NCBI GenBank assembly: GCA_026388095.1
Contig: JAPLKL010000039.1
Coordinates: forward strand, 1-60,140
Reading direction: 5' to 3'
Source of the DNA: Elusimicrobiota bacterium
GTDB taxonomy: Bacteria; Elusimicrobiota; Elusimicrobia; UBA1565; UBA9628
DNA: 60,140 bases
Below the pieces are notes generated by a model, which was not told the DNA's origin, did no database searches, and was given only the letters and a program-made list of their open reading frames with translations. Numbering within the stretch: the stretch's first letter is position 1; every line of letters begins with the position of its first letter. The translations under genes were made by a program, and so were the position numbers. Shown in pieces: positions 1 to 60,140 of this stretch.

Positions 1-156
1 ATCCCGGTGCGTCTTCTCGTCCTGCGCCAAGAGCCCGACGAAGTCGGCGTGGTCGAGCTCGGCGTGCTTGGGGTCGCCGATGCGCTCGGCAAAGCCCCTG
101 GCCATGCCGATGAGCCTCAGCGCGTTGAGCGTTTCGACGGTCTGTTCATGAAGCAT
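1..156 (-). CDS. istB: IS21-type transposition helper IstB, N-terminal part (runs off the window)
   Basis: The minus strand opens with ATG at 156 and stays open for 52 codons to the window edge. It begins MLHEQTVETLNALRLIGM, the usual N-terminal helix pair of IstB helper ATPases, which assist the IS21 transposase. A strong AGGAGG ribosome site lies 4 bases upstream (161-166). The ATPase core lies outside the window, so intactness is unknown. The frame just upstream (168-293) looks like the end of istA, which is the normal IS21 gene order. Confidence 0.75.
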   Translation of the reverse strand, partial: MLHEQTVETLNALRLIGMARGFAERIGDPKHAELDHADFVGLLAQDEKTHRD

Positions 157-167
157 CTCTCCTCCTG

Positions 168-293
168 TCAGTGGTAGTACTCCCCGCCACGGATGTTCTG
201 ATGGTAGGCAGGATAAACGGGATTCCATGCAACAGAATGGGCCTTATCGTAAGCGATCATCCAATCCAGGCCCCCTCGGTGGCCTGGATTCGG
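168..293 (-). pseudogene. istA: Probable 3' remnant of IS21 transposase gene istA
   Basis: On the minus strand a short open frame ends at a TGA (168-170) 11 bases before the istB start. Its last residues, HQNIRGGEYYH, resemble the C-terminal tail common in IstA proteins. The frame is closed upstream by a stop near 294, so only about 40 codons survive. The rest of istA is missing and an IS91-like transposase gene lies where it should be. The identification rests on a short tail and on position next to istB. Confidence 0.4.
263..290. repeat. Perfect 10-bp inverted repeat near the IS91/IS21 junction
   Basis: AATCCAGGCC and GGCCTGGATT form a perfect 10-bp stem around an 8-base loop. It lies about 90 bases downstream of the minus-strand IS91-like transposase gene and inside the istA remnant. 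It could be a terminator or a terminal hairpin of the IS91-like element. No T-run follows on either strand, so a simple terminator is not well supported. Confidence 0.5.
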
Positions 294-375
294 TTATAAT
301 ACAAAAACGCCGCCGGAGTGAGCGTCAGGATCGGGTGGGATTCGTCAGGCTGGCAGCGTCGAGGCAGAGCCGTGG

Positions 376-1686
376 CTACGCGGAGTGGAAATCATCCGCC
401 GGAGGAACATCGACTGCTTCGCATAAATCGGTCCGCGGATCGAGTTGGCACTCCTCCCCCGGCGGCCCGCACATCGCCTCGACGAGTTTGGTCCGAGCGG
501 GCACCGTCTTCGGAAAATCCGTCGGAAGGCCAAGATGCTCCAACAGCCGGACCAACTCCCGGTCGTTCATGATGATTGCTACCGGGACCAAGGTCGCGGC
601 GCAACGCGGGCAGACCAGCGGGTCGACCTCAAATACGCGGTTCATGCAAGACGCCCAAGACCGCGCGCTTCGGCTCACAGCTTCCTTGACCCCTTCCACC
701 TTTTTGCGCAAGCGCGCCTTGGCCGTGCCTCGGCTCGCCTCAGCCACCAGCAAGGCCCGCAGCGCCGAGTTCGGCCCCAAAGCTCCGTAGTAGCGCAGCA
801 GGTTCTTGCGCGGCGGCGGGATCAGCAGGCCCCAGCGCCTGAGAAACTCCATCGGCTCGAAGCGCAAAGCCAGGGCCTGCCCGCTCTTGGGCTCGGCCCG
901 GTAGACGACCAGGTTCTTCTTGCGCAGGTACGACAGCCGCATGATCGAAAGTCCCGGCTTGGCGCAGTAGTACAGCAACCGCTCCAGCCCCTCCCGGTCC
1001 CCGGCCGGCACGAACACCTTGGCGTGCAGGGAGAAGCCCGAATTCCGCCAGGCCAGCATCTCCTGGGCCAGGTCCGCTGGAATCGCGCCCAACTTGCGCA
1101 AGCGCCTGAGGATCTTGCGGCGCAAAGACTCGGTCACAAGCTCGATGTCCCGCTGCGACGGCGCGGCCGCCGCGTGGAACTTGAGCCTCGGGCCCAACGG
1201 CCCAAGCTCAGAGCTGAAGCGCCCCTGGGAAACCACCGCGTGTATGTGGGGATGAAGATTCAAGGACCGGCCGGCCCGCTGAACGAAGTGCAGCTGGGCC
1301 GCGGCCGAGCCCGCGGACCTCTTGCGCAGGGAAAGCTCTATCTCGCGGGCCAGGATGCGGCTTATCTCCCCCGGCAGGGCCCCGTTCTGGTTGACGTACC
1401 AGCGCAACCGTTTTGGGATGGTCAGGACATATTGCCGGTAGCCCACCTGCGGCAGCAGCCGATCCGAGGCGTCGGCCATTATTATCGCCGCGCGCTTCGC
1501 CCCACAATGCGGGCAAAAACCCCGGAGCTTGCATGAGAATGCGACAAAAAGATCCTGACCGCAGTTCGGGCACCGCAAGCGCATCACCCCATAGCGAACG
1601 AGGCCGCACTCGATATACTTTTGCAAGTGCTGGAGCACTCCCAGAGGCGGTCGGGACCGCTGGTCCTGCTTTCTTCCCTGACTCAT
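376..1686 (-). CDS. IS91-like rolling-circle transposase, N-terminally short
   Basis: This is a HUH-type transposase of the IS91/ISCR group. Near the N-terminus is the zinc-binding region CPNCGQDL...SCKLRGFCPHCGAKR. The HUH motif is HPHIH in NLHPHIHAVV, and a C-terminal CPRC motif follows. The frame continues to a TTG at 1785, but those extra 33 residues do not look like the family, so the ATG at 1686 is preferred. Relatives carry some 30-40 more residues before the zinc domain, and I found none in the other frames. The copy may therefore be 5'-truncated and inactive. It lies between an IS21 remnant and the respiratory genes. Confidence 0.8.
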   Translation of the reverse strand: MSQGRKQDQRSRPPLGVLQHLQKYIECGLVRYGVMRLRCPNCGQDLFVAFSCKLRGFCPHCGAKRAAIIMADASDRLLPQVGYRQYVLTIPKRLRWYVNQNGALPGEISRILAREIELSLRKRSAGSAAAQLHFVQRAGRSLNLHPHIHAVVSQGRFSSELGPLGPRLKFHAAAAPSQRDIELVTESLRRKILRRLRKLGAIPADLAQEMLAWRNSGFSLHAKVFVPAGDREGLERLLYYCAKPGLSIMRLSYLRKKNLVVYRAEPKSGQALALRFEPMEFLRRWGLLIPPPRKNLLRYYGALGPNSALRALLVAEASRGTAKARLRKKVEGVKEAVSRSARSWASCMNRVFEVDPLVCPRCAATLVPVAIIMNDRELVRLLEHLGLPTDFPKTVPARTKLVEAMCGPPGEECQLDPRTDLCEAVDVPPADDFHSA

Positions 1687-1787
1687 GATATACGAGCGAG
1701 GGCCTGATTTGTTCCCTGCATCGCTGGCCCAGTTGCGCTGGGACCAAGGGACCGGTGGGGCCGACCAGATCACGCGGCCCGCCAACC

Positions 1788-1801
1788 ATGACGGCAGTCA
1801 T
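1788..1801. promoter_or_regulatory. FNR-type palindrome (box A) upstream of the Rieske operon
   Basis: ATGAC-GGCA-GTCAT is a perfect 5+4+5 palindrome with the half-site spacing of FNR/CRP-family operators. Its centre (1794.5) is about 46 bases before the start expected from the TAGAAT -10 box, or about 41.5 from the alternative TATGCT at 1824-1829; both suit activation. The same pattern recurs at 21309, 29469, 30293 and 37891. Confidence 0.6.
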
Positions 1802-1825
1802 CTCCCGGACGCCGGGATTGTGGTA

Positions 1826-1834
1826 TGCTAGAAT
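1826..1834 (+). promoter_or_regulatory. Extended -10 promoter element of the Rieske operon
   Basis: TGCTAGAAT has the extended -10 form TGnTAnnnT. It ends exactly 10 bases before the ATG at 1845, so transcription should start within about 4 bases of the start codon. The same nine bases, at the same spacing, precede the multiheme gene at 31148. There is no Shine-Dalgarno sequence. Confidence 0.5.
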
Positions 1835-1844
1835 TCTTATAGGC

Positions 1845-2279
1845 ATGAGAGACTTCACCCGGAAGGATTTCCTCAACCTGTTCCTGGGCGGCGGAGCGCT
1901 GGGATTGGTGGCATCCACCGTCTATCCGGTCCTGCGCTACCTCCTGCCGCCGGAACAGGTGGAGGCCGAGCCCGACGCCTTGAAGGTCGGCGCGGTCAAG
2001 GACTTCGCCGTGGGCACGAGCAAGATCGTGAAGTTCGGCCCGAAACCGATCATCGTCATCCGCGACGTCAAGGGCAACTTCCACGCCCTGACCGCGACCT
2101 GCACCCATCTCGACTGCATCGTGCAGTACAGCAAGGACGCCGACTTGGTCTGGTGCGCCTGCCATGGCGGGAAATACGACCTGAGCGGCAAGAACATCTC
2201 CGGCCCCCCGCCCCGGCCCCTCACCCAATTAGACGTGCGGGTCGCGGGCGGAGATGTGACCGTGGTGAAGACGGCATGA
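1845..2279 (+). CDS. Rieske [2Fe-2S] protein of a cytochrome b complex
   Basis: This 144-residue protein is the electron-accepting iron-sulfur subunit of a quinol-oxidising b-type complex. A single N-terminal membrane helix (about residues 11-33) anchors it to the inner membrane. The cluster ligands are complete: C86 and H88 in CTHLDC, and C104 and H107 in CACHGG, with C91 and C106 placed for the stabilising disulfide. The size and the GKYDLSG segment resemble b6f-type Rieske proteins. The start at 1845 puts the anchor at the N-terminus. It overlaps the cytochrome b gene by 4 bases (ATGA), so the two are probably co-translated. Confidence 0.93.
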   Translation: MRDFTRKDFLNLFLGGGALGLVASTVYPVLRYLLPPEQVEAEPDALKVGAVKDFAVGTSKIVKFGPKPIIVIRDVKGNFHALTATCTHLDCIVQYSKDADLVWCACHGGKYDLSGKNISGPPPRPLTQLDVRVAGGDVTVVKTA

Positions 2280-3334
2280 ACGAGCTTGGGACCGCGCTGC
2301 TGGACTGGTTAGACGAGCGGCTGGACATCCGCCGCGGCATAGAGTGGGCCACACACAAGCAGGTGCCCATCCACCGCTGGAGCGTGTTCTACTATGCCGG
2401 CGGGGTGTGCCTCTTCCTCTTCCTCCTTCAGTTGGCCTCAGGCATCCTTCTGCTCATGTACTATCGCGTGGGCGCGGATTCCTCCTATGAGAGCGTCCGC
2501 TACATCTCCTCCAAGGTCGCCTTCGGCTGGCTGATCCGCTCCATCCACAGCTGGGGCGCCAACATCATGATCTTCTGCGTCTTCGTCCACATGTTCAGCG
2601 TGTTCCTCATGAAGGCCTTCCGCAAGCCCCGGGAGCTGACCTGGGTGACCGGCTGCGTCCTGCTGGGGCTCTGCATGGCCTTCGGCTTCAGCGGCTACCT
2701 GCTGCCCTGGAACGAGCTCGCCTACTTCGCGACCAACGTGGGGACCGACATCATCGGTCAAGTCCCCGTGGCGGGCCACTGGCTGCTCAAGCTCGTGCGC
2801 GGGGGCAACGACGTCACGGGCGCGACCCTGTCCCGGTTCTTCGGCCTGCACGTGGCCATACTGCCCGCCCTGCTCTCCCTGACCATCGGGGCCCACCTGA
2901 CCTTCGTGCAGGTCCAGGGCATGGCCCATGCCGATGAGAGCCCCAAGACCATGCCTTTCTTCCCGAACTTCTTCCTGCGCGACGTCATGCTCTGGCTGGT
3001 GGTGCTCAACGCGGTGGCGGTCCTGGCGGTGTTCTTCCCCTGGGAGCTGGGCAAGAAGGCGGAGGCCCTGGCCTCCGCGCCGGCCGGGATCAAGCCCGAA
3101 TGGTATTTCCTCTCCCAGTACCAGTTCCTCAAGCTCCTGCCCGGCAAGGTCCTCTTCATCCCCGGCGAGCTGCTGGGCATCATCGCGCTCAACGCGGCGG
3201 GCCTGTTCTGGCTGCTCACGCCTTTCTGGGACGCGGTCGTGCCGCAGGAGAAGAAGGAGGCCGCGGTGCGCCTGGTCGGCTGGGGCGGTCTGGCCGCGCT
3301 CCTCGCCATGACCATCTGGGGGCGGTTCTCATGA
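2276..3334 (+). CDS. Cytochrome b, full-length (b6 plus subunit IV fused)
   Basis: This 352-residue membrane protein is the diheme b subunit that oxidises quinol together with the Rieske protein. Heme ligands are visible as H91/H105 and H192/H207. The second pair has 14 residues between its histidines, as in b6f-type cytochromes. The PEWY motif of the quinol-oxidation site is at residues 274-277. The N-terminal four-helix part and the C-terminal subunit-IV part lie on one chain. ATGA overlaps on both sides tie it to the Rieske and nonaheme genes. Confidence 0.95.
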   Translation: MNELGTALLDWLDERLDIRRGIEWATHKQVPIHRWSVFYYAGGVCLFLFLLQLASGILLLMYYRVGADSSYESVRYISSKVAFGWLIRSIHSWGANIMIFCVFVHMFSVFLMKAFRKPRELTWVTGCVLLGLCMAFGFSGYLLPWNELAYFATNVGTDIIGQVPVAGHWLLKLVRGGNDVTGATLSRFFGLHVAILPALLSLTIGAHLTFVQVQGMAHADESPKTMPFFPNFFLRDVMLWLVVLNAVAVLAVFFPWELGKKAEALASAPAGIKPEWYFLSQYQFLKLLPGKVLFIPGELLGIIALNAAGLFWLLTPFWDAVVPQEKKEAAVRLVGWGGLAALLAMTIWGRFS

Positions 3335-4557
3335 AACGGCTTCTGATGGCCCTGCTCATCGCCTGGCCGGCGGCCGCCTTCGCGCAGAGCCAATGCGTGA
3401 AGTGCCACGCGGCTTCGGATGACGCCAAGCAGAAGGCCATCGTCAAGTCCTTCGCCAGCGACATCCATCGCGAGAAAGGCCTCTCCTGCCATTCCTGCCA
3501 CGGCGGCGACCCGGCGAAGTCCGACATGGGGGAGGCCATGAACCCGGAGGCGGGCTTCACGGGCGTGCCGTCCCGGGCGGACATCCCGAAGTTCTGCGGC
3601 AAGTGCCACTCCCAGCCGTCCTTCATGAAGAAGTACAACCCGTCCTTGCCAGTTGACCAGGAGCTCAAGTACTCCACCAGCGTGCACGGCCAGAAGCGCA
3701 AAGCGGGCGACGACAAGGTCGCGGTCTGCTCGGACTGTCACACCGCGCACGCCATCCGGCCTGCCAAGGACCCCGTCTCCTCGGTCTACGCCAAGAACAT
3801 CCCGCAGACCTGCGGCCGCTGCCATGCGGACGCCAAGCTCATGGCGCCCTACAAGATCCCCACGGACCAGCTGGCCAAGTACACCCGCAGCGTGCATGGA
3901 AAGGCCTTGCTGGAGAAGGGCGACTCCGCGGCCCCGGTCTGCAACACCTGCCACGGCAACCACGGGGCCGTGCCTCCGGGCGTGGCCGACATCAGCCAAG
4001 TCTGCGGCATGTGCCACGTGAACAACGCCGAGTTCTTCAAGTCCAGCCCCATGGCCGAGCCTTGGGCGAAGCGCAAGTTCCACCTCTGCGCCACCTGCCA
4101 CACCGCGCACGACATCCAGCATCCGACCACGCAGCTGCTCTCCTCGGAGAACGGAGTCTGCCTCAAGTGCCACCGGCCCGAGTCCAAGCAGCTGCAGGTC
4201 GCGACGGGGATTAAATCCGAGCTCGAGCTCGTCGAGAGCAGCTACGCCGGCGCCGAGAAAGCCATCCTCGCGGCCGAGGAGAAGGGCATGGACATGGCGG
4301 AGGCCCGGGACCTCTGGGGCGCGGCGCGCATGTCCATGTACCAGGCCAGGACCACGGTGCACACCTTCCGGGCCCAAGACGTGGCGAAGATCGCCGACCA
4401 GGGCATCGCCAGCGCGCGCAAGGCCGCGCAGGCAGCCCTCGACGCGGTGACGGATTTCCGCAACCGCCGCGTCGGCCTCGGAGTCGCCACCCTGTTCATC
4501 TCCCTGCTGGTGCTGGCCCTCTACCTGAAGATGCGGGACATCGAATCAGGCTCCTAG
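3331..4557 (+). CDS. Nonaheme c-type cytochrome, C-terminally membrane anchored
   Basis: This 408-residue protein has a signal peptide (MKRLLMALLIAWPAAAFAQ) and nine CxxCH motifs: CVKCH, CHSCH, CGKCH, CSDCH, CGRCH, CNTCH, CGMCH, CATCH and CLKCH. A heme-free segment of about 120 residues and a C-terminal helix (VGLGVATLFISLLVLALYL) follow, so it should be anchored with its hemes in the periplasm. It directly follows the Rieske and cytochrome b genes with an ATGA overlap and occupies the place cytochrome c1 holds in a bc1 complex. I infer it accepts electrons from the Rieske protein. Confidence 0.92.
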   Translation: MKRLLMALLIAWPAAAFAQSQCVKCHAASDDAKQKAIVKSFASDIHREKGLSCHSCHGGDPAKSDMGEAMNPEAGFTGVPSRADIPKFCGKCHSQPSFMKKYNPSLPVDQELKYSTSVHGQKRKAGDDKVAVCSDCHTAHAIRPAKDPVSSVYAKNIPQTCGRCHADAKLMAPYKIPTDQLAKYTRSVHGKALLEKGDSAAPVCNTCHGNHGAVPPGVADISQVCGMCHVNNAEFFKSSPMAEPWAKRKFHLCATCHTAHDIQHPTTQLLSSENGVCLKCHRPESKQLQVATGIKSELELVESSYAGAEKAILAAEEKGMDMAEARDLWGAARMSMYQARTTVHTFRAQDVAKIADQGIASARKAAQAALDAVTDFRNRRVGLGVATLFISLLVLALYLKMRDIESGS

Positions 4558-4576
4558 AGCTTCGGCGCCTCGCCGC

Positions 4577-5596
4577 TCACTCCCGGCGGTATTGCGTGTA
4601 GCTGTAGCGGGCGTCCGGATCGAAGGCAGAATCGTCCACGGGCCGGTCCGGACTGAAAGTGATGACGCTCAGGTCCTCGCTGAGATGGACCCACGCCGGC
4701 TGGGAACACTCGCGCGCCTTGTCGCACGCGGTCCACGCGATGTCCTTGAAGTCCGGGCCGCCGGGCCGGCCGAGAAGCTCCACGGACTTCTGGAACGTGC
4801 GGATGCTGAGCAATTGCACGGTGCCCTCGGCGGGGAACCGGAACTCGTGCGTGTCCAGCATGTCGAACTTATGCCAGCGGCCGCTCTCGTACTCCTCCCG
4901 GTCGCACTCCATGCGCTCACGCTTGCTCAAGGCCTGGATGGGAGTGTAGCGGCCGCACTGATAGGTCGCCACGTATCTGCCCCCGGCCAGCTTCTTGAAC
5001 CGCTCCAGGACCTGCGCCCACTGGGGCGCGCGGCCCGATTCCTGCCCGCGGGGAGGGCGCGGCGCGGCCGCCTTCTCCGCCCTGTACTTGAGAGCGCCGA
5101 TGCGCCGGCGCACCTCATTGGCATCGCGGGCCTGCGGAGCGGCGACGAGGTATAGCCCGAGGCTGGCGGCCGCGTCCAGGTCCTGGCCGGCCTTCTCCTG
5201 CGCGTCCGCGAGGCTAAGGTAATCGTTCGAAACCCAAGGGGCGAGTAAGAGGGCCTGCGCAAGGGAGTTCACTGCGTCAAGGTAGTCCTGCGGGGTCTTG
5301 GCGTCCTTAAAAGCGGCGGCAGCTCGGCCCTCCAGCTCATAAACTTCGCCCGGAACCGGGGGCGCAGGAGTCGTCGCGAGCGCCTGCTTGATGATCCTTT
5401 CACGCAGATCCTTGTCCCGCGGGTTCTTCCGCAGCTCGGAAAGATCCTGGGCGAGGCTCTCGGCCGGGGTCGACGGCGGGGCCGCGGCCAAAGCGCCCGG
5501 GCCGACGGCCGCGAGCCAAGCCAGCGACGCCAGGATGGCGCCTCGGACCATGGCTACCGTTGCATCGGCCATATCGGACGTTATCTCCGTGTCCAT
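4577..5596 (-). CDS. Secreted protein of unknown function with repeat-like helices
   Basis: I do not recognise this 339-residue protein. An N-terminal hydrophobic stretch ending near GALAAAPP looks like a signal peptide; ATGs at residues 9 and 16 are also possible starts. Residues about 40-165 are alpha-helical and alanine-rich, possibly divergent TPR units. The C-terminal half (from about 190) is richer in aromatic residues and cysteines, including YQCGRYTP and WTACDKAREC. It converges with the nonaheme gene. A minus-strand TATAAT (5620-5625 region) could be its promoter. Confidence 0.6.
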   Translation of the reverse strand: MDTEITSDMADATVAMVRGAILASLAWLAAVGPGALAAAPPSTPAESLAQDLSELRKNPRDKDLRERIIKQALATTPAPPVPGEVYELEGRAAAAFKDAKTPQDYLDAVNSLAQALLLAPWVSNDYLSLADAQEKAGQDLDAAASLGLYLVAAPQARDANEVRRRIGALKYRAEKAAAPRPPRGQESGRAPQWAQVLERFKKLAGGRYVATYQCGRYTPIQALSKRERMECDREEYESGRWHKFDMLDTHEFRFPAEGTVQLLSIRTFQKSVELLGRPGGPDFKDIAWTACDKARECSQPAWVHLSEDLSVITFSPDRPVDDSAFDPDARYSYTQYRRE

Positions 5597-5695
5597 ACTG
5601 ATTCATAGATGATACACAAAATTATATAGTCTGATTTCACCGAACCGCTGACTGCCGGGCACTAGACATTGTACGAGCATGATTTTATTGGTAAC

Positions 5696-5719
5696 ATTGT
5701 GGGTCTTGTAGACCACAAT
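5696..5719. repeat. Imperfect inverted repeat upstream of the Cyc2-like operon
   Basis: ATTGTGG(G)TCT and AGACCACAAT form a 10-bp stem with one bulged G and a 3-base loop. It lies about 40 bases before the start at 5760, in the 163-base divergent region. It could be an operator for either flanking gene or a leader hairpin. It does not match the FNR-type palindrome seen elsewhere in the window. Confidence 0.4.
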
Positions 5720-5759
5720 CTGGAGTGGCAAAGGCTGGTTATCTCGAGGAATCGACCAC

Positions 5760-7172
5760 ATGAAGATTAGAACTGACTGGATGAAGGCGACGGCCCGCAC
5801 TTGCTCCGCGCTCGCGCTGTTGGCAGTCTGCTGGGTCATGCCGCCAGCGCTGCACAAAGCGCTCCATTACTGCCCGTTGCGGCCGGACGGCGTCGGACAG
5901 GCTCACGCCCTGCCGGCCTTCTCACGCAAGTACAAGCTGTCCTGCTCGCAGTGCCATTCCGGGTTCCCCGCCCTCAACGCGTACGGCCGGCAGTTTAAGA
6001 TGAACGGCTACGTGCGCGAGCCGGGCGGCAGCGAAGGGGTGCTCAAGAGCCAGGACCAGGAGCTCACCATCGAGGCGATCTTCCCGTGGGCGCTCATCGT
6101 GCGCTCGCGGCCCTTCGACAACGGCACGGGCACGATATCCAACCAGGGCGCGCAGATGGGAGGCACGGCGAGCCCGAACAGCAACGGCTTCAAGTCCCAG
6201 CCTCTCAACGACGTGGACTTCTTCGTCGCCGGCGGCGATGCGGCCCGGCACATCTCCTTTTTCGGAGAGATGGACGCCAACGCCAACTCGGCAACGAGCT
6301 TCCAGCCTGCGCTGGGCGACCTCCGTCTGGGCTATCACCCGCTGCCCTTCCTCAACGTGGTCGCCGCGCGGCGAGGCTTCTTCGGCGACGATCCGTACCA
6401 GACCATCGTCTCCAACGAGACGCCCACGATCGCCAACCGCGCCACCGACCTGCTGATGAATAATCAAAGCTCCATCTCGGGCAATTCCCTGCTGATGACG
6501 CAGCAGGCGATGTACGCCTACGGCCAGGCCAATCTCAGCGGAGACGCTTTCCTTTATTATGCCGCGGGCGCGTCCAAGGACTCCGACGGCGGCAATCAGT
6601 ACACCTCGCCGACGAACGGCAACGCGCGTCTGGCCTTCGACAACGGCAAGGGCCTCATGGTCGGGACGTTCGGCACTTACGGGCACGAACGGGTCGCGAC
6701 CGCCGGCGGCATCGGCGGCAACCTGGGCGTCGATAATGGGACCGGCGAGCGGCAGCTCTTCCAGCGCGGCGGCTTCGACGCGCTCTGGGAAATCGGCAAT
6801 CTGACCGCGCGCGCCGCCTTCGTCTACAGCCACGACCGCGGGGGCGACCCCGCCTCGGGCCTCGACATCAGCGACACGAATCGCGCCGCCTACGCGGAGC
6901 TCGCCTACTACTACAAACGGGGGCACATGTATCCCTTCCTGGCGCCGTTGGTGCGCGAGAACTGGTACACGACGTTCAACGGGACTCGGCAGTTCAACTA
7001 CGTCACCATGCAGCTCGCGCACTACTTCGCGCCGAACCTGAAGGCCTTCATCGAGTATTCCGTCGACACGAAGCGCGACTACCAGGGCGGCCAACTGAAC
7101 AACGCGGTGCCGCCGACAAGCCTGGCCTCCCTCGGCGACCGCGTCACGATGCAGCTCGAAGTCGGATTCTAA
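5760..7172 (+). CDS. Cyc2-like outer-membrane monoheme cytochrome-porin fusion
   Basis: This 470-residue protein has one heme motif near its N-terminus (C62-SQ-CH66), followed by about 380 residues of alternating aromatic and polar sequence ending in F, typical of an outer-membrane beta-barrel. Around the heme the order A50-x-P52-x-F54-x-R56 ... CSQCH ... P70-x-L72 ... G76-R-x-F-K80-x-x-G-Y84 follows the signature I recall for Cyc2, the Fe(II)-oxidising cytochrome-porin. Size also fits. It heads the ACIII operon, next to a small cytochrome. The start at 5760 has GAGGA upstream. Direction of electron flow (oxidation or reduction) and substrate are not shown by sequence. Confidence 0.7.
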   Translation: MKIRTDWMKATARTCSALALLAVCWVMPPALHKALHYCPLRPDGVGQAHALPAFSRKYKLSCSQCHSGFPALNAYGRQFKMNGYVREPGGSEGVLKSQDQELTIEAIFPWALIVRSRPFDNGTGTISNQGAQMGGTASPNSNGFKSQPLNDVDFFVAGGDAARHISFFGEMDANANSATSFQPALGDLRLGYHPLPFLNVVAARRGFFGDDPYQTIVSNETPTIANRATDLLMNNQSSISGNSLLMTQQAMYAYGQANLSGDAFLYYAAGASKDSDGGNQYTSPTNGNARLAFDNGKGLMVGTFGTYGHERVATAGGIGGNLGVDNGTGERQLFQRGGFDALWEIGNLTARAAFVYSHDRGGDPASGLDISDTNRAAYAELAYYYKRGHMYPFLAPLVRENWYTTFNGTRQFNYVTMQLAHYFAPNLKAFIEYSVDTKRDYQGGQLNNAVPPTSLASLGDRVTMQLEVGF

Positions 7173-7184
7173 GCAGGAGGGATC

Positions 7185-7700
7185 ATGAAACGCTCTCGGG
7201 TTTTGACGGCTCTGGTCGTGCTGGCCTTGTGGACCCCGGCGGCCATAGCCGACGACGCTCCCTCTGCCAAGCCGGACGATGCGGGACCCGCGGCGTCCAC
7301 TCAGGAGCAGTTGGACAAGATGGACCAGGGGGCGGACTCCATCGATGTGTCGCAGTATCCCAAGGAGCAGCAGGACAACTACCTGGTCTTCGCGACGAAG
7401 TGCTCCAAATGCCATACTTTGGCCAGGCCCATCAATTCGCCCTACGCCCTGCCTAAGCAATGGCAGACCTACGTGACGAAGATGAGCCACAAGCCGCGCG
7501 CGGGGATCGACCAGGACAGCGCCAAAGCCATCATAGACTTCCTGACCTACGATTCCTCGGTGCGCAAGAAGGACCGCATCGAGGCGATGCTCAAGGAAAA
7601 GGCTGCCGCGAAGAAGGACGAGACGGGCGACAAGCCGGCTAAAAACGACGCGAATCCGGACGGGAAGACCGACGCTCCCAAGACCGACAAGCAGCCGTAG
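7185..7700 (+). CDS. Periplasmic monoheme cytochrome c
   Basis: This 171-residue protein has a signal peptide ending near AIADD, an acidic linker, one CSKCH heme motif at about residue 69, and a probable distal methionine in KMSHKPR. The C-terminal 45 residues are charged and of low complexity (Lys/Asp/Pro). A good AGGAGG lies before the ATG. Placed between the Cyc2-like porin and alternative complex III, it is a natural soluble carrier between them, comparable in role to Cyc1 in iron oxidisers; that role is inferred from position. Confidence 0.85.
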   Translation: MKRSRVLTALVVLALWTPAAIADDAPSAKPDDAGPAASTQEQLDKMDQGADSIDVSQYPKEQQDNYLVFATKCSKCHTLARPINSPYALPKQWQTYVTKMSHKPRAGIDQDSAKAIIDFLTYDSSVRKKDRIEAMLKEKAAAKKDETGDKPAKNDANPDGKTDAPKTDKQP

Positions 7701-7710
7701 GCGCCCCGGC

Positions 7711-8802
7711 CTGCCCGGAGCCCTCATCATCCTCGCCTGCCTGCTCGCGCCGGCAGGCGCGGCCAGCGGGGCCGGCCAGCCGGCCGCCTTCCAGCGTCAC
7801 GCGGCGCTCTTCCTGATGAAATGCGCCAAATGCCACACGATCGGCGGCGGCCAGCGCGTCGGGCCCGACCTGCGCGGGGTCGCCGACCGCCACGAGGCCG
7901 ATTGGATCGTCGGCTTCGTCATGAACCCCGACGGCTACCTCGAGACCGACCCCGCCGCCAAGAAGCTGCTGGCCGACAACAACGGCGTGCGCATGGAGAA
8001 CACGCACCTGACGCGCGAGCAGGCCCAGGGCCTCCTCGAGTTCCTCAAGGCCGCTTCGAAGAGCCCACTAGCCTCCCCGCAGGCCGACTCGCGCCGCGCC
8101 GAAGAACCGCTTTACAGGAAGGTGCGCATGCCCGACGAGGGCCTGAGCGTCTCCGCGCCGGGCCTCGCCCTGCTGTTCCTGCTGCTGGCCGCGGTGGCCG
8201 TACTTTGGCAGTCCGGCCAACGGCGCTTCGCGGCGCTGGGTTTCGCCGCCGCCCTGGCCGCGGGGTATTGGACCCTCGGCGGGCGGCGCTATTACCATCT
8301 GCTGGGCAACCAGCAGGGCTACGAGCCCATCCAGCCCATGGCCTTCTCGCACGCCCTGCACGCCGGACGCCTCTCGATCTCATGTCTCTACTGCCACTCG
8401 GGCGCCGAGCGCAGCGACGTCGCCGGAGTGCCCGCTCTCAACGTCTGCATGAACTGCCACGTCGCCGTGCGCGCGCGCTCCGGCAGCAAGGAGCCCTCCC
8501 CCGAGATCACGCGGCTCGTCGCGGCCTGGCAGGAGCGCGGCCGGCCCGGGGCGTCCCCGCTCGAGTGGATGCGGGTGCACCACCTGCCCGACTTCGTCCA
8601 TTTCAGCCACCGCGTCCATGTCGCCGACAACCTGCAGTGCCAGGAGTGCCACGGGCCCGTGCAGACGATGGAGCGCCTGCGCCAGGCCGCCTCGCTGTCG
8701 ATGGGCTGGTGCATATCCTGCCACCGCCTGGAGGAAGGGACCGCGCCGGCGCACTGGAAACGCGTCGGTGGGCCGCTCGACTGCGCGGCCTGCCATTGGT
8801 GA
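7711..8802 (+). CDS. actA: Alternative complex III subunit ActA with an extra N-terminal cytochrome c domain (hexaheme)
   Basis: Residues before the membrane helix form a small class-I cytochrome domain (CAKCH). After the helix comes the usual pentaheme ActA part: CLYCH, CMNCH, CQECH, CISCH and CAACH. The first standard start (ATG 7816) lies two codons before the first heme cysteine and would leave no signal peptide. The same frame is open upstream and encodes a signal-like stretch, PGALIILACLLAPAGAA. No ATG, GTG or TTG is present there, so a CTG near 7711 is my tentative start. The periplasmic hemes should pass electrons out of the complex. Confidence 0.85.
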   Translation: MPGALIILACLLAPAGAASGAGQPAAFQRHAALFLMKCAKCHTIGGGQRVGPDLRGVADRHEADWIVGFVMNPDGYLETDPAAKKLLADNNGVRMENTHLTREQAQGLLEFLKAASKSPLASPQADSRRAEEPLYRKVRMPDEGLSVSAPGLALLFLLLAAVAVLWQSGQRRFAALGFAAALAAGYWTLGGRRYYHLLGNQQGYEPIQPMAFSHALHAGRLSISCLYCHSGAERSDVAGVPALNVCMNCHVAVRARSGSKEPSPEITRLVAAWQERGRPGASPLEWMRVHHLPDFVHFSHRVHVADNLQCQECHGPVQTMERLRQAASLSMGWCISCHRLEEGTAPAHWKRVGGPLDCAACHW

Positions 8803-8811
8803 GAGAGTGCG

Positions 8812-11724
8812 ATGACCGATAGAGAACGTCTTGAACGCGGGAAGCAGGACCGGGCCGACGGGATCACGCGCCGGGATTTCCTGAAGATGCTGGGCGCGGG
8901 CTTCGCCGCGCTGGCCGCCGCGGGCTGCAAACTGCGCCCTCCGAAGGAGGCCATCGTCCCGTACGCCGACCAGCCCGAGGGCGCGCCGCCGGGAGTGTCG
9001 CGCTGGTACGCCTCGACCTGCGGCGGCTGCCCGTCGGCCTGCGGCGTCCTCGTCAAGAGCCGCGACGGCCGGCCGATCAAGATGGAGGGCAACCCCGACC
9101 ACCCTCTCTCCCGCGGCGGCCTCTGCGCGCGCGGGCAGGCGACGGTGCTCGACCTCTACGACAGCGAGAGGCTCAGGCAGCCGCTCGCCGGCGCCTCGCC
9201 CGCCTCGTGGCCCGAGGTCGACGCGGCCGTGCGCGCCGGCCTCGCGAGCGCCCGGCGCGAGGGCCGGGAGATACGCGTCGTCTCCCATGCCGTCGTGAGC
9301 CCGTCGCTCCAGGCGGCGGTGGCGGGCTTCCTCGGGCGCTTCCCGGGCGCGCGCCATGTCGTCTACGACTCCCTGCCCGCGGCGGCGATCATCGAGGCGC
9401 ACCGGCGCACGCATGGGCGCCCCGTCCTGCCGCATTATCTCTTCGGGAGCGCCCGCGCGATCGTGAGCTTCGACGCGGACTTCCTGGGCACCTGGATATC
9501 CCCGGTGGAGTTCGCGAAGGCCTGGGCGGCCAACCGCCGCCCCGAAGAGATCATGTCCTGGCACGCCCAGTTCGAAGCGCGCCTGTCGGCGACGGGCGCC
9601 AACGCGGACCTGCGCGTGCCGCTGCGCCCCTCCCAGGAGCTCGCCGCAGCCCTCGCCCTGGGCCGGCTCGTCGCCAGCGGCGTCTCTTGGCCCGGCCCTC
9701 TGCCCGCCGCGCCCGCCCCGGCGCCGGTCGCTGACGGGACGCTGCGGCAGACGGCGAAGATGCTGCTGAGCGTCCGCGGCCGAGGCCTCGTCGTCAGCGG
9801 CTCCGCCGACCCGGCAGTCCAGACCGTCGTCAATTGGATCAACGGGATGCTGGGCAATTACGGCCAGACGCTGGACATCTCGCGCCCCTCGCTGCAGCTG
9901 CAGGGAGAGGCCGGGGCCATGGACCGCCTGATCGCGGAGCTCGAGGCGGGCTCGGTCGGCGCGCTGATCGTGCTCGACGCCAACCCCGCGCAGGACCATG
10001 CGCGCGCAGGGGAATTCGCCGCGGCGATGGCGAAGGCGGGGCTGACCGCCGTGCTGTCCCAGCGCCGGGACGAGACCGCCTCGCTGGCGAAGTTCGTCTG
10101 CGTGACCCCGCACGCGCTCGAGTCCTGGGACGACGCCGAGCCCGTGGCCGGCGTCGTGAGCCTCACGCAGCCTCTGCTGTCGCCCCTCTTCGACACGCGC
10201 CCGGCCATCGAGAGCCTTCTGGCCTGGTCGGGACGACCCGGACCGGCCTTCGAGTTCATACAGGAACGCTGGCGGGCCAAGGTCTTCCCCCGTCAGAAGG
10301 ACATCCGCAGCTTCACGGCCTTCTGGGACGAGGCCCTGCGCCGCGGAGCCGTGTCGATCAGCGCCGCCGCCCGGCCCGCCGCCGCTTTCGACGCCGGCTC
10401 CCTGGCTGGACTCAGACCCGCGCGCCGCGCCAAGGCGGGCGCTTTCGAGCTCGTCCCGTACGCGGGGGTCGCCCTCGGCGATGGCCGCCAAGCCAACAAC
10501 CCGTGGCTCCAGGAATTGCCCGATCCCGTGACCAAGGTCTCCTGGGGCAATTGCGCCTGCCTTTCTCCAGCGGACGCCGCCCGGCTCGGCGTCGCGGAGG
10601 GCCGCATGGTCCGGCTTTCCGCCGGCGGCCGGGCGCTGGACCTGCCGGCCTACGTCCAGCGCGGCCAGGCCGACGGCGTCGTCGCGGTCGCGCTCGGCTA
10701 CGGGCGCAAGGCCGCCGGCCCGGTCGCGGCCAATTTCCCCACGGTCAAGTTCCTGCCCATCGAAGAGGACCCCGCCGGGGGCGGCGACGTCTACCCCCTC
10801 TGCGCCGCGGAGACGGTCTCGGTCACGCCGCTGCCTGCCACCGTCCAGCTCGCCAAGACCCAGCTCTTCGACTCGCAGGAAGTGCCCTTCACGGGCGAAA
10901 AGCGCCGCGCCCTGCGCGAGACGACGCTTCGGGGCTATGCCAAGGAGCCTGTCGAGGCGAGCGCTTCGGAGGAGGCGGCCTCCGGGAACGGCCTCTGGCC
11001 CCGACACGACTACAAGGGCCGCAAGTGGGGCTTGGCCATCAACCTGACCGCCTGCACCGGCTGCTCGGCCTGCGTGGTGGCCTGCCAGGCCGAGAACAAC
11101 ATCCCGGTCGTCGGCAAGGCCGAAGTGCGCAAAAGCCGCGAGATGCACTGGCTGCGCATCGACCGGTATTTCTCCGGGGCCCCGGACGCCCCGAACCCCG
11201 GCATCGCCTTCCAGCCCATGCTCTGCCAGCACTGCGACAACGCGCCGTGCGAGACCGTCTGCCCCGTCCTGGCCACCGTCCACTCGACGGAGGGCCTCAA
11301 CATGCAGGTCTACAACCGCTGCGTGGGCACGCGCTATTGCGCCAACAACTGCCCGTTCAAGGTGCGCCGTTTCAACTGGTTCGACTACCGGCACCGGGAC
11401 CTGCTCCAGAACCTGGCCCTCAACCCCGACGTCACGGCGCGCACGCGCGGCGTCATGGAGAAATGCTCGCTCTGCGTCCAGCGCATCTACTCGGCCAAGT
11501 TCGAGGCCGACAGCGCGGGGCGCGCGCTCAAGGACGGCGACATCACTCCGGCCTGCGCGCAGAGCTGCCCCGCCGACGCGATCGTCTTCGGGGACCTCAA
11601 CGACCCGCAGAGCCGCGTCTCGCGCCTGGCGCGGGCCAACCACAGCTACCGGGTCCTCTCGGAGCTCGGCGTCGGGCCCTCGGTCTTCTACCAGGTCAAG
11701 GTGCGCAACATGAGGGAGGCCTAG
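8812..11724 (+). CDS. actB: Alternative complex III subunit ActB (molybdopterin-like plus iron-sulfur domain)
   Basis: This 970-residue protein is the large peripheral subunit. It starts with a Tat signal ([13 protein letters not shown]). An N-terminal molybdopterin-oxidoreductase-like part carries a CGGCPSACG...CARG cysteine set. From about residue 735 there is a four-cluster ferredoxin-like domain with [35 protein letters not shown] and CSLC...CAQSC. In ACIII the two domains are fused like this, and it sits between actA and actC as usual. It relays electrons from the membrane subunits to the hemes. Confidence 0.95.
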
Positions 11725-11725
11725 G

Positions 11726-13102
11726 ATGGCCCACGTCCTCTCCTCTTTGCGCCGCCCCCTGATCGGGGGCGCCAAATCCTACGCGCGGGTGACCGAAGAC
11801 ATCTGCGCGCCGCTCGAGGGGAGGCCGACGCGCGCCTGGTACGCCGCGATCGCGGTTTCCGCGACCGCCCTGCTCATCGGCGCCGTCGCCGTCACGGACC
11901 AGATCTGGACCGGGATCGGGACCTGGGGGCTCAACAAGACGGTGGGCTGGGCTTTCGACATCACGAACTTCGTCTTCTGGGTCGGCATCGGCCACGCCGG
12001 CACCCTGATCTCGGCGGTGCTGTTCCTCTTCCGCCAGCGCTGGCGCACCTCGGTCAACCGCTCGGCCGAGGCCATGACCATATTCGCGGTCATGTGCGCC
12101 GGGACCTTCCCGCTGATCCACATGGGCCGGCCGTGGCTCGCCTATTGGGTGCTGCCCTACCCCAACCCGATGGGCCCGCTGTGGGTCAATTTCCGCTCGC
12201 CCCTGCTCTGGGACGTCTTCGCCATCAGCACCTACTTCACCGTCTCCCTGGTCTTCTGGTACATGGGCCTCCTGCCCGACCTTGCCGTCGTCGCGCGCCG
12301 CGCCGAGGGCTGGCGCAGGCGCGTCTTCGCGGGCCTGAGCCTCGGCTGGGACGGCTCCCAGAAGACCTGGCTGCATTACGAGAAGGTCTACCTTCTGCTC
12401 TCGGGCCTGGCGACGCCGCTGGTCTTCTCCGTGCACACCATCGTGAGCTTCGATTTCGCCACCTCGGTCATCCCGGGCTGGCATTCGACGATCTTTCCGC
12501 CCTATTTCGTCTGCGGCGCGATCTTCTCGGGCTTCGCGATGGTGATGACGCTGATGATCATCGCGCGCAAGGTCATGGCCTTCGAGGACTACATCACGCT
12601 GGCGCATATCGACGCGATGTGCAAGATCACCCTGCTGACCTCGCTGATCGTGGCTCTGGCCTACGGCACAGAGTTCTTCATGGCCTGGTACAGCGGCAAC
12701 CCCTACGAGCGCTTCGCCTTCCTCAACCGCTTCTTCGGCCCCTACCGGCACTTCTTCATGGGCATGATGCTCTGCAACGTCGCGGTCCCGCAACTGCTGT
12801 GGTCGCGGCGCGTGCGGACCACCCCTTGGGCCGTCTTCGCGGTCTCCATCCTGATCAACGTGGGCATGTGGCTGGAGCGCTTCGTGATCATCACGGTCTC
12901 CCTGCACCGCGACTACCTGACTTCGAGCTGGACGATGTACCACCCGACCTACATCGAGGTCTGCACCCTCGTCGGCAGCTTCGGCCTTTTCCTGACCCTT
13001 TTCCTGCTGTTCTGCCGGTTCCTGCCGATGATCGCCGTCAGCGAGGTCAAGGGCGTCCTGCATTACGCCCGCGAAGGAGACGGAGGCCCCCATGGCCCAT
13101 GA
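11726..13102 (+). CDS. actC: Alternative complex III membrane subunit ActC (NrfD-like)
   Basis: This 458-residue protein has about ten predicted membrane helices and is the NrfD-family quinol-binding subunit of ACIII. Conserved features include the [14 protein letters not shown] segment near residue 90 and HMGRPW near 133. It starts one base after actB ends, with GGAGG inside the end of actB. It overlaps actD by 11 bases. Quinol oxidation at the periplasmic side of this subunit is known for ACIII. Confidence 0.95.
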
Positions 13103-13613
13103 ACTCGTCGCCGGGGTCTTTGACTCGGAGGAGAGAATCCTGGCCGCCGCGCGCGCCGCGCGGCGCGCGGGCCTGCCGATCCACGACGCCTATACCCCCT
13201 TCGCCGTCCACGGCCTCGACCGGGAGCTGGGCCTGGAGCCCTCGCATCTGGGCGTGGTCTGCTTCCGCTTCGGCGCCGCGGGCCTCATCCTGACGCTGGG
13301 CTTCCAGTATTGGGCCTCTACCTTCGATTGGCCCATGAACATCGGCGGCAAATCCCTCAACGCCTCTCCGGCCCTCATCCCCGTCGCCTTCGAGCTCACC
13401 GTCCTGTTCGCCGGGGTCGGGATGGTGCTCTGGTTCCTCGCGATGCGGGGCCTCTCACCGGTCAAGAAGCCCGCGCTCGAGGCGCTCGGAGGCGTCGACG
13501 ACCGCTTCGTCCTAGCCCTGCGCCGGGAGCCCGGCGGCCCCTCGGGCGAGGCGCTCCGACGATTCCTAGAGGCGCAGGGCGCGCAGCTCGTCGTGGACGC
13601 GGAGGGCTCGTGA
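13092..13613 (+). CDS. actD: Alternative complex III subunit ActD
   Basis: This 173-residue protein matches the small ActD subunit (DUF3341 type). An N-terminal soluble part ([20 protein letters not shown]) precedes two membrane helices around residues 55-75 and 92-117. ActD anchors the complex and contacts ActC. It overlaps both actC and actE, the latter through GTGA. Confidence 0.93.
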
Positions 13614-15946
13614 GGCGCTTCCTCATACCCGCGGCGCTCCTGGCGGGCGCCGTCGCCGTGCTCCTCGTCCGGCGCGACCTCAACGAGCCGCATCTGAGGC
13701 TGTTCAGCGACATGGTGAACTCGCCCGCCTATCACAGCCAGCAGCCCAACCCCGTGTTCCGGGACGGCCGGACGCTGCAGCGGCCCGTTCCCGGGACGAT
13801 CGCCCGCGACTGGCATCCCCTGCACTACGGCGTCGAAGCGGCGGAGCGCGAGCGCGCGGGAGCGGAACTCAAGAACCCGTTCCTGCCGGGCTTCGAGGTC
13901 ACGGCTCGCGGCAAGCAGGTCTTCGAGAACTACTGCTCTCATTGCCACGGGCTCGCGGGGCTGGGAGACGGGGAGGTCGCCAAGGCTTTCCCGCAATTCT
14001 CATTCCCGCTGGCCTCCAAGTCGACCTTCGACCTGCCCGACGGGACGCTGTTCCACATCATCACCTACGGGCGCAACCTGATGCCCTCGCACGCCTCCCA
14101 ACTCGACCCGCCGGACCGCTGGAAGGCCGTCTGCTACCTGCGCGACCTCCAGCGCGAGGAGATCGCCCGGCTCGGGCCCGCAGCGGTCATCCCCGAGGAC
14201 CCGCGCCGGCGCTCGCTGGTCTCGGAGCCTTACGGCAAGGAGCTCTTCGCGATGAACTGCGCCTCCTGCCACGGCGAGGAGGGGCGCCGCCCCAATCCGG
14301 GCATACCGACGCTCAACTCGCCCGCCGTGCTCGCCATCGCGGACGACGCCTACTACTGGGACATCATCAATCACGGCCGGCCGGGCACGCAGATGCCGGC
14401 CTGGAAGAACGTGCTGACCGGGACGCAGATGCGGAGCATCGTGATGCACATACGCTCATGGGCCGGCCGCGTTCCGGAGACCGCGCGCATCACCTCCGCC
14501 GAAACGGCCGTCGAGCGGGGCCGCGCGATATTCGCCAGCCACTGCATCGGCTGCCATGGTCCCGCGGGGCGGGGCGGCATCGGCAACTCGCTGAACGCCC
14601 CGTCGTTCCTGGCGCTGGCTTCGGACCTGTTCCTGCGGCAGACCATCTCTCTGGGCCGCCGGCACACGGCGATGCCGGCCTCCTTCGACCTCAAGGGCGA
14701 CGATATCTCCGACCTGATCTCCCTCATCCGCTCCTGGGCGGCTCCCGCCCCGCCCTACGCCGAGGTGGCCGCGCTTCTCCCCGGCGCCTCGCCCCAGGCG
14801 GGGAAGACGCTTTTCGAGAAGAAATGCGCGGGTTGCCACGGGGCCAACGGCGAGGGGGCGATCGGCTCGCGGCTCAACTCGGAATCTTTCCTGGCCATGG
14901 CCGGCGACGAGCTCCTTTACAGGGCGATCGTCGAGGGCCGTCCCACCGAGATGCCGGCCTGGCGTTCGCTGGGCGCGCGCGAGGTCGCCGACGTCATCTC
15001 GCGCATCCGCTCCTGGCAGAAGGGGCCCTCGGTGGCCCTTTCGACGCAGACCCACCAGGGCCGCCCGGAGTTCGGAGAGGTCCTCTACAAGCAGGAATGC
15101 GTCAAATGCCACGGCCTCCAAGGCGAGGGTGACCTGGGGACCCAGATCGGCAACCCCGTCCTGCTCGGCCAGCTCAGCGACGACTTTCTCTGGCGCACGG
15201 TCGCTTACGGCAAGGGCGACACCGAGATGAAGGGCTTCCTCAAGCGCGCGCGCAACCCCCTGAGCGGCGACGATATCGACCACATCATCGCTTTCGTGCG
15301 GCGGCTGGAACGCACGCCGCCCGCCGAGCCGCTGAGGCGGCATTACTCCTGGGCCTCGGCGAAAGACGGCCGCAAGGTGTACGAGCAGAAAGGCGGCTGC
15401 ATGAAATGCCACGGCGCGCAGGGGGAGGGCGGCAGCGGGCCGTCGCTGGGCAACCCGGCCTTCCTTAAGACGGTCTCGGACGGCTTCCTGGCCGGCACGG
15501 TCATCCTGGGCCGGGAGGTCACGCCGATGAAGTCGTACTATAGCGGCGAAACGCGCCTCGCGGGAGAGGACATCGAGAACGTCATCGGCTACATACGGAC
15601 CTTCGAGAACGCCGCGGCGCCGGCTGTAAGGCGCGTCGAGAGCACTCCCGAGCTCGTGGCCGCGGGGCGGGTCCTCTACCGCGAGACCTGCGCGAAATGC
15701 CACGGCCTGGAGGGCAAGGGCAAGCATGAGAACAAGCCGGAGGGCTTCGCGCCGTCGCTCAACAACGAGCAGTTCCTCAAGGCCGCCGACGACAACTTCC
15801 TGCTCGCCACGATCGCGCTCGGCCGCCCCGGCACTCCGATGCGCGCCTTCGGCGACGGGATGGGGGGCAGGCCCGGGCTCTCCGCCGAGCAGATCCGCAG
15901 GATCGTGGCCTTCTTGAGGTCGTGGGAGTGGGGGACGAAACGATGA
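13610..15946 (+). CDS. actE: Alternative complex III subunit ActE, heptaheme multi-domain version
   Basis: Typical ActE is a roughly 200-residue membrane-anchored monoheme cytochrome. This one is 778 residues. After an N-terminal signal/anchor ([19 protein letters not shown]) and the ActE-type domain (CSHCH) it adds six further class-I cytochrome c units: CASCH, CIGCH, CAGCH, CVKCH, CMKCH and CAKCH. Each has a methionine (for example QMPAW, EMPAW, PMRAF) as likely sixth ligand. The units look like tandem duplications. The GTG start at 13610 overlaps actD (GTGA) and has GGAGG 5 bases upstream. It may act as a long periplasmic electron wire from ACIII. Confidence 0.9.
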   Translation: MRRFLIPAALLAGAVAVLLVRRDLNEPHLRLFSDMVNSPAYHSQQPNPVFRDGRTLQRPVPGTIARDWHPLHYGVEAAERERAGAELKNPFLPGFEVTARGKQVFENYCSHCHGLAGLGDGEVAKAFPQFSFPLASKSTFDLPDGTLFHIITYGRNLMPSHASQLDPPDRWKAVCYLRDLQREEIARLGPAAVIPEDPRRRSLVSEPYGKELFAMNCASCHGEEGRRPNPGIPTLNSPAVLAIADDAYYWDIINHGRPGTQMPAWKNVLTGTQMRSIVMHIRSWAGRVPETARITSAETAVERGRAIFASHCIGCHGPAGRGGIGNSLNAPSFLALASDLFLRQTISLGRRHTAMPASFDLKGDDISDLISLIRSWAAPAPPYAEVAALLPGASPQAGKTLFEKKCAGCHGANGEGAIGSRLNSESFLAMAGDELLYRAIVEGRPTEMPAWRSLGAREVADVISRIRSWQKGPSVALSTQTHQGRPEFGEVLYKQECVKCHGLQGEGDLGTQIGNPVLLGQLSDDFLWRTVAYGKGDTEMKGFLKRARNPLSGDDIDHIIAFVRRLERTPPAEPLRRHYSWASAKDGRKVYEQKGGCMKCHGAQGEGGSGPSLGNPAFLKTVSDGFLAGTVILGREVTPMKSYYSGETRLAGEDIENVIGYIRTFENAAAPAVRRVESTPELVAAGRVLYRETCAKCHGLEGKGKHENKPEGFAPSLNNEQFLKAADDNFLLATIALGRPGTPMRAFGDGMGGRPGLSAEQIRRIVAFLRSWEWGTKR

Positions 15947-17106
15947 CTGCCGCGGACAAGGGACTGCTCGGCGCCGGCCAGAAGGACCTCCTGCTCCGGA
16001 TCGCCGCGGCGGGGCTGTTGGCGCTGGCCGGGGGCTGCTATTTCGTGCCCGCGCGCGCCTTGGGCTGCCTGCTGGTCGCGAATTTCTTCTTCATTTCCTT
16101 AAGCCTCGGGGCCTTGGTCTTCATCTCCGCGCAGAACCTTTCTTCCGCCGGCTGGCCCGTCGTGTTCCGGCGCGTCCCCGAGGCGATGACCGCTTATCTG
16201 CCGGCCGGCGCGGTATTGACCGCGGTCCTGCTGGCCTCGGCGCGCAGCCTCTATCCGTGGGCGGCGCCGGGCGCCGCGGCCGCGCTCGGCTCTAAAGCGG
16301 CCTACCTCGGCATCTGGAGCGCGGCGGCGAGGGCGGCCGTATATTGGGCGGCTTGGCTGTTCTTCGCGCGCCGCCTCGTTTCCCTTTCGCGAGAGCAGGA
16401 CTCCGGAGGCGGGGCCGGGACGACAGTCCGCGCCAAGGCTCTTTCAGCGGGTTTTCTCCTCTGCTTCGGGGTCACCTTCACGCTCTGCTCGGTGGACTGG
16501 CTCATGTCTCTTGAGCCGAAATGGGACAGCACGATCTATCCGTGGTATATCTTCGCGGGGGCTTTCGAGGCGGCTCTGGCGGCCCTCATCGCCCTGGTCG
16601 TGGCGCTGCGGCGGCGCGGGCTGCTTGCCGAGGTCAACGAGCACCATCTGCACGACCTGGGCAAGTACCTCTTCGCTTTCAGCGCTTTCTGGGCCTACCT
16701 ATGGTTCTCGCAGTTCCTGCTGATCTGGTACTCGAACCTGCCCGAGGAGACGACGTTCTTCGCGCTCCGCCTCACCGGCGCATGGGGCAGGCTTTTCTGG
16801 CTCATGCCGGTCGTCAATTTCGCCGTCCCCTTCGCGCTGCTCCTCCCGGCGGCGCGGAAAAAGCGCGACGGGCTCCTGCTCTGGGCGGCGGGCCTGCTTC
16901 TGGCGGGGCATTGGCTGGACCTGTACATCCTCGTGATGCCGCCCGTGCTCGGCCCGAGGCCCGCCTTCGGGTTTCTGGAACTCGTGGTCTTCGCGGGCCT
17001 GGCCGCGGCGTTCCTGCTGCTCTTCGACCGGGCCTTCCGCGAGGCCGGAGCGATGCCGGCCAGCGACCCTTACCTCGAAGAAAGCATCCATTTCGAGGGC
17101 GCCTAA
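15943..17106 (+). CDS. actF: Alternative complex III membrane subunit ActF
   Basis: This 387-residue protein with about ten membrane helices is the second large membrane subunit of ACIII, related to ActC. Recognisable segments include VDWLMSLEPKWDSTIYPWY and AFWAYLWFSQFLLIWYSNLPEE. The ATG at 15943 overlaps the actE stop (ATGA). It is the last gene of the operon. In many bacteria cytochrome oxidase genes follow, but here the next gene is convergent and no oxidase is present in the window. Confidence 0.94.
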   Translation: MTAADKGLLGAGQKDLLLRIAAAGLLALAGGCYFVPARALGCLLVANFFFISLSLGALVFISAQNLSSAGWPVVFRRVPEAMTAYLPAGAVLTAVLLASARSLYPWAAPGAAAALGSKAAYLGIWSAAARAAVYWAAWLFFARRLVSLSREQDSGGGAGTTVRAKALSAGFLLCFGVTFTLCSVDWLMSLEPKWDSTIYPWYIFAGAFEAALAALIALVVALRRRGLLAEVNEHHLHDLGKYLFAFSAFWAYLWFSQFLLIWYSNLPEETTFFALRLTGAWGRLFWLMPVVNFAVPFALLLPAARKKRDGLLLWAAGLLLAGHWLDLYILVMPPVLGPRPAFGFLELVVFAGLAAAFLLLFDRAFREAGAMPASDPYLEESIHFEGA

Positions 17107-17136
17107 GACTGGTCAGGACAGCGCGACCGGCTGCTC

Positions 17137-18807
17137 CTACAGCTTCGGAGCCGCGCTGCCGTCGTGGCACTTGGCGCACTGCGTCTTATAGTCCCGCCGC
17201 AGAGGCACGCGCTTGTGGCCGCCGATGTCGTGGCAGTCCACGCAGCCCGCCATCTCGGTATGAGCCATGTGCGGCATGGTCTTGCCGGCATAGCGCACGG
17301 TCTCGGGAGGGACCTTCACGCCGATGCGGCCGTGGCACTGCTTGGCGCAGTAAGCGCCCGAAAGCATGGACTCAGACGATATATCCGGCAGGTCCGCCTT
17401 GAGCCGCCGGCCGGCCTCTCCGAGCTCGCGGTCGATCGCGCGCAGGATGACCGAAGCCAGGTAGATGTTGTGTTCCCCATGCGCCGCGCGCAGGAATGCG
17501 AGGAGCCGCTCGGCCCGCCGCACTCCCGCGCGGGCCTCGGCGGACTGCGGAGACTGCTTGGCCAGGGCCGCGCGGGCGGCCGCCAGCTTCTCGGCGGCCT
17601 TGGCCAGGGCCGAGGCGAGCTCCGCGTGCATCTCTTCGATTATGCCCCGGAACTTGGCGCCGTGGCACTTGACGCAGGAATCCTGCGAAGGCTTCATGGT
17701 GCGGCCGCTGAAATCCGCGGCCGCCTTGTTCTCGCCCTGATAGTGGCAGCCGTTGCAGTCCACATGGGCCAGGTACATGGGGCTGGGGAGCTCCGGCAGG
17801 GACCCGAGCTCCGGCCGAGGCTTGCCTGAATAGAGCTGCAGCTGGCTGAGGTGCTTGTCCTCATGGCAGAGGCTGCAGTCGAAGACTAGGCTCGGCGGAT
17901 GCCTGTCGGACTCCGGCGCCGGCGCGGGAACCGCGGCCTGCTGTCCGGGAAGCGTGAGCGGCTGCTCCGACTTCGGGAACCCATGCCTCATCTCTTCGTG
18001 GCAGTGGAAGCAGGCGATATTGTGCTTGGTGACATGGTTGTCGTGGATGAACGGGATATCGCCGTAGCGCGAGAGCTTCTCGGGCTGGTTGTGGCAGAGC
18101 AGGCACCGGTCTTCGGGCGCCCGGCCCTTGCCCTGCACCGCCTCGACGTGGCAGTTCTGGCAGGAGATCCCCTGGCGCGTGACGAAGTCCCGGTGGTTGT
18201 AGGTCATGTTGCCCAGCTTGAACGACCGGGTGGGCAGCTCGTGGCAGCCCAGGCAGCCGCCGAGCGGCTCAAGCTTGCGGCCCTCGCCACGGCCCCGGAA
18301 ATGGCACAGGAAGCAGGTGTCGTAGGTCACCTCGATGTGCTTGCCCACCACCACCTGGGAATGGCAGGAGACGCAGCGCAGTTGGCGGCCGCGGCGCCGC
18401 TCGGTGATGTGCGGCCGGTGGTCGAAGCGGACGCCGCCCTTGGTGACCACCTTCCCCTGGAGCAGGCGCGTGGAGTGGCAGCCGGAGCGCAGGCAGGATT
18501 CGTCGTTGACCTCGGCGAAGGGCTTCGAGGAATAGGTGCGGGTGACGTACTTGACCACCTGGGAGAGGGCCTGGAATTTCTTCCAAAGCAGGGTTTTCGG
18601 GGAGCCGGGCGGATAGTGGCACTCCACGCAGGCCACGTGGTTGTGCTTGGAGGAATGCCAGGCCTTGTAGTACGGCTCCATGATGTGGCAGGAGCGGCAG
18701 AAAACCGGGCTCGTGGAGTACTTCATCAGCCCGGCCAAGACCAGGATGCCGGCAAGTCCGACCCCGGCCAGGATCTTGAGGAGACGGGGCTCGACGCGCA
18801 TCCTCAT
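17137..18807 (-). CDS. NapC-like anchored multiheme cytochrome with about 15 heme motifs
   Basis: This 556-residue protein has an N-terminal anchor helix (ILAGVGLAGILVLAGLM) followed by CRSCHIM, the NapC/NrfH-type first heme. Thirteen CxxCH motifs are present, plus two with longer loops: CLRSGCH (CX4CH) and CAKQCH (CX3CH). A heme-free helical insert lies at roughly residues 345-455. The start at 18807 overlaps the NrfD gene stop (ATGA); the open frame extends further upstream but lacks cytochrome features. As last gene of a tetraheme/FeS/NrfD operon it probably carries quinone-derived electrons into the periplasm. Confidence 0.88.
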   Translation of the reverse strand: MRMRVEPRLLKILAGVGLAGILVLAGLMKYSTSPVFCRSCHIMEPYYKAWHSSKHNHVACVECHYPPGSPKTLLWKKFQALSQVVKYVTRTYSSKPFAEVNDESCLRSGCHSTRLLQGKVVTKGGVRFDHRPHITERRRGRQLRCVSCHSQVVVGKHIEVTYDTCFLCHFRGRGEGRKLEPLGGCLGCHELPTRSFKLGNMTYNHRDFVTRQGISCQNCHVEAVQGKGRAPEDRCLLCHNQPEKLSRYGDIPFIHDNHVTKHNIACFHCHEEMRHGFPKSEQPLTLPGQQAAVPAPAPESDRHPPSLVFDCSLCHEDKHLSQLQLYSGKPRPELGSLPELPSPMYLAHVDCNGCHYQGENKAAADFSGRTMKPSQDSCVKCHGAKFRGIIEEMHAELASALAKAAEKLAAARAALAKQSPQSAEARAGVRRAERLLAFLRAAHGEHNIYLASVILRAIDRELGEAGRRLKADLPDISSESMLSGAYCAKQCHGRIGVKVPPETVRYAGKTMPHMAHTEMAGCVDCHDIGGHKRVPLRRDYKTQCAKCHDGSAAPKL

Positions 18808-20027
18808 GCGGACGGCGACTTGGCGGCCCGGGCGGAGCCCCCGTGCGCCCAAGGCGGGAGAAGATAGAGCAGCGCAGCCAGGACGAACAAAGGCAGGACC
18901 GTGAGGACCGCCGCGGCCAGGAGGCCCTCCCGGCCAGCCAGCTCCAGCTTGTAGGTGGTGAAGCCGCGCAGACTCTTGGAGAAGAGCTGTCCGCCCATCA
19001 CCACGTTCCAACGCATGGCGAGTATCCCGATCAAGGAAAGACCGGCGGAGACCGCGTAGCAGGCCCGCCGCACCCGCTCCGGGAAGAGGAACAGCTGATT
19101 GAGCCCCAGAACCAGCATGGGGACCAGCGAGCCCATGGCGATCTGCACGATGAACATGCTGATGAAGAGCTTGCCTTCGACGAGCAAAGTGATGATGTCG
19201 AAGTGGTCCTTGGCCTCATAGGCGGTCTGGATGGTCTCCAGCATCTCCAAAGAGAAGGCCACGATGATGGCGGTGAGCAGATACTTGGCCACCGTATCCA
19301 GGCAGGGCATGTCGATAGGCACCCGGCGCAACCGGCACAGGAACATGTAGATGAGCAGCACCCCGGCGATGCCCGAGGCCATGGCCGAGAACAGGAAGAT
19401 GACCGGCATCAGCGGCGTGGACCACCAGGGGTTGGCCTTGAGCGAGCCGAAGATGAAGCCCACGTAGCCGTGCAGGAGCACGGCCGAGGGCAGGCCGATG
19501 ACCGTGATGGCCTTGCCCAGCTTGTCGTCGATCTCCAAAGACCGCGGCGAGATGTTGGTCACCCCGAAGGTCAGCACCTTATAGAAGAGACGCTTCGGCC
19601 AGAAAGCCTCCGTCCGCGACCACTCCACGATCTCCCGGCGATAGTCCAGCCATATCTCCATGAGGAGCACGGCCATCAGGTACCAAGTGTAGACGAAACC
19701 GAACATGGCCATGGCCGAGGAGGTGTTCGGAGTCATGAAGATCTCCAAGGACCTCTCGGGATGCCCCAGATGCGCCTGCAGCGGCAAGGGCGCGATGAGC
19801 AGGAAAGCCAGGGCCGTGAGCAGCGAGAGCCGGTAGGTCGGCTTGACCGCGGCGACGTTGAAGACCCGCTCCAGCGAGGCCAGGATGAAGGCTCCGGCGA
19901 CCAGGCCGGTGAGGTAAGGATAGAGGACGATGAGCACGCTCCACTGCAGCTCCAGCTCGTTGGGGTAGATGAAGCCGGTGACATGGGGCAGGGCGGCGCG
20001 CAAAGACTCCAGGAGGCCTGCTGGCAT
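18804..20027 (-). CDS. NrfD/PsrC-family membrane quinone-interacting subunit
   Basis: This 407-residue protein with about ten membrane helices belongs to the NrfD/PsrC family. The segment APLPLQAHLGHPERSLEIF around residue 77 is typical of long NrfD proteins. It starts in a TGATG overlap with the iron-sulfur gene and overlaps the 15-heme gene by 4 bases. In such complexes this subunit exchanges electrons with the quinone pool and passes them through the iron-sulfur subunit to cytochromes. The gene set recalls the Geobacter CbcSTU type. Confidence 0.9.
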   Translation of the reverse strand: MPAGLLESLRAALPHVTGFIYPNELELQWSVLIVLYPYLTGLVAGAFILASLERVFNVAAVKPTYRLSLLTALAFLLIAPLPLQAHLGHPERSLEIFMTPNTSSAMAMFGFVYTWYLMAVLLMEIWLDYRREIVEWSRTEAFWPKRLFYKVLTFGVTNISPRSLEIDDKLGKAITVIGLPSAVLLHGYVGFIFGSLKANPWWSTPLMPVIFLFSAMASGIAGVLLIYMFLCRLRRVPIDMPCLDTVAKYLLTAIIVAFSLEMLETIQTAYEAKDHFDIITLLVEGKLFISMFIVQIAMGSLVPMLVLGLNQLFLFPERVRRACYAVSAGLSLIGILAMRWNVVMGGQLFSKSLRGFTTYKLELAGREGLLAAAVLTVLPLFVLAALLYLLPPWAHGGSARAAKSPSA

Positions 20028-20785
20028 CAGCGCACCTCCTTGTCCAGGCCCTTATAAGCCACCTTGGGCTCGGTCCCCATCTCAGGCCTGAGCACCATGA
20101 GCCTCTCCGTCTCCATGAACTTCGAGATCGCGCTCGCCGGGTCGCTGCGGTCGCCGAACATCCTGGTCCCGGTCGGGCAGACCTCCACGCAGGCGGGCCG
20201 CAAGCCCTTTTGGATGCGATGGTAGCAGAGCGTGCACTTGTCCGCGACCTGCAGCACGGGATGGAAGTAGCGCGAGCCGTAAGGACAGGCCTGGACGCAG
20301 TAGCGGCAGCCGATGCAGTACTTGCGGTCCACCATGACCACCCCATCCTCCGTCTTGTAGCTGGCGCCCACCGGGCAGACCTGGACGCAGGGCGAATGCT
20401 CGCACTGGTTGCAGAGCTTGGGTACGAAGAAGCTCTTGGAGACCTCGCCCGGGTCGCGCACGGGCGGGTAGCCGTCCTGGCCCCCGTTGGGCGAATCAAC
20501 GTTGGTCTCGCCGCTGCGCCGGATCACGTAGCGCTCCACCCAGGTGCGGAAATAGAACGGCTCGCGGGGCACGTCGTTCTCGGTCTTGCAGGCGCCCACG
20601 CAGCGCGCGCAGCCGATGCACTTGGTGGTGTCGATGGCGTAGGCCCAGTAGGGCTTCTTCCTCTTCCAAGGCGGCTCGTGGAAGAACTTCTCCGCGGCGG
20701 CCAGCGGCGCGGCCACGGCGCGGCCGGCCAGAGCCAATGCCGTCAAGGCGGCGCTCTTGAGGAACTGCCTGCGGCTCATCATCAT
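20027..20785 (-). CDS. Tat-exported 4x[4Fe-4S] ferredoxin-type subunit (NrfC/HybA-like)
   Basis: This 252-residue protein begins with a Tat signal (SRRQFLKSAALTALAL). Four cysteine sets are visible: CIGCARCVGAC, CNQCEHSPCVQVC, CIGCRYCVQAC and CTLCYHR...ACVEVC. It is the electron-relay subunit that partners NrfD-type membrane proteins. It lies between the tetraheme gene (4-base overlap) and the NrfD gene (1-base overlap). It would sit on the periplasmic face. Confidence 0.93.
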   Translation of the reverse strand: MMMSRRQFLKSAALTALALAGRAVAAPLAAAEKFFHEPPWKRKKPYWAYAIDTTKCIGCARCVGACKTENDVPREPFYFRTWVERYVIRRSGETNVDSPNGGQDGYPPVRDPGEVSKSFFVPKLCNQCEHSPCVQVCPVGASYKTEDGVVMVDRKYCIGCRYCVQACPYGSRYFHPVLQVADKCTLCYHRIQKGLRPACVEVCPTGTRMFGDRSDPASAISKFMETERLMVLRPEMGTEPKVAYKGLDKEVR

Positions 20786-21237
20786 GGTTTCGGGTTATGC
20801 GGGTTATGGCATTGGCTGCAGGCCACGCCGGGGTTGTGCTGCGCAAGGTCCTGCTGGGGGAACTTGGCCGGCCGGGAGATGTTCCGGGCGTGGCAGATCC
20901 CGCAGAAGGCGCGCATGTCCGCCTCCTTGGGTTTGACTGCCTTGACGGCCTTGGGATTCTGGGCGTGGGCCAGCAGCGCGCCGTGGCAGCTCTCGCAATG
21001 CACGCCGCGATGGCCTGCGCCGGCCTTGGCCTTGGCCTGCTCCGGGTGGCAGCGCAGGCAGGCCGGCTCGCCCGCGTAGTGCAGGGGCATAGACGCCATC
21101 TCCGTCGCGGCCGCGGCGCGGTAGTGGCCGTACTTGCCGAAGGTCTCCGGGACCAGGAAATGGCGCGCGGCGAAGAAGGCGGATATCACCAGGACGAAGA
21201 CCGCGGCCACGCGCAGGAGATGTTCGATGTCTTTCAT
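20782..21237 (-). CDS. Membrane-anchored tetraheme cytochrome c
   Basis: This 151-residue protein has an N-terminal helix (VAAVFVLVISAFFAARHFLV) and four heme motifs: CLRCH, CESCH, CGICH and CSQCH. It is the first gene of the minus-strand tetraheme/FeS/NrfD/15-heme operon. It probably connects the iron-sulfur subunit to periplasmic carriers, as the small cytochrome does in Qrc/Cbc-type complexes. Two TATGAT boxes (21266-21261 and 21261-21256) lie upstream, and an FNR-type palindrome sits 61-66 bases before the predicted start sites. Confidence 0.9.
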   Translation of the reverse strand: MKDIEHLLRVAAVFVLVISAFFAARHFLVPETFGKYGHYRAAAATEMASMPLHYAGEPACLRCHPEQAKAKAGAGHRGVHCESCHGALLAHAQNPKAVKAVKPKEADMRAFCGICHARNISRPAKFPQQDLAQHNPGVACSQCHNPHNPKP

Positions 21238-21308
21238 GCCGGATCCGCGTCGCCAATCATATCATAACGGGCCCGGCCTTGGGCTTTGACCGGCCGCACC
21301 GCGGGCGG

Positions 21309-21322
21309 ATGATGCTGGTCAT
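21309..21322. promoter_or_regulatory. FNR-type palindrome (box B) upstream of the Cbc-like operon
   Basis: ATGAT-GCTG-GTCAT fits the aTGAY-N4-RTCAT pattern of the other boxes. If TATGAT at 21266-21261 is the -10 element, the centre lies at about -61.5 for the minus-strand tetraheme gene, a classical upstream activation position. Confidence 0.5.
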
Positions 21323-21357
21323 AGCGGAACCAGGCGATGCGAGGTATAGTAGTCTCT

Positions 21358-21402
21358 GCGCCGCCCGGCTGGTAACCCCCATGCACCGGGCGGCGCGCTG
21401 TT
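21358..21402 (+). terminator. Strong GC-rich hairpin followed by TGTTTT
   Basis: GCGCCGCCCGG (21358-21368) and CCGGGCGGCGC (21386-21396) form a perfect 11-bp stem with a 17-base loop, followed on the plus strand by GCTGTTTTC. The adjacent genes on both sides are on the minus strand, so as a plus-strand terminator it has no obvious gene to end. It may limit minus-strand read-through from acnA into the next operon, or end a short plus-strand RNA starting near TATAGT (21345-21350). Confidence 0.45.
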
Positions 21403-21426
21403 TTCACGCGGAGGAGGGGCGGCCGC

Positions 21427-24108
<2,682 letters not shown>

Positions 24109-24109
24109 G

Positions 24110-25345
<1,236 letters not shown>

Positions 25346-25356
25346 AAGGCCCAGGC

Positions 25357-26091
25357 TCAGACGTCGGGGACGTCGGTGATCAATTCGACCATATTGGCCG
25401 ACCGCTTGTCCTGGGGATTGCAGCGCAACGCCTCCCGGAAGGCCTTCACCGCGTCGGTGTTGCGGTTGAGCCCGAAGAGCGCCAGGCCCAGCTTGTACCA
25501 GGCCGTAGCGGAGCCGTTGCTGAACCGCACCAGGTTCTGGAGCAGTCCGAGCGCCTCCTGGAACCGCGCTTCCTGCAGATAGGTCTCGGCCATATGGTAG
25601 AGCACGATCCGCGTCTCCGGGCTGAGCTCATGGACCTTTTGGAAATGGCCCAAAGATTCCTCGGAATGGCCCTTATGGTAATGAGCGAATCCCAGATAAT
25701 AATGCGCCATGGCCAGTTCCGGGTTGCAGTCGAGCGCCAGCTCGAGCTCCGAGATGGCGTCGTCGAGCCGGGCCAGCCGGTAGTAAGCGATGCCCAGGCG
25801 CAGATGGGTCACGGCCAGGTCCGGCCGGATCTCCAGGGCTTTCTTGTAGATCCCGATGGACTGGAGCACGAACCCCTCGCTGAAGCAGAGGTTCGCGAGG
25901 CTGTCCCAGGACCAGAAATCGCCGGGATCGCGCCGCAAGCGCTCCTCCAGGAGCGCCACCATCTCCTTGAGCTTCTTGTTCTGCGGGGGGATCCAGACGC
26001 AGGCCTTCTCGACGTCGATCGCCAGGTCATCGGGCACGGGTCTCCTCGTTCGCACTTGGCCTCCAAAGCTCGGACATTCCAATGGCTCCAT
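25357..26091 (-). CDS. TPR-repeat protein, probably cytoplasmic
   Basis: This 244-residue protein has no signal peptide and five or six tetratricopeptide units from about residue 50 to 235 (for example [57 protein letters not shown]). TPR domains mediate protein contacts. Its place between pckG and icd suggests a role with central-carbon enzymes or their regulation, but nothing in the sequence defines the partner. GAGG inside the end of pckG serves as ribosome site. Confidence 0.85.
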
Positions 26092-26096
26092 GGTTC

Positions 26097-27899
26097 TTAT
26101 CCTCCCTGAGGCACCGGCACCGCGCTGCCGCTTAGACGCCAGGCCAAAGCCTCCCGCTGCCAGACCAGTTCGATGGGCAGCCTGGGGCCCAGCGAGCCGA
26201 GGAACGTCTCATGCTCCGCGAGCTCCGCCCTCCAATCCTCCTGCCGCACCGCCAGCAATTCCTCCAGCGCCGGCCGAGGCAGGTCCAGCCCTTCGAGATC
26301 GAGACCATCGAAAGTCGGGACGAATCCGATGGGCGTGCTGCGCGCCTTGCCCTCGCCGCGGCATCGTCCCAGGATCCACTCCAGGACCCGGGCGTTGTCC
26401 CCGTACCCGGGCCACAGGAAGCGCCCGCCCGCATCCGTCCGGAACCAGTTCACGTGGAAGATCTTGGGCGGGTGGGAGAGCTTCTTGCCCATGGCCAGCC
26501 AGTGGGCGAAGTAATCGGCCACGTTGTAGCCGCAGAACGGCAGCATGGCCATGGGGTCGCGCCTGACCTCTCCCTGCTTGCCGACCTGGGCGGCCGTGCG
26601 CTCGGAAGCCATGGTGGCGCCGACATAGACCCCATGCTCCCAGTTGAAGGACTGGTAGACCAGAGGGGCCAAGCGCGCCCGGCGGCCGCCGAAGACGATC
26701 GCGGAGATGGGCACTCCCTGCGGGTCCTCCCACTTGGGTGAGATGCAGGGGCATTGCCGGGCCGGGGCCGTGAACCGGCTGTTGGGATGCGCTCCCAGGA
26801 TCGCAGCGCCCTTCTCGTCCTTCATCCCCGGCTTCCAAGCCTGCCCCCGCCAGTCCTTCCCCGAGGCCGGAGGCGCCCCGTCGCCCGATTCCCACCAGAC
26901 CGAGCCATCGTCTCCCAGGACCACGTTGGTGAAGATGGTGTTGCGCTGCACCGTAGCCACGGCGTTGGGATTGCTCCGGGAGTTGGTGCCCGGCGCCACC
27001 CCGAAGAACCCCGCCTCCGGGTTCACCGCCCAGAGCCGCCCGTCCGGTCCGATGCGCAGCCAGGCGATGTCGTCGCCCACGGTCCAGACCTTGTAGCCGT
27101 TGGCCTTCATGCCTGCGGGCGGGATGAGCATGGCCAGGTTGGTCTTGCCGCAGGCGCTGGGGAAAGCCGCGGCCACGTACTCGACTCGGCCCTGGGGATC
27201 TTCGACTCCCAGGATGAGCATGTGCTCCGCCATCCAGCCTTCCCGACGGGCAAGGGCGCTCGCGATGCGCAAAGAAAGGCATTTCTTGCCCAGGAGCGCG
27301 TTGCCGCCGTAGCCCGAGCCCACGCTCCAGATGGCGTTGTCCTCCGGGAAGTGCAGGATGAGCCGGCGCTTGTCATCCAGGTCCGCCTTGCCGTGCAGGC
27401 ACTTGGTGAACTCCCCGTCCGTTCCCAGCTGTTCCAGCACCGGGGTCCCCACGCGCGTCATGATGCGCATGTTGAGGACCACGTAGATGGAATCGGTCAA
27501 CTGCACGCCGATCTTGGAGAACGGAGAGCCCACCGCGCCCATGGAGAAGGGGATGACGTACAGCGTGCGGCCTTTCATGGAGCCGCGGAATATATCCCCG
27601 GCCCGGCGGTAGCCCTCGTCCGGGGACATCCAGTTGTTGGTCGCGCCGGCGTCAGCCTTGTCCTTCGTGCAGATGTAAGTCAGATGCTCGGTGCGGGCCA
27701 CGTCATTGGAGGCGGTGCGGTGGTAGAGACAGCCGGGGAATCTCTGCGCGCTCAGGCGGATGAGCTCTCCCGAGGCCACGGCCTCGGCCTCCAGCCGCTC
27801 CTTCTCGGCCTCGGAGCCGTCGAGCCATACCACGCGGTCCGGCCCGCAGAGCTCCGCCATCTCGCGGACCCACGTCTCAAGTCTCGCGTGCTGGCTCAT
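26097..27899 (-). CDS. pckG: Phosphoenolpyruvate carboxykinase (GTP)
   Basis: This 600-residue enzyme interconverts oxaloacetate and PEP using GTP/GDP. The P-loop FPSACGKTNLAMLIPP, the early FPGCLYHRTASNDVARTE region and the manganese-site segments are characteristic of the GTP-dependent family. Length is normal. Its start overlaps the gltA stop (ATGA), linking it to the TCA operon. It could serve gluconeogenesis or anaplerosis. Confidence 0.96.
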   Translation of the reverse strand: MSQHARLETWVREMAELCGPDRVVWLDGSEAEKERLEAEAVASGELIRLSAQRFPGCLYHRTASNDVARTEHLTYICTKDKADAGATNNWMSPDEGYRRAGDIFRGSMKGRTLYVIPFSMGAVGSPFSKIGVQLTDSIYVVLNMRIMTRVGTPVLEQLGTDGEFTKCLHGKADLDDKRRLILHFPEDNAIWSVGSGYGGNALLGKKCLSLRIASALARREGWMAEHMLILGVEDPQGRVEYVAAAFPSACGKTNLAMLIPPAGMKANGYKVWTVGDDIAWLRIGPDGRLWAVNPEAGFFGVAPGTNSRSNPNAVATVQRNTIFTNVVLGDDGSVWWESGDGAPPASGKDWRGQAWKPGMKDEKGAAILGAHPNSRFTAPARQCPCISPKWEDPQGVPISAIVFGGRRARLAPLVYQSFNWEHGVYVGATMASERTAAQVGKQGEVRRDPMAMLPFCGYNVADYFAHWLAMGKKLSHPPKIFHVNWFRTDAGGRFLWPGYGDNARVLEWILGRCRGEGKARSTPIGFVPTFDGLDLEGLDLPRPALEELLAVRQEDWRAELAEHETFLGSLGPRLPIELVWQREALAWRLSGSAVPVPQGG

Positions 27900-29320
27900 T
27901 GCGCGGCCTCCCCGGACTCCGGGACGCGCAGGTCCCGCTGCTCCAGCGGGACGTAATGCCGCGTCTGCTCGCCGATATAGATCTGGCGGGGCCGCGCGAT
28001 GCGCTTGGCGGCATCGTCATGCTGCTCCTTCCACTGCGCGATCCAGCCGGGCAGGCGCCCGATGGAGAACATGACCGGGAACATATTGGTGGGGATGCCG
28101 ATGGCCCGCATGATGATGCCGCTGTAGAAGTCCACGTTCGGATAGAGCTTCTTCTCGATGAAATACGGGTCCTTGAGGGCCAGTTCCTCGAGCCTCATGG
28201 CGATGTCCAGCAGAGGGTCTTGGATGCCGAGCTTGCCCAGCACGCGGTCACAGCACTTCTTCATGATCTTGGCGCGGGGGTCGTAGTTCTTGTAGACCCG
28301 GTGCCCGAAGCCCATGAGCCGGAACCCGCTGGCCTTGTCCTTGGCCATGGCGATGCAGTCCTCGGGCTTCTTGTTGCCGCGGTGGATCAGCTCGAGCATC
28401 TCGATGACGGCCAGGTTGGCTCCCCCGTGCAGGGGCCCCCAGAGCGCGCAGACCCCGGAGGCGCAGGAGGCGAACAGGTTGGCCTGGCTGGAGCCCACCA
28501 TGCGCACGGTCGCGGTGCTGCAGTTCTGCTCGTGGTCCGCGTGCAGGAGGAAAAGCAGGTTGAGGGCGTCCTCGACCTCGGGCTCGACCACATAGTCATT
28601 GTAGGGCATGGAGAACATCATGTGCAGGAAGTTGGCGCAGTAGCGCAGGGCAGGGTTGGGGTACATGAGCGGCAGTCCCCGGGAGCGGCGGTAGGAGTAG
28701 GCGGCGACGGTCCGGATCTGGCTGATGACGCGCGCCGCGGCCTGCTCGAAGGTGGTGCCGTTGGTGAGGGTGAAGAACTCCGGATGGAAGCAGGAGATGG
28801 CGTTGATCATGGCGGAGAGCTGAGCCATGGGGGGAGCGCTCACCGGGAAGCCCTCGAAATGGTGCTTCATGCTCTCGTCGAGGTTGGCGTTGGCCGTGCA
28901 GATGGCGCGGAAACGGTCGAGGGCCGCCCGGGTCGGCAACTCCCCGAAGATGACCAGCATGGCGATCTCTAGGAAATCGGGATGGGGGCGGTCGAACTCC
29001 TCGATGGGGATGCCGCGGTAGCGCAGGATGCCCTTCTCCCCGTCGATGAAGGTGATGGCGCTCTTGCAGGAGCCGGTGTTGCCGTAGCCCGGGTCGTAGG
29101 TGATGACCCCGCTCTGGGCGCGCAGCCCGGAGATATCCACGGCCAGCTCTCCCTCCGTGCCTTCCAGCACCGGCAGGGCATAGGTCTTGCCGTCGATGGT
29201 GATGCTGGCCGCGTGCTGCGCCACATCTCCGTTGCTTTGCTGGCAGGCGGCCGGCTTCGGAGCCAGGATCGGCTTCTTCGCGGCTGTCCCACCGGCGGCG
29301 CCTGAGCTCGAATCGGACAT
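27896..29320 (-). CDS. gltA: Citrate synthase
   Basis: This 474-residue enzyme condenses acetyl-CoA with oxaloacetate. It has the Gram-negative hexameric-type layout. The catalytic histidines lie in WGPLHGGANLAVIEML and MGFGHRVYKNYDPRA, and the aspartate in PNVDFYSGI. ATG 29320 is chosen because GGGGAGG lies 7 bases upstream. The first 35 residues are a Ser/Ala-rich extension not usual in GltA. It heads the TCA operon, divergent from the FNR-like genes. Confidence 0.95.
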   Translation of the reverse strand: MSDSSSGAAGGTAAKKPILAPKPAACQQSNGDVAQHAASITIDGKTYALPVLEGTEGELAVDISGLRAQSGVITYDPGYGNTGSCKSAITFIDGEKGILRYRGIPIEEFDRPHPDFLEIAMLVIFGELPTRAALDRFRAICTANANLDESMKHHFEGFPVSAPPMAQLSAMINAISCFHPEFFTLTNGTTFEQAAARVISQIRTVAAYSYRRSRGLPLMYPNPALRYCANFLHMMFSMPYNDYVVEPEVEDALNLLFLLHADHEQNCSTATVRMVGSSQANLFASCASGVCALWGPLHGGANLAVIEMLELIHRGNKKPEDCIAMAKDKASGFRLMGFGHRVYKNYDPRAKIMKKCCDRVLGKLGIQDPLLDIAMRLEELALKDPYFIEKKLYPNVDFYSGIIMRAIGIPTNMFPVMFSIGRLPGWIAQWKEQHDDAAKRIARPRQIYIGEQTRHYVPLEQRDLRVPESGEAAQ

Positions 29321-29382
29321 GTCATCCTCCCCTCGGGGTCGGCCCACGCCTCTTCCCCCCATATAAGCTTACCGGACCCGAA

Positions 29383-29440
29383 TCAATTAAATGACAAATC
29401 TCTTACTGGGATGCAGCGGCCCAAGCTTCCCTTTAATTGA
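29383..29440. repeat. Inverted repeat in the gltA / FNR-like divergent region
   Basis: TCAATTAAA (29383-29391) and TTTAATTGA (29432-29440) are exact reverse complements separated by 40 bases. The left copy overlaps TTGATT, a possible -35 element for gltA on the minus strand. The spacing of about five helical turns between centres would let two bound proteins interact by looping. No regulator can be named. Confidence 0.4.
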
Positions 29441-29468
29441 GTATACCCCCCTGGCACCGATCTTGTGA

Positions 29469-29482
29469 ATGACAGAGGTCAT
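29469..29482. promoter_or_regulatory. FNR-type palindrome (box C) upstream of the first FNR-like gene
   Basis: ATGAC-AGAG-GTCAT is a perfect 5+4+5 palindrome followed by ACC, as box D is followed by ACT. It lies 24 bases before the GTG start used here and about 55 bases before the start site expected from TACACT (29519-29524). Autoregulation is the simple reading. It also lies upstream of divergent gltA. Confidence 0.6.
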
Positions 29483-29505
29483 ACCTGGACGGAGATTCTC
29501 GTCAC

Positions 29506-30276
29506 GTGATTATTTTGCTACACTCACGTCTTACGGGATACAAGAGAACGATCGCGCCGGCCCTGGAGTGCCCCTTCCAGCCGGGAGAGCACTGCCGCTC
29601 CTGCGACTGCAAGAGACGCTGCTTCTTCAATTTCCTCTCGCCGGAATCCCTGAGGCGCTTCCGTCTCGAACGCCGGATGCGCCGCTACAAGGCCCATCAG
29701 TTCATCTTCCAGGAAGGCGAACAGCCTCAGGGCGTCTTCATCCTCTGCGTCGGCGACGTCAAGATGACCAAGGCCGACGACCGCGGCCGCGAGCTGAACC
29801 TGATGTATCTCTCCTGCGGGGACTTGGTGGGGGAGGTCCCCTTCCTGGCCGCGGAGCCCTACTGCGCCTCGGCCGAGACCCTGCGCGAGTCCGTGATCTG
29901 CTTCCTGCCCCGCGAGCTGGTCGAATACTTCAGCGCCCACGAGCCGGAGTTCTCGCGCCGGCTGGTGCGCCGGGTCAGCCGCTTCGTATGCAAGACCATG
30001 GACCGCGCCTTCGGCTTCGCCTTCCGGGGGGCCGACTCCCGGCTGGCCAGCTTCCTCCTCACGATCAAGGCGCCGCCGGCGTCGGCGGTGGCCCTGCCCT
30101 GCCACGGCAAGTTCGAATACAGCCGCCGGGAGATCGCGGAGAACCTGGGGCTCTCCCCGGAGACCGTGATCCGGACCCTGTCATCCTTCCAGCGCCGGGG
30201 CCTCATCCGGCTCGACGGCAAGGCCATCGAGATACGCAACCGCCCCGGGCTGGAGACCGTCGCCGCGGAGCATTGA
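29506..30276 (+). CDS. FNR/CRP-family transcription regulator, copy 1
   Basis: This regulator of about 250 residues has a cysteine-rich N-terminus (CPFQPGEHCRSCDCKRRC), a cyclic-nucleotide-type beta-roll domain (EGEQPQGVFILCVGDVKM) and a C-terminal winged helix (YSRREIAENLGLSPETVIRTLSSF). The five clustered cysteines could bind an iron-sulfur cluster, as in FNR, though their spacing differs. The start is uncertain. Copy 2 begins ATG-GGA-TAC; the same position here is ACG (29533), so GTG 29506 (GGAG 12 bases upstream) or TTG 29515 is needed. Confidence 0.9.
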   Translation: MIILLHSRLTGYKRTIAPALECPFQPGEHCRSCDCKRRCFFNFLSPESLRRFRLERRMRRYKAHQFIFQEGEQPQGVFILCVGDVKMTKADDRGRELNLMYLSCGDLVGEVPFLAAEPYCASAETLRESVICFLPRELVEYFSAHEPEFSRRLVRRVSRFVCKTMDRAFGFAFRGADSRLASFLLTIKAPPASAVALPCHGKFEYSRREIAENLGLSPETVIRTLSSFQRRGLIRLDGKAIEIRNRPGLETVAAEH

Positions 30277-30292
30277 GCCGTCCTCCCGAGAC

Positions 30293-30306
30293 CTGACCGG
30301 AGTCAT
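30293..30306. promoter_or_regulatory. FNR-type palindrome (box D) upstream of the second FNR-like gene
   Basis: CTGAC-CGGA-GTCAT has the same TGAC-N4-GTCA core and the following TCATACT as box E. Its centre is about 64 bases before the start site predicted from TATAGT (30352-30357). It lies in the 91-base gap between the two regulator genes, suggesting copy 2 has its own controlled promoter. Confidence 0.55.
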
Positions 30307-30351
30307 ACTTTTCAGGTGCCTCCTATCATTGTTGATTCCTCCGGCGCGCGT

Positions 30352-30357
30352 TATAGT
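30352..30357 (+). promoter_or_regulatory. -10 element of the second FNR-like gene
   Basis: TATAGT ends exactly 10 bases before ATG 30368, the same spacing as at 1845 and 31148. It implies an RNA with about four untranslated bases. No Shine-Dalgarno sequence is present. Confidence 0.5.
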
Positions 30358-30367
30358 ATTGCTCCCT

Positions 30368-31111
30368 ATGGGATACAAAAGGACGCCGGCCCCCGCTTTG
30401 ACCTGCCCATTCCAGCCGGGCGAGCACTGCCGCTCCTGCGACTGCCGCAGGCGCTGCTTCTTCAACTTCCTATCCCCCGGCTCCCTGAAGCGCTTCCGGG
30501 CCCAGCGCCAGATGCGCCGCTACAAGACCCATCAGTACATCTTCCAGGAGGGAGAGCAGCCCCAGGGCCTGTTCATCCTCTGCGTCGGCGACGTCAAGAT
30601 GACGAAGTCGGATCAGCGCGGCCGCGAGCTGACCTTGGCGTACCTCTCCTGCGGGGACCTCGTAGGCGAAGTCCCCTACCTGGGCGCGGAGCCCTACTGC
30701 GCCTCGGCCGAGACCATGCGGGAGTCCGTGGTCTGCTTCCTGCCGCGAGAGCTCATGGACTACCTAGCCGACCATGAGCCGGAGCTCCACCGCCGGCTCC
30801 TGCGCCGGGTCAGCCGATTCCTCTGCCGGACCATGGACCGCGCCTTCGGCTTCGCCTTCCGTTCCTCGGAATCCCGGCTGGCGAACTTCCTGCTCACCAT
30901 CAAGCCGCCGCCGGCGCCGGTGGCCGCCCTGCCCTGCAAAGGGAAGTACGATTACAGCCGCCGCGAGATCGCCCAGAACCTGGGCCTCTCCCCGGAGACC
31001 GTGATCCGGACCCTGTCCTCTTTCCAGAGCCGCGGCCTCATCCGCCTCAACGGCAAGGACATCACGGTGCGCAACCGGACCGCCCTGGAGAGCGTCGCCC
31101 GCGAGAGCTAG
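30368..31111 (+). CDS. FNR/CRP-family transcription regulator, copy 2
   Basis: This 247-residue protein is a close paralogue of the preceding one, evidently a tandem duplication. The N-terminal cysteines are C13, C21, C24, C26 and C30. The sensor domain and dimer helix follow, then the helix-turn-helix (YSRREIAQNLGLSPETVIRTLSSF). In the recognition helix the Glu and Arg that read TGA in FNR are kept (PETVIR), while the FNR serine is isoleucine. That fits the aTGAY half-sites found in this window. It probably controls the cytochrome genes that follow. Confidence 0.92.
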   Translation: MGYKRTPAPALTCPFQPGEHCRSCDCRRRCFFNFLSPGSLKRFRAQRQMRRYKTHQYIFQEGEQPQGLFILCVGDVKMTKSDQRGRELTLAYLSCGDLVGEVPYLGAEPYCASAETMRESVVCFLPRELMDYLADHEPELHRRLLRRVSRFLCRTMDRAFGFAFRSSESRLANFLLTIKPPPAPVAALPCKGKYDYSRREIAQNLGLSPETVIRTLSSFQSRGLIRLNGKDITVRNRTALESVARES

Positions 31112-31128
31112 AGGCGCGGGGCCTGACA

Positions 31129-31137
31129 TGCTAGAAT
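31129..31137 (+). promoter_or_regulatory. Extended -10 element of the CbcL-like gene 1
   Basis: TGCTAGAAT, identical to the element before the Rieske gene, ends 10 bases before ATG 31148. A TGAC half-site (31124-31127) lies just upstream but lacks its partner. This makes the large cytochrome operon separately transcribed from the regulator genes, with a very short leader. Confidence 0.5.
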
Positions 31138-31147
31138 CTCCGCGCTC

Positions 31148-33880
31148 ATGAATCGGAAGATTCTCCTCATACCGGCCGCCCTGCTGTTCTGCCTGCCGGC
31201 TGCGGCCGGCACCCCTGAGGACGAGGCCTGCCTGGGCTGCCACGCCGACCGCGCCAGCGGCGCGCCCCAGATGCCGGTGGCGAAGCTCCAAGCCTCGGTG
31301 CACAAGGACCTCGGCTGCACGGTCTGCCACGCGGGCAAGGACGGCTACCCGCATGAGCCCAAGACCCCGCCGGTCGCCTGCGGCTCCTGCCATGCCGAGC
31401 CGCAGAAGCTCTTCGACGACAGCCTGCACGGCAAGGCCCTGGCCAAGGGCGACTCCCTGGCCCCGCGCTGCCAGAACTGCCACGGCAGCCACGACATCGT
31501 CCCGGTGCGCAGCCCCGCCTCCGCGGTCTCCCCCGTCCGGATCCCTTTTGTCTGCGGCTCCTGCCACCGGGAAGGCTCCCCGGTCCAAAAGCAGAGGCAC
31601 ATACACCAGCAGAACATCCTGGAGAATTACTCCGAGAGCATCCACGCCGAGGGCCTGCTCAAGAAGGGCCTCAGCGTGGCCGCGACCTGCGCCTCCTGCC
31701 ACGGCAGCCACCACATCCTCCCGCACACGGACCCGCGCTCCAGCATCGCCCGCGGCAACATCACCCAGACCTGCGAGCGCTGCCACGCACTCATCGAGGA
31801 GCAGCACCGCAAGATCATCAACGGCCAGCTCTGGGAGAAGTCTCCCAACAAGGTCCCGGTCTGCGTGGACTGCCACCAGCCGCACAAGGCGCGCAAGGTC
31901 TTCTATGACCAGGGCATGGCCGACCGCGACTGCCAGCGCTGCCACTCCCAGCCGGGCCTCAAGTCCCGCGACGGCCGCCCCATGACGGTGGACGCGGCCC
32001 AGGCCAAGGGCTCGGTGCACGCCAAGATCGCCTGCGCCCAGTGCCACGCCAGCGTCACGCCGTCCCACAACCGCCCCTGCGACACCGCGCGGCCGGTGGA
32101 CTGCTCCGTCTGCCACAACGACCAAGTGGCGCAGTACCGCGGCAGCGTGCACGGCACGCTCCTGGCCAAGGGCGACCGCAACGCGCCCGCCTGCGTGGAA
32201 TGCCACGGCAAGCACGGAATCCTCAGCCGCAAGGACAGCCGCTCCGCGACCTATCCGACCAAGGTCCCGGACCTCTGCGCGCGCTGCCATCGGGAGGGCG
32301 AGAAGGCGGCGGTGCGCTACCAGGGCACCCAGCACCAGATCACCCGGAGCTACATCGAGAGCGTGCACGGCAAGGGCCTGCTCAAGAGCGGCCTGACGGT
32401 CACCGCCACCTGCACCTCCTGCCACACCGCCCACGGCGAGCTGCCGGCCTCGGATTCGCGCTCCACGGTCAACAAAGATAACGTGGCCAAGACCTGCTCC
32501 CAGTGCCATTTCGGCGTTTACGACCAATACATCCAGAGCGCCCACTCCCCCGCCGTGGCCGGGCCCGGCAAGAAGGTCCCCGGCTGCAACGACTGCCACA
32601 CCGCGCACACCATCCGCCGCACGGACCAGGAAGGCTTCCGCCTCGACGTCATGTCCCGCTGCGGCGGCTGCCACGCAGGTGTGGCCAAGTCCTATTTCGA
32701 GACCTACCACGGCAAGGTCTCGCAGCTCGGCTACGCCAAGACCGCCAAGTGCCACGACTGCCACGGCGCCCACGACATCTTCAACATCAACGACCCGCGC
32801 TCCCACCTGAGCCGCCGCAACATCGTGGAGACCTGCCAGAAGTGCCACCCGGGAGCCACGCGCCGCTTCGCGGGCTACCTGACCCACGCCACGCACCACG
32901 ACCCGTACAAGTACCCGCTGATCTTCGGCACGTTCTGGGCCATGACCGCCCTGCTGGTAGGGACCTTCGGCTTCTTCTGGCTCCACACGCTGCTCTGGCT
33001 GCCGCGCGCGCTCCAGCTGCGCCGCGAGCATCCCCCCAAGCCCTACGACCCCGCGCGGCCCCAGTTCGTGCGCTTCCCGCTGATGTACCGGTGGCTGCAC
33101 GGGCTGCTCATCACCTCCTTCCTCTGCCTGGCCGCGACCGGGATGACGCTGAAGTTCTCCTACACCCCGTGGGCGCAGGCCCTCTCGCGCCTGCTGGGAG
33201 GCTTCGAGAGCGCCGGCTTCATCCACCGCGCGGCCGCCCTGCTGATGTTCGGCCTGTTCAGCACCCACGTCTGGGACCTGCTCACGCGCAAGCTCCAGTC
33301 GGCGGGCTCCTGGAAGGCCCTGCTCCTGGGGCCCGACACCATGCTCCCGACCCTCAGGGACGCCGCGGAGTTCCGGGACACCCTCAAGTGGTATCTGGGA
33401 CGCGGGCCTCACCCCCGCTACGGACGCTGGACCTACTGGGAGAAGTTCGACTATTTCGCGGTCTTCTGGGGCGTGACCATCATCGGCTGCTCGGGGCTGA
33501 TGCTCTGGATGCCCGAGACCTTCACGCGGGTCCTGCCCGGCTGGCTCATCAACGTGGCCACCATCATCCACAGCGACGAGGCGCTGCTGGCCACGGGCTT
33601 CATCTTCACCGTGCACTTCTTCAACACCCACCTGCGGCCCGACAAGTTCCCCATGGACCTGGTCGTCTTCACCGGACAGATGCCCCTGGAAGACATGAGC
33701 CGCGAGCGTCCGCAGGAGTACGAGGCGGTCCAGGCCGCCGGGAAGCTCTCCGAGCGGACCTCCGCCCCCCTGCCCCTCTACCTGGTGAAGACCCTGCGCG
33801 TCTTCGCCTGGGGCGCTCTGGGCGCGGGCTTCTGCATCATCATCGGGATCATCTATGCCATGCTCTTCGCCTATCGCTAG
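31148..33880 (+). CDS. CbcL-like fusion: 19-heme cytochrome c plus membrane cytochrome b domain
   Basis: This 910-residue protein has a signal peptide (KILLIPAALLFCLPAAAG), then nineteen CxxCH motifs from CLGCH (residue 28) to CQKCH (about 573). A C-terminal membrane part of about 300 residues has the pattern of diheme b561/FdnI-type subunits (YRWLHGLLITSFLCLAATG; STHVWDLL; TVHFFNTH). The arrangement matches CbcL of Geobacter, a quinol dehydrogenase for extracellular respiration, but CbcL has about nine c-hemes. It likely takes electrons from quinol to periplasmic carriers. Its stop codon lies in the CTAG at the edge of a MITE. Confidence 0.9.
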   Translation: MNRKILLIPAALLFCLPAAAGTPEDEACLGCHADRASGAPQMPVAKLQASVHKDLGCTVCHAGKDGYPHEPKTPPVACGSCHAEPQKLFDDSLHGKALAKGDSLAPRCQNCHGSHDIVPVRSPASAVSPVRIPFVCGSCHREGSPVQKQRHIHQQNILENYSESIHAEGLLKKGLSVAATCASCHGSHHILPHTDPRSSIARGNITQTCERCHALIEEQHRKIINGQLWEKSPNKVPVCVDCHQPHKARKVFYDQGMADRDCQRCHSQPGLKSRDGRPMTVDAAQAKGSVHAKIACAQCHASVTPSHNRPCDTARPVDCSVCHNDQVAQYRGSVHGTLLAKGDRNAPACVECHGKHGILSRKDSRSATYPTKVPDLCARCHREGEKAAVRYQGTQHQITRSYIESVHGKGLLKSGLTVTATCTSCHTAHGELPASDSRSTVNKDNVAKTCSQCHFGVYDQYIQSAHSPAVAGPGKKVPGCNDCHTAHTIRRTDQEGFRLDVMSRCGGCHAGVAKSYFETYHGKVSQLGYAKTAKCHDCHGAHDIFNINDPRSHLSRRNIVETCQKCHPGATRRFAGYLTHATHHDPYKYPLIFGTFWAMTALLVGTFGFFWLHTLLWLPRALQLRREHPPKPYDPARPQFVRFPLMYRWLHGLLITSFLCLAATGMTLKFSYTPWAQALSRLLGGFESAGFIHRAAALLMFGLFSTHVWDLLTRKLQSAGSWKALLLGPDTMLPTLRDAAEFRDTLKWYLGRGPHPRYGRWTYWEKFDYFAVFWGVTIIGCSGLMLWMPETFTRVLPGWLINVATIIHSDEALLATGFIFTVHFFNTHLRPDKFPMDLVVFTGQMPLEDMSRERPQEYEAVQAAGKLSERTSAPLPLYLVKTLRVFAWGALGAGFCIIIGIIYAMLFAYR

Positions 33881-35981
33881 CAGGCTGCTGATAAAGTCCG
33901 TTCTGCGAGCGCCCGGCGGCCGTTTGCCGGGCGCAACCGACGCGCGCAAGCGCGGCGGCAGAACCCATCCGATCGGTCGAACGAAGGATGGCGCCTTCGG
34001 CGCGACTGGCGAGCCTTCGGCTCGCCAGTTCGTTTTTGGGACCGTATACACTCTGTGGCCGGCCACAGTGTGTATACGGTATGCGAGCGGAGATCTCTGG
34101 CGGGTTTGTCAGCAGCCCGCTAGGACTCTGAGGCTGGCCGCTTCGGCCGCTCTGCTGCTGCTCTGCGCCGGCGCCCGCGCGGCCGAGGAAGCCTGCCTGG
34201 GCTGCCACCAGAACAAGGACATGGCGGCCCAGGCACCCCAGGCGGCGGCCGCCAAGTTCTCGCGCTCGGTGCACCAGGCCCTGGGCTGCGCCGGCTGCCA
34301 CCAGGGCAAGGACGAAGTGCCCCACCCCAAGAAGGCGCCGGCGGTCTCCTGCGCCGGCTGCCACCAGAAGAGCTCCGGCGCCATCCGCGCCTCGGACCAC
34401 GGCAAGCTCCTGCTCAAGACCAAGTCCGGGGCAGCCCTGTGCGTCGCCTGCCACGGCCCCCCCCATGAGCTGCGCAAGGTCTCCGACCCGGACTCTCCGG
34501 TCAGCCGGACCCGCATCCCCGACACCTGCGACTCCTGCCACAAGAAGATGGACTTCAAGGGCAAGTTCGGCGTGGAGCCGTTCGCCAGCTACGCGCAGAC
34601 CGTGCACGGCAAGGCCCATCTCATCGGCAAGAACCCGAAGGCCGCGGTCTGCACGGACTGCCACGGCGGCCACAGCCTCGACTTCTCCAGCGACTCCCGC
34701 AGCCGCGCCAACAGGTTCAACATCCCCAAGACCTGCGGCCGCTGCCATCCCGGGCCTCTGGCCCTCTACTCCCGATCCATCCACGGGAAGAAGTCCGCGG
34801 CCGGAGTGAAGGACGCCCCGGTCTGCACGGACTGCCACGGGGAGCACAACATCAAGGGCCAGCGCGAACCCGGCTCCATGGTCTTCACCGGCTCCATCGT
34901 CAAGACCTGCAGCGGCTGCCACGGCTCGGAGAAGCTCATCGCCAAATTCGGCATGCCCCTGGACCAGGCCAAGGCCTACCGGGACGGATACCACGGCGTG
35001 GCCTTCACCGCGGGCAACCTCGCCGCGGCCAACTGCGCCTCCTGCCACCGCCACCACGACATCCTGCCTTCCAACGACCCCGACTCCTCCGTCAACCCCC
35101 GGAACCTGCAGAAGACCTGCGGGGCCTGCCACCCCCGCGCCGGGGACCTGGTCAACCTGGGCAAGGTGCACACCTCCGCCGCCGCGGCCGCGCGCGACCT
35201 CCCCGAGCAGGTCATGCGCCTGGTGCGCCAGAGCTACATCCTGCTCATCGTGCTCACCATCGGCGGGATGCTGGCGCACAACCTGCTGGACCACAAGCGC
35301 AAGCTCCTGCTGGGCCCCTCGGCGCACGCCCACGACCCCCGGGCCCCGCGCCTGAGCCTCAACGAGCGGCTCCAGCACCTGGTCCTGCTGGCGTCCTTCA
35401 CGGGCCTGGCCTACACCGGGTTCTGCCACACCTTCCCGGAGTCGGTCCTGGCCCGGTACGTCTTCTCGGGTGCTGCGGGCGCGCACTGGCGGTCCTGGCT
35501 GCACCGCGCCTTCGCCGTGGTCTTCGTCGTCCTGGGGGCCTACCATGCGGCCTGGCTGGCCATGGCCAAAGAAGGCCGAGGCGAGGTCCGGGAGATGTTC
35601 CCGCGTTGGCAGGACTTCCTGGACTTCCTGCGGCTGCAGCGGTACAATCTCCTGCAGCGAGGACTGCCCCCGCGTTTCGGCCGATTCAGCTACATGGAGA
35701 AGGCCGAGTACCTGGCCTTGGTCTGGGGCAGCGGGGTCATGGTCGCTACGGGCTGCGTGGCCTGGTTCCGGGACGTCTCGCTGCGTTTACTGCCCAAATG
35801 GTGCATAGACCTATGCCTGCTCATCCACTTCATGGAGGCCATCCTGGCCTGCCTGGCCATCTTGGTCTGGCATGGCTACTGGACCGTGTTCGACATCGAC
35901 GTCTATCCCATGAACTGGGCCTGGATCACAGGCAAGCTCAAGCTCGGCTCAGCCGAGGCGAGCCATGACGAGCAGCCATAA
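33855..35981 (+). CDS. CbcL-like fusion 2: 11-heme cytochrome c plus cytochrome b domain, 5' end split by a MITE
   Basis: The functional part starts with a signal sequence (RTLRLAASAALLLLCAGARA), followed by eleven CxxCH motifs and a C-terminal b-type membrane domain like that of the preceding gene. No normal start lies directly before the signal sequence, because a MITE ends there. The frame runs open through the MITE to ATG 33855 inside the previous gene. Removing the 243-base insertion gives MPCSSPIARTLRLAAS..., a normal signal peptide. Today the protein would carry 81 extra residues before the signal, unless GTG 34068 or a nearby CTG is used. Confidence 0.85.
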   Translation: MPCSSPIASRLLIKSVLRAPGGRLPGATDARKRGGRTHPIGRTKDGAFGATGEPSARQFVFGTVYTLWPATVCIRYASGDLWRVCQQPARTLRLAASAALLLLCAGARAAEEACLGCHQNKDMAAQAPQAAAAKFSRSVHQALGCAGCHQGKDEVPHPKKAPAVSCAGCHQKSSGAIRASDHGKLLLKTKSGAALCVACHGPPHELRKVSDPDSPVSRTRIPDTCDSCHKKMDFKGKFGVEPFASYAQTVHGKAHLIGKNPKAAVCTDCHGGHSLDFSSDSRSRANRFNIPKTCGRCHPGPLALYSRSIHGKKSAAGVKDAPVCTDCHGEHNIKGQREPGSMVFTGSIVKTCSGCHGSEKLIAKFGMPLDQAKAYRDGYHGVAFTAGNLAAANCASCHRHHDILPSNDPDSSVNPRNLQKTCGACHPRAGDLVNLGKVHTSAAAAARDLPEQVMRLVRQSYILLIVLTIGGMLAHNLLDHKRKLLLGPSAHAHDPRAPRLSLNERLQHLVLLASFTGLAYTGFCHTFPESVLARYVFSGAAGAHWRSWLHRAFAVVFVVLGAYHAAWLAMAKEGRGEVREMFPRWQDFLDFLRLQRYNLLQRGLPPRFGRFSYMEKAEYLALVWGSGVMVATGCVAWFRDVSLRLLPKWCIDLCLLIHFMEAILACLAILVWHGYWTVFDIDVYPMNWAWITGKLKLGSAEASHDEQP
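33877..34123. mobile_element. MITE-like palindromic element, copy 1 (247 bp including both CTAG ends)
   Basis: The ends are 19-base inverted repeats (CTAGCAGGCTGCTGATAAA and its complement, two mismatches). Both edges are CTAG, which fits a YTAR-type target duplication as made by IS5-group elements. The interior is a series of hairpins, including a 40-base palindrome with one mismatch at 34041-34080. It has no coding capacity of its own. A longer copy lies at 46690-47148. The insertion is 243 bases net, so the reading frame through it stays open. Confidence 0.8.
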
Positions 35982-37038
35982 TATAAAGGAAGGCCGCAGG
36001 CCCGCAGCGCCGGCGGAGCGGGGCGCAAGATTCCTCGCTTCGCCGCGCCTGCTCTACTGGCTGCTTCCCGCCCTCATGCTGCTGAGCACGGCCGGGACCC
36101 TCGTCCCGCAGGGCGAGACGCCGGCTTGGTACGCCGGCCGGTTCGGGCCCTGGGCGGGCCTGCTGACGCTCTGCCGGCTCGACGACATCTATCACTCCGG
36201 TCTCTTCACATTCCTGCTGGGCCTTCTGGGCCTCAACTTGGCCCTTTGCACCTGGCAGCGCCAGATCCACGCGGGCGCGCGGCGGGACGTGCTCCTGACC
36301 CACGCGGCCGTCTTCACCATCCTGGCCGGCGGCATGATCACCGGGCTCGCGGGCCGGCGCGGCAGCCTGCCCCTCAACGTGGGCCAGACCAAGGACTCGG
36401 TCGAGGGCAAGCCGGGATTCACGCTGCCGTTCTCCGTCAAGCTCGAGGACTTCCACATCGACTTCTACGGCTCCGGGCTCCACCGCCTCACCATCACGGA
36501 CCGCAAGGCGGGCTGGAAGGAGACGGCCGAGGTCCAGGTGGGAGCCGCGGCCGCCTTGCGCGACGGCGCGGTGCGCGTCGCGGCGCTGGATTTCTTCCCG
36601 GATTTCGTCATCGACCAGGGCGGCCCGGCCACGCGGTCGCAGCTGCCCAACAACCCGGCCCTGCGGCTGGAGATCACGGACGCGCAGGGCGTGGAGAAGC
36701 ACTGGGCCTTCGCGCGCTTCCCCAGTTTCCACGCGGACCCCAAGAGCCGCTACGAGGTCGCCTACGAGCTGGCGCCCGGCCAGGTCAAGCAGTTCCGCAG
36801 CGAGGTGGCTCTGCTCGAAGCGGGCTGGGTGGCGGGGCGGCGGGCCATCGAGGTGAACAAGCCCTTGCGCTGGAAGGGCTACACCCTCTACCAGGCCGGC
36901 TACGACCCGGAGAACCCGGGCTTCTCAAGCCTGCTGGTGAGCCGCGACCCGGGCGTGCCGGTGGTCTACGCGGGCTTCCTGCTGCTCACGGCCGGCCTGC
37001 TCTGGACTTTCCTGCGCACAATGAGGAGGCGCCCCTAA
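35965..37038 (+). CDS. resB: System II cytochrome c maturation protein ResB (Ccs1)
   Basis: This 357-residue protein has the ResB plan: N-terminal helices (LLYWLLPALMLLSTAGTLVPQGETP and a second pair near residues 70-120), a large periplasmic domain, and a last helix with VYAGFLLLTAGLLWTFLR. With CcsA it delivers heme to apocytochromes outside the membrane. It overlaps the CbcL-like gene by 17 bases and is followed by ccsA. This places the assembly machinery inside the cytochrome cluster it serves. Confidence 0.93.
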   Translation: MTSSHNIKEGRRPAAPAERGARFLASPRLLYWLLPALMLLSTAGTLVPQGETPAWYAGRFGPWAGLLTLCRLDDIYHSGLFTFLLGLLGLNLALCTWQRQIHAGARRDVLLTHAAVFTILAGGMITGLAGRRGSLPLNVGQTKDSVEGKPGFTLPFSVKLEDFHIDFYGSGLHRLTITDRKAGWKETAEVQVGAAAALRDGAVRVAALDFFPDFVIDQGGPATRSQLPNNPALRLEITDAQGVEKHWAFARFPSFHADPKSRYEVAYELAPGQVKQFRSEVALLEAGWVAGRRAIEVNKPLRWKGYTLYQAGYDPENPGFSSLLVSRDPGVPVVYAGFLLLTAGLLWTFLRTMRRRP

Positions 37039-37039
37039 G

Positions 37040-37837
37040 ATGAGTGCGAAGATCTTGAACCTCTGCTTCGCCTGCTATCTGGCCGCCCTTATCGCCTACG
37101 CGGCGGCCTACCTGTTCGCGCGGCCAGCCCTGCGCAAGATAGGGCATGCGGCCCTGGCCGCGGCCTGGGTCCTGCAGACGGTCTTCCTGGCCCAACGCTG
37201 GCACGATTCCGGGCACGCCCCCATGGCCAACCAGTTCGAGTCCTTGGTCAGCATGTCCTGGGGCATCACCGGGCTCTGCGCCGCCTTCTGGCGTCTGGCT
37301 CCCGGGGAGTGGCTGGGCCCCGCCACCTCCGGCTTGAGCCTGGTCCTGCTGGCGGTCTGCGCCCTGCTCGACTCCGCCATCGCCCCTCTGGTGCCGGCCC
37401 TGCAGTCCAACTGGCTGCTCCTGCACGTGAGCGTCATCATGCTGGCCTACGCGGCCTTGGCCCTGTCCTTCCTGGCTTCCGCGGTCTATCTGACGGTCTA
37501 CCACGGCCGCAGCTTCCACGAGACGGCCGTGAGCCTGGACCTGTTCAACGAGCGCTCCATGTCCCTGGGCTACGTGCTGCTGACCGCGGGCATCGTGCTG
37601 GGCGCGGTCTGGGCCAACGAGGCCTGGGGCTCCTATTGGTCCTGGGACCCGAAGGAGACTTGGTCGCTGATCACCTGGATGGTCTACACCGCCGCCATCC
37701 ACCTGCGCCGGACGCACCGCTGGCAGGGCCGCCGCATGGCGTGGTTCTCCGTGGCGGGCTTCGCCGTGGTGCTCTTCACCTACTTCGGGGTCAACTACCT
37801 CATGAGCAGCATGCACTCCTACGCGGGCGCGCGCTGA
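37040..37837 (+). CDS. ccsA: System II heme export/ligation protein CcsA (ResC)
   Basis: This 265-residue protein with about eight helices carries the tryptophan-rich heme-handling motif WANEAWGSYWSWDPKETWSL. Likely heme-ligand histidines include H55 or H59 (WHDSGHAP) and the histidines near the C-terminus (AAIHLRR, SMHSY). Together with ResB it forms the cytochrome c synthase. Its start lies one base after the resB stop. It is shorter than some CcsA proteins but has all the expected helices. Confidence 0.94.
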   Translation: MSAKILNLCFACYLAALIAYAAAYLFARPALRKIGHAALAAAWVLQTVFLAQRWHDSGHAPMANQFESLVSMSWGITGLCAAFWRLAPGEWLGPATSGLSLVLLAVCALLDSAIAPLVPALQSNWLLLHVSVIMLAYAALALSFLASAVYLTVYHGRSFHETAVSLDLFNERSMSLGYVLLTAGIVLGAVWANEAWGSYWSWDPKETWSLITWMVYTAAIHLRRTHRWQGRRMAWFSVAGFAVVLFTYFGVNYLMSSMHSYAGAR

Positions 37838-37890
37838 ACATGACGTTCGTTTGACGTCCCTTTGACTCCCATTTCCTACTTTCCCCATAT

Positions 37891-37904
37891 ATGACGAAAA
37901 TCAT
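37891..37904. promoter_or_regulatory. FNR-type palindrome (box E) upstream of the MtrA-like gene
   Basis: ATGAC-GAAA-ATCAT matches aTGAY-N4-RTCAT and is followed by ACTT as in box D. Its centre is about 65 bases before the start expected from TGTTAAACT (37948-37956). A second possible promoter, TTGACT (37862-37867) with CATATA, would place the box over the transcription start. TTGTGGTATG, also seen near box A (1818-1827), follows at 37907-37916. Confidence 0.55.
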
Positions 37905-37984
37905 ACTTGTGGTATGGCACGCGCCATAGCGGCATGAAGGCATGCACTGTTAAACTTACAGGGTATTTTATGGAGGATTCAACG

Positions 37985-38887
37985 ATGCGCAATCCCGGCG
38001 GACGATTTCTGATCCTGGTCGCGGCCTGCATCCTGGCGACGTCGCGCTTGGCGCGCGCCGAGGAAACGGTCAAGTTGGAGACGGCGAAGACGGAGGCGGC
38101 CACCGAAGTGGGCGCCACGGTCTGCGCGGGCTGCCACGCCGAGCGCGCCGAAGCCTTCAAGAAGTCCTGGCACGGCCGCAAGATGCCGGCCATGAAGAAC
38201 GTCCCCTTCGAGAAGTCCTGCGAGTCCTGCCACGGCCCCGGCTCCTTGCACGCGGCCGCGGGCGGAGACAAGAGCAACCCCGGCTTCGCGACCACAAAGA
38301 TCTCGGCCGAGAGCAACGAGCGCTGCCTCTCCTGCCACAACCAGCGGGCCGTCATCAACTGGAAGGTGAGCGCGCACAACCAGCAGGGCTTGGCCTGCGC
38401 CCAGTGCCACAAGATCCATGAGGGCGAGGGCGCGCCGAAGCCCAAGAGCGAGGTCTGCCTGGACTGCCACAAGAAGAAGCGCATGGAGATCAACCTGCCC
38501 TTCCACCACCCCATCATCGAAGGCAAGATGGAATGCGCGGGCTGCCACAACCCGCACGGCGGAGAGTTCCGCAACCTGAACGCCGAGTCCACCCGTGAGC
38601 TTTGCCTGAAGTGCCACGCGGAGAAAGCCGGGCCTTTCGCCCAGGAGCATCCGCCCGTGGCCGAGGATTGCACCATCTGCCACATGCCGCACGGTTCGAC
38701 CAACAACAACCTGCTCAAGCAGGCGGTGCCGAACCTCTGCTTGACCTGCCACAACGCCCATCACAGCGACAGCCCCGGTTACACCACGCCCGTGACGGCC
38801 GTCAAAGCTTTGGCCACCCGCCAGACCTGCACCAACTGCCACTTCAAGATCCACGGCAGCGACGACGGCAGCGAGTTCAGACATTGA
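37985..38887 (+). CDS. MtrA/DmsE-like periplasmic decaheme cytochrome c
   Basis: This 300-residue protein has a signal peptide (FLILVAACILATSRLARA) and ten heme motifs: CAGCH, CESCH, CLSCH, CAQCH, CLDCH, CAGCH, CLKCH, CTICH, CLTCH and CTNCH. Size, heme number and order (for example CESCHGPGSLH, CHNPHGG) match MtrA/DmsE decaheme cytochromes, which sit in an outer-membrane porin and carry electrons through it. ATG 37985 has GGAGG 8 bases upstream. The MtrB-like porin gene follows 14 bases later. Confidence 0.92.
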   Translation: MRNPGGRFLILVAACILATSRLARAEETVKLETAKTEAATEVGATVCAGCHAERAEAFKKSWHGRKMPAMKNVPFEKSCESCHGPGSLHAAAGGDKSNPGFATTKISAESNERCLSCHNQRAVINWKVSAHNQQGLACAQCHKIHEGEGAPKPKSEVCLDCHKKKRMEINLPFHHPIIEGKMECAGCHNPHGGEFRNLNAESTRELCLKCHAEKAGPFAQEHPPVAEDCTICHMPHGSTNNNLLKQAVPNLCLTCHNAHHSDSPGYTTPVTAVKALATRQTCTNCHFKIHGSDDGSEFRH

Positions 38888-38901
38888 TTTCTGGAGGAAC
38901 G

Positions 38902-40854
38902 ATGAAACGCATGATCCCCATGACCTTGACCTCAGCCCTTATCGCCTTCCTCCTGGCTTGGCCCTGCCGCGCGCAGGCTCAGGATGAGCCCTCAGCCACG
39001 CAGGCCGGCGGCGAGGCCCGCCTCGTCCACCACTCGCCGCAGGGCAACCAGGACTACGTGCGCATGTTCCAAGGGCGCACCTACGACTATGTGGAAATGG
39101 ACCTGTTCCTGCGCACGGGCTGGAAGAACGCCCTGCTCGACCTTGGCGTCAACGACATCCGCAGCACCAATGAGAACGGCAGCATGGCCTTCTCCTGGGG
39201 CTCGGCCGTCAACCTCAAAGGTGATTTCAATATCATCACCGCCCGCATGCCTTATATGCCCGGCGGCCTCGTCGTCGACAACAACTGGATCAGGAACCCG
39301 AACTACGTCGACAACACCGCCGGTTCCTCGAACTACTTCAAGCGCACCTTCCAGCACGAGCAGGTCACCTTGTCCTTGCCGAGCCATCCCGAGTACCGCC
39401 TCTACGCCGACAACTGGAACATGACGGACCGGGGCACTCGGGCTGTGCGCGACGGCAGCGACAGCAAGATCTGGCCGGCGACGGTGGACCGCTTCACCCA
39501 GGAGAATAAATTCGGCGTAGACTTGGACATCTCGGACAAGGGCCAGGCCTACTATGAGTTTGCCGCCCGAAAATTCGTCGACATGGCGCAGCAGCCTCCC
39601 AACCTATTTGCACTATATGCCACCAGACGCTGGGATGTTCCCAACCAGAATGTGAACGCCAGCAAGGTCGCTTTCCGCTACAACCCCAGCGCCGCCCTGT
39701 CCGTGGCCGGCGGAGCCACCACGCGCACCCGCTACAACAGGTTCAATGGGTTCAACCAGTACATCTATGCCAGCAATCTCTCCGCCGCCTACCGGCCGAG
39801 CAAGAATCTATCGCTCACGGCCCGGCTCTACGAGGACGCCGATCAGATCAAGGAGAACGCCGCCTACGCCGGCGTCGCACCAAACGCGACCACGCCGCAA
39901 GGCCACATCAACTTCCTCTTCTTGAAAGCCGACCTCAGCGCGCGCTATTCGGGCATCTCCCATACGTCGATCACCGCGGCTTACAAGCCCGCCTACACGC
40001 GCCGCACGAACTCCGAGTACCTCCAGTTCTTCGTGCCTCAGGGCATGGCGTCTATTCGCTATCAGGATGGCACCGTGCCGGGAGGGACCCAGCGCGTCCA
40101 GGCCGCGTTCGAGGACATGAAGCACAACTTCGAAGCCGGCATCACCATGGAGCTGCCCCAAGACGTCGAGCTGGAGCTCAGCGACAAATACCTCATGGCC
40201 AATTACGCGGCCTACGACAACATGCCTACGCGCCGCCACGAGCCCAGCGCCACCATCACCGTCCCGTTGCCCCAGCGCCTGAGCTGGACCGGCAGCGTCA
40301 CGGACAGCCACAGCGAGAACACCCGCACCAACCTCACGAACTTCCACAGCGTAGTGGACACCTTCATGACCGGCCTGTCCTGGAGCTCCCTCAAGGGCCA
40401 GGGTTCGGCCGGATTGTACTACACCTTCGAGGAGGGCACGGACAAGGTAGACGCCTGGGTCGGCGACGCCGCCGGAACTGCAGCCAATCCCAACATCCAC
40501 ATCGTGCAGGCCCCCTTCAACTACAAGAATCACGTGCTCAGCGCCAACGCCACGATCAAGCCCATCGAGAGACTGGCCATGACGGGAGACGCCTCATACA
40601 CCGACTCCCAAGGGCGATTCCTGACCAACGGGGCCTTCGACCCATACTTCACAGGCACCCCGGGGAGGACTTTCCAAGCCTGGACTCCCTCGGATGTCCG
40701 CATCCTGCGCTTCGGACTCATCGCGCGCTACGAGCTCAACAAGTACGTCTCGGCGCGCGCCGGCTACCGGCGCCAATCCTGGATTGACCGCGTCAACAGC
40801 GCCAACGACGGCCGCGACGACGCCTTCGACCTGGGTCTCAGCGCGAAATTCTAA
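38902..40854 (+). CDS. MtrB-like outer-membrane beta-barrel porin
   Basis: This 650-residue protein has a signal peptide (ALIAFLLAWPCRAQAQ) and otherwise only alternating beta-strand sequence to a terminal phenylalanine (FDLGLSAKF), typical of outer-membrane barrels. Length and position after an MtrA-like decaheme gene identify it as the sheath partner of a porin-cytochrome conduit (MtrB/PioB/DmsF class). TGGAGGA lies before the ATG. No outer-surface cytochrome of MtrC type is encoded nearby, so the final electron partner is unknown. Confidence 0.88.
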   Translation: MKRMIPMTLTSALIAFLLAWPCRAQAQDEPSATQAGGEARLVHHSPQGNQDYVRMFQGRTYDYVEMDLFLRTGWKNALLDLGVNDIRSTNENGSMAFSWGSAVNLKGDFNIITARMPYMPGGLVVDNNWIRNPNYVDNTAGSSNYFKRTFQHEQVTLSLPSHPEYRLYADNWNMTDRGTRAVRDGSDSKIWPATVDRFTQENKFGVDLDISDKGQAYYEFAARKFVDMAQQPPNLFALYATRRWDVPNQNVNASKVAFRYNPSAALSVAGGATTRTRYNRFNGFNQYIYASNLSAAYRPSKNLSLTARLYEDADQIKENAAYAGVAPNATTPQGHINFLFLKADLSARYSGISHTSITAAYKPAYTRRTNSEYLQFFVPQGMASIRYQDGTVPGGTQRVQAAFEDMKHNFEAGITMELPQDVELELSDKYLMANYAAYDNMPTRRHEPSATITVPLPQRLSWTGSVTDSHSENTRTNLTNFHSVVDTFMTGLSWSSLKGQGSAGLYYTFEEGTDKVDAWVGDAAGTAANPNIHIVQAPFNYKNHVLSANATIKPIERLAMTGDASYTDSQGRFLTNGAFDPYFTGTPGRTFQAWTPSDVRILRFGLIARYELNKYVSARAGYRRQSWIDRVNSANDGRDDAFDLGLSAKF

Positions 40855-40864
40855 AATCGAAAAT

Positions 40865-40873
40865 TGCTAAACT
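40865..40873 (+). promoter_or_regulatory. Extended -10 element of hemA
   Basis: TGCTAAACT has the TGnTAnnnT form and ends 6 bases before ATG 40880. The predicted start site is at or next to the A of the start codon, so the mRNA would be leaderless. It lies in the 25-base gap after the porin gene. Confidence 0.4.
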
Positions 40874-40879
40874 AACCCT

Positions 40880-41983
40880 ATGCCCGGCGAAACCTTCGCA
40901 GACGTCCAAGACGGCCGCCCGCTGACCTCCTGGGCCGACCTCGTCCTGGTCGGCCTGAGCCACCGCGAGGCCGGAGTCGCCGTCCGCGAGAAGCTGGCCA
41001 TCCCCGCCGAGTCTTTGCCCGGCGTGCTGGCCCAACTGCGCGGCCACGGCTTCTTGAGCGGCGTGACCGTGCTCTCCACCTGCAACCGCCTGGAGATCTA
41101 CGCCAGCGCCCCGCAGGCCCAGGCCGCCGAGACGCTCCTGCGCTCCTATTTCATCCGCCGCTGCCCCGAGTGCGCGGACCATCTCTTCGTTCGGCGCGGC
41201 GCGGCCGCGGTGCGCCACCTCTTCCGCGTGACCGCGGGCCTCGACTCCATCGTGGTGGGCGAGCACCAGATCCTGGGCCAGGTCAAGACCTTCTACCAGA
41301 CCGCCCAGCAGGCCGGCCACACGGACAAGCTCCTCAACAAGCTCTTCCAGGCCGCCATCGGCGCGGGCAAGCAGGTCCGCTCGCGCACCGGCATCGCCCA
41401 GGGCATCTGCAGCTGCGGCGGCGCAGCCGTGGCCATGGCCGAGAAGGTCCTGCCCGCCGGCAAGGACGGACGGCGCATCCTGCTCGTGGGCGCGGGGAAG
41501 ATGGCGGAGACCGCGGCCCAGCACATGCTGGAGAGCCGCGGCGCCGCCCTCACCATCGCCAACCGCGACGTGGAGCGGGCCCGGACGCTGGCCGCCCAGT
41601 ACGGCGCGCGCGCCGTCAGCCTCGAGGCGGGCATGGCCGCCATCGCCGAGATGGACGTCATCATCGCCTCCACCGCCTGCCCCCACTACATCGTGACCAA
41701 GGAGCGGCTCGCCGCCTTGGCCGAGTCCCGCCAGGGCCGGCCCCTCGTGGTCATCGACCTGGGCGTGCCGCGCAACGTGGACCCCGCCGCGGCGTCCATT
41801 GCGGGCGTGCACCTCTACAACATCGACCACCTCGAAGCCGTCATCTCCGAGACCTTGGCCCGCCGCCGCGGCGAGCTCCAGGCCGCGGAGGACATCGTCT
41901 CCGGGCTGACCGCAGAATTCTGCGCGATCCTGTCCCGGGAGCCGGCGCCCCGCGCGCTGGCTCCGTCCTTGGGCGCCAGGTAG
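40880..41983 (+). CDS. hemA: Glutamyl-tRNA reductase, C-terminally shortened
   Basis: This 367-residue enzyme makes glutamate-1-semialdehyde, the first committed step of C5 heme synthesis. The catalytic cysteine is C68 in STCNRLEIY. The substrate region GLDSIVVGEHQILGQVK and the NADPH site ILLVGAGKMAETAAQHM are intact. Family members are usually 410-450 residues. Here the spinal helix (LARRRGELQAAEDIV) is followed by only about 25 residues, so most of the dimerisation domain is missing. I found no frameshifted remainder downstream. It follows the cytochrome genes, fitting a high heme demand. Confidence 0.93.
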   Translation: MPGETFADVQDGRPLTSWADLVLVGLSHREAGVAVREKLAIPAESLPGVLAQLRGHGFLSGVTVLSTCNRLEIYASAPQAQAAETLLRSYFIRRCPECADHLFVRRGAAAVRHLFRVTAGLDSIVVGEHQILGQVKTFYQTAQQAGHTDKLLNKLFQAAIGAGKQVRSRTGIAQGICSCGGAAVAMAEKVLPAGKDGRRILLVGAGKMAETAAQHMLESRGAALTIANRDVERARTLAAQYGARAVSLEAGMAAIAEMDVIIASTACPHYIVTKERLAALAESRQGRPLVVIDLGVPRNVDPAAASIAGVHLYNIDHLEAVISETLARRRGELQAAEDIVSGLTAEFCAILSREPAPRALAPSLGAR

Positions 41984-42199
41984 GCCGATCATGTCCGAAT
42001 CCATCCATTTCGCCACCTTCGTTGACGGCGGGCCGGGAGGCCGGCCGCCTTACTGCGTCGTAAGCGCCAGGCCGCGCCGGCCGGCTTTCCCGCCCGCTCC
42101 GGCGGGGCGCTGCCGCCGGCGGACGGCGTCCGGACCGCGGGCCGGGTGCGGCCGCACTTGAATTTTCGTCCATCAACCTACTTAACGGGAGGATTCAGT

Positions 42200-42673
42200 A
42201 TGCGAAGAACGTCTTCTTATCTGGCTTTGGGCGCGGCCTTGGCCGCGGGCTGTCTCGTCGGGAAACTGGCTTTGGCCGCCGACGCCCCGGCCCCAGCCGC
42301 CGATGACAAGACCAAGGCGGCCGCGGCGGCTCCCGCAGCCGCGGAGGCCTCTGTCAAAGCGCCGGAATTCATCAAGCTCGACAAGGTCGGCAAGATGCAG
42401 CCGGTCAACTTCCCCCACGCCAAGCACGGCAAGCTGTTCACCTGCAAGGACTGCCACGAGGGCCAGACGCCGCTCTTCGCGCAGAAGCACAGCGAGACCG
42501 GCATCAAGATGGCGGACATGTACGCCGGCAAGGGCTGCGGCTTCTGCCACGACGGCAAGAAGGAATTCGGCGAGGGTGACAGCAAGAAGAAGATCTTCAA
42601 CGCGAAGACCAGCTGCATGAAATGCCACAAGGCCGCGCCCAAGACGGATTCCAAGGACGCCCAAGCGAAATAG
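42200..42673 (+). CDS. Periplasmic triheme cytochrome c (c7 type)
   Basis: This 157-residue protein has a signal peptide (ending LALAADAP), an Ala/Pro-rich linker, and a domain with CKDCH, CGFCH and CMKCH. The pattern FPHAKHGKLFTCKDCHEG with paired histidines is typical of triheme c7 (PpcA-like or PF14522-like) carriers. Such proteins shuttle electrons between inner-membrane complexes and porin-cytochrome conduits. GGGAGGA precedes ATG 42200, and a terminator follows, so it forms a single-gene unit. The 216 bases before it are GC-rich with no clear gene. Confidence 0.88.
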   Translation: MRRTSSYLALGAALAAGCLVGKLALAADAPAPAADDKTKAAAAAPAAAEASVKAPEFIKLDKVGKMQPVNFPHAKHGKLFTCKDCHEGQTPLFAQKHSETGIKMADMYAGKGCGFCHDGKKEFGEGDSKKKIFNAKTSCMKCHKAAPKTDSKDAQAK

Positions 42674-42701
42674 CAACTCCTTTCGCCGTCGTCCTCCTCC
42701 G

Positions 42702-42730
42702 GGGCCCAACGTCCCAGCGTTGGGCCCTTT
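42702..42730 (+). terminator. Rho-independent terminator after the triheme cytochrome gene
   Basis: GGGCCCAACG and CGTTGGGCCC make a perfect 10-bp stem with a 6-base loop, followed by TTT. It starts 29 bases after the stop codon at 42673. Confidence 0.75.
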
Positions 42731-42816
42731 GGCCTATAAACCCCAGGGCCCTTCGACCCTAGACGGGTGGGCCTAAAGGGCTATAATCATATGGCCTCGC
42801 GATTCCCAGGGAGCCT

Positions 42817-43440
42817 ATGAACAATCTGATTCGGCGGGTCGGTCTCATGTCGTTCGGAGCGGCTTTAGTCGTCTTCGCGCTGGCCACGGCCGCGCGCGCC
42901 GGGGACGCTGCCCCGGCCAAGAAGGACTCTGCTCCGGCTCTCACTTCCCTGCTCGAATCCGCGCCCGCGGACCAGCGCGACCGGATCGTCCGCGCCGCGG
43001 CCTCCGCTTCAGTGGCGGGCGCCCCGGCCGCGAGCATCCAGGGGGGCCCGGCCTGCGTCCCGTCTCCCAAGCTCGCCCCCGGGCAGGGCTTCTCGCCGCA
43101 GGTCAACGACAAGGTCCGCTTCGACGTGATCACCGACCTGCTCGACCGGATCGCCGCCTGCAAGCCCCTGCCCTATGCCCATGACGGCATCGTCAACAAC
43201 AACCGGGAAGGCCTTCTGCCCAAGCAGCCCGCCGGCTATTACCTGGAGTACACCTTGAAGGTCCCCGGCCGCCAGACCGGCGACGGCCCCGTGCCCGTGG
43301 ATATCGGCGGCAAGATCTACATGACCGGCCAGATGCTCAGCGCCAGAGGCCCGGAACGGATCATCGTGGGCGGCCGCGAGCGCATCTACTACACGCCCGA
43401 CCACTACAAGAATTTCATCGAGCTGACCATAGTCCGTTGA
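42817..43440 (+). CDS. Secreted barnase-like guanyl-specific ribonuclease
   Basis: This 207-residue protein has a signal peptide (ALVVFALATAARA), a linker of about 70 residues, and a C-terminal microbial ribonuclease domain. NREGLLP (129-135) aligns with NREGKLP of barnase, and the catalytic set is visible as E144, R181 and H196 (TPDHYKNF). It should cleave RNA after guanine. GGGAG precedes the ATG, and TATAAT lies at 42782-42787. The barstar-like inhibitor gene starts within its stop codon, which supports a real toxin-immunity pair. Confidence 0.85.
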   Translation: MNNLIRRVGLMSFGAALVVFALATAARAGDAAPAKKDSAPALTSLLESAPADQRDRIVRAAASASVAGAPAASIQGGPACVPSPKLAPGQGFSPQVNDKVRFDVITDLLDRIAACKPLPYAHDGIVNNNREGLLPKQPAGYYLEYTLKVPGRQTGDGPVPVDIGGKIYMTGQMLSARGPERIIVGGRERIYYTPDHYKNFIELTIVR

Positions 43441-43853
43441 GCTCAGCCGAGGCCTTCCTGACCGCCGCCGCCCCGCCGCACCTGGCCGACCTGGGCGGCT
43501 TGGACGCGGCCGCGCTCAAGCGGCGAGCGGCCGGCTTGGGCTTCGCGGTCTTCGAGCTCGACGGCGCGCGCATGAGGACCAAGGCCGAGCTGATGGAGCA
43601 CCTGGCGGCGGCCCTGGGCTTCCCCGGCGATTTCGGCGGGAACTGGGACGCGGCCGTGGACTACCTGGGCGACCTGGCCGGCGTCCACGGCGGCACGAAG
43701 TTCCTGGTCGTCGTCAAGGATCCCGCCGCCGTGGAGCGCGCCGACCCCGGGCTTTACGCGGACTTCCGCGAGGTCTGCGGCCTCGCCTGCGAGAACGCGC
43801 GCCAGTGGAGCCGAGGCACGGTCACGCTGAAGTTCGCCTTTACGACGCCTTGA
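43437..43853 (+). CDS. Barstar-like ribonuclease inhibitor
   Basis: This 138-residue acidic protein without a signal peptide resembles barstar. LDGARMRTKAELMEHLAAALGFP followed by FGGNWDAAVDYLGDL is the inhibitor's RNase-binding helix region. It would stay in the cytoplasm and protect the cell from the co-encoded RNase. The start is the TTG overlapping the RNase stop (TTGA); no ATG lies before residue 46, which is too late. Its last 14 bases overlap the convergent histidine kinase gene. Confidence 0.82.
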   Translation: MSSAEAFLTAAAPPHLADLGGLDAAALKRRAAGLGFAVFELDGARMRTKAELMEHLAAALGFPGDFGGNWDAAVDYLGDLAGVHGGTKFLVVVKDPAAVERADPGLYADFREVCGLACENARQWSRGTVTLKFAFTTP

Positions 43854-45453
43854 CGCCCGCGGCGGCCGGCAGGGCGAAGCGGACCACCGCGCCTTTGCCG
43901 GGGCTGCCCTCCGCTCTCATCCACCCGCCGTGCTTGGCGACCACCATGTTCGACAAGGCCAGCCCCACGCCTATGCCCTCGAATTCCGTCTCCGAGTGCA
44001 GGCGCTGGAATATGCCGAAAAGCCTTTTTGCCTGGCCCGGGTCGAACCCGGCCCCATTGTCCCTGACCGTGTAGACGGTGAATCCGCCTTCCTCTTCCCA
44101 GCTGACCGCTATCTCCGGGGCCAAGGTCTTGGAGGTGAATTTCAAAGCGTTGGAGAACAGGTTGATCCAGACCTGCCTGAGCATGGCCTTGTCGCCGGCC
44201 GCGGGCGGAAGCCCGGCTATGGCGCATAGTCCCCTTTGCCGCTCCGGGGCCGCCTCTTCCCACGCTTCCTTGGCCAGCGCGGTCATGTCTATCCTGGCTT
44301 TGGTGATCCCGGTCCTGGATACCCTCGCGAAAGCCAGCAGTTCGTCTATCAGCAGGGCCATCCTGGCAGTGCTCTTCATCATGACGCCTATCACGCGGCG
44401 GCCTTCCTGGTCCAGCTTCGGACCGTAGTCCTCCTGCAGTATCTTTGCGAAACCCTCTATCCCGCGCAGCGGCGCGCGCAGGTCGTGCGAGACCGAGTAG
44501 GTGAAGGCCTCAAGGTCCGCGTTGGCTTCTTCAAGACGCTTGCTGTAGCGGGCCTTCTCCATCTCCTCACGGTACATCGAACGGGCCGAGATGTATATGA
44601 AGCAGCCCAGCACGACCACGATCAGCGCCACGGTCAGGGTCACCCCCGCCTCCGGACCGTAAAGCCCCATCTGTTCCCCGGCTATGCGCAGCCAGCCCAT
44701 GAGCACGGGGATCAGTATGGAGGAAGGCAGCAGCAGGCGCAGCAGGCTGCCCGAATTGGACCGGCTGGCCGCCAGCGCGGTCAGGCCTATCTCCGGAGCC
44801 GCCAAGAGCAGCCCGGCTCCGAGCAAAGTAAATCCCATGGCAGCGGGCACGGCCATCGGGGTGATGTATATACCCGTGGTAAAGAGAAAACGCCCGAAAT
44901 ACAGATACCCGATCAGGATTATGAAGCCTGTCAGCAGGACCAGAAGCGAACAGGCTTCCCTCGCGATGGCCGCCCAGCGGCTCTTCATGCCGTCGATCAG
45001 GAGAGCCAGCGAAGCCAGGATGAAAGCCATGGCCGTGCTGGGGGCCATGCGGCCGGGGTGGTGGGTGAAAAGGCTCCCCGGCTCCTCCGGATAGAATATC
45101 TGGTCCAAAGGTATGCTCTGCACCCGCAGCAGGTAGGCCGTCATGGTGGCCGCGGCCCACAGCAGCGGCAGAGTGGCCGCGGCTTTCGCCCAGGGGCCGG
45201 CGCGCTCCGGAGATAGAGCCCGCGCGCCCAGCGCCGCCCCCAGGCAGGCGAAGCTCAGCGCCGTATTGAACTTCATCGTAATGGTGTCCGGCAGGTAGGT
45301 CTTCGGAAAATGCAGGTCGAGGAACCAGGCCGCCACGACGCTCAAGCCGAGGGCGCAGACCGCGAAGCCGAGCCCCGCGGCCGCCCGCCGGAAGCGCGCC
45401 TGCATCTGACTGTCTTCGACCATTTCCATCTTGGACGACAGGCCGGGACCCAT
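43840..45453 (-). CDS. Membrane sensor histidine kinase
   Basis: This 537-residue protein has about eight N-terminal membrane helices (residues about 25-290), a short coiled-coil (EEMEKARYSKRLEEANADLE), a HisKA domain with the phospho-acceptor in SVSHDLRAPLRGIEGF, and an ATPase domain with NALKFTS, DNGAGFDP and GIGVGLALS. The HisKA type resembles phytochrome-like kinases, but there is no photosensory domain. No response regulator is adjacent, so it is an orphan here. TACAAT ends 8 bases before the start. Confidence 0.9.
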   Translation of the reverse strand: MGPGLSSKMEMVEDSQMQARFRRAAAGLGFAVCALGLSVVAAWFLDLHFPKTYLPDTITMKFNTALSFACLGAALGARALSPERAGPWAKAAATLPLLWAAATMTAYLLRVQSIPLDQIFYPEEPGSLFTHHPGRMAPSTAMAFILASLALLIDGMKSRWAAIAREACSLLVLLTGFIILIGYLYFGRFLFTTGIYITPMAVPAAMGFTLLGAGLLLAAPEIGLTALAASRSNSGSLLRLLLPSSILIPVLMGWLRIAGEQMGLYGPEAGVTLTVALIVVVLGCFIYISARSMYREEMEKARYSKRLEEANADLEAFTYSVSHDLRAPLRGIEGFAKILQEDYGPKLDQEGRRVIGVMMKSTARMALLIDELLAFARVSRTGITKARIDMTALAKEAWEEAAPERQRGLCAIAGLPPAAGDKAMLRQVWINLFSNALKFTSKTLAPEIAVSWEEEGGFTVYTVRDNGAGFDPGQAKRLFGIFQRLHSETEFEGIGVGLALSNMVVAKHGGWMRAEGSPGKGAVVRFALPAAAGVKAS

Positions 45454-45461
45454 GTCTCACG

Positions 45462-45467
45462 ATTGTA
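45462..45467 (-). promoter_or_regulatory. -10 element of the histidine kinase gene
   Basis: TACAAT on the minus strand ends 8 bases before ATG 45453. No Shine-Dalgarno sequence is present, so a leaderless mRNA is likely. Confidence 0.4.
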
Positions 45468-45522
45468 TATCACATCGATGCCGGGGCGCAAAATTGGTAG
45501 ATTATCTAGAGCGGAGGTCTTC

Positions 45523-45891
45523 ATGCGACCACTTACTGCCTCGACGGCTGTCCTGTTCGGCGCGGCCCTGCTGGCCGCCGCCGGCTGCTCCGGCGTGAAC
45601 TCCACTTTGCGCTACGGCGCGGACGGCCAGCCCGAGTTCTTCGTCGAATGCACCGGGCAGCCCATGTCCAGCTGCTACCGCAAAGCCCTGGAGCTCTGCC
45701 CGCAGGGCTATTTTCTCGTCGAGAATAGCCAGACGCCGGGCGGCACCAAGAGCGGCGGACTCTTCGGGCGCACCCAGCACGTGGGCGCGGAGACCGGCAA
45801 CACCATGGTGGTCTGGAAGAACCAGGTGGCCGTCAGATGCAAGCCCGCCCCGGCGGCTGGCGGCCCCGAGAGCCCCGCGAAGCCGCAGTAG
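45523..45891 (+). CDS. Small lipoprotein of unknown function
   Basis: This 122-residue protein has a lipoprotein signal with lipobox LAAAGC. The mature part is short, with YGADGQPEFFVEC, PMSSCYRKALELCPQGY and a C-terminal VAVRCKP, giving four cysteines that could form two disulfides. GGAGG lies 5 bases before ATG 45523. I do not recognise a family. The divergent histidine kinase gene shares its 69-base upstream region. Confidence 0.75.
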   Translation: MRPLTASTAVLFGAALLAAAGCSGVNSTLRYGADGQPEFFVECTGQPMSSCYRKALELCPQGYFLVENSQTPGGTKSGGLFGRTQHVGAETGNTMVVWKNQVAVRCKPAPAAGGPESPAKPQ

Positions 45892-45901
45892 TCCGGCCTG
45901 G

Positions 45902-46693
45902 ATGCCCCACATCAGGCTCGACGGCATATCCCTCTACTACGAGGACCACGGCACCGGGCGGCCGCTGCTGCTGCTAGCCGGGCTCGCGTCGGATTCCCAG
46001 AGTTGGGGCCCGGCGGCCTCCGAGCTCTCCCGCGATTTCCGGGTCATAGCCTTGGACAATCGCGGAGTCGGGCGCACCACGCCGCAGGACGCGGCCATGA
46101 GTATCGAGGCCATGGCGGAGGACTGCATGGCTCTGGTCAGGCGGCTGGCTCTGTCGAAAGTCCATCTGCTGGGGCATTCCATGGGGGGAATGGTGGCCCA
46201 GCATTGCGCCGCGGTCTATCCGGAAATGATAGACCGGCTGATCCTTGCGGCCACCTCGGCCCGCGTCGCGCGGCGCAATCGGGAGCTGTTCGACGATTGG
46301 GCGCAGAGGCGCGAATCGGGCCAGGATTTGCGGCGCTGGTTCCGGAGCATCTTCTTCTGGATCTTCTCTCGCCGCTTCTTCGATGACCAGCCGGCGCTGG
46401 ACGAGGCCTTGCGGCAGGCCTGCGACTATCCCTGGCCCCAGAGCAGCGCGGCCTTCGGCGCCCAGGTGCGGGCCTTATGCGCGTTCGACGGTACGGGACA
46501 GCTATCCAAGATCGCGGCCAAAACCATGGTGCTCAGCGGCAGCGAGGACCGGCTCTTCGATGCCGCGGACTGCCGGGCCCTGGCTGAAGGCATCCCGGGA
46601 GCGGCCTGCGCGATGATCCCGGATGCGGCCCATGCGCTCCACCTGGAGCAGCCGAAGGCGTTCTGCCGCGCTGTGCGCGAGTTCCTCGACTAG
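45902..46693 (+). CDS. Alpha/beta-fold hydrolase
   Basis: This 263-residue protein has the alpha/beta-hydrolase pattern: oxyanion region LLLAGLASDSQSW, nucleophile serine in GHSMGG (about residue 94), acid in SGSEDRLF, and histidine in PDAAHALHLE. The substrate cannot be told from sequence; esterase or lactonase activity is common in this group. Its TAG stop lies in the CTAG at the edge of MITE copy 2, so the gene runs right up to the insertion. Confidence 0.88.
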   Translation: MPHIRLDGISLYYEDHGTGRPLLLLAGLASDSQSWGPAASELSRDFRVIALDNRGVGRTTPQDAAMSIEAMAEDCMALVRRLALSKVHLLGHSMGGMVAQHCAAVYPEMIDRLILAATSARVARRNRELFDDWAQRRESGQDLRRWFRSIFFWIFSRRFFDDQPALDEALRQACDYPWPQSSAAFGAQVRALCAFDGTGQLSKIAAKTMVLSGSEDRLFDAADCRALAEGIPGAACAMIPDAAHALHLEQPKAFCRAVREFLD

Positions 46694-47148
46694 CAGGCTG
46701 CTGATAAAGTCCGTTCTGCGAGCGCCCGGTGGCCGTTTGCCGGCCGTAAGGAAATCCGTCCGGCCGGTACCTGCGGGACTTCCGATACCGCAGGTGCCGG
46801 GTGCAACCGACGCGCGCAAGCGCGGCGGCAGGACCCATCCGATAGGTCGAACGAAGGATGGCGCCCCTGCCCGTATGGAAAACGGGGGCAGGGACCTGGC
46901 GACACGGCGTTCTCCTTTTCGCCAGGCCTTCGGCGCGACTGGCGAGCCTTCGAAGCTGTGAAAAAATCGGCAAAACGGCCATTGCCCCCGTCGGAGAATT
47001 TGTCCCGATATGCTAAAGAGGGGTATTTTTTCACAGCTTCTTCGGCTCGCCAGTTCGTTTTTGGGACCGTACACACACTGTGTCCGGACACAGTGTGTAT
47101 ACGGCATGCGAGCGGAGATCTCTGGCGGGTTTGTCAGCAGCCTGCTAG
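46690..47148. mobile_element. MITE-like palindromic element, copy 2 (459 bp) with nested insertions
   Basis: The ends match copy 1 at 33877 (CTAGCAGGCTGCTGATAAA inverted, one mismatch). Between them all of copy 1's sequence is present in order, interrupted by three extra blocks of about 57, 65 and 90 bases. Each block is itself palindromic. It fills the 458-base gap between the hydrolase and cbpM genes, and I see no gene in it. The CTAG edges fit a YTAR target duplication. It lacks a transposase and would depend on one elsewhere. Confidence 0.78.
46953..47039. mobile_element. Nested 87-bp miniature inverted-repeat element
   Basis: AAGCTGTGAAAAAAT (46953-46967) and ATTTTTTCACAGCTT (47025-47039) are perfect 15-bp inverted repeats. 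The element is flanked by the direct repeat CTTCG (46948-46952 and 47040-47044) and sits in a hairpin loop of MITE copy 2. Copy 1 has a single CTTCG at this point, so this is a clean insertion with a 5-bp target duplication. Confidence 0.7.
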
Positions 47149-47151
47149 CCG

Positions 47152-47427
47152 TCAGCGCCCGGCCCCGCCTCGCCGTTCCAGCTCGCGCTGGAGCTCTTCC
47201 ATGCGCTCGAGGAGGTCCACGATGATCGAGCCCGCGTAAACGTCGATGTCGAGGCCGCCGCAGAGCCGGCGCAAGCGCCGCAGCCGGGCCAGTTCGGAGG
47301 CCGGGACTTCGGCCTCGCCCTCCGGCGGCTCCTCGAGCCGGACCACCCCGCAGCGGGCGCACTCCTCGAGAAAGTCGGACTCCATCTCCAGCAGGGCCGC
47401 CAGCACCTGCAAGCGCTCGGAGGTCAT
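47152..47427 (-). CDS. cbpM: Chaperone modulator CbpM-like protein
   Basis: This 91-residue protein resembles CbpM, a small MerR-like helical protein that binds the J-domain of CbpA and blocks it. It is helical throughout, with an early LLEMESDFLEECARCGVV segment and a C-terminal coiled-coil (IIVDLLERMEELQRELERR). It overlaps the CbpA-like gene by 4 bases, the usual gene pair. Confidence 0.82.
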   Translation of the reverse strand: MTSERLQVLAALLEMESDFLEECARCGVVRLEEPPEGEAEVPASELARLRRLRRLCGGLDIDVYAGSIIVDLLERMEELQRELERRGGAGR

Positions 47428-48389
47428 GACCCGGCCTCCCTCAGTTCACGATACAGCCGCTGAGTCTTCTCGTCGCTGCGGTGCGGGATGTCTATGCGCG
47501 CCACCGCGTAAAGGTCTCCCCGCGCGCCGCCCTCCCGGCCCAGCCCCTTGCCCGCGATGCGCAGGCGCCGGCCCGCGTAGGTCCCGGCCGGGATGCGGAT
47601 CCGGATCGGCCCCTCCAAGGTCGGCACCGACACCTCGCCGCCCAAGGAAGCCTCCCAAGGCATCAAGGTCACCGCGGTCTCCAGGTCGCTGCCTGAGACC
47701 TTGAAGTCCGGATGCGGCAGGAGCTTGATGCGCAGGAACAAGTCCCCCCCGCCGGGGCCGCCCTGCCCTCGCAGCCGCAGCCTCATGCCGTCCCGGATGG
47801 GCGCAGGCAGATGCACGTTGATGCTTTTCTCCTGCCGGGCCTCGCCCAGCCCCGCGCAAGCCGGGCAGATGCGGTCGCGCAGGCGCCCCGCGCCCCGGCA
47901 CTGCGGGCAGAGCACCGGGGCGAGGATGGAGAGCTTCCTGTCGCCGGGCCGCAGCGAGTCTTCCAAGGACAGCGTCAATTCGGCCTCCACGTCCTGCCCT
48001 TTCCCGCCCCCGCCAAAGCCCTCGCCGCCGCCGAAGCCTCGCGCGCCGCCTTGACCGAAGAGCTGCTCGAAGAAATCGCTGAAGCCCGAGAGGTCCTCGG
48101 CGCCGCCTTGGTAGCGCCTCTGCGCCCGCGGCTCCGGGCCCGGCTGCGGGCCGGCCTGCCAGTCCGGGCCGAGCTGGTCGTACTTGGCCCGCTTCTGCGG
48201 GTCGGAGAGCACCTCGTAGGCCTCGTTGATCTCCTTGAACTTCATCGAGGCGGCGGCCTTGTCCTGCTCCGGATGCAGGTCGGGATGATGCTGCTTGGCC
48301 AGGCGCCGGTACGCGTGCTTGATGTCGCCGGCGGAGGCGTCCTTCTTCACCCCCAAGACCGCATAGTAGTCCCTGAACTCGATGCCCAT
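47424..48389 (-). CDS. cbpA: DnaJ-class co-chaperone CbpA-like, with a half-size zinc finger
   Basis: This 321-residue protein has an N-terminal J-domain (YYAVLGVKKDASAGDIKHAYRR, with HPD in HHPDLH), a Gly/Phe-rich linker and two C-terminal substrate-binding domains. Between them lie only two zinc-type motifs, CPQCRGAG and CPACAGLG. DnaJ normally has four and CbpA none, so this is an intermediate form. The next gene, cbpM, argues for CbpA. ATG 48389 starts exactly at the J-domain; TATCAT ends 12 bases upstream. Confidence 0.9.
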   Translation of the reverse strand: MGIEFRDYYAVLGVKKDASAGDIKHAYRRLAKQHHPDLHPEQDKAAASMKFKEINEAYEVLSDPQKRAKYDQLGPDWQAGPQPGPEPRAQRRYQGGAEDLSGFSDFFEQLFGQGGARGFGGGEGFGGGGKGQDVEAELTLSLEDSLRPGDRKLSILAPVLCPQCRGAGRLRDRICPACAGLGEARQEKSINVHLPAPIRDGMRLRLRGQGGPGGGDLFLRIKLLPHPDFKVSGSDLETAVTLMPWEASLGGEVSVPTLEGPIRIRIPAGTYAGRRLRIAGKGLGREGGARGDLYAVARIDIPHRSDEKTQRLYRELREAGS

Positions 48390-48399
48390 GTCCGCGCTG

Positions 48400-49437
48400 T
48401 TATGATAGCACAGCCGGAGGCTCGCGCAGGGAGCTGAAGCTGACCAGCGCGCCTTTGCGCTCGTCATACAAGTTCAGCCCAGGAGCGCCCAGGCTCTTGC
48501 GCAAGGTCAAGGGCTTGACCGCCTGCAGCTCGGGGATCGCCTTGAAGCATTGCTGCAGATGGTAGTTGGGGATGCCGGGACGGACGTGGTGGATATGGTG
48601 GAAGCCGATGTTGCCCGTCACCCAATGCAGGAACTGCGGAAGCTGATAGAACGAAGCCCCCTCCATGGCCGCGCGCCAGGGATCCCAAGCGTCGTGGCGC
48701 GCCCAATAGACCCCCTCGAACTGGTGCTGGTTGTAGAACAGCCAGACGCCCAAGGTCGCGGCCATCATCAGCACGGGAAGCTGCACCAGGATGTAGGTCC
48801 GCAGGCCGATGGTGAAACTGGCCGCGGCCACGATCGCGGCCAAGACCAGGTCCGTGGTGATCACGCTGATGAAGTCGATCCTCTTGGCGCCCGGCGTGGG
48901 ATAGCGGTTGCGCAGCAGGAAGTAATAGATCGGGCCGATGCCGAAGGTGACCAGCGGATGCCGGTAGAGGCGGTAGGGCAGGCGCTTCAAGAACGGCGCG
49001 GCCCGGTACTCCTCCACCGTCATGGTGGTGATGTCCCCGGTGCCGCGGCGGTCCAGGTCGCCGACGGTGATGTGGTGCCCGGCGTGGCTGCGCCGCCAGT
49101 CGTGGAACGCGGTGAAGGTCAGGATGCCGCAGAGATAGCCCACGTCGCGGTTCCAGCGCGGCGAAGGCAAGAACGAGCCGTGGGTGCAGTCGTGGAAGAT
49201 GATGAAGGTGCGAGCGAAGAATGCGGTCGCGGCCACGGCCAAAGCGAGGGTCAGGACGTAGGGGTAGCCGCGGCGCACGGTATGGGCCATGAGGGCCAGC
49301 ACAAGCAGGTATGGGACGGTGCTGGTGAGCAGTTGACGGAGCGCGATGCCGGTGTCAGCCCGGGCGAAATCCGCGGTGGCCTTGTACCATTCCGGCTTTT
49401 CGACTTTCGCGACGACCAGTACGGGATTGAAGGACAT
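48400..49437 (-). CDS. Membrane fatty acid desaturase
   Basis: This 345-residue membrane protein has the three histidine boxes of acyl-lipid desaturases: HDCTHGS, HAGHH and HHIHH in NIGFHHIHHVRPGIPNYHL. These bind the di-iron centre that inserts a double bond using O2. Four or more membrane helices flank the boxes. GGGAGGAG precedes ATG 49437. It implies at least occasional oxygen exposure. Confidence 0.9.
   Translation of the reverse strand: MSFNPVLVVAKVEKPEWYKATADFARADTGIALRQLLTSTVPYLLVLALMAHTVRRGYPYVLTLALAVAATAFFARTFIIFHDCTHGSFLPSPRWNRDVGYLCGILTFTAFHDWRRSHAGHHITVGDLDRRGTGDITTMTVEEYRAAPFLKRLPYRLYRHPLVTFGIGPIYYFLLRNRYPTPGAKRIDFISVITTDLVLAAIVAAASFTIGLRTYILVQLPVLMMAATLGVWLFYNQHQFEGVYWARHDAWDPWRAAMEGASFYQLPQFLHWVTGNIGFHHIHHVRPGIPNYHLQQCFKAIPELQAVKPLTLRKSLGAPGLNLYDERKGALVSFSSLREPPAVLS
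48402..48410 (-). promoter_or_regulatory. Extended -10 element of the cbpA-cbpM operon
   Basis: TGCTATCAT on the minus strand (TGnTAnnnT form) ends 12 bases before ATG 48389. It overlaps the end of the upstream desaturase gene. Confidence 0.4.
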
Positions 49438-49528
49438 GCTGAGCTCCTCCCACGGAGGAAGTCGGGGTCCCCCCGTGCTTTTTCCAGATTAGCAAAATCA
49501 GGGACCGCGGGAAAAGCGGGGCGGCGGC

Positions 49529-50554
49529 TCAGGAGCCGGGCAGGACCTGGCGCGGCGGGGCCTGGCTGCAGAAGGGGTCCACGCCCTGGAAGAGGTCCGT
49601 GACGAAGTCCTTGGCCGACATGTCGAAGGTGTAGCGGGACGCCCACGCGAAGCATTGGATGGGGCCGCCGCTCTCGGCCGGCGTGCCCAGGCCCGCAGGG
49701 TCGCCGGTGGTCGGCACGTCCTTGAGCCGGTAGACGCAGGTCTGGAAATCCAGCGAGGAGTTGGCCGCGGTGAGCAAGGTCTTCTCTTCGTTGACCATGG
49801 TGACCCCGCCTTCCGGGACGTCGGCCACGTAGGTGACGGAGGCGGGGCCGTCGAGGTCCTTGAGGAAGGTCCGCGCCCCGGGGTCGTCGAGGGCCTTGAG
49901 GTCCGCGAGCATGCTGGCGCGGTCGGGCCGCAGGCGCAGGGGAGAATTCGGCACGTAATCCAAGCCCAGCCGGTCCTCCTCCTCCTTCGGGTAGGACACG
50001 TAGAGCGGGTCGAGCTCGGTCTGGTCCACCTCGAAGGCCGGGTGGTTGAAGACCACGCGCGGGCCGCGCAGGCGCCGGGCCACGTCGAAGGTGCGCTCGA
50101 TGAGCACGCCGGCGGGCAGCGCGTAGCGGGCGTGGTAGGCGCAGCCGCGGATGAACTGGACCACGCCGTAGTCTCGGGCGCAGTCCGGGGCGGTGGTCTC
50201 GATGACCGCGCCCTCCACCGTGATGCGCGAGCGCTCCAGGTCCCCGTCGTTGGAGCGCACCTCGTAGTCCAGCACCGTGAAACTCTTGAGCCCGCAGGCT
50301 CCACCGGCCGGGGCCGGGAAGAGCTTCTGCTGGAAATGCGGGATGATGCCCTGCTTGGGCTCCGGGGGCGCGGCTTTGCGCGCCGCGGTCCCGGCCGCGA
50401 TGCTCTCTTTGAGCTTCGTCATCCCCCCGCGCAGATCGCCCGCCGCGAGTTGGACCTGCGAGTCGGACCAGGCGCCGGCTTGGCGCGCTTCGGATTCGAG
50501 GCCGGGCTGGGCCTGAGCCAAAGCGCTCAAGGCCAAAATCGTCGATAAAATCAT
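49529..50554 (-). CDS. Secreted protein of unknown function
   Basis: This 341-residue protein has a short signal peptide (MILSTILALSALAQAQ) and no recognised domain. The mature part contains several cysteines (ACGLKSF, DCARDYG, RGCAYHARY, QTCVYRL, QCFAW, FCSQAP) that could form disulfides. ATG 50554 is chosen over an upstream frame because it starts the signal sequence, and TAGAAT ends 7 bases before it. It lies between the desaturase gene and the divergent deacetylase gene. Confidence 0.7.
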   Translation of the reverse strand: MILSTILALSALAQAQPGLESEARQAGAWSDSQVQLAAGDLRGGMTKLKESIAAGTAARKAAPPEPKQGIIPHFQQKLFPAPAGGACGLKSFTVLDYEVRSNDGDLERSRITVEGAVIETTAPDCARDYGVVQFIRGCAYHARYALPAGVLIERTFDVARRLRGPRVVFNHPAFEVDQTELDPLYVSYPKEEEDRLGLDYVPNSPLRLRPDRASMLADLKALDDPGARTFLKDLDGPASVTYVADVPEGGVTMVNEEKTLLTAANSSLDFQTCVYRLKDVPTTGDPAGLGTPAESGGPIQCFAWASRYTFDMSAKDFVTDLFQGVDPFCSQAPPRQVLPGS

Positions 50555-50561
50555 GGTTTGG

Positions 50562-50567
50562 ATTCTA
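50562..50567 (-). promoter_or_regulatory. -10 element of the secreted unknown gene
   Basis: TAGAAT on the minus strand ends 7 bases before ATG 50554, another very short leader without a Shine-Dalgarno sequence. Confidence 0.4.
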
Positions 50568-50689
50568 TCTGTTATGCGCTCCTCGGGTACGGGCACTTGG
50601 GGCCGCGCCAGCCCAGACAAATGGACTAGAAGGGCCTGGGTCCGCCGGCCCTTCCGGCCGGGCTGTTCCGCCGCCATACTATGGCACGG

Positions 50690-51502
50690 ATGATCGCATC
50701 GCTATACACGGCAGCCCTGCTGGCGCTCCTGACGGCGCCGTCGCGCGCCAATATCGAAAGCGCCGAGCAATCGTGGGACGACCTGGTCCGGGCCACCCTT
50801 TCGCAATCCGTGCAATCCATCGGCAGCGCCCACCTCCATGTCGACCCTTATCGGATCGTCCGCCAGGGCGACCCGGCCCAGAATATGGTCGGGGTGACCT
50901 TCGACGACGGGCCGAGCTCGTTTACTGACGGAGCCATCGAGGCCCTGGCCTTGCACGACGTCCAGGCGACCTTCTTCATGCTGGGAGAGAAGGTGGTCCA
51001 AGACCCGGCGATGGCCCGGCGCGTGGCCCGCCGCGGCCACGAGATCGGCAACCATACCTTCAGCCACCGCGACTACTGCACCACGGAGATGCTGGAGAAC
51101 CCGGACCGCGAACAGATATTCCGAGACGAAGTCGAAAAGACCGCGCGGGCCATCCTCGACGCGACCGGCGACTCCCCGGCCCTGCTGCGCATGCCCTACG
51201 GCTGCGCGGCGCGCTGGGCCGAGTCCGAGGCGCAGGGCCTGGGCTACACCTTGGTCTTCTGGTCCGTTGACGCCCAGGACTGGAAGCGCCCGGGAACCGA
51301 CGCGATCGAGAAGGAGGACCTCGCCGCGGTCCGCCCCGGCTCCATCATCCTCCTGCACGACGGCGGCGGAGACCGCAGCCAGACCATGGCCGCCATAGAC
51401 AACATCCTCAGCGGCCTGGAGCAGAAGGGCCTGCGCCCGGTCTCCATCAGCGAGCTCATGGGGCGCAAGAGCTACCTCCCCAGATTGGCCAGCCAGCGCT
51501 GA
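50690..51502 (+). CDS. Secreted polysaccharide deacetylase (NodB domain)
   Basis: This roughly 270-residue protein has a signal peptide (IASLYTAALLALLTAPSRA) and a carbohydrate esterase 4 domain. TFDDG holds the catalytic base and metal aspartate, HTFSH the two metal histidines, RMPYG the third motif, and LLHDGGG the last. It removes acetyl groups from a polysaccharide such as peptidoglycan or an exopolysaccharide. ATG 50681 three codons upstream is also possible; 50690 starts the signal more cleanly. Confidence 0.9.
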   Translation: MIASLYTAALLALLTAPSRANIESAEQSWDDLVRATLSQSVQSIGSAHLHVDPYRIVRQGDPAQNMVGVTFDDGPSSFTDGAIEALALHDVQATFFMLGEKVVQDPAMARRVARRGHEIGNHTFSHRDYCTTEMLENPDREQIFRDEVEKTARAILDATGDSPALLRMPYGCAARWAESEAQGLGYTLVFWSVDAQDWKRPGTDAIEKEDLAAVRPGSIILLHDGGGDRSQTMAAIDNILSGLEQKGLRPVSISELMGRKSYLPRLASQR

Positions 51503-52405
51503 TCAGCGGCGCCTGACTCGTCCGGCAAGCTCCCGGGCGAACTCCTCGGCCCGGGGAAGGTCCCGGCACACCTCGTTTAGGCGCACGGCGCGCGAGCCGT
51601 CCATCTCCGAGTAGAACACGCTGAAATCAGCCTCAGCCCCGCGCAGCTTGGCCCGGGCCGCCAGAGGCACGGAGCAGCCGCCGCCCATCACTTTCAGGAA
51701 GGCCCGCTCGAGCTCAACTTCGACGCGCGTGTGGCGATCATCGAGCTTGGCCAGCAACTCGACGACGTCGCGACGGTCCTGCCGAGCCTCAACGGCCAAG
51801 GCCCCCTGCCCCGGAGCCGGCAGCAGCAGCTCCTCGGCAAGCTCCTCATGCGGCACCGCGCCCAGGCCCAGGCGCCGCAAACCCGCGCCGGCCAGCACCA
51901 AGGCGTCGCAGTCCCCCTTATTCATCTTGCGCAAGCGCGTGTCCACATTGCCCCGCATGGGCAGCATCTTCAGCCCGGGCTTGGCGGCCAGAAGCTGGAT
52001 CTGCCGCCGCAGAGAGGAGGTCCCGATCCGGGTGCCGGCTCCGGCATCTTTCCAGCTAAGCCCCCCCTGTCCGATGAACACATCGCGGGGGTCCTCGCGC
52101 TCCGGATAGGCCGCGATGGCCAGCCCGGCCATGAGCTCCGCGGGCAGGTCCTTGGCGCTGTGGATGGCAAAATCCACGCGCCCCTCGGCCAAAGCCTCTT
52201 CGATCTCCTTGACGAAGAGCCCCTTGGTCCCTGAAGCCATAGCGCTGACCTCGGCCGGACTCTGGATGGAGAAACGGTCGCCGCTGGTCTGGATGCGCAC
52301 GGTCTCGACTTCCAGGCCGGGATGCAGCTTCATGAGCGCTGCGGCCGTCTGCCCGGATTGCGCCAAAGCCAGGGCCGAGCCCCGGGTGCCCATGCGTAGT
52401 CTCAT
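51503..52405 (-). CDS. hemC: Hydroxymethylbilane synthase (porphobilinogen deaminase)
   Basis: This 300-residue enzyme joins four porphobilinogens to hydroxymethylbilane. It opens MRLRMGTRGSALALAQ and has KGLFVKEIEEAL, the DVFIG region and SSLRRQIQLL. The cofactor-binding cysteine is in GGGCSVPLA. AGGAGGATATC precedes ATG 52405. It is the last gene of the heme operon, 11 bases after hemY. hemB and hemD are not in the window. Confidence 0.95.
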   Translation of the reverse strand: MRLRMGTRGSALALAQSGQTAAALMKLHPGLEVETVRIQTSGDRFSIQSPAEVSAMASGTKGLFVKEIEEALAEGRVDFAIHSAKDLPAELMAGLAIAAYPEREDPRDVFIGQGGLSWKDAGAGTRIGTSSLRRQIQLLAAKPGLKMLPMRGNVDTRLRKMNKGDCDALVLAGAGLRRLGLGAVPHEELAEELLLPAPGQGALAVEARQDRRDVVELLAKLDDRHTRVEVELERAFLKVMGGGCSVPLAARAKLRGAEADFSVFYSEMDGSRAVRLNEVCRDLPRAEEFARELAGRVRRR

Positions 52406-52415
52406 GATATCCTCC

Positions 52416-53819
52416 TCACCACCCGGCCCAGCCCTTGAGCAGGCGCTGCGCCGCCAGCTTCGACTGCAGCACGCAGTCGTTGAGCGACACGCCCCGGTAG
52501 GCATTGCTGTTGAGCTGCAGCCCGGGCAGGCCATCCAGACGCTTGGCGATCCGATCCAGCCTTTGCCCGTGTCCTTTCAGGTACTGCGGGATGCCCCTCT
52601 CGTGGAAGAAGACCCGCTCCAGCACCGGCTGGGCCGAAACGCCAATCAGCTCTTTGAGCTCTCCCCGGACCAAAGCCAGAAGCTCAGCCTCCGGCAGACG
52701 CGCCAGTTCCGGCTGGCGCGCCCCGCCCACCATGACCCGTATCAGGGCCTTGCCCTGCGGGGCGCGATTGGGGAACACGCTGGAATCCCACAAAGCGCCC
52801 AGGATGCGCCGCCCTTCCAGCCGCGGCACCAAGAAGCCGAACCCATCCAGCCCAGCGCCCAAGTCCCCGGCTTCATAGGCCAGGGCGACCACCGCCACGG
52901 GCGCGTAAGGGATGCCTGCCAGCTCGGCGGCCAGCGCCCCGTCCAGGCCGCGCAGCAAGACTCCGGCCGCATAAGCCGGAGCGGCGACCACCACCGCGTC
53001 AGCCTCGCTTTCAGAGCGCCCCTCCGCGTACTTCACCGCCAGCTGGAACTTCGAGCCTCGGCGCCCCACAGCCACGACCTCGGCGCCCAACTGCAACTCC
53101 TTGGAGAAGTTCCCGGCCAGCACCTCCACCAAGGCCTGCACGCCCGTGTCGAAAGAGGTCAAAACGCCGCCCGGCCCGGCCGACATCTCAGCCTGGGCCC
53201 CTTTTCGCAGCCTCTCCCAGCGCAGGCGCAGCATGGCCTTGACCAGCCCCCCGTAGCGCGCCTCCAGCTCGCGGATGCGCGGGAAGCAAGAGGCCAATGA
53301 AAGCTGGTCGGGGTTCCCCGCGAACACCCCCGCGGTCATAGGTTCGATGAGCTTCTCCATGGCCTCGCTGCCCAGGCGCCGGCGCGCGAAGTCAGCCACG
53401 GACTCATCTGCGCCGGAGCGATCCGGCGCGATGAAAGGCTCGGCCAAGACGCGCAGACGTCCCGGGACCGAGAGCAGGTCCGAGCCCAGGAAAGCCCCGG
53501 GTGTCTCGGGAAGCCGGTGCAGACGGCCCCCGGAGAAGACGAAGCGCTTGCGGGCCAGGTCCGAGGAGCGCAGCAGCCGGCCCTCCATGCCCAACTCGCG
53601 CGCCAATTCCAAAGAGTAGGGCTTGTTGGTCAGAAAGCCGTTGGGCCCCCACTCCATGATGAAGCCCTGCCTCCGGGAGGTGCGCATGGTGCCGCCGGGC
53701 GAGCCGCGCGCCTCGAAGATGACCAGCTCCGCCGCTCGGCCCGCGGCTTGCAGGCCTTGGCGCAGGTGATGGGCCGTGGCCAAGCCCGATATGCCGCCGC
53801 CCACGATCGCGATCCTCAT
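52416..53819 (-). CDS. hemY: HemY-type protoporphyrinogen/coproporphyrinogen oxidase
   Basis: This 467-residue FAD enzyme has the dinucleotide-binding start IAIVGGGISGLATAHHL, the GGTMRTSRRQGFIMEWGPNGF segment, and the C-terminal FAD motif GLQLNSNAYRGVSLNDC. It oxidises the porphyrinogen ring using O2. Family members act either on protoporphyrinogen (PPO) or coproporphyrinogen (CgoX); sequence reading alone does not decide. It overlaps hemH by 4 bases. Confidence 0.92.
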   Translation of the reverse strand: MRIAIVGGGISGLATAHHLRQGLQAAGRAAELVIFEARGSPGGTMRTSRRQGFIMEWGPNGFLTNKPYSLELARELGMEGRLLRSSDLARKRFVFSGGRLHRLPETPGAFLGSDLLSVPGRLRVLAEPFIAPDRSGADESVADFARRRLGSEAMEKLIEPMTAGVFAGNPDQLSLASCFPRIRELEARYGGLVKAMLRLRWERLRKGAQAEMSAGPGGVLTSFDTGVQALVEVLAGNFSKELQLGAEVVAVGRRGSKFQLAVKYAEGRSESEADAVVVAAPAYAAGVLLRGLDGALAAELAGIPYAPVAVVALAYEAGDLGAGLDGFGFLVPRLEGRRILGALWDSSVFPNRAPQGKALIRVMVGGARQPELARLPEAELLALVRGELKELIGVSAQPVLERVFFHERGIPQYLKGHGQRLDRIAKRLDGLPGLQLNSNAYRGVSLNDCVLQSKLAAQRLLKGWAGW

Positions 53820-54784
53820 GCGGCTTCCTGCGCGCAGACCACCATATCCTTGAGCGCGGCGATGAAGCCCGGAGCATCGTTGAGCGCCGGCACGCGCAGG
53901 AAAGCCTTGATGCCGGCCTCAGCCGCCACCGCGCGCATCGAGATGTCGAGGTCGTAAAGGGTCTCCGAGTTGTCGCAGACGAAACTCAGCGGCACCACCA
54001 CCGCGGCCTCGACTCCGGTCCGGCCCAGGCGGACGAGCTCTTCCGCCGTGTCCGGGCCCAGCCAGCGGCCGCGGCCGGTCCGGCTCTGGAAGGCCAAGGA
54101 GCTCGGCGTGTCCGGGAAGAGCCGGCGCAAGGCCTCGGCCGTGAGCTGTATCTCCTTCAAATAGGGGTCCCCGGCGTCTATGAAGGATTGGGGCACGCCG
54201 TGCGCGCTGAAGAGCAGGTGCGTCCTCTTGCCTTGGGCTTTGGCCAAGGACCGGGCGACCAGGTCCGACAAAGCCGCGAGATAGCCGGGGTGCTGCGGCC
54301 AGGAGCGCAGCTCCTGGACCGGGATGCAGGCCTCGGCCTCCTGCAGGCAGCGGTGCAGGTCGTGGAGGCTCGAACCGGTGGTGGCGCGGCAGTACTGCGG
54401 GTAGAGCGGCAAGGCCACGGCCCGGTCCACGCCGTCGGCCAGCATCCGCGCCACCACGTCGCGGGCCGAGGGCTGGCCGTAGCGCATGGCCGCGTAGACG
54501 CGGAAGTCTCCCGCGCCGTGCAAGGCTTCCTTGAGCTGGGCTCTTTGCTGGTAGGTCAGGCGGACCAAGGGCGAGCCGCCTCCGATAGCGGCCAGCCTGC
54601 GGCGCAGTCCGGCCGCGCGCAAAGAGGAGACGGCCAGCGCGAAGAGCGGCTGCAGAGCCGGGATGGGCAAGCGCACCAGGTCACGGTCGGACAACAGCTG
54701 GCGCAGGAAGGGGCGGACCTGGTCGAGATTCTCCGGCTCGCCCATGGTCAGGAGCACGACGCCGACTCGTCCTGGCGCGGTCAC
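53816..54784 (-). CDS. hemH: Ferrochelatase (proto- or coproporphyrin)
   Basis: This 322-residue enzyme inserts Fe(II) into porphyrin. The catalytic histidine lies in LLFSAHGVPQSF and the conserved glutamate in VCDNSETLYDLD. YPQYCRATTGSS and SRTGRGRWLGPDT are further family stretches. GTG 54784 is preferred because the protein then begins PGRVGVVLLTMGEPENL; the longer frame reads into palindromic DNA. GAGGAT lies about 10 bases upstream. Whether it acts before or after decarboxylation of the side chains is open. Confidence 0.93.
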   Translation of the reverse strand: MTAPGRVGVVLLTMGEPENLDQVRPFLRQLLSDRDLVRLPIPALQPLFALAVSSLRAAGLRRRLAAIGGGSPLVRLTYQQRAQLKEALHGAGDFRVYAAMRYGQPSARDVVARMLADGVDRAVALPLYPQYCRATTGSSLHDLHRCLQEAEACIPVQELRSWPQHPGYLAALSDLVARSLAKAQGKRTHLLFSAHGVPQSFIDAGDPYLKEIQLTAEALRRLFPDTPSSLAFQSRTGRGRWLGPDTAEELVRLGRTGVEAAVVVPLSFVCDNSETLYDLDISMRAVAAEAGIKAFLRVPALNDAPGFIAALKDMVVCAQEAA

Positions 54785-54844
54785 GCTTGGCCTATCCTCT
54801 GCGAACGGTCCCGCCCGAAGGTGCTGGGCCCATGGGTTGGCTAG

Positions 54845-54936
54845 GGGACTGTGTCCGGACACAGTTCAACGGCGGGCGCCGACCTTCGGTCGGCGCGGGT
54901 TCCGGCCCAGACAGCTGAGCTGTCTGGGCCGGAACC
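54845..54936. repeat. Cluster of three palindromes between hemE and hemH
   Basis: Three hairpins follow each other. An 18-base palindrome, ACTGTGTCCGGACACAGT, lies near 54848-54865. A GC-rich hairpin with a TTC loop, CGCCGACC/GGTCGGCG, lies near 54877-54896. A 39-base hairpin with perfect 19-bp arms around one G lies at 54898-54936. The first palindrome is also found inside MITE copy 2. They fill the 189-base gap within the heme operon and could be REP-like elements affecting mRNA stability. Confidence 0.65.
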
Positions 54937-54973
54937 TTCAAAAGCAAAGGCTGAGTCCCAGATGACGACAGAT

Positions 54974-56002
54974 TCATCTCTTCCCCAGCCGGTGCACGGC
55001 CTCGACCAAAGCCCGTGCCGTGTCCGGGTCGGTCTTGGGCAGTATGCCGTGGCCCAGGTTGAAGATGTGCCCGCCCGCCGCCCGGCCGCGCTTGAGGACT
55101 TCGGCCGCCGCGGCCTCGACTTCCGGGATGGGTTTGAAGAGCGTCTCCGGGTCCAGGTTGCCCTGCAAGACGAACTTCTGCCCCACGATCTCGGCCGCAC
55201 GGTCCAGCGGCACGCGCCAATCGATGGAGAGCACGTCCACCGGGAGCTCCTTGAGCACGGGCAGGAGCTTTTCGCAGTTCTCCGTGAAATGGATGACGGG
55301 CACGCCCCGGTTGCGGACGGCCTCGGCCACGCGGCTCGTGTAGGGCAGGACCCGCGTCAGATACTCGGCCGGCTCCAATATCCCGGCCCAGGTGTCGAAG
55401 AGCTGGATGGCCTGGGCCCCGGCCGAAATCTGAGCACCCACATAAGCGATGGTGGTATCCGCGAGCTTGTCCATCAGCTCGGCGAAGGTCTTGGGGTCGT
55501 CTTTCATGAGCGAGCGCAGCCTGGCGAAATCCCGGGACTTGCCCCCCTCCACGATGTAGCTCGCCAAGGTGAAAGGCAGACCGGAGAAGCCTATGAGCGG
55601 GACCAGGCCCGCCAGTTCCCGGCGCAGGACGCGGATGGCGTCGAGTACGAAGCCGAGGTCATTGACCGGGTCCGGCACGCGCAGAGCCCCGACGGACGAG
55701 CGGTCCCGCACGCCTTGGCCCAGAATGGGGCCCTGGCCTTCGTGGAACTCCAAGGGCACGCCCATGGCCTCCACCGGGATGAGGATGTCCGAGAAGAGGA
55801 TGGCGGCGTCCACGCCCAGGCGCGCCACCGGCTGCAAAGTCACCTTCGCGGCCAGCTCCGGCGTCTTGCACAGCTCCAGGAAGGCGTGCTTGCGGCGCAC
55901 CTCCATGTACTCGGGCAGATAGCGGCCCGCTTGGCGCATGATCCAGATAGGAGTCGTGTCCACCGCTTCTTTGCGGCAGACTTTCAAAAGACGGTCATTC
56001 AT
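54974..56002 (-). CDS. hemE: Uroporphyrinogen III decarboxylase
   Basis: This 342-residue enzyme decarboxylates uroporphyrinogen III to coproporphyrinogen III. The signature [16 protein letters not shown] is at residues 17-32, with the later [20 protein letters not shown] and GNLDPETLF regions intact. Its start overlaps the radical SAM gene by 8 bases, so the two are co-translated. Length is normal. Confidence 0.96.
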
Positions 56003-57077
56003 TATTTCCCTTTCTCATCCGCAGAGGCACGTAGCTGCACATGGGCTCTTCCGCCAGATGGTCTCCGGACATCAGCTCGGCCCGGGCCCGGCAGCCTCCG
56101 CAGACCTTCAGGTACTCGCAGGAGCCGCAGCGGCCTTTGTAGCTCTTGAAGTCGCGCAAAGAACGGAACAGCTCCGAGCCGGACCAGATGTCCTTGAAGG
56201 ACTTCTCCTTGACGTTGCCCGCGGAGACCGGATAGTAGGAGCAGGGCTGGACGTTGCCCAGATGGTCGATGAACGCGATGCTCTGGGCGCAGACGCAGCC
56301 CTTGGCCCCGCCGGTGGAGAAGGTCAAGGAGCGGCGCTTGTAATCCTTGTCCCCGGCCTTGGCCTTCTGCGCGATGACCCGGTAGTAGTGCGGGGCGCAG
56401 GTCGGCCGCATCAGCATCGCGGTCTCGTCCTTCTCGGCCTGGTAATGCCAGTCCAGGATCTTCTCGTAGTCCTCCTTGGTGATGAGCTCTCCGAGGATGT
56501 CCCGGCCGCGGCCCGCGGGCACCACCATGAACAGGTACCAGGACTTGGCGCCCATGGACTTGGCCAAGCGGTAGACGGCGGGGATATCGGCCTGGTTGCG
56601 CTTGGTGAAGGAGGAATTGACGATGAACTCGATGCCATGGCGGCGGAAGGCCTCGGCCGCCTTCTGGGTGCCGGCGAAAGCCCCTTTCTGCCGGCGGAAA
56701 TCGTCATGCACCGCGGCCGTGGCCCCGTCCAAGGACAAAGACACGATCCGGATGCCGGAGTCCATGATGCGGCCGCAGACCTCGTCGGTGACCAAAGACC
56801 CGTTGGTGGCCAAGGCCATCTTGAGGCCCTGGTCCGTGCCAAGGCTCGCAAGCTCGAAGAGATCGGGCCTGAGCAGGGGCTCGCCGCCGGAGAGCACCAG
56901 GACCGGTTTGCAGAAAGATGCGATGCCCAGGATGAGCGCCTTGGCCTCGGCCGTGGTGAAATCAGCGTCAGCGATTGCGGCCCCGGCCCGGGCCCGGCAG
57001 TGCACGCAGTCCAGGTTGCAGCGGCCCGTCACTTCCCAGGCCAGCCACTTCGGGATGAACTCGGCGTCCGCATCCAT
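55995..57077 (-). CDS. ahbD: AhbD-like radical SAM/SPASM heme-synthesis enzyme
   Basis: This 360-residue protein has the radical SAM cluster motif CNLDCVHC within [19 protein letters not shown], which resembles AhbD/NirJ enzymes. Its C-terminal cysteines ([27 protein letters not shown]) form a SPASM-type set for additional clusters. AhbD decarboxylates Fe-coproporphyrin to heme b without O2. First position in an operon with hemE, hemH, hemY and hemC supports a heme role. AhbC or NirJ function is an alternative. TATAAT ends 6 bases before the start. Confidence 0.78.
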
Positions 57078-57083
57078 TTTTCT

Positions 57084-57089
57084 ATTATA
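57084..57089 (-). promoter_or_regulatory. -10 element of the heme operon
   Basis: A consensus TATAAT on the minus strand ends 6 bases before ATG 57077. Transcription should begin at or next to the start codon. No Shine-Dalgarno sequence is present. Confidence 0.5.
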
Positions 57090-57219
57090 GACAATATCGC
57101 CTGCGCGCAGGCATGATGGCCGTCGTCGGACGCCTATGGGTCCTTGGACCCAGACCGCACCGGGACCTTGGGCTCTTCACAATATGGGTCTTTTAGTCCA
57201 TAATCACTTGACGCCCTTT

Positions 57220-59250
57220 ATGCTGAAACTCGTCCCGCTGTTCTTGGCGCCGCTGCTCGCGGCGCCGCTCCATGCCCAAACCTCGCCCTTGGCCCAGGCC
57301 GCGGCCTTGGTGGAGAATCTCAGCAGCGCAAGGAATGCGGAATCCATGGCTACATCACTCAAGCGCTTCTATGACGGCAGTCCCCGCAATAGGATACCGG
57401 CCCGGGCCGACTCCAGCTATCAGCGCCTCCAGCAGCTGCGCTCCTTGCTGAGCCTCGGCACCCCGAAATCCGACGGAAGCATGATCGGGCCTTTCGTCTT
57501 CCGGTCGGACGGCGGCCGCTCAACGACCGCCCCCACCGCCGGCTTGGAAGGCTTCGTCTACGCCGAAGGCCAAGCCGCCGCCGAAGACGGCGCGGGCTCC
57601 ATCCGCCACCACCTGCAGGACTACGGCCGCTACCTCGACGACCTGCTCGCGCCCATCCCCTGGGCCGCGGAAGCCCGCAAGCATGTCAAGGAGCTCGTCT
57701 CCGGCCCAGGCTCGGACACGGCCAAGTACGACCAGCTCATGAGCTTCGTGCGGCAGTACACCGAGACCCTGCGCGCGCAGGTCGCGGCCTCGGACAAGAG
57801 CCAGTGGCTCCGCCAGGCCCGCATCTACGAGGTCTTCCCCCGCGCCTACAATCTGGCGGGCAAGCGCGCGGCCATGGGACGAGCCCCCGGCGGCGGCGCG
57901 CCCTTCTTCGCCGATTTCGGGACCCAAGACCTGCAGGACATCAAGGCTCTGGGTTTCGACGCGCTCTGGGTGATGGGCATATTCCCCATCGGACAGCGCA
58001 ATCAGTCCGGCACGGGCGGCGGCTCGCCCTACTCCATAGAGGACCACGAGTCCTTGAACCCGGAGCTGGGCTCGCCCGAGGACTTCCGCGGCTTCGTGGC
58101 GCGCGCCCACGAGTTGGGCCTGAAGGTCATCATAGACTTCGTGCCCAACCACACGTCCATGGACTCCAAGCTGCTGACCAGCCATCCGGAGTTCTTCCTC
58201 CACAAGGACGCCGACCCCTCCCACCCGGACACGCCGGACAACGGCTACTTCGTCCAGGCCGACCCGGCTACGGGCAAGAAGCTCTGGGTGCATCACGGCG
58301 GCTTCAGCGTGTTCGGCAGCGTGTCCTTCTGGAACGACACGGCCCAGGTGGATTACTCCAACGAGAGCCTGCGCCGCGAGCTGGTGCGCATCGAGCGCTC
58401 CTGGGTGGAGCGCTTCGGCGTGGACGGCTTCCGCGTGGACATGGCCTACCTCGACCTCAACGCCAACTTCTCCCGGACCTGGGGCGTGGCCATGCCGCCG
58501 CGCGAGTTCATGGAGATGCTCATCACCTCCGTCAAGGCGGCCTATCCCGCGACCGCGTTCATGGCCGAGGGCTACGACAACTGGGATGAGCTCTCGTCCT
58601 GCGGCTTCGACCTCATCTACGGCAAGAACGACATGTCTCGGCCGGGCGGGCACACGGGCTGGTACGACGCGGTGCAGAGCCGCGAGCCGGGCCGCATCCG
58701 CGCCGCGATCGAGCGCGTGGAGTATCTGCAGTGGCAGAAGGGCGGCTCGGACATGCTGGACTTCATCGGCAACCACGACGAGCCCTCGCCCGCGCGCGCC
58801 TTCGGGTCTTGGATGCAGGGGGCGTCTTTCCTGACCTTGCTTCTGCCGGGCGGGCAGCTCTTCTACGGCTCGCAGGAGATCGGCTTCGACGCGGGCGGGA
58901 GCCCGGCCACGGGGCCGAAATCCATCCCCTTCGACTTCCCGGTGCAGGTGGATTGGAAAGAGGCGGACCAGGCGGTGTCGCGGTTCTACCAGGACGCTTT
59001 CCGCGCGGCCATCGCGGTGCGCGCGCACCTGGGCAATCCCTCGCTCAAGGCCCTGCACCCGCAGGGCGACCCGGCCTGGGTGGGCTATGCCCTGGTGGCC
59101 GCGGGCGAGAAGAAGCCCGGGGCGCTGGTGCTGGCCAACCCTACGGCCCAGAGCGTGGCCGTGGACTTCCGCGACGCCCAGCTCGACACGGGCTGGACGG
59201 GGACCTTGCCCGCCTACGGCTACACGCTGGTCGAGCCCTCGGGCAAATAG
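57220..59250 (+). CDS. Secreted alpha-amylase family (GH13) glycosidase
   Basis: This 676-residue protein has a signal peptide (KLVPLFLAPLLAAPLHAQ), a helical N-terminal region of about 190 residues, and a GH13 catalytic barrel. The conserved regions are DFVPNHT, GVDGFRVDMA (nucleophile Asp), FMAEGYDN (acid/base Glu) and FIGNHDEPS. A C-terminal beta domain follows. ATG 57220 starts the signal; upstream in-frame starts only add unlikely residues. It should hydrolyse or rearrange alpha-glucans in the periplasm or outside. Confidence 0.9.
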   Translation: MLKLVPLFLAPLLAAPLHAQTSPLAQAAALVENLSSARNAESMATSLKRFYDGSPRNRIPARADSSYQRLQQLRSLLSLGTPKSDGSMIGPFVFRSDGGRSTTAPTAGLEGFVYAEGQAAAEDGAGSIRHHLQDYGRYLDDLLAPIPWAAEARKHVKELVSGPGSDTAKYDQLMSFVRQYTETLRAQVAASDKSQWLRQARIYEVFPRAYNLAGKRAAMGRAPGGGAPFFADFGTQDLQDIKALGFDALWVMGIFPIGQRNQSGTGGGSPYSIEDHESLNPELGSPEDFRGFVARAHELGLKVIIDFVPNHTSMDSKLLTSHPEFFLHKDADPSHPDTPDNGYFVQADPATGKKLWVHHGGFSVFGSVSFWNDTAQVDYSNESLRRELVRIERSWVERFGVDGFRVDMAYLDLNANFSRTWGVAMPPREFMEMLITSVKAAYPATAFMAEGYDNWDELSSCGFDLIYGKNDMSRPGGHTGWYDAVQSREPGRIRAAIERVEYLQWQKGGSDMLDFIGNHDEPSPARAFGSWMQGASFLTLLLPGGQLFYGSQEIGFDAGGSPATGPKSIPFDFPVQVDWKEADQAVSRFYQDAFRAAIAVRAHLGNPSLKALHPQGDPAWVGYALVAAGEKKPGALVLANPTAQSVAVDFRDAQLDTGWTGTLPAYGYTLVEPSGK

Positions 59251-59266
59251 GCTGGCCGCTTTGCCG

Positions 59267-60127
59267 ATGACTCCAGACAGGCAATCCCCCGAGGAACGGC
59301 CGCAGCCCTCCCCGCATGGCGCGCCCGCAACGGCCCCGCCCGGCCCGGCCGCGCGCCGCTTCTCCGGCATCGTCCCGTACCTGCTGCTGGCCGCCGGCCT
59401 GGCCGCGGCGCTGGCGCTCGGCGGGAGATTCCGGGCGGCCCCGCCCCCGCCCGCCGCCGGGCCGCCCGCGGCGGTGGCGGCGGTCCGCCCGGCCGCCACG
59501 GCAGTCGCCGTTGCCCCGACGCCGCCGATGGCCCAGGAAGCGAACGCAGCGGCCGCCGACCGCGTTCTCCTGCAGAGGGAGGATCCGCTCGCGGTCTCCG
59601 ACAGGGACCGCTCCGCCGAAGCGCTGGTCCCCTACGAGGCGCCCGAGCCGGCGGCCGCTCCGGCCCCCGCCGCCCAGCCCGCAGCCGCTCCGGTCCTTGC
59701 CGCCACGCCGGCGGCTCCCGAGGCCCAGGAGCGCGCCACCGCCGCTCCCAAGCCGCACCTCCGCCTGGTCCCGTCGCTATCCAGGACATTCCAGGGCCAG
59801 AGCAAGTGTTCGTGCCCAGGAGGCGGAGGGTCGCCCCTGGGCGCCGGGCCCGCGGGCGCGTCTTTGGGGAATGGATCGAGCGGCGGGATCACGTATTACG
59901 GCCTCTCCAGCGCGAATACGCCGGTGCTCCGCGAGCAGAACTGCATCGCCGGAATCCCCAGCAAGGACAAATACGCCTCGGGAGCGCCGGTGCGCTGCGT
60001 GATCGTCCAGACCGGTGGTGGAGGCGGCGGCGGTGGCGGGGGCGGCGGAGCAGCCGCCGCCGGCATGGTCGCGGGCGTCCTCAGCCAGGCCGCGGACGGC
60101 TGCTCCTGCCCTACGCCGTTGAAATAA
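59267..60127 (+). CDS. Membrane-anchored Ala/Pro-rich protein with Cys and poly-Gly regions, unknown function
   Basis: This 286-residue protein has a short cytoplasmic tail, one membrane helix ([19 protein letters not shown]), and about 120 residues of Ala/Pro-rich linker, a layout like TonB or other envelope-spanning proteins. The C-terminal 100 residues contain two CSC motifs (KCSCPGG and GCSCPTPLK), two more cysteines, and a run of about 13 glycines. I recognise no family. ATG 59267 lies 17 bases after the amylase gene, so the two may be co-transcribed. Confidence 0.6.
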   Translation: MTPDRQSPEERPQPSPHGAPATAPPGPAARRFSGIVPYLLLAAGLAAALALGGRFRAAPPPPAAGPPAAVAAVRPAATAVAVAPTPPMAQEANAAAADRVLLQREDPLAVSDRDRSAEALVPYEAPEPAAAPAPAAQPAAAPVLAATPAAPEAQERATAAPKPHLRLVPSLSRTFQGQSKCSCPGGGGSPLGAGPAGASLGNGSSGGITYYGLSSANTPVLREQNCIAGIPSKDKYASGAPVRCVIVQTGGGGGGGGGGGGAAAAGMVAGVLSQAADGCSCPTPLK

Positions 60128-60140
60128 CTCCGCGCCGCAG

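Follow-up and report, generated by a model that had tools for sequence, protein, structure and literature searches.

Heme-binding motifs longer than CXXCH are known from the cytochrome MmcA of Methanosarcina acetivorans, which has one CX3CH and one CX4CH motif and in which mass spectrometry identified heme on all seven motif peptides (PMC11024163), and from ImcH of Geobacter, an inner-membrane multiheme protein with a CX3CH site (PMC6295460). In addition, a CxxCHxM motif at heme 1 denotes Met coordination, as in NrfH (PMC10654088), and a three-helix bundle is common to OcwA, NrfA, HAO and MccA (PMC6703420).

Here, we compare these systems with c15, a predicted 15-heme membrane-anchored cytochrome c of 556 amino acids encoded in a 60,140-nucleotide stretch of DNA from an uncultured Elusimicrobiota bacterium (contig JAPLKL010000039.1 of assembly GCA_026388095.1; hereafter, the window). 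The gene runs on the minus strand from an ATG at 18807 to a stop at 17137; a plus-strand reading of 17137-18807 was rejected, as it contains two stops. The original prediction had placed the gene at these same coordinates, which proved correct, and had given no strand. Its motif inventory was reproduced exactly by our count, which found thirteen CXXCH motifs together with one CX4CH (CLRSGCH, site 3, residues 105-111, 18475-18495 on the minus strand) and one CX3CH (CAKQCH, site 13, residues 487-492, 17332-17349 on the minus strand), making fifteen. All 30 cysteines of the protein lie within these motifs, leaving none free, and the remaining multiheme proteins in the window have CXXCH motifs only. 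The calculated mass of the full-length apoprotein is about 61.7 kDa, to which fifteen hemes (615 Da each) would contribute about 9.23 kDa and thirteen about 8.00 kDa. In combining CX3CH with CX4CH, c15 resembles MmcA, but the latter is a heptaheme protein that has no transmembrane anchor, is associated with Rnf and depends on an archaeal maturation system. ImcH likewise differs from c15 in having its CX3CH next to the membrane, three transmembrane helices and seven hemes.

Modular architecture of c15

The N-terminus of c15 is an uncleaved membrane anchor, seen as a helix at residues 7-31 in the AlphaFold model (18715-18789, minus strand). Overlapping it is an NrfH-like tetraheme module carrying hemes 1-4 (residues 11-152, 18352-18777, minus strand). 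The NapC/NirT Pfam family PF03264 matched residues 12-95 at 36.7 bits, above its cut-off of 24.1, and the PDB structure of D. vulgaris NrfH (2j7a) matched the same end of the protein with an E-value of 8.8e-12. With NrfH, c15 shares the N-terminal membrane helix, hemes 1 and 2, a CxxCHxM motif at heme 1 (present as CRSCHIM) and an invariant lysine in the heme 2 region; it differs in having 15 hemes rather than four and CX4CH at heme 3, and its match to the NrfH equivalog TIGR03153 over residues 11-152 (67.2 bits) does not reach the cut-off of 134.2. The anchored NapC-type first heme that had been predicted is thus borne out, while the accompanying label “NapC-like” suits this module and covers just the first quarter of the protein.

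Beyond this module come the middle hemes and then an NrfA/OcwA-like core (residues 229-474, 17386-18123, minus strand) made up of hemes 8-12 and a three-helix bundle. In a profile comparison, this region aligned to residues 268-500 of OcwA from Thermincola potens (6i5b; E 1.4e-18), and HHalign matched it to the NrfA proteins of relatives with a probability of 95 (E 2.6e-8), with the order of the pentaheme core followed by a bundle bearing an HN motif held in common. The bundle itself (residues 389-469, 17401-17643, minus strand) was modelled by AlphaFold with high pLDDT as helices at 389-417, 423-442 and 448-469, and its His446-Asn447 pair is invariant in 44 of 44 aligned rows. Profile, HHalign and AlphaFold helices all point to a fold of the NrfA/OcwA type, in which the pentaheme core precedes the bundle. 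The “heme-free helical insert” of the original prediction is therefore real as regards its helices, but it is not irrelevant to heme, given the invariant His446-Asn447 and the match to the OcwA/NrfA bundle; for the same reason, we rejected the idea that the insert is a novelty. Relative to OcwA, c15 is anchored in the membrane, carries extra modules on both sides of the core and is without the His-His motif of the OcwA pocket segment. When the entire model, which contains no heme and has moderate confidence scores (pLDDT 75, pTM 0.54), was used in a fold search against the PDB, nothing was found at an E-value of 0.001, the best entries being an octaheme nitrite reductase, NrfH and MccA. The protein closes with a c7-like triheme end carrying hemes 13-15 (residues 484-549, 17161-17358, minus strand; PF14522 Cytochrome_C7, 67.3 bits), which is missing from relatives that have 12 hemes.

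Genomic neighbourhood and proposed role

The gene for c15 closes a minus-strand operon that starts with a small tetraheme cytochrome (20782-21237; four CXXCH motifs, Pfam), followed by a TAT-type Fe-S protein resembling TtrB, DsrO and NrfC in profile matches (20027-20785) and an NrfD-type membrane subunit (18804-20027; PF03916, 133 bits), whose gene overlaps that of c15 by four bases. Directly upstream of this operon lies a minus-strand run of genes for aconitase, a member of the isocitrate/isopropylmalate dehydrogenase family, a TPR protein, PEP carboxykinase and citrate synthase (21427-29362); in the related genome L017, the aconitase-to-citrate synthase run is inverted relative to c15, and the genes for NrfD, the Fe-S protein and the tetraheme cytochrome are lacking there. 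On its other side, c15 is faced by a plus-strand alternative complex III (ACIII) cluster at 7816-17106, in which ActD was recognised by PF11821. The subunit in the ActE position of this cluster (13610-15946, plus strand) contains seven cytochrome c domains and as many CXXCH motifs; the L017 homologue likewise has seven. The plus strand at 2153-4557 encodes a protein of the cytochrome b6 type and then, in an overlapping gene, a nine-heme cytochrome; this pair also lies near c15 in L021, L024 and L026.

Further modules are encoded on the plus strand. A protein that joins an 11-heme cytochrome to a membrane cytochrome b (33855-35981) was identified as CbcL/MtrH-like by motif count and profile matches; adjoining it is a second CbcL/MtrH-like fusion, in which 19 CXXCH motifs are joined to membrane cytochrome b domains (31148-33880). 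MtrAB-like genes lie about 20 kb from c15: they encode a DmsE/MtrA-family decaheme cytochrome (37907-38887; TIGR03508, 235.4 bits against a cut-off of 192.2) and an MtrB-like outer-membrane beta-barrel (38902-40854). The sequence profile of the barrel found no match in the PDB, and the fold search alone gave one: its AlphaFold model, which consists mostly of strands, is closest in fold, among PDB entries, to MtrB of the Mtr complex (6r2q_B, E 7.7e-19, TM 0.66). Across relatives, 24 c15-bearing genomes were searched for a CbcL-like fusion, and in 13 of them it lies at most about 330 bp upstream of c15 on the same strand. Genes for MtrA-like proteins and barrels are frequent neighbours.

The theme common to these neighbours is most likely that of a wire between quinone modules and a path from the periplasm to the cell surface. 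On balance, we think it probable that c15 is an electron wire anchored in the inner membrane and extending into the periplasm, with all fifteen hemes attached and a single ResB/CcsA pair serving all motif spacings. The protein would exchange electrons with quinone-linked membrane modules, namely the NrfD/Fe-S/tetraheme set in this genome and CbcL-like cytochrome b in many relatives. That c15 instead works chiefly within an NrfD/Fe-S quinone complex, as one of its subunits, or hands its electrons to the adjacent ACIII rather than to an outer-membrane conduit, seems unlikely to us. It shares an operon with NrfD and overlaps its gene, and it adjoins the ACIII cluster both in the window and in L017; however, an NrfD partner was found in only seven of the 28 other genomes searched, whereas CbcL-like and MtrA-like neighbours are frequent. 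Since NrfD is missing in the relative G039, we rejected it as an obligate partner.

Conservation, occupancy and maturation of the heme sites

Within the phylum Elusimicrobiota, homologues of c15 turned up in 39 of 341 genomes, representing 18 of 100 genera, and outside the phylum in a few MAGs of Planctomycetota, Verrucomicrobiota, Riflebacteria and others. The close relatives that carry names are MAGs of Elusimicrobia; L017 is the nearest of them (77% identical), and the c15 of G039 is 78% identical to that of the window. Among other genomes, L033 encodes a c15 relative of 721 amino acids with 18 heme motifs (897-3059) in a MAG labelled NOB, and clusters of Planctomycetota and Acidobacteriota (L034, L036, L037 and L038) have a 12-heme relative adjoined by tandem proteins with 12 to 13 CXXCH motifs that also bear CX3CH and CX4CH.

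The CX3CH motif at site 13 is retained in all homologues that cover it. At site 3, CX4CH is retained save in one clade (L022, L025, L029, L035, L061 and L062), in which the site reads CLQCH or CLKCH and is two residues shorter; the CX4CH spacing is thus lost there while the heme site is kept as CXXCH. Such conservation across dozens of homologues led us to reject a chance origin of the two motifs. Because the CXXCH clade is single (support 100/100 in a midpoint-rooted tree) and the 12-heme relatives retain CX4CH at site 3, CX4CH is probably the older state. A genuine heme site is the most natural interpretation of a position that switches to the canonical spacing.

Candidate axial ligands were sought among invariant residues in 44 aligned rows, four of which come from 12-heme relatives, without hemes 13-15. 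Ten histidines outside the motifs are invariant in all 44 rows, the 12-heme relatives included, and three more (513, 516 and 531) are invariant only where hemes 13-15 exist. The resulting thirteen, which were counted and not assigned to individual hemes, equal the number of hemes 3-15, one apiece. Met43 (44 of 44 rows) and Lys77 are invariant as well. Lys77 lies one residue off Lys82 of NrfH in an ungapped alignment, a residue that we take to be the heme 2 ligand of that protein. In the wire model, Met43 would ligate heme 1 in the manner of NrfH, Lys77 would probably do so for heme 2, and one invariant histidine each would serve hemes 3-15, including those at CX4CH and CX3CH.

Given this one-for-one supply of extra histidines, the conservation of the motifs and the change from CX4CH to CXXCH at the same site, both long-spaced sites are probably occupied by heme. 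That heme is attached at the thirteen CXXCH motifs only, with the other two sites empty or binding something else, as the original prediction had allowed, appears very unlikely. In W. succinogenes, dedicated CcsBA proteins serve CXXCK and CX15CH beside a canonical one for CXXCH (PMC10663686), and ordinary System II lyases may thus not accept odd spacings. Against this stand the strong conservation and the same-site change, together with the fact that the extra invariant histidines number thirteen and not eleven; moreover, MmcA shows that both spacings can carry heme, albeit with an archaeal maturation system.

The attachment machinery of this genome comprises a ResB (CcsB-type) maturation subunit (35965-37038, plus strand; Pfam) and a CcsA-type heme handling/lyase subunit (37040-37837, plus strand; TIGR03144, 231.6 bits against a cut-off of 187.6). 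No other PF05140 locus and no other PF01578 match was found in the genome, in a count made on an assembly that is 97.6% complete and from which a second lyase could be missing. G039, which bears both odd motifs, also has a single CcsA (PF01578) match, and the two genomes together support the earlier suggestion of a ResB/CcsA pair tolerant of longer loops. Dedicated ligation enzymes, which had also been raised, are known elsewhere but are not needed to explain this genome, and with one CcsA found we rejected a dedicated lyase for the odd sites. In many of the other genomes with c15, PF01578 matched two or three times, and a second lyase may assist there. The reading with occupied sites and one lyase pair is preferred to that with empty sites, and a single ResB/CcsA pair would then attach heme at CX2CH, CX3CH and CX4CH alike. 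The broader proposition, in which one ordinary pair, without a dedicated lyase, matures a widespread, hitherto uncharacterised single-chain wire built from an NrfH-type start on the quinol side, an NrfA/OcwA-type core that has lost catalysis and a c7 end, carrying heme at all three spacings, is possible and is put forward tentatively.

Electron path and implications

In the wire model, electrons would run from the membrane end along the NrfA/OcwA-type core, which is without the catalytic residues of NrfA, to the c7-like end, from where they would be handed on to periplasmic carriers or to an MtrAB-like conduit. The sequence, its conservation, the modular build, the gene neighbourhood and the single lyase of the assembly were observed, whereas we infer heme occupancy, ligand assignment, and the electron path and its direction in this model. 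The core invites comparison with enzymes. The NrfA family PF02335 gave no match to c15 at an E-value of 0.001 and none in this genome; all sites of c15 end in CH, with no CXXCK, and c15 lacks both the Tyr that follows heme 3 in NrfA and the histidine segment HPE(F/Y)E, the loop being much shorter. Both CxxCHVxY and HPE(F/Y)E are present in the NrfA proteins of relatives (L081, L083 and L084), and membership of c15 in the NrfA family was rejected on these grounds. It is accordingly highly improbable that c15 is a self-contained quinol-dependent reductase of nitrite, hydroxylamine, metal or another acceptor, even though it joins an NrfH-like quinol dehydrogenase to an NrfA/OcwA-type core in a single chain, no NrfA was found in this genome and OcwA, whose hemes are of the CXXCH type, can reduce both nitrite and hydroxylamine (PMC6703420). 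Besides the missing catalytic segments, the number of histidines in c15 is such that no heme other than heme 1 is obviously open.

Within a limited literature search, the combination of modules in c15 appears to be new, while motifs of this kind are already known. In the openly licensed papers searched, we found no direct description of System II acting on CX4CH, and none of an extracellular electron transfer pathway or of cytochromes of this kind in Elusimicrobia. With one lyase pair and three motif spacings in one protein, c15 offers a natural test of the flexibility of System II, for which the sister clade supplies a CXXCH version of the same site. As a putative wire, c15 is also a candidate for the periplasmic step of any extracellular electron transfer that groundwater Elusimicrobiota may carry out.
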